Shown piece after piece: positions 1-64,000 of a DNA stretch of 64,000 nt. Below the pieces are notes generated by a model. It had not been told where the DNA came from, did no database searches, and saw nothing but the letters and a program-made list of their open reading frames with translations. The translations under genes and the position numbers were made by a program. The stretch lies in NCBI RefSeq assembly GCF_030247195.1, contig NC_080672.1, positions 376,998,166 to 377,062,165 of the forward strand. Direction: 5' to 3'. Each line of letters opens with the position of its first letter. The stretch's first letter is position 1. The stretch comes from Topomyia yanbarensis (Eukaryota; Arthropoda; Insecta; Diptera; Culicidae).

Positions 1-2629
1 ACTGAACTAAAGAGTTATTTATCGCAACGGTACCTCCAATTTACGGTACTGAAAAGTTTCAAGGAATTTTGTCTGTTTCCCGGAAGATTACAAGAATGCG
101 TCGAAGCGGTACAGTCAACCGGCAACTGCGTCAAAACGTCAGGAAGACTCAGCACTTTCGGGACGTGGTCAACAGGTAACGGTCTATTAAGCTCCGGAAC
201 TAAACCGCAAAACTAAACATTACGGCCAATACGTGTAGGCTAAAAAACTGTATGGCTAGGAACTGATCACATTCAACGCATGCATTTTTATGGAAGCTGC
301 AAATTTGACATCAAACAGCTTCAGTGGCAGAAGTTCAATATTGCAAGATGCTTCCAAGAAATATAAATTTTCATTCGCCGAAAAATTTACCGCTAAGCTT
401 ATGATCTAGCAGGGAGTCTGTAGCTGTGGCCGGAAGCACGAATAAAACCAAAAGTTCGAATTTTTATTCGAGAGGAATACAAATCGTAAATTTACATTGC
501 ATGTTAAAACTACAATACATAGATACTCAGTCATTTTCTTATAATACCGATTTATTCTAAGCATGAATGCAAAAATTAAAAATGCTATGGCTCGAGAAAA
601 TGCAAACGACTCTACCTCTTGAGTGTATAATACGATTATACGCGTTGAGAATTATGGCGCAAGCCATAACTTTGTCTGACACATTTAGCAGCCAATCCGC
701 AGTGCTAACGCAAGCATCTAGAGAATGTATGATAATCTGCTTCAGTATGAAATAACTTCAAAAGATTAGCTCGTAACCCAAACGAAAAAGTTCTAACATG
801 TCTGACTATGAAACACGTACAAAGTTTTTGCCCAAACATGCACAATCGACTTTGGAAAGTTTTCCACAAATCCCTCTCACGTAGTTTCAAACCATTAACG
901 GCAACTACGGTCGATCTTTGTTCCTTTCCAGTTTATGACGGTTGGTCGTTCAAAACAAATGCTTGTACTTTCAGTCTGTCTAATATCATACAACTATCCT
1001 CGAGACTGTGTAAAATCAAAACTCCCTTTACGCTGGTAATATAGCGTGTCATTGACCTAATTGCAACTGATGCATGGTAATACAAACCTGCGTTATGAAG
1101 CCGAACTACTCCGACGTTAATCCTCTTTCAAATAGAATCCTCCTACCATCCTGTATTGCCACGGGTTTTATCACTCATCAAACAGATGTAGTTTACACTA
1201 GACAACTCCACAAACAATAATGCGTCCCCACCGATTGCTGCGAACTGCGTGGATGTGGGTTTTCATTCAAACAACACTAATTCCGTATTAGCTTTCAACG
1301 CGTAATTTATCATGCCTAATTCCACCATCAATAATAATTTGAACAATTTAGTAGCTGGATCCAGCCAAGCTTATTACTGTCGAATGCAATTTTCTGATCA
1401 CATGAGCAAATTTACTATATATTTTACGAGAGTGTTTCCCTTCGCACTAATACAAACACACGGGGACACTGGCAGTCGTTGTTGTTGATTCCGGTGAGCG
1501 AAGTTGGCTCTTCTTCGTCCCGCTTTCGGATGCTGCCATTTCAACGGAGAGCTGTTCCTGAAAGGATACTATTTCATCTGCACCGTTGGAATCCACACAA
1601 AAAACCGATAGAACGGATTAAGAAGCACTGCCGAAAATGCGCCTTCTCGCTGATCTGACTAGGCATAATTCTGACCGAATCGATATTTTCCTTCGTCTAT
1701 CGGTGAACGAGGTTCTAATATCAATTTATCATATTTTTTTCGATGGCTTTTTACACAAATTTCACACAGTTTATGGGTAATCACTGATTGTTTGAAGAAA
1801 GCCTTCCTAAAACTCTAATTACATAACATGTAATACCTCGAATACACCTAGTGCCAGATTTCCCAGGAACTTTCGATGTTTCATACAAACAATTCCCCTA
1901 CATTCGCACATTCATCTTGATTGACGTCGTTTCCTTAAAAACCACCCTGGGGACAACACCCCCATTCTTGTGTCGTGTCGCGCTACGCGAGCAGAGCTGG
2001 TAATAGGAGGGGATGGCTTAACAAATCTGATATCACTCGAGCCGTTCTACCGCGATGTCCACTTTCTCACTCTCGCACTAGGCCAGAACACTGCCCGATG
2101 GACAGGCTAAAATTAAAACGAGTCAAGCAGAAGGAGATTCCCGTTCCAAACGTTGGCAGGACAATCCGGCGAACCGCAGCCTCTTCGGGAAACATCTAGG
2201 TACGGCAATTGCTCACGGAATACTAGCAGAGTAGCACTAGAAGCAGTGGCAACAGAATCCTTGGCACCAGATATTCCAGCCAGCATTCAATTCATTCCGA
2301 CGACGCCAAATCTCATATCAGCACACGCATATATCCTCACAGAACTAGAAACCGACTCTCCTGCTCCTGTGTATACTACATGCACGATTCGCTCGGAGAG
2401 GCTTTTCCGGTGCCGGGAATGTATCTCCGCGTGAGCAATTTTCCATTATCGCTGTAAAGTTCAAGACCATGTGGTCGTACGCCTCCCTGCCAGCAACAAC
2501 AAAACAACGTGCAAAACTGTCGATTGTATGAAAAGTGTGCGAAAAGCTCCGAACGAAGTTTACTTCACAAATACAACACCAATTATGTACTGCGAGATCG
2601 TTAAGATCGTGCAGCGTGGGAAAAAGAGA
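1..2629. other. No gene recognised (left edge)
   Basis: I read both strands and found no domain, RNA gene or repeat I can name. Open frames here are short (under about 95 codons) and show no family motif. The GC-richer stretch around 1490-1640 and 1975-2440 could be regulatory or untranslated sequence of a gene off the left side, but nothing shows this directly. Confidence 0.4.
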
Positions 2630-2632
2630 GTC

Positions 2633-2662
<30 letters not shown>
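2630..2662. repeat. (GA)n microsatellite
   Basis: About 16 GA dinucleotides in a row, with a slightly interrupted start. It causes two overlapping low-complexity open frames that should not be read as genes. Confidence 0.9.
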
Positions 2663-2663
<1 letters not shown>

Positions 2664-3157
2664 CCAGCCTCCGAACGTGGCTACAGAACAAAGATACTCG
2701 AACTGATGAATGGCTTCCTACCGCCCGACCGGCGCGGCTGGGGGTGGTTTGCTGATGGGTGGTTGGTTCAATGAGAACACGTATTGGAAGATAGTTCTAC
2801 ACTTGACACAAAGGTCAATTGGTTACTATTTGCGTTGTGGAAATAGTAAACCAGTGGTAAAGGGGAATGAAGGCAGAGCTTTCTTCTAAAACGAGGAAAA
2901 GGCATTCTATTTGACATGAAAATTATGCTTTGAAACCTAGAATTGTACACAAAACTAGCCGTTAACAGACGCTGGTGCCGGCTTGAAAGCTTTTACTGCA
3001 ATGGCCTAATTCATTCATTCTACACCGCTCAAACAGTATCTGCAATCAGCAATCATCAATGTTATGCTTACGTGTCTGTTCTAACACACAGTAGGCTAAG
3101 AGGATATAATACGCTCCACCGCCAAAAACGTGCGAAAAATTAATTACGCCAAAACGG

Positions 3158-3692
3158 TCACGGAAAAAAATCCCTTAATAAATTCATGAAAACAAGATCA
3201 CGATTTCGTAAACTGAAGGATTTACGAAAACTGTGACCAATTTCCTGAAATTATGAATAATAAACCTCGTATTCATGAAACTTTTTGTGTTTCCAAAAAA
3301 CTAGTTCGTGTCTAATATATACGGGGGGTTACATTCGAATGCTTGGTAGGGTTACTGTGGTTGTTTTTCTTGTGATCCTTGTTCACAATACACAGCCGAC
3401 AGCTAAACGATGTTCATGATTGCAGAATCTTAGTCACGATTTGCGTAATTTCTATTTCGTGGTATTTTGATCATGAGCAGAGTGATTCCTGTTCATGATT
3501 TCAGAATACTATATAGTTCCCGTGCAAATTTCATGACCATGTTGCATGAAATTGGAAATGATTAGAGATAGCTTCTAAATATAACAAGCACGCAAGATAG
3601 ATGCACGGTCAAGTACTAGGAATCGTGAATTAGTTCACGAATCCATGAATAATATTTCATGATCATGTGAAATATTTTAGGAATGGTCAGTC
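3158..3692. repeat. Left part of a hairpin-rich repeat family
   Basis: Rich in short words such as TTCACGAA, CATGAATAATATT and TTCGTGAA that recur in the 95-bp array at 6819-7372. The last unit (about 3590-3692) matches that array and ends at the 14-bp duplication shared with 6818-6831. The two pieces were therefore probably one array before an insertion split them. No coding capacity. Confidence 0.65.
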
Positions 3693-6600
3693 CAGACTAT
3701 TTCCCTCTCCTAGGTTGACGGGTTTGACGGTACTGCAAACATCTTCAAGCATATTTGAGCAGACACCTGCTTTAAGATGGTTATTGCATTACGCCTCGAT
3801 AGTGGTGCATCGAGGATACCGAGAGGGCTTATGGGCCTTTTTTATGTTTTTTGTTATTTTATACTCTGCACCAGTCCAAACTAACAGTCAGCTTAGAGCC
3901 TGTGCACACTGGCGTGGCCGATTGGCGGGTCGCCGTGGATTGACTTTTTCTGTGGGCTGTCTTTGCAGACATTGTTCAACAGCTTAACGGCTGTCTTTTT
4001 GAGCACGGCTCGCAGTGGGAGTCATTGTGTGTCGATTTATCGATCGACCTCGTCAACGTGCACAGGCGCATTAAAAAAAATAACAGATGAAGGGTTCATT
4101 AGTTGTGTTGTGTTGTAATAATTGTAGTTTTTAGTACTAGTGTAAAATTGTTATGTGCTAGTCGTATGTCTATCAGTGTATGTATTCGTCTGAGTATTTG
4201 TGACATATGGGTCAGGGAATGGATGCAGAACTGGCTTATATGATAGAATAGTGGGTAATCCTTCTTTGGATCACTTTTTATCAGTGTTCAATTCGTGCAT
4301 TCGATTCGACTCATTCGGTTGGATAAATGAAGGTACGATTAATTTATCGACGCACATCAATCATCCATTCCCGGTCAGCATAGCATGAGAAACTTTTAAC
4401 GGAATGCAATTGTCGTTAATAATAAATATATCATTTTCTGGCATTTAAACGATTCCAAGTAGTTTTATTGCATTGTACATGTGTGTTGTTCAAACAATAC
4501 TCAATAGTAATACTAACTCTTCTCTTTATTTCATTTTGTTTTATTTATTTTCGGTCTCATGCGTCACATTCCTATGATGGCCTCTCCGAGTTCATTCATC
4601 AAAAAAGGGTAACATTGCTGCCAATAATGACTATTCGCTACCATCAGATATCGCCAGGTTTCAGAAGAATTGAGATGTACTCCCATACTCAATTGAATCA
4701 GATAAGTAGGAACGACCAAAAACTGCAAGTAGCATATTACACATGTCTTATTTTAACACATTAAATATTATTTGTATTAACTTATTATTTCCAGGTAACA
4801 CACATATTTCAACACACAACACTTCCCATACACACGTAAACATTCAAACTCGCAAATATACAAATGGTCGACAGGTGACTGGGCCAAGTGCATTCACTCG
4901 TAGGATCTATCATTTCGATGATCGCCTCGATTCTACGAAACGAGTGCACAATTAAGATGACATAAGCTAGTCTCGTCTGGTGAATGCATGTAACCTGGGA
5001 GCCCCAGGCACGACAGGACGAGACGGACAGATGACGGACTGGACTCAACGGGGCCTAGTTCAGAGTTTTAGGCATTCTTCAATGCACGGCTAGTGACATA
5101 AAAAAAGAAAGGATGTGCCATGTGGTGTGGTTGGCTATTCAAGAATTGGTAGAATTTGAAGTACTAATGTATGTCTTTCATGTGATGATCATAAATTCAG
5201 CTGTATCGTGTACCTATCTAATCTATTACGTCTCTCATATATTGTCCTTTATTTCTTCTTTTCGAGTCATATACTCCATTCTACACCCGCCTTCAGCTGG
5301 GTCAGCAAAGATGGTGATAGTGAACGTCTTAATAATCACACATTCTCAAACGCGGTCTCAAGCGGGAACCTACAAAAATGCCCTCGCGCACGCGATTGCG
5401 AATCGATCACGTCCGTAAGTCTATTCTTGATCCTAGAAGCCTAAGTCCATGCCTTCAGCTGGACCAATTAAGAAAATACGCACATACCTATTAGACAACA
5501 CGTCTCATGGCGACATGACCGGGAACCCTATCGATATAAACGATCCCCCACTCTCTGCCAGAATTCTAACCGCACACCGAAAATTTAATATCAGACTCAC
5601 GGTTCGCGCGACCATTCAAGAACACACGTTACAAAATCACGTCAGCGCACAAACGTTAGAGCCCCTCACGATTTTCCAAGCAACCTACGCCCACGAACTC
5701 GCAAACATGATTACACCCCGGTGATAAGGTGAAAATCTCAGCACACATAAACTTAGCAACACGATCTCAAGCGTCAACCTTCAAACTCCCGCGCTCGCGC
5801 CATCATAAATCGGGATCGTCTGGATGTCTCTATCCTCGGTACCAACAATCTAGGTCCTTGTTAATTAATAAAAAAAATTGAAAAATAACTCCCATATCCA
5901 CTAGAGAAAACGTTCCATGGCGACATGACCGGAAACTCTAGTGATATGGGGTAACTCTCTCCCTGTCAGAATGTTATCCGTACACCGAAAGCTAAAGATC
6001 AAAATGACGGTCCGCGAATATATGAATGGCCGCAGGGTTTCAAAATCGAATTTATACACACGAAGTCACATACACGCGAGCACACGCGACAAACGCGTCA
6101 ACATACGAACGCCGAAGCCCTTCGCGATCATCTACGCACACCTATACCCGCGATCGCGTAAACTTGATAACACTCCGGCAATTGTGTGAACATTTTAGTA
6201 CTTACGAAGTTACAAACGCGGTCTCAAACGCGAACCCGCAAACGCGCGCGATCATGAATCGGTCACATCCGGAAATCTTTAGCCTTCATTCTAGCAATTT
6301 AGGTCCATACATTCAGTTGGACCAATAAAAAAAATAAAGCTCATATCCACTAGACCACGCGTTCTACGGCGACATGAATGGGAATTCTAGTAATATGTAA
6401 GAACCCACTTTCTTCTGGAATCTGAACCGTACACAAAAAATTAAGTATCAGATTCACGGTCCGCGCGCGATCATTCTAGAACACACGCGAATATGCGAAA
6501 GGCACACGGTTATGAAATAGAAATTATACACGCGAAGTTCATACACGTTAGCACACGCGATCGAGCACGTTAACGTACAAATGCTCGAGCCCTTCGCGAT

Positions 6601-6818
6601 GATACACGCGATCGCGAGCCCCTACGCCCGCACATACCTGAACCGTACAATGAATATCACATTCAGAATCACGGCCCGCTACAATTGGCCTAATGCAGTG
6701 TTTTAGTGAGCGACATTGCCTGTCTCGTCTGCAAATTGTAGTATGTGATTCTGACGGGGAGCCCTTCCGAGAACCTAGCTCTACAGCTCCAGTAGGACAA
6801 CTTTCGAAGAAAAAAAAA
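3693..6818 (+). mobile_element. A-tailed non-coding insertion (LINE-mobilised type), 3126 bp
   Basis: Bounded by a direct repeat AGGAATGGTCAGTC (3679-3692 and 6818-6831) and ending in an A-rich tail at about 6808-6818. Variable-length duplications plus an A tail are the mark of target-primed reverse transcription. No reverse transcriptase or endonuclease frame is present, so it is either a non-autonomous element or the untranslated part of a LINE. Segments 4501-4653 and 4880-5100 reappear at 47263-47408 and 48470-48690. The segment 5447-6640 is built of degenerate repeats also seen at 46480-47200 and 49035-49300. Family unknown to me. Confidence 0.6.
5447..6640 (+). repeat. Degenerate tandem units of about 400-450 bp
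   Basis: Units begin near 5447, 5850 and 6303 with a variant of CCTTCAGCTGGACCAAT. They continue with recognisable words (CATATCCACTAGA, CGGCGACATGA, ACGGTCCGCGCG, AGCCCTTCGCGATC). The same units occur at about 46488, 46868 and 49037. The many CGCGA-type words make the stretch locally CG-rich and produce spurious open frames. Confidence 0.65.
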
Positions 6819-7372
6819 GGAATGGTCAGTCGTGACTATTTTACTAGAAATTATAAACCAGCTCACGAATACATGAATAATATTTGATGATTTTGTGGAC
6901 TATTTCACGAGCACGAATGGTATGTCGTGACAATTATATCAGCAATCATGAATCAGTTCACGAATACGTGAAAAATATGTTATGAATTCGCGAACTATTT
7001 CACGAGTACGAATGGTAAGTCGCGACTTTAAATTCATCAATACATGAATAATATTCTATGAATTCGTGAACTATTTCACGGCAACAAATGGTAAATCATG
7101 GCTGTTATACTAGGATTCATTAACTAGTTCACGAATACATGAATAATATTGAATGGTTTCGTGAATAATTCCACTAACGCGAATGGTAAGTGGTGACTAG
7201 TATACTAGGAATCGAGAAACAGTTCACGAATACATAAATAATTTTTCATGATTTCGTGAACTATTTCTCGACCATGAATGGTAAGTCGGGACTATTTTAC
7301 TAGGAATCATGAACCAGTTCACGAGTTCATGAATAATATTTAATGATTTTGTGATCGTTCTAATATAATAAG
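6819..7372. repeat. Tandem array, 95-bp period, about six units
   Basis: The word AATGG followed by TAAGT or TCAGT recurs at 6821, 6916, 7011, 7087, 7182 and 7277. That is a strict 95-bp step except one unit shortened to 76. Each unit contains an imperfect palindrome: a left arm with GTTCACGAA and CATGAA and a right arm with TTCATG and TTCGTGAAC, separated by TAATATT. Each repeat can therefore fold into a hairpin of about 40 nt. No open frame. Confidence 0.85.
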
Positions 7373-9170
7373 AATCATAAATTAATTCACGAGGATTGTA
7401 TCGATTCAAGAAGAAAACTCCATGTTTCATGAAATAGTTCACGAGAAAGTATTCTGACTGTTTTGATTTTGTGAACCTATGAATAACATCATAAGTCATC
7501 CTTTGGTTTTATGAATAATGTTCTTAAAGTTGTGTACTAGTTCACGTGCAGAAAAACGATTTGGTAATGACATGGCGGAAAACATGACTTACGTTACGTA
7601 ATAGGGGATTGGGGGTTAGAGAAATTTGTGCAGTTTGTTACATGGGGGGAGGAGAAAGTCAATTTTGGGCAATTTTTGAGTTACGTAATTTATGAATGGT
7701 CCCTAATAAAAGCGTTACGCGGGCGTTATTGAAGGGAAATTGAACATAATTATAAACCCATTTTTTGTTCATGGTTCTCTTTTCGTAACGTAAAAACGTG
7801 GTTGTTCCAGAATTCGTGGCACTTTATTCACGATTTTAGGAACATTTTTTTTCATGTAAAGCGTAAAGCACTAATGTCTTCTGGGATGTTTTATGATGAT
7901 CCAAGACCTATATTTAGATGATATAGTTATAATTTTAAAGTATGAAAAACAAGATGAAGTCTCTAGAAATGTTGAAGAACTTGTTTTAGCAAACATCTTT
8001 ACTGAAGACCATAAATATCTATTTATAGTACACTAGAAGTTATTGACCGTTGTTTGTGAATGACACATTGAAAAATTTTTTTTCAAAATAATTTCTTAAA
8101 TATCCTAGATAAAGCTTTAACATGTTCCACGAAGTTTTTCGTCTTATCAAAATATATGTCTTTCTCGAAGAGATCATCGGTCTATTTCTTGTGACATAGA
8201 AGTTATTGGGTAATTTTTGATAAAATTAGCTAGAGTTTCAAAAGTAATAACTTTTAAACGGGCAAAAACAGGCAGCCAGCTGTAAATGCAATTAGAAATG
8301 CTACATTAACACTATAAAACTCAATGGAGTTCACTTGTCTCCAGTACAGTTATGTATGATTTGAAAAAAACTATTGGACTTCAAAAATTATCCGATATCT
8401 TCGAAAATACTCGAGATAAGAAAAAAAATATACGTAACAAAAATTGTGTATTTTGACATATGAAATAACTTCGTAGAATATATGAAACCCCTAGGTATAA
8501 TAATTGAAAAGATATTTAAAAAAATGTTTTTGGGTGTCATCCAAATATAACGAGCTATAACTTCATAAGCATTTAAAGAAGAGACTTCGTGCATTCAGCA
8601 ATGCTATTTGTAAAAGCAATCTCCACAACTGTTTCAAAGACGTTAGCTCATTTCTTTTACAAAAAAAAGTGTAGTTGAGAAATCTCACTTGTAGGAGGAT
8701 TAATCAAGAAAATCATAGCAGCAAAACTTGCTATTTTTGATGAGCTGTCCGAAAACACTATTGACGTAAACTCATATAGCATAGTAAACTCAGCCGCTTG
8801 CACGTTAACAGACAATCACCATTTGAAACATTTCATTTTTCAAAAATTGACAGATTACGTTGAAAATACACGAGATAAGCCATTGCTGTAATATAGAAAG
8901 TTGTGCATTTCGATAATTCAAACCTTTTTACGGAACATACCGAACATGCCTGAATGATATTTAAATAGTAATATTAATGAATTGGCTTTAAAAGGGCCAT
9001 CCTCAAACAACCAGCAATAATGTTAGATAAAGACTTTGTGTCTTCAGTAAAGTTGTTGTCAAAAGCTAACTCTACAGCTTTGCCGAAGACATAATTTTAA
9101 TATATGCATTTGCAAGAAAGTTGGTAAAAATATCTCACTTTTAGGGAGATAATCATTAAAGTAACAACAT
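7373..9170. other. AT-rich repetitive stretch without genes
   Basis: The first 500 bp still carry scattered words of the hairpin family (to about 7860). From 7900 on, loosely repeated AT-rich text recurs (for example phrases around GAAGTTATTG and CTTCAGTAAAGTTG). It resembles old transposon sequence. No coding domain seen. Confidence 0.4.
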
Positions 9171-9179
9171 CATATAAAT

Positions 9180-10664
9180 GGACTTGTAATGTCCACGTAT
9201 GCCGTCAAGACCAGGAATGACTGAATTTTTTAGGTTGCTAATTGCTGCTATAACCTGCCGATCTGTATCAGTGAAACTTCTTAAAGGACAAATATTAAAT
9301 GGAGTGTCTCTACAAGCGTGCGCAATTTGATCAGCAGATGAAATAGTTTCATTGAATGCGCCTTTAAAGTGAGTGTGGAATAAGTCGAAGCCAGATTGGC
9401 AGTCTGTTCCTTCAAAAACATATCAGTAGGTAATCCATTCTCCTTCCGCTTGGAGTTTACGAATTTCCAAAACTGTCAGAGATTACTGCGCAGGTTTGCT
9501 TGTGTTCGAATGGAGTTGCGTTTGTACAAGAGAATGTTATAGGTTCGATAATTATTACTCGCTTGCGCAAAACGATACTTGGCGAATCGAAAGCGTGTAC
9601 GGCAACACAATCGAAGTGCCTCACATCTGAGTCGTTTAAGACGCCGTAGATGTGCATTACTCCACGGTGGCTTACGAACTGGCCTACGCAGAGGAACATA
9701 ATCAACCATGAGAGCATTAATCACGGCAATGAAATATTCAACGGCCCAGTCAATATCTTCCGTATGATCAGTGAATGCCAATCAGTATGAAGTGCTGATG
9801 CAAGTCCCAAGAAATCAGCTCGGTGAAAGTCAAAACCAAAATCATTCAGGCTATCCTCAAAAATAACAGGTTTCGGCAGACTGATAATAACTTCTATGCT
9901 GGAGGATGATTTGCATCATTCACAGTAATGGATTCAGCAGGTTCGTGGATCTGACAGTCGGCAAGTGCTGTCTCATTCAATAAGACAATGTCCAGGATAC
10001 GACCGTAAGGGTTTTCAACGCTATTAATTTGTGTGAGACAGTTTAAGCTGAATCCATCCAATAGCGCAGCGCAAGCGGTAGGAATGTAAGAGCGAAGCAC
10101 GTTGACTACAGGTGCGACATTGTCATGTGTGTCCCAAATAAGGCTAGACAGATTGTAGTCTCCAAAGTATAATGCGCAGTCATTACTTCTAAGGCAAGAA
10201 AAACAGCATCAATCGATCGGACATGGTTGTTTGTACTGACTCTTACGATCTGGTGGAAAATAAATTACACCGATGCTGACAAAACGATCAGGTAGCTTCA
10301 GTGTAATGAACAGCTGTTCAAGCGAAACGTCACCAGGTGTTGGATCGACGAATCTATTCAACACAGTAGATACGGCCTCTCCGCGTGATTTACGGCTGTT
10401 CACAAAACTGCGATCGTTTCTATAAACAGCATATGTATCGTCAAAAAGTTGACGAGAAAAAATTCTATCATCTAACCAAGTCTCGGTGAGAACAACAATG
10501 TCATAAGGGGAGGAAGAGATTGCTAGGGAAACTTCATCGTTTTTCGTGCGTAGGCCTCGGATGTCCTGGTAATAAATCGTCAGTTTACCATTCAAGTCTG
10601 CGTCGAGAGTCAATTTCTCAAATTCCTCGACATCATTCCAAATATGATTGCTGGAAGTTGTCAA
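9180..10664 (-). pseudogene. Broken non-LTR retrotransposon: endonuclease and linker, RT missing
   Basis: Read on the minus strand. 10664-10209 encodes the start of an APE-type endonuclease: an IYYQDIRGLRTK-like first strand and an LTETWLDD segment, the metal-binding Glu being the one in TETW. After a frame break, 10200-9894 carries a YFGDYNLSSLIWD segment, the usual GD(F/Y)N endonuclease motif. 9781-9476 is the linker rich in Arg and Leu (WSNAHLRRLKRLR) that precedes the reverse transcriptase. The copy stops near 9180, where the RT domain should begin. At least two frame breaks, so inactive. Family is Jockey/CR1-like by wording; the exact clade is not settled. Confidence 0.75.
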
Positions 10665-10682
10665 TATTTGAGAGACGAGCAG

Positions 10683-10990
10683 TGTCCTTCAGCAGGATAT
10701 ATACTCCTGCTTATGTTACCTGACGAAGTAACGCTGCATGCGGATGGAATAACACTGGAGGCTTGAAGATCAAATAGATTTAAAAACGTGTTGAAGCTTT
10801 GATGATCGGGTGACGTCACACACGCCTGGTAGGTATCATTACCTACCTAAAAAGGTGAGCAGCACCAGTCGAAGCTTCAGCAGGACATATACTGCCGCTA
10901 ATGTTACCTGACGGAGTATTGCCGAATACTAATGGAATAGCCCTGGACGCTTGAAGACCAAACAGATTTTGAAAACGTGTCGTAGAATTG
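10683..10990 (-). repeat. Two tandem repeats upstream of the non-LTR endonuclease
   Basis: About 110-bp copies at 10683-10790 and 10868-10990 share CTTCAGCAGGA, TATACT, ATGTTACCTGACG and GAAAACGTGT-like words in the same order, offset by about 185 bp. They lie just upstream (minus strand) of the endonuclease start. Repeated 5' untranslated monomers often act as internal promoters in non-LTR elements. Confidence 0.65.
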
Positions 10991-11158
10991 AAAGATGGTG
11001 ACAGTTGATAGATCGGCAGTTACGGGGTCGGAAGGGGCTTCCACCGTGCGGTTTTTAATCGAGGGTCTGCCCCAAAGGGAAGAAGAGCGTGTCAGGATAA
11101 GAATAAGAAGAGTGGCAGATTTGACAAGCTCAAACAATGTGTACAATAATATTATTAG

Positions 11159-11493
11159 CGGGCCTTAGACGTTCAATATTTTTGACAATACTAGACAGTA
11201 TTGACAAAAGTATTGCACGTGTAATGGAAAAAAGTTGTATTGACGATGTGGATTTCAAAAGCGGACCCTACACGAGCAGAAATATTGACAATAAACCAAT
11301 TATTGATCAATATATTGATCGTGAAAATATTTTGAAAATATTGATTATGCAGAATTCAATCCCATTGAAGTAGTCTTGTCAATATTTTTATTGACAATAT
11401 TCTTGTCTCTTGTAGGGTCCGCTAAACGGAACTGAAATATTGTAACAATATCGTCAATACTGGTATTGACAAAAATATTGAACGTGTAAGGGC
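11159..11493. mobile_element. MITE with long terminal inverted repeats
   Basis: The left end, GGCCTTAGACGTTCAATATT, is matched inverted by the right end, which reads AATATTGAACGTGTAAGGGCC. The interior repeats TATTGACAAAAATATTG-like words, so the element can fold almost completely on itself. No protein. Confidence 0.7.
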
Positions 11494-11844
11494 CACTATT
11501 GGTGACAAACGCCTTGAGAACCTCAAAAAGGCTGAAAGCACTAGTTTCCATATTCAAAACATTGTTTTAATTAATTTTGATTTTACCAACTTCTTTTTTC
11601 TGGAAGTAAAGCAGTATTTACGCAATATAGATGTTGCCAATTGTAAAACCAAAACTCTCGCTTTACGTACGCCTATACCTTATCTGGTATCATCTTGGGT
11701 TTTCACGTCATTTGCAGTTTGACAAGACCAAAATTTTACAAGACCATAATTTGATGTTGGAACGGTCTATCCCTGAGAATCATCATAGGAAGGGCAATCC
11801 CTCGTTTTTAATGCATCCCGGTGAAGATAAGACTGCCAACTCTA

Positions 11845-12248
11845 AGAGCATGTTCAGGAGTGTTTCAGTTTTAGATTCATAATTTTGACAGTTCTATAAT
11901 CTAAAAATGAATATTTTAAAACTAGAACTTTCTCTCCCCAGCAGCAGTTTTAGCGGATGTTCTATTCAATTCAAAATCCACGTCTCGCCATGCCTTCAGC
12001 GTTACTGCATTCAAATTTATTTTTCCCCAGTCTATCGGGTCTAAGGGTCTGTGCTGAAAACTTAAAACACAATTCTAAACATGTTTTAAAATCAGCAACA
12101 AATAGAACGACGTCGTATAACAGCTTTAAATTTTAAAACAAAACTGTTCGAAATTATAGAACAAAACGCTATGCTGGGGATGTGAATGTTTCAGTTCCAG
12201 TTCTACTTTGAAACTCCTATACAAAATAAAACGCTCCTGAACATGCCC
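11845..12248. mobile_element. MITE with TA target duplication
   Basis: The left terminus AGAGCATGTTCAGGAG and the inverted right terminus GGGCATGTTCAGGAG are each flanked by TA (11843-11844 and 12249-12250). 404 bp, no coding. TA duplication fits a Tc1/mariner/pogo-type or ISL2EU-like mobiliser; superfamily not decided. Confidence 0.7.
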
Positions 12249-13224
12249 TAAACGCCCAAATGTGACGGCTCCGTCACCGGGTCTATATGCGACGTGGGTT
12301 TGCTCTACAACGGCCCCGCCGATGTTAACCTTACAATTTGCACACCGTTTTTTGATCGGCTATCTTCAAATTTACGAAATCGAACATTTCATGAGAAGTG
12401 TGGTACGATTAAGCTTTGTTTTAAAACCAAGAATTACCATTATCACTCACCTACGCGAGAAGAAGCTTATGCGAGTTCCAACTATTCCGAGATAAGATGA
12501 GTCGCAAAATTCTCCGTCTCAACGAATAGCGTGAGAATTATTTGTCCGATAAAATTTATCCGATTCTTTTTCCTTCTCACGGGAGAAATCAATTAAAGTG
12601 TCAAAATATACAATTCATTTCCAAGAAAAGCGACAAAGAAGTATGATAGACTTGTTTCTTTCGTGTTTTGGAATAGCGCCAGCAAGGCAGCAAGCGCAAA
12701 AAGCATACTGTGATACTCATTTGCTCATTATCCGACGGATTTATTTATCCGGATAAATAATGCGTTGATTTATCCGGAAAAGTTGCTTGAGTGCTAATAA
12801 CTCTTCGTGTGGAAAATGTGAGTTTTTACTGTCTAAGTGGCAAATCATCCGAACCCATTTACTCATATTAGTGATAATTGCAATGCAAGCTTAAAACCAT
12901 ATCCTAGCATTATCCGCCAGTTTGTTTCGTTTCACTGAATCGTTCATTGCCTCGAAATACACAAACACAGATTTGCGACGTAAACAGCATATCGGTGAGA
13001 AGATTTGATGAATGCAAGAAGCTTTTAAAAATGCAGTATTGTTAGTACTTACTTACCTGCTGGAATAGGTAAGCGAATATGCGAACAATTCTTATGTTTT
13101 CAAAATATTCCATACTCGTTTATACCTGTAAAACGACCATAAAACGTAATGTTTCGCCAATTCGAGCATCAGTATCACTCAAATTATAAGCAGTAAATAT
13201 TGAAGTTCTAGTCAAACTACGGAA

Positions 13225-13863
13225 ATGGATAAAATCACTTGCCGCAAGGAAAATGGAAAGTTCTTTCGACTCGTTTCACCAGATGAGCTGAAAATGTACC
13301 TCGTCTACGCTAGAGGTCCCAACGGGCTAGTGCAGCCGATGATCATAGCACCTGAAGACGTCATCGGAATAGCTCTCAATGGAAACCTTCCATCGGCTAC
13401 TGCTTCGATTAGTACCAGCCAACCGCCAGCCACGGTCGAATTCGTGTACTCTGCGAGGCAAATGGGACGTAAGTATGGTCAACGAAGATCGAACAAATCG
13501 GCTGCTAAGCTAAAGTTGAACGAGTTTGCTCAACTGTTTGCCGGTGTAAACAAACACCTCGAACAACTGCAAGCACATCGGCACCAAAAGCCCGAACTGG
13601 AGCAATTAGGCGTGAATCTGCCAACGACGACTACCGATCTAATTGAACAGGAAGCGCGTCGAAGGTGGGATCGGATGACGAACAACTTGTGTGCCTGTAA
13701 GAAGAAACGGATGCTGGATCAGATCGAGCAAGAGCGGGATCTAATGGAACAAAGAAATGCTATTATGCAATCGATGATCATGGGGTATAATTCTTACATC
13801 ACGGAAATGTATGATCAGATGCTGCAATTTAGGAGAAAGAATCAACAGGGTGTAGCTAGCTAG
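13225..13863 (+). CDS. Unrecognised 212-aa coiled-coil protein (copy 1)
   Basis: Single uninterrupted frame from the ATG in ACGGAAATGG to TAG at 13861-13863. I do not recognise the family. Residues 1-90 look globular (start MDKITCRKENGKFF, then FRLVSPDELKMYL). Residues 92-212 are rich in Lys, Glu, Gln and Leu and predict helices or coiled coil. One CACKKKR motif lies near residue 160. No signal peptide or membrane segment. A second, intact copy lies inverted at 34330-34968 with 10 substitutions, all in the C-terminal half; the first roughly 110 residues are identical while their codons carry several silent changes. This implies that both copies are or were under protein-level selection. AATAAA at 14021 is a plausible polyadenylation signal. 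It could be a domesticated transposon protein, but nothing directly shows that. Confidence 0.75.
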   Translation: MDKITCRKENGKFFRLVSPDELKMYLVYARGPNGLVQPMIIAPEDVIGIALNGNLPSATASISTSQPPATVEFVYSARQMGRKYGQRRSNKSAAKLKLNEFAQLFAGVNKHLEQLQAHRHQKPELEQLGVNLPTTTTDLIEQEARRRWDRMTNNLCACKKKRMLDQIEQERDLMEQRNAIMQSMIMGYNSYITEMYDQMLQFRRKNQQGVAS

Positions 13864-14020
13864 CGGAAGAAAATATATAGTGCGGTGGGATATCAGTGTA
13901 GTATGATTATTGTTTTGAACTTTTTGACGTATTGTGAATATAGAATATAAATTAAAATTTCAGTTTCTACGGTAATAAGATTTGAATATTCATAGTGATA
14001 TTCATTCAACTATTTGTATC

Positions 14021-14026
14021 AATAAA
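14021..14026 (+). terminator. Polyadenylation signal for copy 1
   Basis: AATAAA 158 bp after the stop codon. The equivalent signal is kept in copy 2 (34169-34174, inverted) despite divergence around it. Confidence 0.5.
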
Positions 14027-14502
14027 CATTTCCCGTACAAAATCCTAACAAATTTTGTTTAGTTTTTCAAGAATGGTGAATTTGAGAAATAATGCTCATT
14101 GTTTTAACTCTTGACGACAACGTTTATAACTCAAGTGATTCGAAATGGTTTTTGGAACTTGTCGATTCTCACGGTAAAGAGGGAAAAGTCTGTCTTTACC
14201 AGGAGACATGCTGGCGGACTTGAGTGATTCGCAGTTATGCTGCCTAAGCTCGACCCCCATCAGCAGAAGACAAAAGTTAAGCCCGTAAAGTATTATGCCT
14301 GTTCTAATGACCTGCAACTTCCGAGTTTTCCGAGCTGTATACTTTACGTGCTTACTATCACTTGAGTACTATGGCTCTAAATTTTGATAACTTCCCCTAC
14401 CCAGTAATCTCTATCTAATTGAATGTCGTTCAAATGTAAAAAAGTTTTCTTTTAAATTTGGATAAAATGTTCTTTAAGTTTCAGCATCATTTTAATCTCA
14501 CG

Positions 14503-14838
14503 GTAAACTGGATATACCTACAAAATTGGTAGTACCCATAAAATGGGTACTAATTATCCATATCATATTTATTTATTTCTAGGTAAAGTACGCTGAGATT
14601 CAATTGACAATTTCTTAATTTTAGGTGGATTCAAAATTGCTGAGCATGTGCAGTTTTCTTGAATTTAGGTACAAGAAAAAGACTAGAGGTTGCTATATTG
14701 ACTCTACCAATATTAGGTAATTTCGAATCAATTATGGCTAACTGGTACATGCATATTATAGAGATTTCCGCCTATTAGTTGGCAAATCGAACCTTATGTT
14801 TGGGTACACCGCTAGCACTCTAGGTACATCCAGTTTAC
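14503..14838. mobile_element. Small inverted-repeat element
   Basis: The left end GTAAACTGGATATACCTA and the inverted right end GTAAACTGGATGTACCTA bound about 336 bp of non-coding DNA, with TA at both borders. An internal palindrome sits at GTACCCATAAAATGGGTAC. Confidence 0.65.
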
Positions 14839-15499
14839 TATGTAGTGATCATTTTAATGGCTGCGTGCTGAGCAAAAATTCTTTACAATGAGATTTGAGA
14901 AAATTCCCGCCGTAGATTGATGCAACGCAAGGTTTTAAATAATTACCTCACCAACGTCTTGGGGGACGTTCATTTCTGTCTCGCAATTGTACACTTTCGT
15001 GTCATCACCACGGTTGGCACGGTTCAATATTTGTGTTAGCGAAACTTTCTCAAGGATGGTACTGGCTGTGAATTTTGAGATGCTTGACGCAGCTTTTGCC
15101 GTTGGCAATATTACCTGAGCAGCTGCCACAAATTTGGCAATTGTTTCTGTTCGGCAGTTTCTGAACAGGGTAAACCGTAATGTGCCGTTTTTCACACAAC
15201 TATGGCGCGTATTAGTTTGTCCCTGATAGGAGCAAAGCATTCTCTGTGTAATGGTATTATCGCATTACGTTTTGTACTGCAGGGTTCGATAGAAGGAAAC
15301 AGTTCGATCCACAGACATTTTCGCCACAAAACACTATTAGAAAAACCGGGAAGTAGTTCCTATATGTGTCCTTCGGAATGGGTTCCATTTCTTCAAAATT
15401 TGACATGAATCAGCAAATAAGCGGTGCCCATACTTGTAACCGAACGTTGATTTTTCATTGTCCATGTATACGGGAACTTGCCATTTGAGCCAATATATT
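14839..15499. other. No gene recognised
   Basis: Open frames at 14935-15240 (minus) and 15202-15408 (plus) overlap, are about 70-100 codons long and show no motif. Nothing else is seen. Confidence 0.4.
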
Positions 15500-15821
15500 C
15501 TGGCTGTAGAATAAAATTACGGGCCCGGGGGTCCAGTATAAGAGCCTCCTTCTTCGTTATGTGTTTTAGCACAGAGAAACCTTTTAGCTTGATATTTATA
15601 AAAAAATAGTTCTCTGCTATTATTTGAAATGTTCATTGTACAATACGTAATATGTAATACCCTCATTCAATTAAAATCAGTTTTGGTGCTGGAATTTGGT
15701 TTGAGATAATTTTGAATTTTATACGAATTTAAAATAAAAATTATTTTAAATTGTCTCAAGAAGTGAAACAAATTCGGAAGGGGTCTGGAACTCCAAGACC
15801 CTCTCCCTGGATCCGCCACTG
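15500..15821 (-). mobile_element. hAT-like MITE, minus orientation
   Basis: Its minus-strand start CAGTGGCGGATCCAG (ending at 15821) and the downstream text (CACCAAAACTGATTT, ATTGTACAATG) match the element at 17160-17406. The far end near 15500-15530 is degraded. Confidence 0.6.
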
Positions 15822-15989
15822 ATAATGCATAGAAATTATTGTGTCTGAACTATAGTAGAATGCACTTAGTGCTGTTGTCACCCACCAACCAGATATCAGT
15901 TCATCTTTGTTTGATTTAACCTAGAATTTATTAAGCCTTTGCGTTTTTTTTTCATTGTTAATACTGTTATTTTTAGCTGTATATAGGTT

Positions 15990-16440
15990 TTCAGGACCGC
16001 TGATTCTGATACTGACGCCGAAAATGTAAAATTCAAAATTTTCCCATATGGCACCTGTGCTTGGCTAAATTTCATGTTTTTTATATTGGTCTAAAACGTC
16101 TTATAAGGGGTTTTCGGGATCGCTGTTTCTGATTCTGACTTCAAAAATGTAAAATTCAAAATGACGGATCCAATATGGCGACTGTGCATGACGAAATTTC
16201 ATGTTTCTTTTATATTGGCCTAAAATGTCTTACAAGAGGGTTTTCGTGGTCGCTGATTCTGACGTCGAAAATGTTAAATTCAAAATGGCGGATCCAATAT
16301 AATTCTGATTCTGATGTCGAAAATTCAAAATATGGCGACTGTGCTTGGCTAAATTTCATGTTTTTTTTTATATTGGCATAAAACGTCTTACAAGGGGGTT
16401 TTCGGAGCCTCTGATTCTGATTCTGTCATCAGAATCGCAA
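15990..16440 (+). repeat. Tandem repeat, three units of about 127-157 bp
   Basis: AAATTTCATGTTT recurs at 16067, 16194 and 16351. It sits within units that also hold GATTCTGA, AAAATGTAAAATTCAAAATG, GGCGACTGTGC and CTTACAAGGGGGTTTTCG-like words. Part of a unit was duplicated before 16351, which lengthens that step. No coding. Confidence 0.75.
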
Positions 16441-17151
16441 TCAGCGACCCCAAAAACTTTCATAAATCGAGCTTTATACTCATTGGAACAAGATTCGAAA
16501 TATGTGTTGCCGCCATTTTGAATTTGCAAATTGTGTGATCAGAATCGTAATCAGCTATCTCAAAAACCACATAATCTATTTTTATGCTAGTTGAGAATCT
16601 CTTATAGAGTAACAAAATAATAAACTCCATTTTTGCATATTTGGATACTTTTTTCGAAAAGCTGGCCTACAAAAAATTCTGCAAAAAATCTATCATTTAG
16701 TTCAATGTTTGATCTCTTAGTTCAGACACTGCCGAATTTATTGTAAAAAAAACGAGACTTTCGATTTTTAATTGTTTATAACTAATAAGTAATCAACAAA
16801 TTCGCATTTTTACATTTCTTACAAAAGAAATATATAGGATTCGCTCAAACTTTGTTTTGTGCTAGTTGTACTCCTTACATCCCTAGTAGTTGATTAAAAG
16901 AAATAATACGTATTTATATGTCAACGCTAACTAGAAATCCAATTAAAACTTTGGAGGAGTAGGTGGGACGTATACGTCCCACTGCGTCGCAAATGGTTAA
17001 AGAAAAAACACATATGGCAAAGTCGGTGCGCTACAACATTGTCAGCCTTTGAAAATGCAACATCTCATTTGTTCGATCCTGTAGCTGACTTACCTCGGTC
17101 TCGGGGTAAACTGATTATGGTGCTTTTACGAGTCCTTCATTTATATATTTG
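16441..17151. other. No gene recognised
   Basis: AT-rich sequence. The first part (to about 16560) keeps words related to the repeat at 15990-16440 in inverted form (CAGAATCGCAATCAGC, CAGAATCGTAATCAGC). Nothing else identifiable. Confidence 0.35.
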
Positions 17152-17159
17152 GTACAATG

Positions 17160-17406
17160 CAGTGGCGGATCCAGAGGGAGGGTCCTGGGGGTCCGAACCC
17201 CCTCCGAAAATTTTCAACTTGTTGAGAAATTTTGAATTAGTTTGAATTTTATATTAGTATCAAACTTAAAATCATTTCAAACTAAATTTAACCACCAAAA
17301 CTGATTTGCATTAAATGAGGTTTTGACGCATAATGTATTGTACAATGTTCATTCCAAAATCAAAATTTCGGACCCCTCCCGAAATCTTTTTCTGGATCCG
17401 CTCTTG
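17160..17406 (+). mobile_element. hAT-like MITE with 8-bp target duplication
   Basis: Starts CAGTGGCGGATCCAG and ends GGATCCGCTCTTG, whose reverse complement CAAGAGCGGATCC matches the start apart from three positions. The 8-bp sequence GTACAATG flanks it directly at 17152-17159 and 17407-17414. Eight-base duplications and CAG-type ends are typical of the hAT superfamily. 247 bp and non-coding, so it moved with a transposase from elsewhere. Confidence 0.8.
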
Positions 17407-17883
17407 GTACAATGTCATTAAAAAAAACTAATAATTAAATATAATAATTAAAAATTGAAGAAATGGTACCAAAATGGAAAATAATAATAAACTTAATAAA
17501 ACAAAAAGCACATTCAAAGGAGGTAGAATTTAAAATCAGAAAACCAAAAAATAAATAAGAAAAATGAGGAAAATGTAGTGTATGAATAAAATAAAATGAT
17601 ATGAAAATATTAATAATATACAAATAGTCGACCTACCAATATCAAAAAAAGAAAATAATTACAGAAAATTAACAGAAAATGGACAAAATTAAGACAATGG
17701 AAAAGATAAAAATTTAAAGTATGTGGAAAAATTTGACAAAATATAACATAAAAAGTGAAACAGTCAAATTAAATGAAGGAAATGAAAAAGGAAATCAGAC
17801 AAAACATGAAGAAATAGAAAAAATACTGTGAAATGATTAAAATCATGAAAAATGGGTATTCGGCAAAATTAAAAACTATAATA

Positions 17884-18246
17884 CAGTAAAGACCCGTTTT
17901 TATCAGCCCCTTGGTGAATTTCAGGCTGATAAAACGTGGACATGAAAAAATCGGGACATCTTTCTTTTTAATAAACCCAAGTTCTTTAAATATTTTTTTA
18001 GTTCCTAGATATAGCCTCATAACCCTTTCTGATTATTTAGCTTAAATGTCCCTTAAGGGGGTCTGACAGTGCAACATAAAAAAATATTTTTGCATATTTC
18101 GGTTCTCTAAGATAAGAGAAATAAGCTCAACAAAGGATTAACCCGACTAACAATCAATTTTCATATAAGGCTGACAAAATCGGGCCAAATGCTGACAAAA
18201 TCGGGGACTGATAAAATCGGATGATTTTAAAATCGGGTCTTCACTG
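17884..18246. mobile_element. pogo/Tc1-mariner-like MITE
   Basis: Ends CAGTAAAGACCCGTTTTTAT and, inverted, CAGTGAAGACCCGATTTT. TA lies on both sides (17882-17883, 18247-18248). Interior has repeated GCTGATAAAA / GCTGACAAAATCGGG words. 363 bp, non-coding. Confidence 0.75.
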
Positions 18247-18740
18247 TATAATAAGGATGGAATACAGGAAAAACGGTTAAAGGAAGAAAAAATAATACAA
18301 CAAAAAATAAAAAAAAAACAAAGTCACAAAAAAGTAAACAAATATAGAAATGAACAAAATTAATTCAGAGAGTTGGGCATAGAAATAACAATAATATAAA
18401 ATGTTTGAAAAATAAAACTTACCACCCAATTAAAAAATGAAAACAGGAAAGTGAGGAAAATGTTAAAAGTGTTAGGGCGAATACAGAAAACACTAAAATC
18501 TACAAAAAAATATGTAAAATGTATGTAAAATATGTAAAAAATACAAAAAAAAATTAGGAAATGAATATTTAGTTAAATAAATTATTAAACTCAACTGAAA
18601 AGATGAAAAAGAAGCACATAAAAAGATAGATAAAATTTAAAGAAGAAGAAGAACAAGAAATATAGAAAGAATTGAAAAGAATGGGAGAAATATAAAAAAT
18701 GAGACAAATTTAAAAAAAAATGAAGCAAGAATGGTTAAAA

Positions 18741-18834
18741 TAGAAAAAGTAATATAAGAATAAATGGAGAAAAGAGAGAGAATAGGTTTTTATTCTTTCT
18801 CTTTTCTCCATTTATGCTTTTCTTACTTTTTCTA
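18741..18834. repeat. Near-perfect palindrome, arms of about 45 bp
   Basis: The left arm 18741-18784 and right arm 18789-18834 pair almost completely with a loop of about 4 bases. The arms contain AATGGAGAAAAGAGAGA and its complement. Confidence 0.8.
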
Positions 18835-19224
18835 TATTAACCAGAATGAAAAAGAAAAAGAAACTATAAAAAGTACAGAAAATTAAAATATAAAATGATA
18901 AAAAAAAGAAAAAAATGAAAACAATAGAAACTTTATATTAAACGAAGAATACAGAATTTCTCCGACGAAATACTAAAAAATGAGAAAAATGGTTTAAATT
19001 GCGAAAGTTAGTTAAAGATGAAAGAACTTTCAGGTTCTCGTATTTAAATAATATGCTCTAAGTGAACCCGAAGAATTACTATGGATCGTTTTCTTCGTGG
19101 ATTTCCATGTTCTTTTTGATTCATGGAACTATTCAGAATTCGTTTCTTGAGCCCTATTTGGCCAATTGAGCATTCTAAAGAAGGCTGCTAAGTTTTCTTC
19201 TTCTTTCTAATAGATACTGACTGT

Positions 19225-19495
19225 GACTCACTTAGCAGCTACTGCGAGCAAATACGCATGAGTTCAAAAACCACATAGCCCCTTGAAAAGACCTTAAACA
19301 TGGTCCGTGACAAAATTCACAACCATCAAGACACCATAAAATGGTCTCAATAACCCATAAATACACCAACATATGGTACTTTATATAGGATCTACCGGAC
19401 CATGGTGATGGTGTTTTCATGGTTTGAACCCATTTCAAACACCCATGACAAATCTTATGACCATAGGGGTATTATGGGCTTTTCGTTTGCTCGGG
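19225..19495. mobile_element. Possible small inverted-repeat element
   Basis: GCGAGCAAATACG near 19227 is echoed inverted by CCGAGCAAACGAA near 19495. The interior contains many CCATGGT/ACCATG-type words that can pair. Ends are imperfect. Confidence 0.4.
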
Positions 19496-22400
19496 ACGAC
19501 AGATTTAAATAAGTATTAGTAGAAGTCACATATCGTATTTAGAAGATAAGAAATCGCAAATGGAGTAATGATTCTATTTTAACCGTATAGCTGAAGCAAA
19601 ACACTAAAACAATGTTTTTTGAAACCCAGCTCGAGAGCTCAGCTCTCAAAAACACTTTTCTCAAATATTACATGAAATAGTTATAGTTAAGCATGAAATA
19701 GAAAATAAATTTCAGTCATTTAATACACAATTTACAAAAAAGATCTTATATTTTTTGCCCACTTCACGTTAAAATCATTTCTGAGTACTAAGTTTCAAAA
19801 TTTTCATTTGATTAGTTTTCCATGCAGCATACACTTTATTATATAATTTACGATTAACTTTATGATAGAAATCGGACCATGTTTGGTAATTTCTTTTTTC
19901 GCCAGGCCGAACCATTGACCACAGTACAGTTTGGCCTTATCAGTTGCAACACCTTCATTTTGTTATCCTCTTACGACGTCGTTATAATTGCATACAATCG
20001 ACCATACGTTCTTTTAGAGAAAAACATTTTTATCCCTTTGCTGTATTTCTCCTTAGTGGTGAAAATTTTAGGTAAAAACTCGTAGAAAATTATTTAAAAA
20101 CATCTGCTTATTTTGAGTACCTTTAACTACATTTGTTATGGAATTTCAGTTTCGGCTTCGTCTCATCAGAATGCCTCGTAAAAAAAGTTCATTTTATGAT
20201 GCTGAGCACAAATGTAATCGAAACATTTGGTTTGGCTTAGCAAGCCAATGCAATATGCATTATGTTGTATTTCTCCTTGGTGAAGGAAAGTTAAAAATGA
20301 AATGAACTCCTTTTCTTGCGGGACACCACACAGGACTAGGGGTTTGCTCAGAAACACAAGTCGTGTTTTCGTTTTTGGAGCTAGAATCAATCCGGCGCTA
20401 GCATGGTCATTATCCCATTTACCATATTCTTACGAAATCAAAAACATATCTCATATTTCATCGAATCACCAACATTGTTTAAATCGTAAAATGTTTGATC
20501 TTCTGATTGATATACTAGTTTTCCAACAGTTTAAAATTTAGACAAGCTATCGTAATTAAATAATACCAATATTAAAAAGAGCATTTTTACATAAAATATT
20601 ATTGAAATAATATTTGTCAGAATCATTCCTTCCGTTTAAAATCTAATTCACAGCATTGATACACACAGACACTAATACATCCATGTGTTTTCAGTTATTC
20701 AAAATGAATGGTTTCGCATTGGATAATTTCTTGAACGGTATGAGCGCTGAATGCCTGCCATAGTAGGACTCGATGATGGTGACTTCCGTAAGTGTAACAT
20801 CCATTTTCACCTTAAAAAAAACTCCACATCGTGAATGCTGGGTCTTATACTAATCATCAATAATCACCATAGTTGGCCGGAGCACCACTTCTTACTTCTG
20901 CGACTCACTCCTCTCGACAGATTACAACGGCAAGAATTATGGTAACAGTTTCTTTTGTTCTTCGAACAAGGCACACAAGATCAAAGTTACTATTTTTGAC
21001 GTTCGTTCGCACTGACTCGGGCAGAAACACAAAGCATATTTAGTTTCATTACCATTGTCTTTGATGGTTGGAAATTGTAATCTTCATCAACTTTTACTCA
21101 ATAATTTGTGCAAACTAAACAAGCTACAATTTTGATAAAAGTTGCAGAATTTTTTTTTTTTTTTGTAATTCATTTTTGGAATTTTTCGAGGGGGATTTAG
21201 CTTACTAGCTACGTGCCTGGAAACAACTGAAGAATATGAAAGTTTCTACTAAGGCCAAGGCCGCCCAGCAGGGCGTCGAAACATTTTTGTAGGAGGCTTA
21301 ATTAACGCAGGATTCATAGAATATTCGTTCCATTAAATTATCGTTTGTAGTTTGTTTTCTTCGCCATCCGAAATTAGTCAATTTCTCAATGCATACGCTA
21401 GGTAATACATTTAGATGACACCAACATACATATGTATACAACCTCAATCTCGATTTAGTAGAATTGCTGGGCCATTGTTTGAAAATGTCACAGGTTGAGC
21501 ATCTGTTGCTAAATCCTATAAGGTCAATGGTAATTGAATTCTTGTTTCTCAGGAAAAAAATAGAAATTGGATTCTTGCTTCTTAGAACAAAATGTACTTA
21601 GCGCTATCTGCCATGTGCAATGTGAATCCTTGAAACGTGAGACGCACCTCTCCTCCTAGTTTGTGTAATATGGAATAACTTGATCGCCGTTGAAAACATG
21701 ATACAATTTCCACACCCCCGTCATGGTAAGCCCCACGAACGACAACAAATGTAATGTAACTATTCTTTCTTTTCTCCTCATGAATTGAATTTATGGTTGC
21801 TGGTGATGGCTGCTAAAACTCTTGATGGGGGCGGCCGGCAAAGGTGGCTGTCATGTTGTCGTGGTTTTAATATTGTTCGGATACATACCATTTCCCAAGA
21901 AACACCTGTTAGATAATCAGCAGTCAAACAGGATGAAGTCAACGTGCAATACGCCAAAATCATTCTCACAACGCAACGCTGATGATGGCTCCTAAAACTC
22001 TTACCATTTTTGTTCACTTGATTATGCCAAAAATGAAATCAATTTCGTTACATACCATGCGTCTCCACAATATATCAAAACAAGGAGACTCTTCGTTTTT
22101 TATAGTTTGCTCATGAGCTGCAAATTTATTAGAGCTGAATTATTTTACACTTATTTTAGATGTCCAAATTGAATACTACACATATAGTTTGTGAAAACAA
22201 ATCGTAATTTTTTAGTCACAAAAACTACTTTATTTAATTTTTTTGATTATGGCTTAGTTCAAGCTTATTGGTTTAAGTCTTTTGGCAATGTCTCACGGAA
22301 AACAGTTTGAAGAAGACCGATTGTAAAAAAGTCACCTAGAGGTAGAACTCAAGTCTGCATCTTTTAGCAGCACCGTTTCATTCATCCGTTTCCCATCCGT

Positions 22401-23137
22401 TTCCGTTCAAAAAGAAATCCCAACAGAAATCATTTACTATTTACTCGGGTAAGGGTAAGGTGTCCCTTATCCACATCACAGGGTCAAAACGCTTTTTGCG
22501 AGTATAGTTGAAAAGGAACAAGAAACGAATTGAGTGCAACAGCGAAACAGATCCTGCTTGGTTAAGCGTTCTACTGAAAAGAAAGCCCATCCGACGAAAC
22601 GAACCAAAAAGTATCAACTGCTGGAAGGACCCCGGAAAAAAATGAATCGCAAGTTCAAACGCACGATGCTAATCGGACTGTGTGATGCGTTTACGCATCA
22701 GATGCTTTTCACTTTCCTTAACCCTCCCCGTCATAATTCTGACTAGGTTGGAACAAAATGGGAAAGCATCTACAGTGAACAGCTCATATGTAAACGACAA
22801 CCCATGATAATCGAGTTGGGCTTAATGATTCCAAGAAGTCTGACAACTCTCACCATGATGTGACGTACTGAAAGCGAATCCTTTCTTTCACTTGACAACT
22901 CATTGCTATTTGTTGTAACATATACCCAAACCAACCAACCAGCATGCTGACAATGGCAATGGGAGCGATGGCGCCTGGTGTTCTTAGTACTATAATGCGA
23001 GACAGAGTAGAGATTCGCGCCAAGGAAGGAGTTGGCGGCATAAAGGTGTTTGTTTCCTCCAGTCGCATTAGCAAACCTCTTGAGAGACATAAAGTTAAAG
23101 CATTTATGAGCTCGTTCATCACGGGGAAGGTGGCGTT
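19496..23137. other. No gene recognised
   Basis: Mostly unique-looking AT-rich sequence. The minus-strand frame 23122-22850 has a hydrophobic run (PGAIAPIAIVSMLVGWFGYM) but no family motif and no exon support, so I do not call it. Confidence 0.35.
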
Positions 23138-23162
23138 CGGTACGGTACGGTACGGTACGGTC
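23138..23162. repeat. (GGTAC)n microsatellite
   Basis: Four to five copies of the pentamer in a row. Confidence 0.8.
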
Positions 23163-23552
23163 TGGCTGTCATTCGCTCGTCAACTGGTGCCTAAACAAGC
23201 CGGTGTGTGTGTGCTCTCATTTCTATTATTAGATTCTTATTTTATCGACTACAAGCAGAAACTGTTTGCTCAACCGTCTTGAGATTCTGTGTGCACTTAG
23301 TCTGTCAAGATGGGGCTTTACTTTATGGAAAATTAAATGATTTTCCGCTTTGATTGAGTGTATACAATAATTAAATTCAGCGGAACCCAAGAATGAATAG
23401 ATTCTAAGCTCATTCATAGTTGAGTTGATACCTGCTGCATAAGCAACTAAATGTTTTTTGTTTACATCTAATAATCTGTAATATTATTGAACACGATAAC
23501 CTGTTAGTAGAACTATGTCACTTTTAAGCCAATTTTTTGTGGTTTGGGAAGG

Positions 23553-24663
23553 TGTAACCCGCCAGGGTAACAATTTTGCACTGGGTGGAAATATACCCTT
23601 TTTTGCGTATACACTCCGTAGAGTGTATTGTTTACGTAAAATTATGCTCACCGCTGTTCGGTACCGTTCACATTTAATTGTAAATTTTTGTTCATTTTCG
23701 CGTTTGTGAACGGTTTTATTCGTACAGATAGGTTAGATAATTTTTGTTTTACGTTTGTGAATTAGTAACATAGGGTTTAGGTAGGTCTCCGCTCTCCTCT
23801 CGCTGTAAAAGTGATTGCTAACTATGCTGTACCATGGCAATGACAGCTATGCGGCGGTGTGTTTTTTGGTGGTTGGTTGGTGGAGTGAAAAAAGGCGGCC
23901 ATCGAGATAAGACGGAAAGTGACGGACCACGAACAAGAACAGACGTCCAGAGTATTTTTCTTTCGGGACAGTTTTGCGCCACCGTAACTGTGGAGTTTAG
24001 TGCGCGCGTGTGACAGTAAAATCCCTGTCGAAAAGTGCCGGTTTGTGGTTCGGGCACAGTGCATAGTGTGGTGTCGGTTCGCCAAAAAGGGGTTAGCTAA
24101 TTACAAAGGAGTTCTTTCGCTACCCCGGCTAATTAAAAAGGAACCGAACATCAACCGTTCTCGCTATAGAGGATAAGTCGAACGAGCCTAGCTCTCCTCT
24201 ATAGCTAATAGCCAAGGAGAACGAAGCAGGGCGGACAAAGGTTCCCCCTGGGAAGTTTACTGCGGTAACTTCCGGGATCGTTTACGGCGAGTAGACGATC
24301 CGGCGATTCGTCGCCAACGTCGCTAGGGAGGTTCCAACAAAGGAGCCAAGCTCACCTCCCTAGCTAAACGCCAAGGACCGCTGCCGGAGCAGCCAACGAT
24401 ACCAGCAGGAGAACTCGGCCGTCGGAGTCCCGGCCGGTCGGATAAACCCCCGCCTTCCGCAGTCATCAAAAGCAGTAGCAGCAGCAGTGAAGTAGAGAAG
24501 CGGAGAAATAAAAGTCGGTAAATTTAGTAAATTACTTGTTTGTTTACTTTTGTTTTTTGTTGTTACGAAAATCCGAAATTCTGTAGAGGCACCTAGGCCG
24601 CCCTGAAAAGAAGGGTTCGCCGGGCAAACCAGAACCCGAGTAGTGGGCAAACCCCTACTTACA
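23553..24663 (+). repeat. 5' LTR
   Basis: 1111 bp from TGTAACCCGCC to CCCTACTTACA. It contains no coding frame. The 3' part (24163-24364) is a run of five hairpins. Two sites differ from the 3' LTR. Confidence 0.95.
24163..24364 (+). ncRNA. Hairpin train in the LTR (structured leader RNA)
   Basis: Five perfect stems follow one another: 24163-24173 with 24195-24205 (11 bp); 24251-24257 with 24267-24273 (7 bp); 24275-24281 with 24295-24301 (7 bp); 24302-24306 with 24311-24315 around a TTCG tetraloop; 24322-24332 with 24354-24364 (11 bp). The first and last modules also share loop and tail words (GAGCC, AGCT, GCCAAGGA). The same structure occurs in the 3' LTR at 32817-33018. It is probably transcribed in the 5' leader, where packaging, dimerisation or translation signals would sit. 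Confidence 0.7.
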
Positions 24664-25078
24664 TTTGGCGCACAGCGCAAAACACACTGAAAAAAAATAT
24701 TTTCCTATTTTGGAAAATATTTTTTTCTTCCGGAGTGTGGGGTGCTTCTACTAAATCTAGGATTTTCGTAGAACAGTCGGTGAGGTTTCTTCCGCAATAT
24801 TGTTTCGCGGTCGTATTATTTATTTTTTTACATTTTTGGTATTGTTTTTCTTTGATTTTTGCATTTTCCTTTTTTGTCCGAATTTGTGGATTGCGTTGTT
24901 TGTGTTTGGTCTGCCGGACGAGTAGTTTGAAGGTTGTTGTCATTTATTCGGTTGCGGTGGCCGATCGCCTTGAGTTCTCAATCCGGTTTGAGACATTGTT
25001 GGAGCAGCTTGATTTCCTGAAATTTTAAGGGAATCGTTAGTGGGCGAAAAATTGAAATAATACCGTGTCAGTACTTAC

Positions 25079-27238
25079 ATGCTTTGTGTCTTGGTGATTT
25101 CTTCCAATATAGCGCAAGTTATGATGGCGTTGGAGAAATTCAACCAAGCGTGTGTGTTCATGCGCGTCGATCATTTGCATTTCGATGAGCTGGATTTTGA
25201 GTTGCTATCTCGAAGCATTTTTATCTCTCCTGATTCGGATCTTTCGGGTGTCCAGCGGCAGCGGCGTCTTCGGGGAATTTTGTCGCATGAGCGGTCGTCT
25301 CGGAGGGAATTAGTACGCAATTTCCGGGGTGACGTGGGTGAAGAAAAGGAGATCTGCCTTGGTAAACTACTAACAATCAAGGAAGATCTCCAGTACAGGT
25401 GCCCAAACAAGGAGATTTACCGAACACGGTTGCTTCATTTGGGGTCTAGGCTCCAGGTTATCCGAAATTATGCGGCAGGGGAGGTCAACCAAGAAATTTC
25501 GGGGTTGCTGGAGGAAGTTCTAGCAGTTTATTCCAGTCATTTCAGTGACGAACAGGCAGCACTTCCTCCCGACAACCAAGAAGGGGAGGATGGAGAGATT
25601 TTGGGAGATTTGCTGAGTACAGACGTACCTGCAATTCCACAGGGATCCAATCCTTCCGATAACCAAGGATCTCTTTCTAAACAGCTCGTAGGGGACGACC
25701 TGTTGCGTGTCTTGTGCGAGATGAGGGACGAGATTCGACAATTGCGACAGCAATCCGACGATAATAGAGCCCTAGCGTCTCAGGGGTCTGATGCTTTTTC
25801 AAAAGCTACTGAAACGCTAATGGGTGGGATTGCTTCACTGACAACCATTTCGTCAGTATTAAGAAAGACGGTTCAAGAAGTTGTCTCACTTCGTGAATCC
25901 GTCAGTGAACTTCAGGCACTAGTACATCAGAAGGAAAGTGCTTCCGAGATGGATCTGCAGACCGATCTGGAAGATTTGCGTTTGATGGACGTACCCGATT
26001 CATTTAATGAACCAGAGATTGCTCGCCCAACACTGGCGCCCAGTCCCGATCAATTTGTGTTGAAGCGAGGATTCTCGGGTCAACAAAATATATGTCCATC
26101 ACTTCCAATCGAGAAACCGAAACTGAATACCGGATTCACAGCACCGTACCAAACTCAGAACCAGCCTCACGTTCCTGAATGGACCGAACAGCGGACGGGA
26201 CCATCCTATCCGAACTTTTCAATATCTACCAACGCGGGAAACGGATCGATGGCAGCCCCAAGGAATTACTCGCGTAACCCGCAACGCGTCGCTGATTGGA
26301 AAATTTGGAAGTATGCTGGAACTGATGAAGGAACGGGACTAAATGAATTCTTAGACACCGTAGCGAGTTACGCTGCGTGTGAGCAAATGTGCGAAGACGA
26401 ACTTTTCAATTCTGCGATGCATTTGTTCACTGGCAATGCTTTGACTTGGTATCAGGCTATGCGTGCGCAAAACCGGTTGTTTAACTGGAACCATCTTGTT
26501 TGCGAGCTCAAGGTAAATTTTGTACATCCTGAGCTTGATGCTACGCTCAAGATGAAGGCTCTCCAGCGCCGGCAGATGCGTAACGAATCTTTCCAGGAAT
26601 ATTTCCTGGAAATGGAGAAAATATTTCGTGCTATGACGGTTCCAATGGCACCGAGCGAAAAACTCGACGTGCTCAAGCGGAACCTGAAAGCCGACTATAA
26701 ACAAATGCTTATCCTCAGGCCAGTGAACACGCTCTCAGAATTGATGAGTCTTGGTAAATCGATCAACGCCTCCAAGACGCCGATTTATCAGAAAGTTTTC
26801 GGTTCTTCTCGGGAAGTTGCTGCTTATTCTGATAATCCACCACAAAATAATCAAAACCAAAAGGGAGGTGGACAGAATAACGGCAACGCAAAATCCAAAA
26901 CGTTTTGGAACAAGAATGCCAAACCGGCCGGTCTTGATTCAAGTAAGCCTCCTGACAACCAGAAAAAGAAACAGCAAGGGAATCAGGACGGCAAGAATCT
27001 CGAAGGAAACAATCAAAAACCGATCGAACCACCGCAGAAACCTATAATGTGTCTGGAGTATTTGGTGGAAAAGCATCGTCCTCCCGTGCTCGGCGTCTGC
27101 TACAATTGTGGAGACAAAGGACATGAATTTGAGGAATGCCGGAAACCAAATCGGGTCTTCTGCATCGTGTGTGGTTTTAAAGGATTTGATGTTTCTCGTT
27201 GCCCTTACTGCCTAAAAAACGGGATCAGAACCAACTGA
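25079..27238 (+). CDS. gag: Gag of the Ty3/gypsy element
   Basis: 719 codons from the first ATG; a second candidate start is the ATG at 25121 (MMALEKF), and no evidence separates them. It forms the particle shell and binds the element RNA. The middle (residues about 400-560) is the conserved retrotransposon gag region (an LNEFLDTVASYA segment, later GNALTWYQAM). The C-terminus has a CCHC zinc knuckle from residue 674 (CYNCGDKGHEFEEC; spacing C-2-C-4-H-4-C) followed by a second cysteine cluster, CIVC and CPYC. Residues about 595-660 are low-complexity Gln/Asn/Lys. It overlaps pol by 40 nt, with pol in the -1 frame. Confidence 0.92.
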   Translation: MLCVLVISSNIAQVMMALEKFNQACVFMRVDHLHFDELDFELLSRSIFISPDSDLSGVQRQRRLRGILSHERSSRRELVRNFRGDVGEEKEICLGKLLTIKEDLQYRCPNKEIYRTRLLHLGSRLQVIRNYAAGEVNQEISGLLEEVLAVYSSHFSDEQAALPPDNQEGEDGEILGDLLSTDVPAIPQGSNPSDNQGSLSKQLVGDDLLRVLCEMRDEIRQLRQQSDDNRALASQGSDAFSKATETLMGGIASLTTISSVLRKTVQEVVSLRESVSELQALVHQKESASEMDLQTDLEDLRLMDVPDSFNEPEIARPTLAPSPDQFVLKRGFSGQQNICPSLPIEKPKLNTGFTAPYQTQNQPHVPEWTEQRTGPSYPNFSISTNAGNGSMAAPRNYSRNPQRVADWKIWKYAGTDEGTGLNEFLDTVASYAACEQMCEDELFNSAMHLFTGNALTWYQAMRAQNRLFNWNHLVCELKVNFVHPELDATLKMKALQRRQMRNESFQEYFLEMEKIFRAMTVPMAPSEKLDVLKRNLKADYKQMLILRPVNTLSELMSLGKSINASKTPIYQKVFGSSREVAAYSDNPPQNNQNQKGGGQNNGNAKSKTFWNKNAKPAGLDSSKPPDNQKKKQQGNQDGKNLEGNNQKPIEPPQKPIMCLEYLVEKHRPPVLGVCYNCGDKGHEFEECRKPNRVFCIVCGFKGFDVSRCPYCLKNGIRTN

Positions 27239-30200
27239 AGTCGCAGTTGGCAGTAAAGCAGCGCTCCAAAGAACAACTAACAATCCATCCCCAGATTTAC
27301 GACAGTTTTCGACCGGCTCGTGATGAGGACTATGATAATTCGTTGTCTGTCGAAACCATCGTTCTTGACGACCCGTTCGATAACCGTCCATTTGCAATAG
27401 TCGCTGTGTACGGAAAATCCTTCAAAGCCTTGCTCGACAGTGGTAGTAACGCCACGATTATGACTAAAAAGCTATACCGAAAGTTTTCGAAAAGTCCCTT
27501 GAAAAGGTTGGAACGACCATTCGAACTACGTTCTGCAAATGGTCAATCCTTACCAATCATTGGACAAGCGTATCTCCCGTATACTTTTCAAAATTTGACA
27601 AAGGTCCTATGCACTCTTGTAGTAGAGCATCTGACCGTCAACTCCATTCTAGGTATGGACTTTTGGCGCGCCTTTGGGATTACTCCTGAGATACAAAACT
27701 GTGCTCTGTTGAACTCAGGTCAGGAATCAGAAGACGAAGAAGAAGATGAAGTACCGCGTGAGTCGATACTCACTTCGGAACAGTTAGCGCGCGTAGAAGA
27801 AGTAAAGAAGTGTTTCCAGGCAGTAGAGCCCGGAAAGCTAAGCCCAACCTCATTCACAGAGCACAGGATTGTCATCAAAGATGAATTCCAAGGTGCGGCA
27901 CCCGTTTGCCGATATCCTTATCACATGAGCCCAAAGAAACTGTCAAAGGTCTGGGAAGAGGTTGACCGATGGCGGTCTATGGGAATTATCGAGGAGTCTG
28001 ATTCGGATTGGTCGCTTAATATTGTGGCGGTCACGAAACCAGACGACTCAATCCGCCTTTGTCTAGACGCTAGGCCTCTAAATGAGCGTACTGTACGGGA
28101 TGCATACCCTCTGCCCCACCCTGGGCGAATATTGGGTGGCTTACCCAAGGCGAAGTACCTGTCTACTATAGACTTGAAGGAGGCCTTTCTCCAGGTACCC
28201 CTGGCCAAGGATAGTCGCAAATATACTGCTTTCAGTGTTCCCGGCAGGGGTATGTTCCAATTTACTCGTCTACCATTTGGTCTCGTCAACAGCCCCGCTA
28301 CTCTGGCGCGACTGATGGACCAGGTTCTTGGACGAGGTAAATGGGAACCTTACGTTTTCGTCTACCTAGATGACATCATCGTGGTAAGCGAAACGTTCGA
28401 GCATCACATACAGTTGCTCAAAGCAGTCGCCGATTGTCTAGCAAGAGCCAACCTAACCATCAATTTGGAAAAATCCCGTTTTGGAGTCCCCGAACTAAAG
28501 TTTCTTGGTTATTTGTTGAATCGAGACGGACTGAAGGTCAATCCTGGCAAAATTCAGCCGATTCTCGACTACGAGAGACCGGTTACCGTGACGAAACTTC
28601 GTCGTTTCCTAGGTATGTGCGGTTATTACCGCCGCTTCATTGATCGGTTCAGTGAGGTCACTGCTCCCTTGACCGATCTGCTCAAAACGAAAACCAAGAG
28701 CTTAGTTTGGAACTCCGAGGCAGAACTCGCGTTCCTTAAAATTAAGGAACTTCTAGTCACTCCTCCAGTTTTAGTCCCGCCAGACTTTTCCAAAGAGTTC
28801 ATCCTTCAGACAGACGCTAGTGACGTAGCAGTCGCTGCTGTTCTGGTGCAGGAGTATCCCGACGGTGAGAAAGTAGTTGCATACTTTTCGCACAAACTGA
28901 CCACTCCCCAAAGGAACTATCATGCAACTGAGAAGGAAGGTCTGGCGGTGATAATGGCGGTTGAACACTTTCGAGGTTACTTGGAAGGTTATCATTTTCG
29001 ACTGGTCACTGATTCGTCAGCGATTACATGGATACTGAAGACTAAATGGAAAACCAGTTCACGTTTGAGTCGTTGGAGTTTAGAATTGCAACTCTATGAC
29101 ATGTCTATTGAGCACCGGAAAGGCAAGGACAATGTCGTTCCAGATGCGTTATCCCGGGCCGTAGCAGCCGTTTCCGCTTTGTCCACCTCAGACTGGTACT
29201 GTTCCATGAAGTCCAAAGTTATCCAAAATCCTGACGACTATGTCGACTTCAAAGTAGAAAATGATCAACTTTTTAAGTATGTCAACTCAAAAGTTGTTCC
29301 GTGCGACTCGCGGTTCAGTTGGAAACTCGTCCCAGCACCCGAGTTCCGTCAAGATTTGATTCAACGTACCCACGAAAATTTGCTTCACGTGGGATACGAT
29401 AAAACGATCCACGAAGTGCAGTTACGATATTACTGGCCTCGTATGGGATCTGAAGTACGAAAGTTTATTCGAGAATGTGGGACGTGCAAGGAAATCAAAG
29501 CTCCTTTCGTCCCAGTCCAGCCCGAAATGGGTAAGTCGCGTGCGACTAATGCACCATGGCGAATGGTTTCTGTGGACTATATTGGTCCTCTTCCAAAAAG
29601 CAAACGTGGCAATCAACACTTGCTTGTCGTCCTCGACGTCTTCAGTAAGTACGTCATGTTAACCCCCGTTCGCAAAATCGCTAGTACGTCACTCTGTACG
29701 ATACTGCGCGAACAGTGGTTCAATCGCCATGGTAGCCCGGAAATTCTGCTAAGCGACAATGCCTCCACTTTCACCTCGAAGGAGTTCAGTCAATTCATAA
29801 AAGAAAACAACGTCAAACATTGGCTGAACTCCCGCTATCATTCGCAGGCTAACCCAGTGGAGCGAACAAATCGCTCGATAAACACCGCAATCCGGGCATA
29901 TGCTCGAACCGAGCAGCGCAACTGGGATGTCCACATCACCGATGTGGAGCGCATCCTAAATACTACCGTTCATTCCTCCACTGGGTTTAGTCCTCATTTC
30001 ATTATACACGGGTGTGAAATGGCATCTGCCGATGACTTCAGCAGGATTTCCGGTGAGGGTGACCTAGAAACAAGACACCAACAGATAGACAAAATGCGGG
30101 AGATTGTGGTCAAAAATTTGGCAAAGGCAAGCGAGGGCATTCGACATCAGTACAACTTGCGTCATCGAAAGTTCTCCAAACCTTTTGAAAGGGGACAAAT

Positions 30201-30498
30201 GGTATACCGTCGAAACATGAAGTTGTCGAATGCACTCGAGTCTTACAATGCTAAACTTGGACCACAATACTTACCGGCTAAAATTGTCTCAACTCCTACG
30301 AGCTGGAGGATATGGCAGGTAAAAATCTCGGAGTTTGGCCAGCAAATCTCCTTAAACCAGCATAAAAAAACTTTTCCGTGCCGTCTGTGGACTGACGGTA
30401 TGCTTTTATATGGATTACTCACTTGGGAGTTTTCCAAAAGCAGCCGTCAGTTCCCGACGGCAACAACACGGACTTTGGTCCGAATAAAAAAACAATAA
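27199..30498 (+). CDS. pol: Pol polyprotein (protease, RT, RNase H, integrase)
   Basis: 1099-codon open frame, expressed as a Gag-Pol fusion through the frameshift at 27220; the ATG at 27199 is probably not used. Domains in order: aspartic protease (LLDSGSNATI, near residue 78); reverse transcriptase with PFGLVNSPAT and the catalytic YLDDIIV near residue 388; RNase H (QTDASD near 538, TDSSA near 605, GKDNVVPDALSR); and integrase. The integrase has an HHCC finger (HENLLHVGYDK to CGTCK), Asp in SVDYIG near 791, Asp in LSDNAS near 852 and Glu 35 residues later in NPVER. All catalytic residues are in place and no stop or frameshift interrupts the frame, so it is probably functional. The domain order identifies Ty3/gypsy; the clade within it is not assigned. 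Confidence 0.95.
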   Translation: MPLLPKKRDQNQLKSQLAVKQRSKEQLTIHPQIYDSFRPARDEDYDNSLSVETIVLDDPFDNRPFAIVAVYGKSFKALLDSGSNATIMTKKLYRKFSKSPLKRLERPFELRSANGQSLPIIGQAYLPYTFQNLTKVLCTLVVEHLTVNSILGMDFWRAFGITPEIQNCALLNSGQESEDEEEDEVPRESILTSEQLARVEEVKKCFQAVEPGKLSPTSFTEHRIVIKDEFQGAAPVCRYPYHMSPKKLSKVWEEVDRWRSMGIIEESDSDWSLNIVAVTKPDDSIRLCLDARPLNERTVRDAYPLPHPGRILGGLPKAKYLSTIDLKEAFLQVPLAKDSRKYTAFSVPGRGMFQFTRLPFGLVNSPATLARLMDQVLGRGKWEPYVFVYLDDIIVVSETFEHHIQLLKAVADCLARANLTINLEKSRFGVPELKFLGYLLNRDGLKVNPGKIQPILDYERPVTVTKLRRFLGMCGYYRRFIDRFSEVTAPLTDLLKTKTKSLVWNSEAELAFLKIKELLVTPPVLVPPDFSKEFILQTDASDVAVAAVLVQEYPDGEKVVAYFSHKLTTPQRNYHATEKEGLAVIMAVEHFRGYLEGYHFRLVTDSSAITWILKTKWKTSSRLSRWSLELQLYDMSIEHRKGKDNVVPDALSRAVAAVSALSTSDWYCSMKSKVIQNPDDYVDFKVENDQLFKYVNSKVVPCDSRFSWKLVPAPEFRQDLIQRTHENLLHVGYDKTIHEVQLRYYWPRMGSEVRKFIRECGTCKEIKAPFVPVQPEMGKSRATNAPWRMVSVDYIGPLPKSKRGNQHLLVVLDVFSKYVMLTPVRKIASTSLCTILREQWFNRHGSPEILLSDNASTFTSKEFSQFIKENNVKHWLNSRYHSQANPVERTNRSINTAIRAYARTEQRNWDVHITDVERILNTTVHSSTGFSPHFIIHGCEMASADDFSRISGEGDLETRHQQIDKMREIVVKNLAKASEGIRHQYNLRHRKFSKPFERGQMVYRRNMKLSNALESYNAKLGPQYLPAKIVSTPTSWRIWQVKISEFGQQISLNQHKKTFPCRLWTDGMLLYGLLTWEFSKSSRQFPTATTRTLVRIKKQ
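27214..27250 (+). promoter_or_regulatory. Programmed -1 ribosomal frameshift site
   Basis: The heptamer A AAA AAC lies at 27214-27220, phased exactly as required in the gag frame (CTA AAA AAC). Ten nucleotides downstream a 7-bp stem CCAACTG/CAGTTGG (27231-27237, 27244-27250) closes a 6-nt loop, and the gag stop TGA lies in it. Slippage there moves ribosomes into the pol frame. Confidence 0.85.
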
Positions 30499-32206
30499 AC
30501 ATTTCTCCGTCTTCTCTATTTTTATTGTGGAAGACCAACTCTGCCGCGAGAAGGTTCTTCAACACCTTCTTGCAATTTTTCAGAGCCACACTCACGCAGT
30601 GTGGTAAACAAACACTCGCACGAAATATATGCTCCGGCCCCGGTGACGACTACGGTATGGTGGAATACTCTACTAAAACACTAATCTTATACCGTGCCGT
30701 TCTCCCGGGCACCGGACGCATCTAAATACACTACCTGCCGTGTTCGGCAAAGAGTAGCAAAATTCTTTTGCGCCCCACTCACGCAGTGAGGTAATCAAAT
30801 TATCTCACTTAATGTATGGTCGGGGACCCGTCTTGGCCACAGAAGGATAGAATTATCCACTTCAATAAACACACCGTGGTCCCCGGCCGCATCAAATACA
30901 TCACTTTCCGCCGTGTCCGGCAAAACAAATTTATTCAAAACCCCTTTCACTAGGGGGACACCAGCACCTACGGGTGCAGAAAATGTAAAAAAATCTCCTT
31001 GTTGGGAGCACAAAATCACTATTCCCTTTTCCAATAGGGACACAAACATTAGCACGGCTAATTCCCGACCGAAATAATACTCGAAATCGCGCGGAAACAA
31101 AAAAAATCGCGAATAAAAACAATTTGCGACGCCGATTTCGCGTATTGTTTTGATGATGATTCATTCATCCATTCAGGTGGATGATATCATCATCATTTTT
31201 GACACTTTCCTTGATGTTCGCACCAATGCTCTGCATCATACAGGTGTAGCCCGATTCGGATCAGGATGGTATGGGTGTTAGGGGGAGATGTGGGTTAAAA
31301 AGCGCCTTGCGTCTTCGATTTCGAATCAAATAATACTAATTTTATTTCGCATAATTTTGGGTTTGTGGTTAAACCTGGGATGGTTCGTTTGATTCCAGCG
31401 GGAATCATTTCGAGATTTTTAAATTACGCGAAAGACATTCTTTGGTCCCTCTCAAACGTTTCTTATGCCATGTAGGAAGAGTTTTGAGGCGAAAAGGGAC
31501 GAATATACAAACTTTTTGTCCGGAATGTCTGTGAGTGGAAGAAACGATGACGTGTTAAGCGGTATGGTATGAGTGAATGTATGAGTGTGGAATCGAACTG
31601 AGTGAATGAATGTTCGAGTGAATGATTAGATAAAGTTGTTTTGGGGTTAATTCGAAGTGCTTATCGGAATGTGAATGATCGAGCAGGCCAGTGATTGAGG
31701 ATGAATGAATGAAATTGTATGAATCTATTTGGATAGAAACCCCAGCACAAGCGTATAGTACTGGTACCGTGAGGACACGAAAGACATTTCTGGACAGTCG
31801 ATGAAAAAAACAATGTAATGCCGACAACCGTTCCCCTGCAAGTTGGAACATTGAAAATTGTCAATGCCACTTGCAGAATTTTGGGAATCTCGAGTTGTTA
31901 CCGATCTTGTTTTCAGATTGGATTTAGGGTTCAACCTATAACCGAGTAATGACGATGGCTGATAGCCTCTCGCTTCGCGTATGCTGTCAGTATTATCAGA
32001 CCAAACTTGAGCAAACATTTCACCGACGAGGACACTCGGTCGATTAATTTTTGTGATGAATATTATTGATAAATTGCGGAAGAAATGGTTAGGGTTAGTT
32101 AGTTTTTCTTTGTTTATTTATTGATTCATTTCGTTATTATTATTGTATCGGTGTTAGGTTAGAAAAAAATTGTTTCCAATTTTTTTCCACCCGGTGTGGG
32201 CGAGAT
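30499..32206 (+). other. Non-coding region between pol and the 3' LTR
   Basis: 1.7 kb with no envelope or other long frame. The first 540 bp is a structured tandem repeat (see 30549-31040). At 31147-31195 a TGATGATGAT...ATCATCATCA palindrome encloses a second one (CATCC...GGATG). A purine-leaning run just before the 3' LTR (about 32194-32204) is a weak polypurine-tract candidate; another G-rich run is at about 31276-31284. Confidence 0.7.
30549..31040 (+). ncRNA. Hairpin train and tandem structured units downstream of pol
   Basis: Two diverged units of about 180 bp start near 30584 and 30772. Each opens with a hairpin whose loop is CACGC (30586-30604; 30773-30791) and closes with a GCCG/CGGC hairpin (30736-30749; 30910-30921). 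Between these, unit A has a 7-bp ACGGTAT/ATACCGT stem (30652-30658, 30689-30695). Unit B has an 11-bp long-range stem (30818-30828, 30878-30888). Further simple hairpins follow at 30941-30956, 30964-30977, 30995-31008 and 31023-31040. Preserved structure with changed sequence suggests a functional RNA fold. Confidence 0.6.
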
Positions 32207-33317
32207 TGTAACCCGCCAGGGTAACAATTTTGCACTGGGTGGAAATATACCCTTTTTTGCGTATACACTCCGTAGAGTGTATTGTTTACGTAAAATTATG
32301 CTCACCGCTGTTCGGTACCGTTCACATTTAATTGTAAATTTTTGTTCATTTTCGCGTTTGTGAACGGTTTTATTCGTACAGATAGGTTAGATAATTTTTG
32401 TTTTACGTTTGTGAATTAGTAACATAGGGTTTAGGTAGGTCTCCGCTCTCCTCTCGCTGTAAAAGTGATTGCTAACTATGCTGTACCATGGCAATGACAG
32501 CTATGCGGCGGTGTGTTTTTTGGTGGTTGGTTGGTGGAGTGAAAAAAGGCGGCCATCGAGATAAGACGGAAAGTGACGGACCACGAACAAGAACAGACGT
32601 CCAGAGTATTTTTCTTTCGGGACAGTTTTGCGCCACCGTAACTGTGGAGTTTAGTGCGCGCGTGTGACAGTAAAATCCCTGTCGAAAAGTGCCGGTTTGT
32701 GGTTCGGGCACAGTGCATAGTGTGGTGTCGGTTCGCCAAAAAGGGGTTAGCTAATTACAAAGGAGTTCTTTCGCTACCCCGGCTAATTAAAAAGGAACCG
32801 AACATCAACCGTTCTCGCTATAGAGGATAAGTCGAACGAGCCTAGCTCTCCTCTATAGCTAATAGCCAAGGAGAACGAAGCCGGGCGGACAAAGGTTCCC
32901 CCTGGGAAGTTTACTGCGGTAACTTCCGGGATCGTTTACGGCGAGTAGACGATCCGGCGATTCGTCGCCAACGTCGCTAGGGAGGTTCCAACAAAGGAGC
33001 CAAGCTCACCTCCCTAGCTAAACGCCAAGGACCGCTGCCGGAGCAGCCAACGATACCAGCAGGAGAACTCGGCCGTCGGAGTCCCGGCCGGTCGGATAAA
33101 CCCCCGCCTTCCGCAGTCATCAAAAGCAGTAGCAGCAGCAGTGAAGTAGAGAAGCGGAGAAATAAAAGTCGGTAAATTTAGTAAATTACTTGTTTGTTTA
33201 CTTTTGTTTTTTGTTGTTACGAAAATCCGAAATTCTGTAGAGGCACCTAGGCCGCCCTGAAAAGAACGGTTCGCCGGGCAAACCAGAACCCGAGTAGTGG
33301 GCAAACCCCTACTTACA
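32207..33317 (+). repeat. 3' LTR
   Basis: 1111 bp, collinear with the 5' LTR at an offset of 8654, with two substitutions seen (32882 and 33267). Followed by the AAGG target duplication. Confidence 0.95.
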
Positions 33318-33321
33318 AAGG

Positions 33322-34106
33322 ATAAGACATGATTTTTCCAACGGTATGCTATGTTATGTTCGTTTGTTGAAAATACTATGCGGTTTTGGGACAACAATAT
33401 GAAAACAACCATTATTGTGCGATTGTTTCATTAAAATTATGAAAATTAGTCAAAAAATTACTTCTTAGGAAGTATATCTTATTCGACCTCTTTATTCTCA
33501 AAATCGGTTGAGAAATGGCAGCTATATTTTTTTTTGGAGTAGAAACTTGCTAGCATGAACCCTTAAGGTGGAGGGATTGTCGCACAATATAAAATTCTAC
33601 AATTACGTATTCCGTTATTTTTTCCAATTTTACGTCAAAGTTTTTACACATACTTTTGACTGTATACATAATCGAGCACAAAAAATCGATTTTTTCAAGT
33701 TTTATATGGGAATGTCCCCTGAAAAGATCATTGGAGCAAGCGTCTAATTTGAAAAATATAAGGTATAAACTGCCATTTTTAAATTTCTATGAAAAATAGG
33801 TCGTTGGATGCGTAATTAAATGTTATCTTTAAAATTTTATTAAAGCAAAGACGCTTTCTAATAAAAATGTTGAGCAATTTTCATGACAGAATTGCAAAAT
33901 AATGGATGATTTCATCTTGATGCCCCAAAACTGGATAGTATTTTAAACAAATGGGCATGCCGTTGAAAAGGTAATTTCTCCTTCTTTTAAGAACACCCAA
34001 AAATTTGAAAATCGGTTGAAAAATGACAACGTAGAAATTTTTTTAGTGCCAAATGTCCTGAAAATAGATGTTTTGCTATAAATGAAGATTTTGAGGGTAT
34101 ATTAAA
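33322..34106. other. No gene recognised
   Basis: AT-rich spacer between the LTR element and the second gene copy. It has loosely repeated phrases such as AAAATCGGTTGA (twice). Continues the sequence interrupted at 23548. Confidence 0.4.
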
Positions 34107-36000
34107 TTGATCAAATTCACCATTCGTGAAAAACCAAACCAAATTTGTTAGTATTTTTACAGAAAAAGTTTATTGATATGAAAAATAGACAAAAATAGTT
34201 GAATAACTATCACTATGAATATTCAAATCTTATTACCATAGAAGCTGTAATCTTAATTTGTATTCTATATTCACAATATGTAAACAAAGTTCGAAAACTG
34301 TAGTCACACCACACTGATATGTTCTTCCGCTAGCTGGCTACACTCTGTTGATTATTTCTCCTTAATTGCAGCATCTGATCATACATTTCCATGATGTAAG
34401 AATTATACCCCACGATCATCGATTGCATAATAGCATTTCTTTGTTCCATTAGATCCCGCTCTTGCTCGATCTGATCCAGCATCCGTTTCTTCTTGCAGGT
34501 ACACAAGTTGCTCGTCATCCGATCCCACCTTCGACGTGCTTCCTGCTCAATTAGATCGGTAGTCGTCGTTGGCAGATTCACGCCTAGTTGCTCCAGTTCG
34601 GGCTTTCGGTGCCGATCGGCTTGCAGTTGTTCGAGGTGTTTGTTTACATCGGCAAACAGCTGGGCAAACTCGTTCAACTTTAACTTAGCAGCCGATTTGT
34701 TCGATCTTCGCTGACCATACTTACGTCCCATTTGCCTCGCAGAGTACACGAATTCGACCGTGGCTGGCGGTTGGCTGGTGCTAATCGAAGCAGTAGCCGA
34801 TGGAAGGTTTCCATTGAGAGCTATTCCGATGACGTCTTCAGGCGCTATGATCATCGGCTGCACTAGCCCGTTGGGACCTCTAGCGTAGACGAGGTACATT
34901 TTCAGCTCATCTGGTGAAACGAGCCGAAAGAACTTTCCATTTTCCTTGCGGCAAGTGATTTTGTCCATTTCCGTAGTTTGACTAGAACTTCAATATTTAC
35001 TGCTTATAATGTGAGTGATACTGATGCTCGAATTGGCGAAACATAACGTTTTATGGTCGATTTACAGGTATAAACTCAAACGAACATGGAATATTTTGAA
35101 AAACATAACAATAGTTGGCATATTTGATTACCTATTGTTTCAGGTAGGTAGGTACTAACAATACTGCATTTTTAAATGCTTCTTATTTGTATCGTGTATG
35201 AAATCTTCTCACCGATATGCTGTTTATATTGTAAATCTGTGTTTGTGTATTTTGAGACTATGAACGATTCAGTTAAACGAAACAAACTGTTGCGGATAAT
35301 GCTAGGAAATGGTTTTCAGCAGGCACTCACACAACTTCTCCGGATAAATACAACGCATTATTTCTACGGATAAATCTCGACAAACATGTCAAATGGTCAT
35401 AAGTGCAAATGAGAGTCTCTGTTTACTTTCTCTTTCGATTATTACGGCGTCAGCATAAAACTTTTCAATATTGTTTCAGGATATATCGAAAAAACGCTGA
35501 TTTCGACTAGCATATTATGCTAAGAGTTAATTAACAAACGTATAAACAAACTAGTTATTAGCGAAAGAGAAATTAAACAAAGAGAAACTGTAATTTTCAC
35601 TTAGGACCATTTGACATGTTTGGCTAGAAATAAATCCGTCGGAGAATGAGCAAATAAGTTTATCACTGTATCCTTTTTGCGCTTGCATCCTTGTTGACGC
35701 TATTCCAAAATACGAAATTAAACAAGTCTATCATACTTATTTGTCGCTTTTCTTGGAAATGAAGTGTATATTTTGACACTTTAATTGATTTCCACGAAAA
35801 TAAAATATTATTACCTTCTCCGGTGATAAGGAAAAAAATCAGATGAATTCTATCGGAAAAATCATGCTCACGTTATTTCTTGAGACGGAAAATTTTGCGA
35901 CTCATCTTATCTCAGAAAAGTTGGACATCGGATAAGCTTCTTCTCGCGTAAGTGAGTGAAAATTTTAATGCCTGCTTTAAAGACAATGCTGATTCGTACC
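34107..36000 (-). repeat. Inverted duplication, arm 2
   Basis: Reverse-complement copy of about 12400-14085. Longer than arm 1 because of several insertions in the upstream flank, for example near 35390-35600. Confidence 0.85.
34330..34968 (-). CDS. Unrecognised 212-aa coiled-coil protein (copy 2)
   Basis: Same length and start context as the plus-strand copy at 13225-13863, fully open. Ten amino-acid differences, all after residue 110 (such as Gly to Asp in the LFA-VNKH segment and Met to Val in SMI-GYN). The N-terminal half is unchanged although it has about eight silent changes. The inverted polyadenylation signal TTTATT lies at 34169-34174. The upstream region is similar to copy 1 but with insertions, so expression may differ. 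Function unknown to me. Confidence 0.75.
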   Translation of the reverse strand: MDKITCRKENGKFFRLVSPDELKMYLVYARGPNGLVQPMIIAPEDVIGIALNGNLPSATASISTSQPPATVEFVYSARQMGRKYGQRRSNKSAAKLKLNEFAQLFADVNKHLEQLQADRHRKPELEQLGVNLPTTTTDLIEQEARRRWDRMTSNLCTCKKKRMLDQIEQERDLMEQRNAIMQSMIVGYNSYIMEMYDQMLQLRRNNQQSVAS

Positions 36001-36799
36001 AATTTCAATTTCCCCTAATGAACCCAATTAAATAAAAAAATAAGCACCCCAGAAAGTGACATAGAAAATTCAAATGAAACATGATTTAAAATCTAACTGA
36101 AATCTCCATAATATTTTATAATGATTCCCGAAATCAACGTAAACGTAATGTATTATAGTGTATTGGTGGTGTATTCATCAACATTCTAATTAATCAGGGA
36201 ATCCGGTTAATACGGTCACAAGACTTCAATTCAAAACCTTCTGACAACAGGTTCCACCCCCTAACTTCAAGTACTTTATGTAGAAAAAATATTAAAGATG
36301 AATAAACTCAATTTGATAGAGAATACCGCCGTGATTCGCTAGTTAAACCACTACCTCTGTCCAACTGACAGATCAGATTCATTAGTTGGAACCTAGGGAC
36401 AGATCACTTGTGATGCATTTTTAAAAATCAACGAAATTAAATGCATTTCTTTCCATCGAAATAGAAATTCGTAATGCATTTTGCGTTGCATGTAAGACGT
36501 CAAAATCCTACAAAAAACCAGCCCTATCGAACAAAGTGGATCTGCGTAGGACGATTGTTAAACAATCTTTTCTGCGAGGGAGTGCAAAGTTGATGCAAAA
36601 AAAGGAAATTAAATGCATTTTTTCTAATTTGATGCAAATTTGTTATACATTCCTAGAGTGATCTGCCCCTAGGTTGGAACATTGTACAAAACTTGCTCGT
36701 ACCCAGTAAATTCAGCCGGTTCTAGTTAGTATTCCGGCTCCAGTGACAACCGATTCTAATAATGCCATAACTCCGGTTCATTTCCAACTGAACTTAACT
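36001..36799. other. No gene; partial MITE remnant
   Basis: Around 36325-36400 the words CCGTGATTCGCTAGTTAAACC and GTCCAACTGACAGATCAGATTC resemble one end of the element at 40718-40995. Nothing else is identified. Confidence 0.4.
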
Positions 36800-37107
36800 G
36801 TGTAGTAGTGTAAAGGCGTTGATAGTGTCATTACTGACTAGTAATTACACTTTGAATGATTGTGTATGGTGCTTAGTGAAGGAATTACTATACAATTTCA
36901 GAAGTGTAGTTACCTAGTAATAAAGCTTTTAACGATCGTGTCGTATCAGGGCCCCGTACACGAGGCGTTAGTAATGTCATTACTGAGCAGTAATGTCACT
37001 TTTAATCAACGTGTAAGGCGAGTAATGATGGAATTCCCATACAATTCCAGTAATGACACTACTTAGTAATGACACTTTCATTGCGCGTGTAAGGGTCCCT
37101 ATTGTCG
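36800..37107. mobile_element. Two MITE copies head to tail
   Basis: Two similar units of about 140-150 bp (from about 36811 and about 36952) share GCGTT, GTCATTACTGA, AGTAAT and CACTTT in the same order. The second starts GGCCCCGTACACG and ends CGCGTGTAAGGGTCC, an inverted pair. Many copies of AGTAATGACA can pair internally. Confidence 0.6.
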
Positions 37108-37320
37108 GTAATTTTGTCAGGTTGGTGGGCACTCTGCATTGAGCCTATCTATCCGCGGGAAACTCGGGTCGGGTGAATGAAGAACGACGCTGAAATTCTT
37201 TCGCTAATCGATCCACACACACATACACACACATCGAAAAGCCCCACACGCATACAACATAGAAAACTTGCACTTCCCAGCAGAACGTAATCAGAAATCT
37301 GTGCATCCTACACAAATACG

Positions 37321-38420
37321 AAAAACTACCAAAAGTTGAGCTCTTTTGACTCAATCTCGGGGTATCGTGGAATAAGGTAAAATTAGGTTAACGTGTTAAA
37401 GGTAGTTTCCCTTTAACCACGGCAAAAACCACAACTCATTGACAGATTTTTTTATACTCAACCTTGAGTTAAATATGCCTAAATTTAAGTTGAATCTACC
37501 TAATTTTGAGTATACCCCAAACAACTCAAAAGTACCTTATTCCATGGAAGGCCTCGGCTGAGTCGAATCTCTCTCTTTGTTTTTGACAACACTAATAAGT
37601 GCGAAAGCGACGCAAGACTCAAAACTACCTAAATTTAAGTTAAAAGAACTTATTCTGCGAGTTGTTTTATTTTTCCGTGTACTTCCTCCAACGAAAGAGA
37701 GGGAGTCCAATTTTACCCAAAAATTATGAGATATGTCCCGAAACCGACTAAACCAGGTACCCGCTCGGACGTGCCTGGCAGGATTCCCCCCAGATAGCCG
37801 GCAGCGAAATAAAAACTCTGGCAGAATTTCTGGGGGTCTGGCTGGCAGAGCGCTGCCCAGCCGGCCGGCTCAAATGCAACAACCGTTTCTGGCAGAATTT
37901 TTCGCCTTACGGTTATTAACGGTTTTTTCTGCCGGATTTCTGCCAGGCACGCACCGGCAGGACCGGTTTTGTACCGCTTCAGGTTTCGCTTGTATTTTTT
38001 TAATTTTTTTCTTAATTTTATGTAAATTTATAATAAAACATGTCTGTGGACATGAAATCCATATAACTTACCTTGTTTGAAACCAAAATCTTTGTTTCTT
38101 CCTATTTTTTCATCTGTCAAAACCATCCTTCTTGGAAAAATATAAATATGGCGAAAATGAAACAACGATAAACAAAACAGAACCGGTGAGGCGAATCTGC
38201 CTGCCATAACTGGAAGGAGTATAGCTGAATTCTGGCAGCGCCATTTTGATAATTTTGACAGCTGCCGGAATCCTGACGGATTTTTGCTGGCTGCCCGTTT
38301 TTCTTCCAAGCGGGTAACTGGTGTCCCTATCTCAAATACAGAGTTTGACAAACGAAAAACTACCTACCTAAAATTGAGTTCTTTTGACTCAATCTCGAAG
38401 TATCGTGGAGGTAAAATTAG
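37321..38420. mobile_element. Nested small elements
   Basis: The word TTTTGACTCAATCTCG with flanking similarity occurs at 37344 and 38378. The 37430-37680 part has repeated TACCTAAATTTAAGTT words in both orientations. The GC-rich element at 37752-38322 lies between the two outer copies. Confidence 0.5.
37752..38322. mobile_element. GC-rich inverted-repeat element
   Basis: Left ACCAGGTACCCGCT and inverted right ACCAGTTACCCGCT define about 570 bp. CTGGCAG/CTGCCAG-type words recur inside on both strands. Markedly more GC than its surroundings. Frames inside have no motif. Confidence 0.6.
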
Positions 38421-39840
38421 TTAAATGCCAAATTCAAGTATTGCTAAAAAAATCGAAAAATTACAACAAATTTGGTCGTTAGATGAAGGATAAAATTCTC
38501 CTTTTATTTTATAAACTGATAGAGCCCATCTGTCTAAATAAAACAATATACCCACAGAGAACAGATATATAAGTTAGAACAAACTTTCCCGAAAAACCTG
38601 TGTAAACATTTAAATGAAAATACGTTGAAAATCAACGTCGCATACAGGTTCGCATGCGTGAATCACCATTGTATCCAAGTCCCGTATAGCGATTGCTGGC
38701 CGACCAGTGGCAAGTTGCTACTCGCTGTTGTCATATCAAAGCGACAGTTTCATTTCTTACACAAGTTGAAAACTTTACTTGTATGTCAGTTCTCAGTGAT
38801 ATACCTATGTATGTTTAACCTTTAAAACTTCAGAATGATATTTTATTGATTTTATAAAAAAAATGCAAACACGTCCACGTTTGACACTATCGATTTTCCT
38901 TGACAATGAATTGTGCCACATGGGTTAGTATCCCAGCAAAAGTATAGGGATCAAGGTAGTTCAATGGAATTACGACGAACTTGATGTAACTAGCAGCTCT
39001 GCATGCTCTACACTGATAAAAATGTAAATGTTATATCTACCCTGTCAAAAAAAATGCGGTCGAACATGGTCAGGCGATTTAAAAAGTTTGACGTTTAACT
39101 CAACTCACCTATGCTAATTGCCCCTAGGAATACAAATTCCATTTTTCGAATGCGATTTAAAGGCAATTTCAATACTTAGACAAATTTTCTGGCGGCTGAA
39201 ATGGACTTGGTTGTTTTTTGCGTTTTTCAAACATGGCGGTTCATGTTTGGCTTAAGCTTAAAATTGTTTTTTGAACAATTGGTGTGTTCTCACTTGTATT
39301 TTGTTTGTCTAGTGCACTTTATTTAACCAACGAATGTAGAAAATTGTGGAATCGTGTGTAAGTATAGTAGAATAAGATCTCTGACATAAAGTCTAAATGA
39401 ACGTCAGATTGTGATAAGTTTTAGTGTGCAATACCAACTTCGCCTTTGATTCTTCCTATCAGTTGGTGGTGATTACCTAGTATACTGGTAAGTATATGTG
39501 AGTAGATAATGAATCCGAAAATAAACATTATTTTTAATTTTCATATTAGGCAGAGCGATTAAATGGCGCGTTCCGTGGGCGATTTGGGGGTGATTTGAGG
39601 GCTGGTTGGGCGGCAAAAAAATGACGGCGGCAAATCGCCCAAATGTTGCATTTGAAATAGCCCCCTAATTGCTAGCAACTTGCTGCCAAATTGAAGGGCA
39701 ATTAGCGCATCCGAGTTGGCAAATTGCCCCCCGTTAGCCAGAAACTTGCCCTTTTTGACTGGGTATTATTTTTTCACATAGATTTGTGCAATTTGGACAC
39801 TATTTGCTGGCACATAAACCTATTGTGTGTATTTACAACA
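38421..39840. other. No gene recognised
   Basis: No domain or RNA gene seen. 39560-39760 is a GC-richer patch with TTGCCC/GGGCAA words in both orientations, perhaps an old inverted-repeat element. Confidence 0.35.
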
Positions 39841-40103
39841 CACAGAAAAACATATTGGTAATAATAAAAGTTTTTCACTCTTAGCAAAAAACAACCAACG
39901 CATGCTTTTAGTTTGACAATAAAACTATTATTTTGTTTACTATTCTTCATTAGATTAAAAGGAAAACTTTTATTTTGATTATTATTCTTGATTAATTTAA
40001 AAGCTTTCCTTTCAACCCAATAGTAGGCGTTGGTTGTTTTTTGCTAAAAGCGGATCACTTTTACCAACGTTGCTTTTACTTTTACCAATATTTTTTTTCT
40101 GTG
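39841..40103. mobile_element. MITE with CACAGAAAAA ends
   Basis: CACAGAAAAACATATTGGTAA at the left pairs with the right end, which inverted starts CACAGAAAAAAAATATTGGT. Inner arms AAAAAACAACCAACGC and GCGTTGGTTGTTTTTT also pair. Non-coding. Confidence 0.7.
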
Positions 40104-40717
40104 TGAAGAAATATTAATGTTATATTCACATTTCATAACTATAAGGCACATAAAACCCATTTCATAACTATAAGGCACATAAACAATACGCACATATAAC
40201 TTAAATGTGTACATACATAGTTTATACAGTCGACACATAGAAAATATTTATGTGCGCGATAGCATTCGCATTTCTTCTTCATATGGATTTTAAAAGGTTT
40301 GAAGTAAATAGAATTTACGTTCGGATTTTTATCAGTGTATTTTCGAAGCTTTCAATTATTCCGGCAACAAAATTTATGTTTTTGTTCTGATTTGTTCCTG
40401 CAATTATGCTGCAGGCAATGTTTTGTTTTGATTTCATGGAGCTCTGAAACTATGAAACGTGAATTTCGAGCGATTCATTTTTTTTCATGACACATTGCAA
40501 ATCATCCTCGGTCATTTCAAGCCATTCTCGAGCAAGGCGTGAGCTACGAATCCATTCCGAACTAACCAATGCCAATCTTTATCAATTTGTTCAGATTTAT
40601 AAATCATAAGTTCATTTCATCAACAAATTACTCAAATTTATGCGAACATCGTGTAAAAATCACATTAAAGCACTATTTAGACTCCCTGTGAAAATGACAG
40701 TGAACAAGTGTTGAATA

Positions 40718-40995
40718 CAGTCGTGATTCGCTGGTTGGGCCACAGCCTTGTCCAACTAACGAATTTGATTCGCTAGTTGGACCGTCAGACAAATGTCAAA
40801 AACTTTCCAAAAGAGATGTTGGCAGTGTAAATGCATCTGTTCACATCTCTAAATATTGTCAGATTGATTGTCAAAGTAAATTTGACAAAAGATGTTGGCG
40901 TTCAGATACTTTTTAGTTGGACAATGGTCCAACTAGCGGAGGTCCAACTAAAAAGCGGTCCAGTTAAAAAGTGTCCAACCATCGAATCACGACTG
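40718..40995. mobile_element. Tc1/mariner- or pogo-like MITE
   Basis: Ends CAGTCGTGATTCGCTGGTTGG and, inverted, CAGTCGTGATTCGATGGTTGG, with TA at 40716-40717 and 40996-40997. GTCCAACTA-type words recur inside in both orientations. 278 bp. Confidence 0.8.
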
Positions 40996-40997
40996 TA

Positions 40998-42073
40998 CCT
41001 TCTATTGTTCACGGTGGAGGACGTCGTGAACAGTTTCAACAGCGGACAACGATTTCACGCTTAACTGGCAGTTTACAGTTTGTCAGAATGCAATTTGGTA
41101 TTCGAAGGTGTACGTTCACCGTGAACAGCGATGACATTTATATTCACCACTTTGCATCAATTCCGTCCTATTCCATCCATCGTCGCGTTTACACTCCCGG
41201 TGAACAAACATACAAACATCCACTACGAACATATTTCACCGTGGAATATTTAAAATGATCAAGGAATATGAATATTATTGCATTGATCCAATTATATCGA
41301 ATAACTGTGTGTGGATTCGCTAAGTATATTAATGTACTATCGTTTAGTTCCATTTTCATCAATTTCTATGCACTAATAATTGAGATATTAAAAAAAAACA
41401 ATTTTGCGCGCATCAAGTTCACGTTCATTTTCAGGATGCAAATAGACCTTAATATCATAAGAAATTATTCATGAATATCTCTTCGATTTACCTATAGATT
41501 TAATTGGTAGAAAAATCGGTGAAATCATTTGTTTAACATATACAAATGCTCTATATGTTTCTCATCCGAAAGTCATTTGGAAACTTTTACGCCCGAGATG
41601 AACGTCTGTTCTCTGTGTATCTTCATTAATTTTTTCAAAATATAAGACGTTTAACATAACTAGACCAATTTGTTCCCAGTTTCCCTAGTGGTAGAATAAA
41701 TCAAACAAAATATATAGTGTACAATATTTTGTTTTTAAAATGTATATTGATAAAATTAAAAAAAAAATGCAGAATATGAAAAAGTCAATTGCAAATAAAA
41801 CGTTCCCACCTACTATTCCGATAGTAATTTTGTAGTATATCAAAATCCATCTCCATCAGCCAAATGCCAGAAAAGGAATCAAAATAAAAGATGGCGATTT
41901 TGTGCTCCTGCTGCTGCTGGTGAGTGCAGTGATTTGTTTTGATCCGTAACCGTGCGAGTTTGTTCATTTTTGCATCCGTGACCGGTTCCGGGTCGTGAGG
42001 CACCACCGCAAACATTGCTTTGAAGCATGAACTAGCGCTTACCTGTTTGAGCCGCAGCAACAGCAAGCCGAAA
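40998..42073. other. Upstream region of Git
   Basis: 41000-41250 has TTCACCGTGAACA-like words in both orientations, perhaps an older inverted repeat. The last 60 bases before 42074 should be Git 5' untranslated sequence (CAG/CAA-rich, AAAATG start context). No core promoter motif is certain. Confidence 0.4.
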
Positions 42074-45000
42074 ATGTCCCGCACCAAGTCACGGCTGCAG
42101 GCAGAAATCTGTGGCGATTGCGGCAGCTCAGGTGAGTCAATAGTGTGTATTATAATATGCGGGGATAGGATTTTTCATTCATCACACACCCACAACACAA
42201 CGAAATTAATAATTGGACGCTATTTATGGACTTGTTGCTTCATGGTTATAAGTTCATGATGGATTGATTTTTTCTTTCAATTGAATGCTTGTGCGGAATT
42301 TGATCTCAGAAATACTACAATTTATTAGTGGATGTACACAAATAAAATTCCCTTGCTTCAATTAATATCGTTTTCATCCAACAGATCCCTCATGGGCCTC
42401 GATCAACCGGGGTATTCTGCTATGTGCCGACTGTTGTTCGATCCACCGTAGTCTTGGCAGGCACATTTCGCAAGTTAAGTCATTGCGTCAAGGCACCTGG
42501 TCCCCATCGGTTCTGGCCTTTGTGAATCAGCTTAATAGTCATGGGGCAAACAGCGTATGGGAGCACCTGCTACTGGATTCCGTAGCTCCGAAGAATCTGA
42601 AACGGAAACCGTCGCCAAAGGACCCCCTGCATCCGACAAAGACCGAATTTATTAGGGCAAAGCATGTCAATTTGTCCTATGTGTTGAAGCCCAGCCTGGA
42701 GGATGCGGGGAGTGGTCCGATTAATTTAGAGGCTGAATTGAGTAAACAACTGCACGCCAGTGTTAGATCCGGCAATCTGGAAACCAGTTTACGGTTTTTG
42801 GTTCAGGGAGCCGACCCAAACTTTTATCATGAAGACAAAGGTTCGACACCGCTGCACGTTGCAGCCCGTTCAGGTCAGCTTTCTCAAATGGAACTACTAA
42901 TGGTTTATGGAGCGGACGTTAACGCGCTGGATTCGCAGGGAAATACGCCATTGGATGTGGCGAAGGCTTGCAAGCAGACGGCGATTGCCGAACGTTTGAC
43001 GGAAGCCATGTACGAAGTAACCGACCGGTTAAGTTATTATCTAACGGGAAAGAAACCGGATCATACGGTAGGCTCGCTGCGCTATGAACAGTTGATGGTT
43101 GATGGATGTATATTCTTTTTTCCAGGCCGGCCAACATTTGCTTATTCCAGATCAATCGAAGAAAGAGATCAGTGATCAGCTGAAAATTGCCCGTGGCAAG
43201 TTGCAATTAGTTCCGAATCGAATGTTTGAAGAGCTGGTGATGGATCTTTACGATGAGGTCGATCGTCGAGAAACTGAAGCTATTTGGTCTACTAGTTCGT
43301 TGAACCCGGAAATTGGCGCTGTTCCTTTCTTGCCCACGAATCCTCACCTGAGTGCAACAAGAAATCAGGTGACTTCATTCGATTAAAATGAAAAAGTACT
43401 TTACTTACCTATAGACCTTCCTTTCTTGCTAGGGACGGCAAAAGCTAGCTCGCTTCAGTCAACAGGAATTTGCCGGATTGATCACTGACGTGCTGATCGA
43501 TGCACGGCGTCGTCAGAATATGGCTAATCTGCGCCCAGTCGATGCTCCACTGCCGGTAAGCTTGACACAGCTGAAAACGGCCGCTGCCGCGTCCGTAAGG
43601 GAGTCTAATCTGTCCGACGATGAACCGTTGTACGATGCGGTTGCATCCGATGATGATTACGCTGCATTAGCTCCGGTAGCGCAACAGGTAAAGTTTCTAA
43701 TGCGTCAGAAGGCAGTACTGAACCATAACAACAGCTTCGGGTGAAGGGTGTTTGTCCCATGTTATTGGTGTCTTATTGATGTGTGGTTGTGTGGGTGTGT
43801 TGGTGTGCTAATCGATTGGTTTTAGAAACTACTAAACAGTGGCTTGTGGAAGTAGGTGCTGGAGATATATTTACAGTTAGATCGAAGAAAGCAGTTTTAT
43901 GAATATATCAATAGTTTGGTGATAGATTCCCTCATATTTTTTATACATTCATTTTATTATTTTTGCACGATAATCTAACATCATTTACATGCATGTCAAC
44001 AACTAATTTACTTACTGGTTAAGTGTAGAATTGGTCATAATCTGGTGCAGGTATTAGAAAAAGATTTGGGAGATGTGGCCCACAGAAGCCATCTGACCTT
44101 TTGCTACATTAGCTTCATCCAATCACAAAGCCGTCCATAGAAATGATCTTGGTATACTAGGAATATGATTTTAGAAGAACAAATTTTGCCGTAGCATAGA
44201 AGGTGCTGAAGAATCTGCAATATTAACTCCATTCATTTAACCCAATAGCGCTGTGAATGTCGAATATTAGCCGTAGAGCTTGCCTGTGACGCAAAGTTTT
44301 ATAGATTAGTGAAAGGTGCAGGGAGAGTACTAGCCATGTCTGTGAGAATAAGAAGCCAAAAATATATGTATTACTAACAAGCAACCGCTACTTTAACTGT
44401 CTTTTCTTGACCTACCTTGAACACCCATTTCCGCCCCCGTCTATCCAACTCACCTGTCTCAGAACCATTCCAATATACTACGATGACATGTTAAATTCGA
44501 ATTACAATTTTATAAAGGCCCTCGTGAATAAATCACCACCAAGTGTCGTCTCGAATGCCGAAGTCGAAACCCTTCGCCAGAAGCTGCAGGACCAAGAATC
44601 AACCATTAACGAGCTGCGCGTGCTGGTTCAGAAACTGACCAGTGAAAACTGTCAGCTAAAGTCGAACATGGGCTCGAGAGAATCCGAAGTTCTGCTGTAA
44701 GTGTCAATCGGTTTTGGGGTTTGAAGTTGTTAATCGGTAAAGTTTCCTTTCATCTTACAGACGAATCGACAGTCACCCGAACGGTTCTACAGCAGCTGCA
44801 GAGGTCGAGGAACTGGAACCCGTCTCAGACGGTCGACAATACTTCAAGCGTCCGGTAAGTATGTATGAGGCACGGCAGCTACCCCGAGACGAGAATCGTC
44901 CGCCAATCACGCAAAGCTTGTACTCAATGGCACCGCTGGGTACCACCAGTGCCGTCAACGCTGCTGGTGGCGCCAGCACGAACAATAGCGCTGGTTCAGA

Positions 45001-45424
45001 TTTGAACGCTACAACGACTAGAAGTGGTAGTCAGCCTCAGCTACCGCACTTCGATGAGGTCAAAAAGAGAACCGATCTAGTTGCTAGACGTATCAAGGAA
45101 CTGTTTGCTTCGTTGCAAGACCTAACCAAAACGGACGCATTTGTACCGTGTGCCGAGCGAATACGGGTGGCCGTAGCCGAACTGATGGCCATTTTTCCCG
45201 CCACAATGCGAGAGGAAACACTTAAAAATGCCCTGAAGCAGCTAACCTACAACACCAATCTGATTCAAACGGAATGCACCCGTCTGCAACGTTCTTTTGC
45301 CGAGGAAGGTCAGCAACCGGTCCTGTCGGACAGCATCAAAGTCAACATGGAACAGGTACGAGGTTGTGCGTACGATTTAGCTATGTCGACCAAAATTTTG
45401 ATCACACGTTTTCAACAATCGTGA
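42074..45424 (+). CDS. Git: Git: ArfGAP with ankyrin repeats, six exons
   Basis: GIT proteins switch off Arf GTPases and scaffold PIX/PAK at focal adhesions and synapses. Exons: 42074-42131, 42385-43067, 43126-43368, 43433-43740, 44463-44696, 44761-45424. Every junction has GT/AG and the phases join, giving 729 aa, close to human GIT1/2 (about 760). In order: ArfGAP zinc finger CGDC...CADC with the arginine-finger region HRSLGRHIS (exons 1-2); ankyrin repeats (GSTPLHVAARSGQ, GNTPLDVAKACKQ); Spa2-homology repeats (FEELVMDLYDEVDRRE; LARFSQQEFAGLITDVL); a coiled coil in exon 5 (VETLRQKLQDQESTINELR); and a C-terminal helical, paxillin-binding type domain (DAFVPCAERIRVAV to ITRFQQS). The start ATG gives a short basic leader before the zinc finger, as in the family. 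The exon 4 donor CGG|GTGAAG is the least certain; GTAAAG at 43688 is an alternative. Confidence 0.93.
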
Positions 45425-45980
45425 GTGAGTCGGTACCGCAGGGCTGGCAATAACTTTTAAAACAGTGGATGCAAGTGGCTCGAATCGTACATACAGTAAT
45501 TATTCTGGCTTGCGAAAGCTAGTAGTATTTTTCTACACCGACGCTCAACCGTCGACGCGATGGGAGATTGCCGAATGTGCCAAATTTTGTTTTTAGAGAA
45601 GTATTTTGACTACATTTTATCGAGCATATTTAAATGTCACAAGAACAATATTTTTAACACACAATAACACCTTAGAATGAATAATTTATTTTCAAACTGT
45701 ATCGAAATAGATAGGATTAACCGACTGAATTTGTAGCATAGCCTTGCATCGGCTACGTTGGAACTTCAAAAAATATGTGACCAACTCTTTATTTTAACTA
45801 ACACCTTTTTAACGCCAATATAATTAGCATAATCGTCTACCCACATGAATATCATTTTCGTCGTTCCGAAAATCCTTCACTAACAGTAGAATGTGGCGAA
45901 CCTGTTGTCGGTGTAACTATGAATTAAAGTGAGTCTTGGGTTTGACATGATTATCGGAAAGGAGATCAGAATATAGATAT
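45425..45980. other. Git 3' flank
   Basis: No further coding signal. Presumably the Git 3' untranslated region begins here; I could not pick a convincing polyadenylation signal. Confidence 0.4.
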
Positions 45981-46004
45981 AAATCTACACTTCGTCGTTT
46001 TGTT

Positions 46005-49000
46005 CCCTCGGCATGATACTGTACCTTGATGTGGTCCGGGGGCTTTTCCACAAAAGCAGTATTACAGTGATTATATCACAGAAACTTGGGATACGATTAA
46101 TTTCTTTTTAGTTAAACTACATTGTGATCAATTTTAGTACTTAACTTGGCGACCTTTATTATCCACTGCCATGGTCAAATAATATACAATGTGGGTTTAG
46201 GGCCCAATTCTCTCTGCAGGCACCCTTCTTTTGTTGCTATATTTTCAATTAGATCCATGCTAACACTCACTAACACAAATTGCTTATTCTCTCATATACA
46301 CTAACAATCTCTCATTCCAAACGTACAAGCGTGGCCTACGCGATAACACAAACCTGGTCACTAATACGAACGCCCGCGATCTCACCAATATTCAAACACC
46401 CCGATTGATTAGGTGAACGTTGTAACATAAGAACCTAAGCTCACGCAATCATGAATCGGTCACCTCCGGAAGTCTCCGCCCTTGATCCTAGCAGCCCAAA
46501 TTCATGCCATTAGTTGGACCAATAGAAATAAAACTAGACAAGACGTCCACGCGCGATCATTGAAGAATACGCTAACATGCGAATGGCCACACGCTTATAA
46601 AAATAATGTGTCCACGAGAAGTTACATGCATACTAGCACACGTGACAAAAACGTCCACATACAAACGCTCGAGTCCTTCGCGATCATCCACGCACGACCA
46701 CACCCACGATCTCATAAAAAGTATAACACCCCGGTGACTAAGTGAATGGTTTAGCACTTATAAATTAACAATCCCAGTCTCGAGAGTGAACCCCCAAATG
46801 CCCGTGTTCACGCGATCATGAATCGGTTTCGTCCGGAATCCCCTATTCTCGGCCCTAGTAGCAAAAGTCCAATGCTTTCAGGTGGACCAATCAAAAATAT
46901 AATGCTCATATCCACTAAACTACATAAAATCGAATGTATACACACAAAGTCACATACACGCGACAAACAAATATAAAAATGCTTGAGCCCTTCGCGACCA
47001 TCCACGCAACCTATACTCGCACTCTTCCAGACATTATAACATCCCGGTGATAATATGAACGTCTCAGCACTTGTAATCACTCAAACGCAATCTCAAGCGT
47101 GAACCTACAGTCCCCCGCACTCGCGCATTCATGAATCGTTCATGTCCGGAAGTCTCTATCCTCCATCCCAGAAGTCTAGGTCCACGCCTTAATTGAATCA
47201 AATAACTCCACAGCTCCAGTAGGACAACTCTCGAAAAAAAATCGGAATATTATTAATACTCAATAACAATACTAACTCTTCTCTTTATTTTATTTTTATT
47301 TATTTTCGGTCTCATGCGTTTTATTCTTGTGATGACCTTTTCGAGCTCATACATCCAAGAAGAGCAACATTGCTGCCAACAATGATTCTTCTCTGCCATC
47401 AGACGTCGCACAGTGGCTGGAGGCTGGCCAAAACCTCAAAAATTTATATTTGAAATATTGATATTTTATATTTTTCCTTAATTTCTCATGTATTGAATGG
47501 CGTATATTCAAAATTTTATGATCATTGGATAAGAACACGATTTTTAACATGAGTTTAAAGGTAGCAAAGTCCGGACTTTTTAATGATTTTCATTTCCGAA
47601 ACCACCATTGATCTGTTCACTTCAAATGCATATTACTCTTTTGATTTTGGTCCGATTTTAGCAAAACTTATTTCATTGTGTAGAAGAACGAAAGAACTTG
47701 GATAGTGAATAAAATACATTTGGTAAATTTGCTTGGAACTATGACTTTTTCGTTGAAATATTTTTGAGGTGGCCAGATCAAAATTTTTTTCTTCACTAAT
47801 ATATTCTGTACAAATTTCGGAATCATTTCGGAACGGTCACATAGTATACATTCTATGGGAAATAACCTCTACTTTTCGAATATCATGGTCTCGTTCTGCG
47901 CCTAGGTGCGCAAAAAGGTTTAAGGAGATTTTGAAGCTTTGTTGCTGATTTGGAGGCGCATGGTGTTTTGTCTAAAATATTTAGACAATCTACAGTAAAC
48001 CAACGCGTTATACAATGGATTTAAAGTAATGATCTTCATTTTTTATGGTATTGCTGACATTGGTGAACAGTAACGGAAAATCTATCATGAAAACGGGATC
48101 ATAGTTATAAGAAAGGTTCAATGACACTGTATGGAAAAATGCATTTAATATTTTACGACTTTTGACATCAAAAATGAGCTCAGCACCTCAAAATTAGCTT
48201 AAATTGAGATTTTCAGCCAAATTAGGTAACATTCGAGGTTTTGTCCGACTTTTGTTTGAAGACCCGCCACTGTGCGTCGCCAGGTTTTAGAACAATGGAG
48301 ATGAGTATGAGAATAATACTTGATGGAATCAGATAAGTAGGAACGATCAACAAACTGCAAGTAGTATATAACAAATTTCTTATTTTAACGTATAAATTAT
48401 TATTCGTATTAGAATATTATTTACAGGCTCCACACATATCTCAACATACACAAATGCTTGACAGGTGACTAGGCCAAATGCATTCACTCGTAGGATCTAT
48501 CAATTCGATGATCGCCTCGATTCTACGAAACCAGTGCACAAGTAAGCTGACATAAGCTAGTCTCATCTGGTGAATGCATGTAACCTGGAAACCCCAGACA
48601 CGACAGGACGAAACTGACAGACTGGACTCGACGAGGCCTAGTTCAGAGTTTTCGGGCATTCTGCAATGCACGGTTAGTGACCTAAAAAAAGAAACATTCG
48701 GCATGTTATTTTTTCCTTTTATTACTATATCTTAAGTTAGGTTCATACTCATACTCACTAACACAATCAATAGCATATTTTCCCATATACACTCACATCC
48801 AAAGCGCACAAACGCCCCTAACTTTCGCGATAACACAAACCTGGTCAAAAACGCAAATTTACATTACAATTTCAATCATCCACACACACCTACGCTCGCA
48901 ATTTCGCCAACATTAAAACACCCCCTTACTTAAGTGAACTTTTCAGCACCTATAACTTTACAACCGCGGTCTCAAGCATTAACCCACCACTCGCGCGATC

Positions 49001-49591
49001 ATAGACCAGCTACGTTCTGAATTCTCTACTCTCGACTCATGCCTTCAGTTGGACCAATCAAGAATGATGCAATGAATGATGCATATTCACCAAACAACAC
49101 GTTCCTCTACCATACACTAAAAATTAATTATCATATTCACGGTCCGCGCGTGATCGTTCAAGAATACACGTGAATATGCGAATGGCCACACGAATCTAAA
49201 ATCGAATTTATGCACGCAAAGTTAGAGACACGCTAGCATTCAAATTCTCGAGCCTTTGGCGATCACACTATTACACAATTAGTAAACACCCACGCTAACC
49301 CAGACAGATATGCACTCCTGGACTCGAACTCTAAAAACCACACCTTCCACGCATACACCACCCAGGACTGAACATTAGATTCATACACACAAAGCAACAA
49401 GTAATAATTGCAAGTATTCGTCTGGCAACCGGGGGAAGTACATCTCAAACGCAGAACTTATCATTTCAATGATGGCCTTGGATCTGCGTTGCCTGTGTTC
49501 AAGGCACCATAGCTTTGTCCGTCAGGTCAAGGATGTATGAAACCCGCTAGCCACCACCCTCGGCCCTAGCTGCCCATAAAGGGATAAAAAA
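46005..49591 (+). mobile_element. A-tailed composite insertion, 24-bp target duplication
   Basis: The same 24-mer (starts AAATCTACACTTCG) stands at 45981-46004 and 49592-49615. The inserted DNA ends CCATAAAGGGATAAAAAAA, a 3' end common to non-LTR elements. The interior lacks reverse transcriptase and is made of the degenerate units also found in 3693-6818. A second A-rich end near 47240 (CCAGTAGGACAACTCTCG then A's) suggests two copies joined. It carries the Transib-like element at 47409-48274. Confidence 0.65.
47409..48274. mobile_element. Transib-like non-autonomous transposon with 12/23 RSS-type ends
   Basis: 866 bp flanked by the 5-bp duplication CGTCG (47404-47408, 48275-48279), which fits the CGNCG target preference known for Transib. 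Both ends begin CACAGTG, identical to the V(D)J heptamer. On the left, 12 nt (47416-47427) separate the heptamer from CCAAAACCTC. On the right, inverted, exactly 23 nt (48267-48245) separate it from ACAAAACCTC, a nonamer-like block. The related copy near 4641-4660 is an empty site reading straight through (CATCAGATATCGCCAGG). No transposase frame, so it would depend on an autonomous Transib elsewhere. Confidence 0.8.
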
Positions 49592-49615
49592 AAATCTACA
49601 CTTCGTCGTTTTGTT

Positions 49616-49940
49616 AATGTTCTAGTACATACGGATAAGAAATTGCAGGCTCGACATCGAGTGCGCGATCCAATATATGAATCAATGAAGACAGGTTGGT
49701 CAGAAAGATTAAGTTCGACGTAAAGAACACTATACTGGAAGAAGTAAGAATTAACATGTCGAGTGTCTAATTTTGAAAAAAAAATTGTGCTAACGTTTCA
49801 ATATGAGTGTCCCGCTTCAAAATTTTCGGCCGGAATAATTTTCAAATTCTCATCAATAACTAACATCAACTTAGTGCTAGTTAGATCTAAACCAATACCA
49901 AAGTCCAAACCAGCACCAAATTGGCGCCTGTTAGACACTA
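49616..49940. other. No gene recognised
   Basis: Short spacer between the composite insertion and the retrotransposon graveyard. Nothing identifiable. Confidence 0.35.
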
Positions 49941-49944
49941 AACA

Positions 49945-50085
49945 CGTTCCCCATGTTATTCGGAGATTTGTACCTTGTCATGTCGTCTTATCATTTTCCT
50001 GATGGGAAGGGAAAGGGAGTTGAAAGAAAAAGGTGGGGAAATGGAAAATGACAATATAAAACAGTAAACACAAAACAGTAAACAG
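49945..50085 (-). mobile_element. 3' end fragment of a LOA-like element
   Basis: The text around CGGAGATTTGTACCTTGTC, the GGGAAGG run and the CACAAAACAGTAAACA tail matches 52060-52190, which lies just past the RNase H frame of the LOA-like element. It is therefore a piece of the same family's 3' untranslated region. Confidence 0.55.
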
Positions 50086-50194
50086 CCGGAATTCTTCACT
50101 CCCCAAGGAATGATGAACCCAACTGATAAAGCCTGTTGGGGCGACTTACTTGATTGGGTTCCGGTTGAAGGCTCTTCTTCCGTCTGTGGTAGGA

Positions 50195-50310
50195 TGGCCC
50201 TGAATGATCGTCGGTGATCGTAGGGACTTGCTGCGAAAACACGCGTGGCACTGATGGTACGTGTGGTGAACGAGGTCGCGTCCTCCAATCATCCAGTACT
50301 TCTGGCGCAT
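50195..50310 (-). pseudogene. BEL/Pao integrase remnant
   Basis: The minus strand reads MRQKYWMIGGRDLVHH... CHACFRSK, the zinc-binding N-terminal part of a BEL/Pao integrase (LRQKYWI then a CxxC motif). Too short to be functional. Confidence 0.65.
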
Positions 50311-50361
50311 TGTGGTTAGCTTTTGGTTTGGTTTGTTTTTATTTACGTGAGTTTAAAATGT

Positions 50362-50407
50362 TTTCATTCGTCACGTTGTGGTTAGCCGACGAGCGTGACG
50401 AATGAAA
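50362..50407. repeat. Perfect 14-bp hairpin
   Basis: TTTCATTCGTCACG (50362-50375) and its exact complement (50394-50407) around an 18-base loop. The loop carries one of three copies of TTGTGGTTAGC found here (about 50313, 50376, 50443). Confidence 0.8.
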
Positions 50408-50439
50408 TTTTTTTTTTTAAAAACGAACGAAACGACGAA

Positions 50440-50640
50440 ACGTTGTGGTTAGCGTCAGTTGTGGTCCTGCGTGTAGTAGGTTGTTGTGGCAGTGTTCAAA
50501 CAACGTGCTTGAGCCTCCCTCCGACTCGGATTACGCCGTCTTTGTACAGCGTTGGTTTCAGCCACTTCAACGACACTAGAAGGGGATCACGTCGAGTAAT
50601 TTTGGAAAACTTCTTGACGAACATCTCTCGTTGAGCTACG
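50440..50640 (-). pseudogene. BEL/Pao pol remnant before the integrase
   Basis: The minus strand reads REMFVKKFSKI..., then LYKDGVIRVGGRLKH, the conserved (G)LIRVGGRL block that lies between RNase H and integrase in BEL/Pao pol. A stop follows. Belongs with the integrase piece at 50195-50310. Confidence 0.65.
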
Positions 50641-50676
50641 CGACACAACACCAGATCAACCTCGCGTAGATCGGAT

Positions 50677-50681
<5 letters not shown>

Positions 50682-50774
<93 letters not shown>
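50682..50774. repeat. (GA)n microsatellite inside the BEL remnant
   Basis: About 45 GA dinucleotides with one TT interruption near 50731. Confidence 0.95.
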
Positions 50775-50775
<1 letters not shown>

Positions 50776-51081
50776 CAAACGACTCTAGTTTGGATTCCTC
50801 AAGCGGAGACCGATGGTTCGGCTTCCGCTACCGACATCACTTTTGTCGGATGCATTGTGGATAAATCGGACGCTGGCAGCATGAACAGTGGTGTGGTGAA
50901 ATCGATAGCCATTGCGGTCCTATCTACCAAACGATATCGCCTCGGGATATAAGGTCTGCTGGGTTGGATTCCCCGGGAACGTGCTACCAAGTACAGAATC
51001 CAGTAGTGGATTGGATTGTGGACACTCGGTTTGCCACGAACATTTTCCAGCGCGACGGGCACGCTTGCTGCCAGTAGAGGA

Positions 51082-51650
51082 CTATTGTCGAATCAACCCA
51101 GAATAACAAGAAGAACATCTGAACACAAGTCCATGCAGCGGATTCTGCAAATTGTCGCAGTTGGGACGCCAGAGAATGCGTTGAAGCGGTCGGTCCTCGG
51201 GATGCAGTTGGATCTGCTGGTACGCTTTCTCGATGTCGGCTGCGATGGCGATCGGGTGTGTGCGGAACGTCATCACGATCGACAACAGGTCTTCCTGAAA
51301 AACAGATCCAACGAGCTGCTTATCGTTGACGGAAAGTCCTGGCATTTTTTTACACGAAGCGTCGAAAACATCTCGGACCTTCGTGATTGTGCTGGATTCC
51401 TTGAACACGTGATGGTGCAGGAGGTAGCAGCGTGGATTCACATAGTCTACTGGATCAATGAGCTTCTTCATGTGCGCCATTCGTGCGTGAACTTACAGTA
51501 TGCGTCCTGGGTGGGTGGATCGCGTTCTGGTCGCTTCTCAAGACTCAGGAAACAACGTTCGGCGATGGCTTTGGATTTGCAGAGGTTGACTAGTGGATTA
51601 CGGGTGAGTGGCAAACGAACTTCTACGGAACACGTTTAACCTGGACGAGT
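51082..51650 (-). pseudogene. BEL/Pao reverse transcriptase remnant
   Basis: From 51480 downwards the minus strand reads HHHVFKESSTITKVRDVFDA, then QEDLLSIVMTFRTH and ADIEKAYQQIQLHPEDR, ending LQRILWRP. This is the start of a BEL/Pao reverse transcriptase; DIEKAYQQI holds the first catalytic Asp. 51481-51640 supplies the preceding region (LEKRPERDPPTQDAY), separated by an in-frame TAA. The YxDD half is missing. Inactive. Confidence 0.8.
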
Positions 51651-51914
51651 TGTGGTGATCATGAGCGAATGTCTGCAACCAGCCCAATGGCCACTCGGAT
51701 CCGAATCATCCAGGTACACCCAAACAATTATGGAATCGTTCGTGTTGTCACCCCGAAGACAGCCACATTAACGACAGCTCTTTATCACACTGGGCTAGGA
51801 ACAATAGCATACCCTTGAGTTTCTGCTCCCTGTACATAGGATCATATATGTATGGAGAACCAAAAATCCGGATACGCAATTGTATTGTCGATTGTACGCC
51901 ACACAGAATCCACC

Positions 51915-52020
51915 ATATGTCGGAAACCCAAGCTCATTAAATTTCTTCAACAAGCCTTAACGATGAGCACAGATGTCGTTTGCTGAGCATTGCGTGTATG
52001 CAGTTCATGATATATGAATC
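51915..52020 (-). mobile_element. Short LOA-like RT fragment with internal deletion
   Basis: AAGCTCATTAAATTTCTTCAAC, then GAGCATTGCGTGTAT, match 53889-53920 and 54030-54050 of the neighbouring element. About 110 bp between these blocks has been lost. Confidence 0.55.
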
Positions 52021-52235
52021 AGGAATCAGAATATATTGGCTCAAATGGCACGTTCCCCGTACATAGTCGGGGATTTGTGCCTTGTCGTGTGTTTTCATCA
52101 TTTCCTGAGCGGAAGGAAAGGACAAGGAGGTGTGGGGAAGTAGAATTGGAAGGGTGGGAAAAATAACAGCACAAAACAAAAATAAACAACAGGTAAGTTA
52201 AACTCACAAGTAGTTCAACTTGCCTGCGAATAAGC

Positions 52236-53030
52236 CTAAAGCTCTTTACCACATTGGATAAGAAACTTTAGTATGTCTCTGAGTTTCAGTCGTCCAAACA
52301 TGCTTTCGTCTATATAAGGACGGCTGAAGACTCGAAATCGCAATTGCGCTACCGCTGGACAGGTGCATATCAGATGATATGAGGTTCCGTAGTCGGATTC
52401 ACAAAGATCACATGAAAAAGACTCAGCGCGCTGAATAGTTGCCATGTGATAAATGAGTTTGCAGTGACCGGTTAAAGCCCTGGTTAGCTTGCCGCAGTGG
52501 AGCTTCGAAAAATGTAAGAGATTTTTCGAAACCACTAGGCATGGTTGTTCTAGAAACGCCTTTGTTTGGCGACACGTTTGTAGATTTCTCCAATAATTGC
52601 GGTGCTCGGACGAAGCCCAGGACCGTATTTTTTCCCTTATCCAACTTGTCGAAATTGGCAGCGCGGGCTCAGGACCAACGAGGTCAATCGCTGCCCTGGC
52701 CAATTCGTCAGCCCATTCATTTCCAGTAATACCGCAATGTCCGGGCACCCAGACAAGGTAGATAGTGTTGACAATGCTTAGTTCTTCGATTTGGGTTCGG
52801 CACGCGATCACTAGCTCCGACCGGAATTTGTCTGAGCTAAGGGCCTTGATTGCAGCCTGACTATCGGAGCAGAAGTTTATAACTCTGCCGGACAAACTCA
52901 GTTGAAGGGCCGATTGCACCCCGCACATAATCGCAAAGATTTCTGCTTGGAATACAGTACAGTATCTACCTAGTTAGTGAGATTGTTCCAATCTCATTTC
53001 ACGACAGTAGACACCAGCACCAGCACGTCC
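52236..53030 (-). pseudogene. RNase H and C-terminal finger of the LOA-like element
   Basis: The first RNase H strand YTDGSPMEGRAGAGVYC (near 53050-53000) lies in another frame from the rest, so the domain is broken. Downstream the FCSDSQAAIKAL and VWVPGHCGITGNEWADELA motifs are clear (52928-52236), so the catalytic Asp residues remain. The end has CDLCESDYGTSYHLICTC, a CCHC-type finger. Confidence 0.8.
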
Positions 53031-53213
53031 CTCCATCGGAGAACCGTCAGTGTAACAGACCACTTGCGTTTGTTGTTGTCTTTCCATAAAGCCAGACTAC
53101 CACTCCTCTCGAGAGGGAATCTTCACATGGAATGTCCTGTAAGGAAAACTACAAGTGAGTGTAATATCGCTGGGAGCAAGAATATCTTCACCCCATGTAA
53201 CCATTTGTGACCA

Positions 53214-53660
53214 CTATCGTGTATGACTGGTAGCAAGATCAACATGATTACTGTTCCAAAGCCCAGTAACGTGCAGTCTGTATGCACATGATAGTGCTTC
53301 TTGTTTGAGGTGTATGTGTAATGGGTTGATATTTAGAAGTGCCTCAAGAGCAGCAGTCGGAGTCGTGGTGAAAGCACCAGTCAACGCCATAAGCCCCATT
53401 CTTTGCAGATGGTTTAGCTTTGACTGGACTGTCACCACCTCTCCCCTCTGCCACCACACAAGGCATCCGTATGACAGTATTGGGCGTACAATTGTCGTGT
53501 AAATCCAATAGATGTATTTAGGTTTGAGACCCCAGGTCTTTCCAAAAGTTCGTCTGCACTGCCCGAAGGCCATGCACGCTTTCTTGACTCTGAACTCAAT
53601 GTGAGCAGACCAATTCAGTTTGGAATCCAATGACTCCAACGTATTTGACTTGATCTGCAC
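53214..53660 (-). pseudogene. RT thumb/connector of the LOA-like element
   Basis: Open for 148 codons with LDSKLNWSAHIEFRVKKA, IYTTIVRPILSYGCLVWW and LNHLQRMGLMALTGAF. This is the region that always follows the RT palm in non-LTR elements. Confidence 0.75.
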
Positions 53661-53749
53661 ACAGTAGCTCAGAATTAAAGAACTGCAAGGGACGAACCCC
53701 AGTTGTTATTCGCTTCTTCGTGAAAAGAACCATTGAAGTTTTGCTTGGG

Positions 53750-55144
53750 TTAACTGACAAGTTTAACTTGTCGACACCACTGTTCGATAGCTCTTAATGC
53801 CTGTTGCATTAAGTCAAAGATTGTTCCGATGCAAAATCCAGTAATTAGTATTTGGTAATCGTCAGCAAACCCGTAGGTTGGAAATCCAAGCTCATTGAGT
53901 TTCTTCAACAAGCCGTCAGCTACTAAGTTCCATAACAAAGGTGACAGAACGCCGCCCTGAGGACAACCGCAAATACTCAACTTCCGTATCTCAGCCTGTC
54001 GCAGTGACGAGCAAAGTATGCGGTTACTAAGCATTGCGTTTATCCAACCTGAGATACATGCAGGTATCCCATGACCGCGCGTCGCTTCCAGAATAGACTG
54101 GAAGGACACATTGTCAAAAGAACCCTCAATATCTAGGAGTACACCCAAGCTAGATTGCTTGAGCGAGAAGGCTTTCTCAATGTTGTAAACAACATCGTGA
54201 AGCAGAATTATCGTGGATTTCCCACACTGATATGCATGTTGCATTTTGTGCAGTGGATATTCAACTAAACTAACGTTCCTGATGTGATGATCGATTATCC
54301 GTTCCAAAGCTTTCAGAAGAAAAGAACTTAAGCTGATAGGCCTAAAAGTCTTGGCTTCTTCATAGCTTGAGCGCCCCCCTTTGGGAATAAATCTAACAGT
54401 TATTTCTCGCCATTCTTTCGGGATATACCCGGTAGCAAGACTGGAAAGCAAAATCTTTTTCAAGACATGTTTAAGAATATCAGATCCCTTTTGCAGTAGC
54501 ACGGGAAGTATTCCATCTTTTCCGGGTGATTTGTATGGAGCAAAGCTGTCAACTGCCCACTTGACCGATTCAGTGGAAACCAATGTGCGTGCTAACGCCC
54601 ACGAGTCCGAATCACCAGAATGAGATCTGTGAACATTGTTCAACTCCGGATCGATACAACCTGGAAAGTGTGTGTCTAAGAGACAATTAAGAACATCTTT
54701 TTCGTCCGTCACATAAACACCATCTCTGGTTTTTAAGGAGTTCATCTGAAAATCATTCGATTTGGAGAGAATTTTATTCAATCTGCTAGCCTCGTTCAGA
54801 CTAGAGACATTAGTGCATAGGCTTTGCCAGCCAGCCCGTTCTGCAGATCTAAGTCTCCACCAAGGGGTTCCCCTAGTCGATTTAATAGTACGAAGTAGAC
54901 AAGCTTCTTCGTAGGATGCTAATATGAATGAGTTTGTCGTATCCACGACGTCATCCAAGTCGTCTAGTTGACTAATTGTTGGAAAATATCCATGAAATTT
55001 AGTCGCCAAGTTTTCCAAAAAGAAGTCCCAGTTTGTAGATTTAGGATTACGATATGTCACCACATTGAAGGTGACATCAAAATGATCGAAAAATATATAT
55101 TTATGTTCGGATAGAGAAGGTTCAGTTTCATTTGGAACCTGCAA
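53750..55144 (-). pseudogene. Reverse transcriptase of the LOA-like element
   Basis: 464 codons open. RT motifs in order: FIPKGGRSSYEEAKTFRPIS; HAYQCGKSTIILLHDVV; LLDIEGSFDNVSF (first catalytic Asp); GCPQGGVLSPLLWNLVAD; and YGFADDYQI (the FADD catalytic pair). The N-terminal 100 residues are the linker after the lost endonuclease. The palm is intact but has no start context and no endonuclease. Confidence 0.85.
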
Positions 55145-55149
55145 CCTGA

Positions 55150-55740
55150 TATTTGATGGTACTCCATCACCTCGTGCTGCTTCCTAAATGTATTCGAAAG
55201 ACACGTTGTCAAAAGCACCTCCAATATCTAGAAAAACTCCTAAACATTATTACTATTACGAAAATCTTTTTCAATATTGAAGGCAGCACAGTGAAACAGG
55301 GTGATAGTAGACTTCCCCCGCTGATTAACATGTTTCATTGTATGCCCGCCCAATCTAACATCCCGAATGTAGAGGTGGATTAAACGTTCCACTGATTTGA
55401 GAAGGAAGGATGTCAGACTGGTCGGTCTACTGCTCTTTGTAGAACTGGAATGATTCCATCTTTTCCCAGAGTCTAATACGGAGCAAAATTTTCAATCGCC
55501 CATTTGATCGATTCGGTTGTCCGAATTCTTCTATTAAATGCCTAAGGATTAGAAATACGTGAAAAGAACTCAAGGGCAGTCATCAGTGGTGGCTCCGTAC
55601 GGCCTGGATAGTGCGCGTCAAAAAAACTATTGAGTACTACATCTTCGTCACGCGAGTAATAACCATTAGCAGTTCTAATCGAACTGACATGAAAGTCTTT
55701 CGATTTCGAAAGTAACTTATTAGTCTATATAGTAACTATC
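55150..55740 (-). mobile_element. Second, more decayed LOA-like RT fragment
   Basis: Words parallel to the first copy (ACACGTTGTCAAAAG, AATATCTAGAAAAACTCC, GTGATAGTAGACTTCCCCCG) repeat the RT region from about 54110 on. Several stops and a deletion, so this is an independent older insertion abutting the first. Confidence 0.7.
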
Positions 55741-55910
55741 TATATAGTAGTCTTGTTGAGTGTTGCCGACCTGTGCCTCATAATCAGATTACGATGGTTC
55801 GAGATCGTTGGATATGAGCTAACTCAAGCGTAATACCCCAAAGCGGAGAGTTACATCTAACACCTCTTCTTTTCCAGCTTGTGCAAATGTTGGGCGATTT
55901 CTTACATCTA

Positions 55911-56381
<471 letters not shown>

Positions 56382-56599
56382 TTAAGTATATACAGGTTTG
56401 TACTACTTACTAGTCTCATTGACTAGGATAGGAATTAGAAAACGTAAAAAAGAGAAAAAGAGGATTGAATGCGAAATTTCTTTAGTTTTAATTTTTCATA
56501 GGATTAAACTAGAAAACAAAATTTGGATACTAACTATTTCGAACGGACATATAGGGAACATCTCGACAGATCATAGCATCCCCTACTTGGGAGTCCATT

Positions 56600-56835
56600 A
56601 ACCGAGACCTGGCAGAACTATATTCGACGCACGCCCATACAATATATTCGATATCATGACAGCCGTTGCCACAAGCGCAGATTCCAACAACGCGCCTAAT
56701 ACGTGTGGAGGCGTGTCCAGCATGTAATGATTCGACATGAGTCGGGACATCACACGAATGAAATCACGACCCACATCCACATCCTCTTGAACCAAGGTTT
56801 CGTCGATACCTTCAGGACTATTGAATGTAGTCACC
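56600..56835 (-). pseudogene. C-terminal remnant of a non-LTR retrotransposon
   Basis: The minus strand keeps DFIRVMSRLMSNHYMLD. In a shifted frame it has a Cys/His-rich tail (ICACGN, HDIE, WACVEY), the finger at the end of many insect non-LTR ORF2 proteins. At least one frameshift. Confidence 0.55.
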
Positions 56836-57079
56836 TTCCTAGTTCTACATTGGTCTTAATAAATGTCGCCTTCCAATGCGCTCTCTTTAGTTAAAGAGTT
56901 GTCTTCTAATTGGCTGGGTCACGCTTGTTAGAAAATACAACTAACCCAGTTGTCTCTGGAGATTTCGATACCCAGTATATTAGGCTAAGCAGACAAATTG
57001 TTAAAGGTCTCTTGTGATGGTCCATGTAGATCGATAGCTTCGGATCCCATAACAGAAAGCATGGTGCCATCTGCAAGTT

Positions 57080-57700
57080 GCCTAAGGGCCGATTTCTTCA
57101 CTCTCGTTTAACATTTAAACCTGGTTTAACGCACCGGTACAGCTGGTTTAAAGTTAAGCGAAGAAGAAGAAATCGGACCTTACAGTCCAAAAAATGCTAA
57201 GTCTTTCATCACCGTCATAAACATATAAATGGTGTAGAAGGGAGCTTAGAAACTAGCTTTGGGAAAGACCTTTCTAGCCATGCGAAAAGAACATATGTGC
57301 AGCTTAGAACACAAAATCAGCAAAACACTGTTTATAGTTGATGAAAGACAATGCTGATGCAGCTTCTCAGAAAAAACTTCAGTAATATAAACCTAATCAA
57401 AAGCCACCTTTATGTCCAAAAAACAGATTCCATTTTCCCTTCCTGAGCATAGGCCATTTGCATCTCTGTTGATAGCAACGCAAGCTTATCAATCGTCGCT
57501 TTGCCCTTGAGGAAACCAAATTGCTAACTGATAAGAAACTATTTGCTTCGACTTAATTTCCTGATACAAAATATCATTGCAATCGACCAATACGAGTTGT
57601 GATCGGAGGCTGGTTTACCTGGTTTTTGGATGACGATAAAACTCACTGCCTGTAGAACAATGTTACCCTCAAGTATCTTATTAAAAAACAACGAGCGTCT
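57080..57700 (-). pseudogene. Decayed non-LTR reverse transcriptase
   Basis: The minus strand shows FGFLKGKATIDKLALLSTE, then MQMAYAQEGKMESVF and FLDIKVAFD in the next frame, the RT A-box. Upstream and downstream parts are broken by stops. Perhaps the same old element as 56600-56835. Confidence 0.6.
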
Positions 57701-58375
57701 TTTGGCAGAGTCGACCGATTTTCCAATAAGTTTAATTTGATTCAGTCTGTCCTAGCGCTACTTTGTAGCATGATAAGTGTTAGCGAAAATTCAGCCTTCC
57801 AAAAGGGTGTTTTGTTCGTGGTATCGTGAGGAGACTCATGCAGTGGGTCTTCTGTACCAGGGCGTAGTCTTAGGATCGATTTCTTCCCCCCCCCCCGCTT
57901 ATCTTTCAAACCAGATTTACCGGTGCGATTAAACACGGCTTCAGCGTTAAGCAAGGGTGAAGAAATTTTGCTCTTAGTGAAATTGAATATCCAACGGTTT
58001 GAATATTCCACGCTCTTAGGGACTAGCCATAAATTACGTAAGACAAAAATTACCCAAAATTGACTGAAAACCCTTTTTTATTCAGTCGGCACGACTTTGC
58101 AGCGGAAAACACGAAAGCAACGCCTCAAGGTCTTCCGGACGAAAGTAGGTGGTGCTACTAGACAATAAAAATTGTTTCTATCAAGGATCCATACGAGCCG
58201 CGCCATTGTTATGTTCGTAAGTATGCGTGCCTTTACTGTATACCTAAATTGAGGTTAGTTTTTTTTCCGTACTGCTGCTTGCCTGTTGTTAAGCTGTTTG
58301 AAATCGTTATTATTATTATTATATTTATTAGGGCTTTAACCACTAAGGGTCATTCGCTTTGAAAAAAGGGGGAAT

Positions 58376-58990
58376 TTACATTGCATTCAACATAGTTGTT
58401 AAGTTCTTCGCTTGGATATTGCACTCGGTGGCAACAGCACGCAGGTAGGGCCGCGGAAGAACCGAGCCCAGCCTGCTAAGCGATGGTGGTAGGTAGGGTG
58501 TTTGAGGCCAGTACGCTCGCGGTCCGCCTTTGATGGCTTCAAAAATATTGGCATCCTTCAAGAACGCGAGTAGTGTCTCTTCCTGTGCTGAGTCATTCCA
58601 TAGTGTGTCCCGAATCGAGGGGCAGGTTATAGAGTCGTCACAGGTCTTCGAACTCTCGGCAGTTTAGGATTAAGAGTTCCACCGTGAGTCTTATATTGCA
58701 TGTCGGACATATTGGAGGGTCGACGCGGGTGATGGTCTGGGTATGGGTGATCTTCGTGTATCCTACCCTTAGGTTTTCGCGGTTTGTCCACTTCTCAAGA
58801 TCTCTTTTCACCTTCTGAGGGTAGCCTGGAAAGTTCATCCAATGGGCAATAAAGTGCTCGGGGGCTTTCGCCTTGAACGCCCTAATAATGTCGGATGAGA
58901 ACGCGTGAATGGCGGCGGTTGTTACCGCGGATTCCACTGTGTCCGGGAACCCAGCATATGGTAGTCAACGGGTCGCAGGATTGCTCTATG
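58376..58990 (-). pseudogene. I-like non-LTR remnant: RNase H end and C-terminal finger
   Basis: Near 58980-58920 the minus strand reads LTTICWVPGHSGIRGNN, the last RNase H motif. After a frameshift, 58937-58638 has AHWMNFPGY..., RVGYTKITHTQTITR and PPICPTCNIRLTVELLILNC, a CxxC...C finger. 58637-58376 gives the rest (SIRDTLWNDSAQEETLLAFLKDANIFEAIK). Non-functional. Confidence 0.75.
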
Positions 58991-59000
58991 GCTTGAACGT

Positions 59001-59368
59001 ACACACCAAAAAATAATGAAATTTAAACTATATCAATACGCATGTAACCAAACAAAGCTCTAATCAAAAATTTTATTGAAAATTAAGTTGAATTCAATAC
59101 ACTCTATGGGAGCACTACTTTCGTTCGTGTAATATTACATGTCATTTATTTTACAGCAATATTGGATTGGAAATACATCAAAGTGCATTGGTATCCCGTT
59201 TAATGAAACTGTAATCTTCAATCAACGTGTAAAATTATAATAAAATTCGTTGAAGTAAGCACGACAAGTTGTGTGTATTTGTGGTGGAACTTAATTTTAC
59301 ATTTATATTCATACTTCAAATATGTGCATGAAAATAAATTTAAAATTACAAAATATTTTTTTCTGTGT
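59001..59368. mobile_element. MITE with ACACA...AAAAAATA ends
   Basis: ACACACCAAAAAATAATG at the left is echoed inverted by ACACAGAAAAAAATATTTTG at the right; AATTTAAA words also pair. About 368 bp, non-coding. Confidence 0.55.
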
Positions 59369-59406
59369 AGGTGGGGATGGACTCCCCCGATTCCAATGTT
59401 TTGATC

Positions 59407-59831
59407 AAAGAGAATAGGGAAAGAGACGAATAGAGTGAAGCCACAAATACCTTATTAAGCAGACCAATCGTGCAATGTAAATAAACATTACTAATGCCTG
59501 AGTTGGAGGAGATAAGTATTGTACATCTATTAAAAAAGAAATTTCAATTTTCGTCAGAATTTGGTTCAATCGTGATTGTGAGGTGCATTCTAGAGTATAT
59601 GTATGAGTAAAAACAAGCTTTAGAATTATTTCATCTCTTTGTTTCGAAATGCGCATCGTTTGATAAACAAATACAACGATCGACATACGGTTTGTTTTCA
59701 AAATATAATAGGAGTCATGTAAAGTGCTGCCTGTGGAAGCGGTTGCCAAAATTCTAGTGTTGAAATCATCACAAAGGGAGTGTTGCCGTTTTGACTGATT
59801 TTCACTCTTCGTCTCTTTCACTATTCTCTTT
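59407..59831. mobile_element. Inverted-repeat element with 31-33-bp arms
   Basis: AAAGAGAATAGGGAAAGAGA (from 59407) and the inverted arm 59801-59831 match except one or two positions. The interior is AT-rich. A 165-codon frame running across this and the next palindrome is probably an accident. Confidence 0.6.
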
Positions 59832-59854
59832 GGTTTTGATGACCGACTGCAAAT

Positions 59855-60089
59855 CTCGACAAACATATGATTGCGGCCTAAAAGCCAACTGTCAAAATCC
59901 ACTTTGAATGGAAATTCCGGACAAACCGTTACTAGCCGAACACAGTTCGCAACAGTTTATGAAAGAGAAAACTTTTCTCTTTTGGTTACTATAAACATCT
60001 GTGATTGGCGCGTAACGGTTTGTCCGGAATTTCCATTCAAAGTGGATTTTGACAGTTGGCTTTTAGGCCGTAATCATATGTTTATCGAG
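59855..60089. repeat. Fold-back palindrome, 78-bp arms
   Basis: Arms 59855-59932 and 60012-60089 are complementary at 76 of 78 positions. The 79-base spacer contains another hairpin (AAAGAGAAAACTTTTCTCTTT). The RNA or single strand could form one long cruciform. No protein. Confidence 0.9.
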
Positions 60090-61290
60090 AAATATTCATA
60101 TACCGTACATTAAATATTCTATCGAATCAACAGCAATATACAAATTACTTACCTGTTGTGGGATATGTAACTTGAGAAGTATTTTGCAGAAATACTCGTG
60201 ACTTTGTTGAACTGTTTCTCATAGCAATCTAATTAGTTATCAGTCAGTGTCGTGCAATTCATGTCCAAGAGCGTGATTTTTATTATTAATGAGAAATATG
60301 TTTATTGCACAGTTTTCTAGTAAAATCAAAAGTGTAAACACGATATAGCTTCAAAAATTACAATTCTTCAATAAAATGGAAATAAAATTCAAAATGATTT
60401 TTTTACAAAACCAACTCACTATGTAATTTTCTAAATTATGTTAAATAATGAAAGCTGAATTGAATTAATGGGTGGCAATGGTCTATGGCAGACATATTGT
60501 GCCCATATAAGCATAAGAGTCCCATATGGATTTTTGTCGAAAACGAGATATCTGTTGGATTGTATTCTGTATCACCACTGAATCAAAATGCACAAATAAG
60601 ATTACCAGGTTTGTTTAGAAAATATCGAGAAAAAAATGACACAACATGGTTGTCCCATCCATAAGACTCAATAAAAAATGTAAATCTTGAGCAGCGTTTT
60701 TCTCGGCTTGCTGTTTTTCAATATGGGACACTTATGCATATATGTGCAGTATTCTACTTTCAAATCTATTCGGAATACTTCAAGACAAAGGACAAGCTAT
60801 TAGCAACAAACTAAAAGCCCGTAGGACCTCGAATTCTAACGGCACGTGTAACATTTGTCTACATAGGACGGTTCACTTTATCCTTGCCTAGAAATGACGC
60901 TGCATGTTCCAGATTCGAACAGAACAGCATTGCAGAAAGTGAGAAACAATATACAAGTTTATACACTGACCATGGCTGAAACCTAGTTGCGCAAAGATAC
61001 CATGTAGAAAACAATTCCGGGCAGAATCATTATCCTTTATTAAAGGGTTCCCAGTTTTATCCGACATAGTAAAAGGTTCCAGACATTTTCAATTACGCAC
61101 ACGTATGCAATTCACAATGTATATACACTTTGTACAATGTACGAATACACGAAATACTTCTATACAAAAAACTCTATTATACAGGTGGAACTACATTCGT
61201 ACACAGTGGAAAAAAGACGCATATGCAGAAGAAAACATGACATTTAATTATATCAACAACTTTAATAAAATTGAGAAAGAATTCTATTCA
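60090..61290. other. No gene; one small inverted-repeat element
   Basis: 60497-60529 (TTGTGCCCATATAAGCATAA...) pairs with 60721-60749, giving an element of about 250 bp. The remainder shows nothing identifiable. The last part is downstream of the dynein light chain gene. Confidence 0.5.
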
Positions 61291-61291
61291 A

Positions 61292-61839
61292 CTAAGAGCA
61301 CTTCCACAGTACGATAGCCAGATTACCGCCGAAGAACAAATAAAGGATATTTTTTGTTTCGTACGACACCTCATAACCGAATCCTTCACCGACGACCACG
61401 TGCCAAAAGGTGCCAAACTTTTTGTCCATCAGCTCCTTGATCGCTTTTGCTGCGTGCTTTTCATCAGCAATAATTTCAAATGCATAGAAACGTAGAGTCC
61501 GTCAAAATTTTGTATAACCGATTAAAGAACAAATAATTTCGAAATAGAATTATCATTACCTCGTAGTTTTGTGCGTATTTCTCACAGGCTGTAATGCTCA
61601 ATTCTATCGCCTCGGCCCGGACATCATCATTCATATCGGAATACTGGTCCATCGAAGCATTATAGAAGCCAATGGTTTGGTGGGTGTAATGATAGATAAA
61701 GCGTGCTAATTATTCTATATTGATGCTAAAATGTGCGTATGCTAAAATTGCTACAACTAATTTTCCGTACCTTAACCAGAGGGTAAACGTGAACAATTTT
61801 CTTATCCGCTTCTCCTTCCGCCTTTGGTTGATCATCCAT
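61292..61839 (-). CDS. Dnal4: Dynein light chain, DNAL4-like (LC8 family), three exons
   Basis: Minus-strand exons 61839-61771, 61643-61560 and 61456-61292 are all in phase 0 and join to 105 aa, the length of vertebrate DNAL4. Exon 1: MDDQPKAEGEADKK then YPLVK. Exon 2: YSDMNDDVRAEAIELSITAC. Exon 3: AAKAIKELMDKKFGTFWHVV, VGEGFGYEVSY, LYLFFGGNLAIVLWKCS, the LC8 signature with the typical WHVVVG(E/K) and final WKCS. DNAL4-type chains are subunits of outer-arm (axonemal) dynein, so sperm or sensory cilia are the expected site. Donors GTACGG and GTAATG are fair. The acceptors have weak pyrimidine tracts, which is the main uncertainty. The sequence at 61874 (TTTTAG before ATGG) may be an acceptor of a 5' UTR intron. 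Confidence 0.85.
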
Positions 61840-61940
61840 CGCGCCGGAATGACCGTTTTACCATCTAAAACAAATCCCAACGGTTTCTCTTTTATTTCCA
61901 GCAAATTTTCACCACTATTTATATTACCAACAGAAGCAGA

Positions 61941-62270
61941 TTACAATATTCCACTAGAAAATCGACCACCTATTCGTTCGAATCTTTTCCACGACTGTTT
62001 ATCGGATTGCCATGGTGATTCATCATCGGATTCACCCTCTTTTAAAATCGTCCTTATTTTGAAGATATAGATATTCGCACTCCCTTTCCTTCGCTGCTGC
62101 CGGTCGTGTACAATGCTCATGCGTGCCCATCGTTGCATCGCGGTGGTGGCAATGACGATGGAAATAACGAGTTCGCTAATTCGTGGGGTATAGGTAGGTA
62201 TGGAGGTAGCTACACTGGCAAAGGATTTTGTACTAATGATTGTTTTTCCAATATTTTGCACGTGTTGCAC
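61941..62270 (-). CDS. Hypothetical 109-aa frame upstream of Dnal4
   Basis: Open on the minus strand, starting MQHVQNIGKTII, with a possible membrane helix (ISELVISIVIATTAM) followed by a basic stretch (HDRQQRRKG). The region is GC-richer than its surroundings. It may be coding, or just the promoter and 5' leader of the dynein chain. No family recognised. Confidence 0.2.
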   Translation of the reverse strand: MQHVQNIGKTIISTKSFASVATSIPTYTPRISELVISIVIATTAMQRWARMSIVHDRQQRRKGSANIYIFKIRTILKEGESDDESPWQSDKQSWKRFERIGGRFSSGIL

Positions 62271-62676
62271 TTTGGAGGAAGTTGCAAAAAACCACCATCG
62301 AGGGCGTGAAACTCAAATAACATAATTATTTGAATATAATGTTTGCATAAAATAATAGCATAACATTTTAGATAGTGAACCAGAAAAATTACACACTCAA
62401 TTCAGTACGGCAAATTCCCAACAGCCGTATAGTAAGCAAATTTGGAAACTGATATCTCAGCAAAATGACATTTATGTACCGATTTTCGGCGAAATATTTT
62501 GCGAGATTCAGTTATCAATTGTCACTTTTACTGAGATTTCAGCAGAAAATATGTTAGCTGAGATCTCAGCTGTTGAGATTTCGGCAAAAGGTTGTAAAAA
62601 AGCTGGAACTTGGCAGAAAAAAATAAGTGTGAAACCACTCAAAGAATATGTTCATTCAGCTTAAATTAACGTATTT

Positions 62677-63638
62677 TTGCCTTTCTCAACAGAAAGGTAT
62701 CTCGGAGCCACACTTGGTTCATGGAGTGGCTCGACCTATGAGCTTTGATTCAACTCTCGCCTCTTTTCTCGCTTCTTGTCTTCATCTATTACGTCGCCGT
62801 TTAGCTCTCGTCTCCGTGAGCTGTTTAGGTGCTGATTCCTCTAGCCATGTAGCTCAAGTTTCCGTGAGTCATTCAGCTCCCGGCCTTATCACGATCTACA
62901 TGGATAGTCCCTAACAGTGAACTCCTCCTACCCTGACCGATAGTTCCCTGGCGGAGGAATTTCCCCCGACACCGATTCCCACATCCTTGAGCAATTAAGC
63001 TCCCAGCTTTATCGAGATCAACTCGGATATTATCCTACTCCGACTGAGAGTTCTCCGGCAACGGGATTTCTCTCGGTACCGATGTTTGTTTCATGAGCCA
63101 ATTAGTTCCCCCTTTCGTCACGATTCTGTCGGGTAGTCCACGGAGGCGAATCTACCCTACAGTGAGTTCCCAGGTGGTGGATTACTCCCGATACCGATGA
63201 ACCTTTCTGTGAACCATTTAGCTCTCCGCTCGTCTACTCGGTCTAATCTCTGGCGGTGGACCTAGCCTACTAAACGGGCCAGCCAGTAGGTGCTGAGGTC
63301 CGTCCAGCGATTCCGGGTTAAGCGTAGCTTCCGGTTCACTGGCGCCCCAACAACCCGCAGCTAGCTATTCGACACGGTCTACTCGGTCTAATCCCCGGCG
63401 GTGGATCTAGCCTACGCACCAGCTACCCGGTAGGGTGTCGAGGTCGATCCGGCGATTCCGGTGAAGCCTGAGGTCCGGTTCACTGGCGCTCCGACGACCC
63501 AAGTCCGGTGCTATGTCGCGTACTACTCAACTGGTCCTCGGCGGTGGGCCTAGTCTACACCGTCGGATATTTCCCCGGCGGCGGAATTTCTCCCCTAGTC
63601 TGATTTGTGGTTTCACGGTGGCGTTCTAGCCAATCGCG
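62677..63638 (-). repeat. Repetitive 3' untranslated region of an R1-like element
   Basis: Lies directly downstream (minus strand) of the C-terminal coding remnant at 63639. GTCTACTCGGTCTAATC recurs at 63232 and 63377 (145-bp step), with GGCGGTGGA, GCCTAC, GCGATTCCGG and CCGGTTCACTGGCGC in the same order. Simpler units with CCGAT, GAGTTC and ACCGAT repeat before that. The outer end is probably near TTTGCCTTTCTCAACAGAAAGG (62677). Confidence 0.6.
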
Positions 63639-64000
63639 CTACTTTGTTGGCCCCTTCGACACTTCATCGGAGAGTATACTCGTAACCACTCTGTTGACAG
63701 CGTCCCAGATATGCTCGTCGTGGCACATCTCTTCGACAATATTGTCCACTGTCACACCAGGCATACTCCTTCGGAATTCTTCGAATCTGGGACATTCGAA
63801 GTGGTCTCCGCGTGCTCCGGTGTCTCTTGCAAGCATGTCAAAACCGATGCAGGTACTTCCGGAAGTATCCGTGCCCGGACAAAAACTGCGTCAAATGGAA
63901 GTTCACCTCTCCATGTTTCCTATATACCCAAGCAGATACATTTGGGATGAGTCGGTGGGTATACCTTCCTGTCTCAGCGTTCTCCCACTCTTGCTGCCAC
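63639..64000 (-). pseudogene. R1-like non-LTR retrotransposon C-terminus, runs off the window
   Basis: The minus strand from the window edge reads WQQEWENAETGRYTHRLIPN, then HGEVNFHLTQFLSGHGYF. After a frame shift near 63840 it continues with the finger region and CPRFEEFRRSMPGV, and VDNIVEEMCHDEHIWDAVN to the end. That is the RT C-terminal domain of R1/Jockey-type ORF2. One base shift breaks this copy. The rest lies beyond position 64000. Confidence 0.75.

Follow-up and report, generated by a model that had tools for sequence, protein, structure and literature searches.

Transib termini open with a CAC heptamer resembling CACAGTG, and the 12/23 Transibs in print (Transib5; Transib2, N1, N2 and N3) reportedly go back to Kapitonov and Jurka 2005. 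One passage of PMC8355894, citing its reference 8, attributes asymmetric 12/23 TIRs to Drosophila melanogaster Transib5 and to Anopheles gambiae Transib2, N1, N2 and N3, and the same text argues that such Transibs are relevant to the origin of the 12/23 rule. In a passage of PMC9435367, the TIRs of Transib subgroup I are all asymmetric and subgroup II contains both kinds. According to a passage of PMC8289069, most Transib families, HzTransib included, are symmetric and resemble the RSS nonamer little or not at all, and whether and how 12/23 signals derive from the paired ends of a transposon is hard to determine. In the literature searched (titles, abstract openings and passages), we met no count of 12/23 Transib ends across a whole genome.

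Here we analysed an 866-bp element, a member of what we call family A, in a 64,000-nt stretch of Topomyia yanbarensis DNA (hereafter the window), together with its relatives in the same genome. Like Transib5 and Transib2/N1/N2/N3 as those passages present them, family A is dipteran and combines an RSS-like heptamer, a nonamer-like block and spacers of 12 (±1) and 23 (±1); compared by description, it differs from them in that the spacers are exactly 12 and 23 in family A, in a second family, B, and in the group of the coding element F8, with two different inner blocks. HzTransib (PDB 6pqn and others) is homologous to the transposases T1 and T2 and to the C-terminal part of the F8 transposase but, unlike family A and F8, is described as symmetric in the passage of PMC8289069. 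The vertebrate 12/23 RSS with RAG1/RAG2 share with our elements the CACAGTG heptamer, an inner block and spacings of 12 and 23, whereas the blocks found here match the RSS nonamer at 5 to 8 of 9 positions (at the 12 or 23 positions) and the ends belong to a mobile element. Passages of PMC8355894 and PMC9435367 describe asymmetric bipartite ends and 5-bp duplications also for the RAG-like transposons ProtoRAG (27/31) and AanRAGL (4/13), which differ from family A in their spacings and in carrying RAG2-like genes.

Because 12/23 Transibs are already in print, family A is an additional, well-replicated 12/23 Transib and not the first, and any novelty of such ends gives way to the published passages on the Drosophila and Anopheles elements; a sequence-only reading of this locus had itself stated that 12/23-like spacing was noted before in some dipteran Transib ends. 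What we add is that several families of one genome, as well as a protein-coding relative, have the 12/23 layout. About a hundred 12/23 end pairs were counted (57, 9 and 38, with some overlap between the first two counts), probably out of many more, and they fall into two inner-block types, each of which agrees between the 12 and the 23 position. These observations bear on the question whether antibody-gene assembly took over its 12/23 rule from a transposon or acquired it later together with RAG2, and a single species with coding 12/23, 23/23 and symmetric Transibs provides naturally occurring elements with which to test this directly.

Results

Borders and ends of the window copy

A scan of the window for an exact 5-mer duplication around exact inverted CACNNNN heptamers no more than 5 kb apart returned a single pair (Table 1). 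The sequence-only reading had placed CACAGTG at both ends, with a 12-nt left spacer, a 23-nt right spacer and CGTCG as the target site duplication (TSD), and all of this was confirmed.

Table 1. Coordinates in the window of the family A element, its terminal parts and the corresponding empty site.
Feature	Position	Strand	Remark
Left TSD CGTCG	47404..47408	.	Exact 5-mer match; the empty-site paralog reads TATCG
Family A element, 866 bp, non-autonomous Transib-type	47409..48274	.	Defined by its borders and by copies elsewhere
Left heptamer CACAGTG	47409..47415	+	Unchanged in 51/51 copies of family A that are 12/23 and have a perfect TSD, for which selection had demanded a heptamer match of at least 6/7
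Left spacer GCTGGAGGCTGG, 12 nt	47416..47427	+	
Left inner block CCAAAACCTC, nonamer-like, 12 position	47428..47437	+	
Right inner block ACAAAACCTC, nonamer-like, 23 position	48235..48244	-	
Right 11-bp block ACAAAAGTCGG, nonamer-like at spacer 12	48245..48255	-	
Right spacer GCGGGTCTTCAAACAAAAGTCGG, 23 nt	48245..48267	-	
Right heptamer CACAGTG	48268..48274	-	
Right TSD CGTCG	48275..48279	.	
Paralogous empty target TATCG, in segmental duplicate	4649..4653	.	

The inner block shared by the two ends, CAAAACCTC, is separated from the heptamer by 12 nt at the left end and by 23 nt at the right end, the arrangement of 12/23-type Transib ends. A 7/9 match to the RSS nonamer had been claimed, which holds for the right block at spacer 23; for the left block, at spacer 12, the match is 6/9. 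The right end contains an additional nonamer-like block, ACAAAAGTC, at spacer 12 (7/9), which that reading had left unmentioned.

The borders were also proposed to be fixed by a paralogous empty site near position 4653, and this proved correct: the joined flanks of the insert align straight through the paralog at 4529-4780, with TATCG in place of CGTCG, thereby showing that the insertion consists of exactly the element plus one TSD. The empty site originates from a segmental duplication (window 4529-6503 versus 46437-49240) that has diverged, its pieces being 63-91% identical.

CACAGTG occurs at both termini in the window copy and in the family, and the 5-bp duplications are GC-rich, as in Transib. 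No long reading frame was found in the 866-bp element; it thus encodes no RAG1-core-like transposase, for which its relative F8 does code, and is classed only as a non-autonomous Transib member.

Copies of family A across the genome

Searching the assembly (1.168 Gb in three very large contigs) with an 876-bp query returned at least 41 copies of family A at 94-100% identity, window copy included. This count is a lower bound, 40 of 1997 candidates having been scored; all 41 copies were inspected, and one extra row in the second batch was a repeat of a copy already counted. Perfect 5-bp duplications stood at the expected borders of 37 copies (28 of the first 30, 9 of the remaining 11), a figure that rises to 39 if L028 and L029 are judged at their actual right ends, which have lost 14 and 5 bp, respectively, with a matching 5-mer still just outside. 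The other exceptions are L032, with one mismatch, and L034, whose left end is missing. Transposition with altered spacers was considered for L028 and L029 and rejected since a single post-insertion deletion explains each, and both were therefore excluded as evidence of spacer tolerance.

Family A is a young family, the first 30 copies diverging from their consensus by 1.1% on average. Within the end regions of these 30, changes present in several copies fall in the right spacer, and heptamers and inner blocks carry single-copy changes only, both on small numbers.

Candidate pairings of ends, filtered for a heptamer match of at least 6/7 and an inner-block match of at least 7/9, numbered 73, and dropping the 15 that had no perfect duplication left 58 elements from loci L001-L071. 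All but one of these 58 were 12/23 (51 of family A and 6 of family B), the exception being L029 (12/18), in keeping with the earlier proposal that the asymmetric pair is preserved. Judged by eye, the dropped pairings comprise three real 12/23 elements with one TSD mismatch (L032, L042 and L044), L028, and others that look like adjacent heptamers in tandem copies or like shifted or chance motifs. Loci L001-L041 were picked by whole-element similarity and L042-L071 by a pattern in which a single heptamer and a single inner block were specified, so that, together with the match filter, the low substitution counts in the latter set are partly built in. The TSDs of the 58 elements conformed to CRNYG in 53 cases and to CGNCG in 39. 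Borders, duplications and spacer lengths were consistent in nearly all copies compared. The departures that the sequence-only reading had named as counting against it (differing borders, missing duplications, variable spacers) were checked for and did not overturn it.

Two tandem pairs of family A copies share one copy of the 5-bp duplication: L011/L041 (C2:201741914-201743658), whose members differ clearly in divergence, and L064/L065 (around C1:21400672-21401584). An F8-type head-to-head pair (C1:11373316-11376801), seen by coordinates only, also shares a 5-bp duplication, its 12 ends lying 5 bp apart. The duplication from one insertion seems to have been reused as the target of the next.

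Spacer length in ends matched with free spacing

Since near-identical copies are uninformative on the conservation of spacing, spacer length was left free in a search for the inner block followed by 8-34 bases and the heptamer, which matched 1800 ends in the genome (890 + 910) compared to 2 for the reversed pattern. Among the first 100 ends listed, the spacer was 23 in 75, 12 in 22, and 22, 27 and 18 in one each (97/100 being 12 or 23), and the convergent neighbouring pairs among the listed CAAAACCTC-type ends were 12/23 in 9 of 9 cases. Inspection of 30 pattern loci revealed a partner end and at least 4 of 5 duplication bases in 27, the outer pair being 12/23 in every one of these; no partner end was found in reach of L059, L062 and L067.

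Family B, found among the pattern loci, is distinct, with a length of 726-867 bp and an interior and spacers of its own. A third family, C, is represented by the right ends L072/L073; its left ends were searched for and not found. The right ends of A, B and C are homologous (71-75% over about 100 bp), and their 23-spacers are identical at 14-15 of 23 positions, mostly the inner 11 bp, with a length of always 23. Spacing hence stays constant while spacer bases vary, as the sequence-only reading had asked of the copies. A variant pattern with the CCGACTTTTGT block, aimed at further families, gave 90 ends that by eye are variants of family A or B. The right ends of L074 and L075 (CACAGTG-23- and CACAGTG-18-ACAAAACCTCTAGCGC, respectively) have a block context in common with T2 and not with A; they possibly represent further T2-type families, one with a spacer of 18.

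A coding Transib with 12/23 ends

F8 (C1:71585730-71589542) is a 3813-bp element with CGATG on both flanks and a 642-aa open frame, the C-terminal 269 aa of which match HzTransib 6pqn with an E value of 1.1e-66. This HzTransib-like relative, together with the CACAGTG ends and the mostly CRNYG duplications, bears out the Transib-type identity first proposed for the window copy. The F8 ends read CACAGTG-12-ACTTAAGTC and CACAGTG-23-ACTAAAGTC, and the best 9-mers common to both sit at the 12/23 offset; in shuffles of the ends, an 8/9 match at (12,23) occurred in 0 of 3000 and an 8/9 match anywhere in 217 of 3000. F8 matches the autonomous Transib with the same ends that the sequence-only reading had proposed to look for in coding capacity and 12/23 layout but not in the inner block, which is ACTWAAGTC; among the coding Transibs examined, none combined CAAAACCTC with 12/23 spacing.

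With free spacing, the ACTWAAGTC block matched 1443 ends in the genome compared to 5 in the control. These ends are known mostly by coordinates, with letters for about a dozen rows; the first 100 listed had spacers of 23 (52 ends), 12 (47 ends) and 20 (one end), hence 12 or 23 in 99 of 100. All 38 convergent pairs among the listed ends were 12/23, of which 26 measure 1.61-1.75 kb and four, F8 among them, 3.8 to 6.4 kb. Spacers are thus known for 200 of 3243 matched ends, a non-random sample entirely from the first part of contig C1, with 22, 27, 18 and 20 as the exceptions.

Other Transibs of the same genome

Of 943 candidate places for a 48-aa Transib C-terminal consensus, 150 were scored and matched it with an E value of 6e-11 or better, indicating that Transib transposases are abundant in this genome. 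Most of the 150 listed matches share the score of T5, of which copies L084, L086 and L087 (C2:5387300, C2:8000200 and C2:167289800) are about 99.4-99.5% identical, apparently as a result of a recent burst. T1 (718 aa) and T2 (689 aa) are full frames that match HzTransib with E values of 1.3e-116 and 5.1e-111, respectively. In a single-protein scan with the Pfam RAG1 model, T1 passed the 25-bit cut-off (27.1) and T2 fell below it; against the whole genome the model gave zero matches, with 14 controls equally silent even though T1 alone passes, so that this zero carries no weight.

The two ends of T1, flanked by CGGCG on both sides, match over the 50 nt compared; inverted repeats measure about 610 bp in T3 and ~700 bp or more in T5, the 5′ terminus alone of T5 lying within the stretches examined; all three begin CACAGTGGT. 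The ends of T2 are 23/23 (CACAGTG-23-TCAAAACCTC and -23-TCAAAATTTC) with one spacer common to both and with CAAAACCTC at one of them. F9 (C3:85213055-85216651, CGACG on both sides) is likewise 23/23 (CACAGAG-23-CCAAAAACC and -23-CCAAAACTA), its spacers being identical at just 12 of 23 positions. No clear ends were found within 1.1 kb downstream of frames F6, F7, F10 and F12 (L089, L091, L094 and L092). With the other Transibs being 23/23 or symmetric, the 12/23 layout is a lineage trait.

Movement and pairing of the ends

The window copy is very probably a young, non-coding, MITE-like Transib moved in trans by a Transib transposase that recognises 12/23 ends. Such a transposase would bind both ends and move the element by cut-and-paste, cleaving beside CACAGTG while its nonamer-binding part grips the inner block at 12 or 23 bp; reinsertion would occur mostly at CRNYG sites, with duplication of 5 bp. 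The inner block would accordingly be a protein contact, and an F8-like transposase is the candidate mover of family A. Nick-and-hairpin cutting is the known chemistry of HzTransib and RAG and would be expected here as well.

The element alone had been thought capable of testing the 12/23 rule, but its layout demonstrates conserved spacing, not enforced pairing. We tentatively suggest that a RAG1-type transposase without RAG2 might enforce true 12/23 pairing, an F8-like protein synapsing only one 12 and one 23 end, and that a 12 end may have given rise to the 23 end by gaining an 11-bp nonamer-like unit (about RCAAAAGNYGG). An 11-bp block of this type persists at the 12 position in the 23-type ends of all three families and of F8, where it immediately precedes the inner block (ACAAAAGTCGG in A and B, ACAAAAGCTGG in C and GCAAAAGGTGG in F8). 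Spanning one helical turn, it looks like the remnant of an insertion that turned a 12 end into a 23 end. If so, the coexistence of asymmetric and symmetric Transibs would show how a 12/23 rule is gained.

The 12/23 spacing could well be, although we lean slightly against it, a frozen accident of descent in which the ends are read separately, any pair works and no pairing rule exists, a reading that shares the Transib identity and concerns the pairing rule alone. Owing to the common ancestry of copies, the thousands of ends represent only a few independent lineages (A, B, with C for one end, and the F8 group, the right ends of A, B and C being mutually homologous), and near-perfect 12/23 pairing is equally expected from descent alone. 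The presence in the same genome of 23/23 (F9, T2) and symmetric Transibs (T1, T3 and T5 as far as examined) points the same way, as does the fact that the nearest relative of F8 among the five compared is the symmetric T1 (53% over 267 aa). L029 has perfect TSDs despite a right spacer 5 bp shorter, although its post-insertion deletion explains this. On the other hand, 0 of the 9 + 38 convergent pairs among the listed ends are 12/12 or 23/23, and the spacing has outlasted both the sequence change in the A, B and C spacers and the swap of the inner block.

As for the mover, it is unlikely that family A depends in trans on a T2-type Transib instead of an F8-like one. The intact T2 frame and the heptamer with CAAAACC at spacer 23, which T2 and family A have in common, would fit, but T2 has no 12-type end, and among 65 scored of 1551 candidates only five places reach at least 62% identity to T2, one of them the intact copy, compared to 1800 ends.

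We regard it as quite improbable that the ends are really 12/12, with an A-rich block at spacer 12 as the nonamer of both ends and the 23 block as an accessory. ACAAAAG lies at spacer 12 in the right ends of A, B and C and matches the RSS nonamer at 7/9, in family A as well as the 23 block does. The left 12 block of F8, however, matches the right 23 block (8/9) better than the right 12 block (4/9), and the same is true of A and B (8-9/9 versus 5-6/9), giving ranges of 8-9/9 and 4-6/9 overall. The inner block moreover co-varies, ACTWAAGTC replacing ACAAAACCT at the left 12 and right 23 positions together; this co-variation is the strongest sign that the two sites would be one functional element at two spacings.

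That a different superfamily with 5-bp TSDs supplied ends resembling RSS by chance can hardly be entertained, even for an element that codes for nothing, since family A has its heptamer, kind of TSD and end architecture in common with F8, whose HzTransib-like protein already contradicts it.

Other features of the window

An inverted pair (13118-13876 and 34317-35075) is 96% alike with an open 212-aa frame in each member, and the one of the two frames that was scanned had no Pfam match. Tandem repeats of 95 bp occupy 6821-7388, with a related copy at 3614, and an 8-bp tandem array that is self-complementary over >120 nt lies at 55837-56215. Exons of a GIT-type ArfGAP gene (42483-45424) encode ankyrin repeats and a C-terminal part that is GIT-like by named homologues. 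An LTR retrotransposon at 23553-32506 codes for gag (Ty3 capsid-like) and for pol with RT, RNase H and integrase domains, and its 300-nt direct repeats are 100% identical, indicating a recent insertion.
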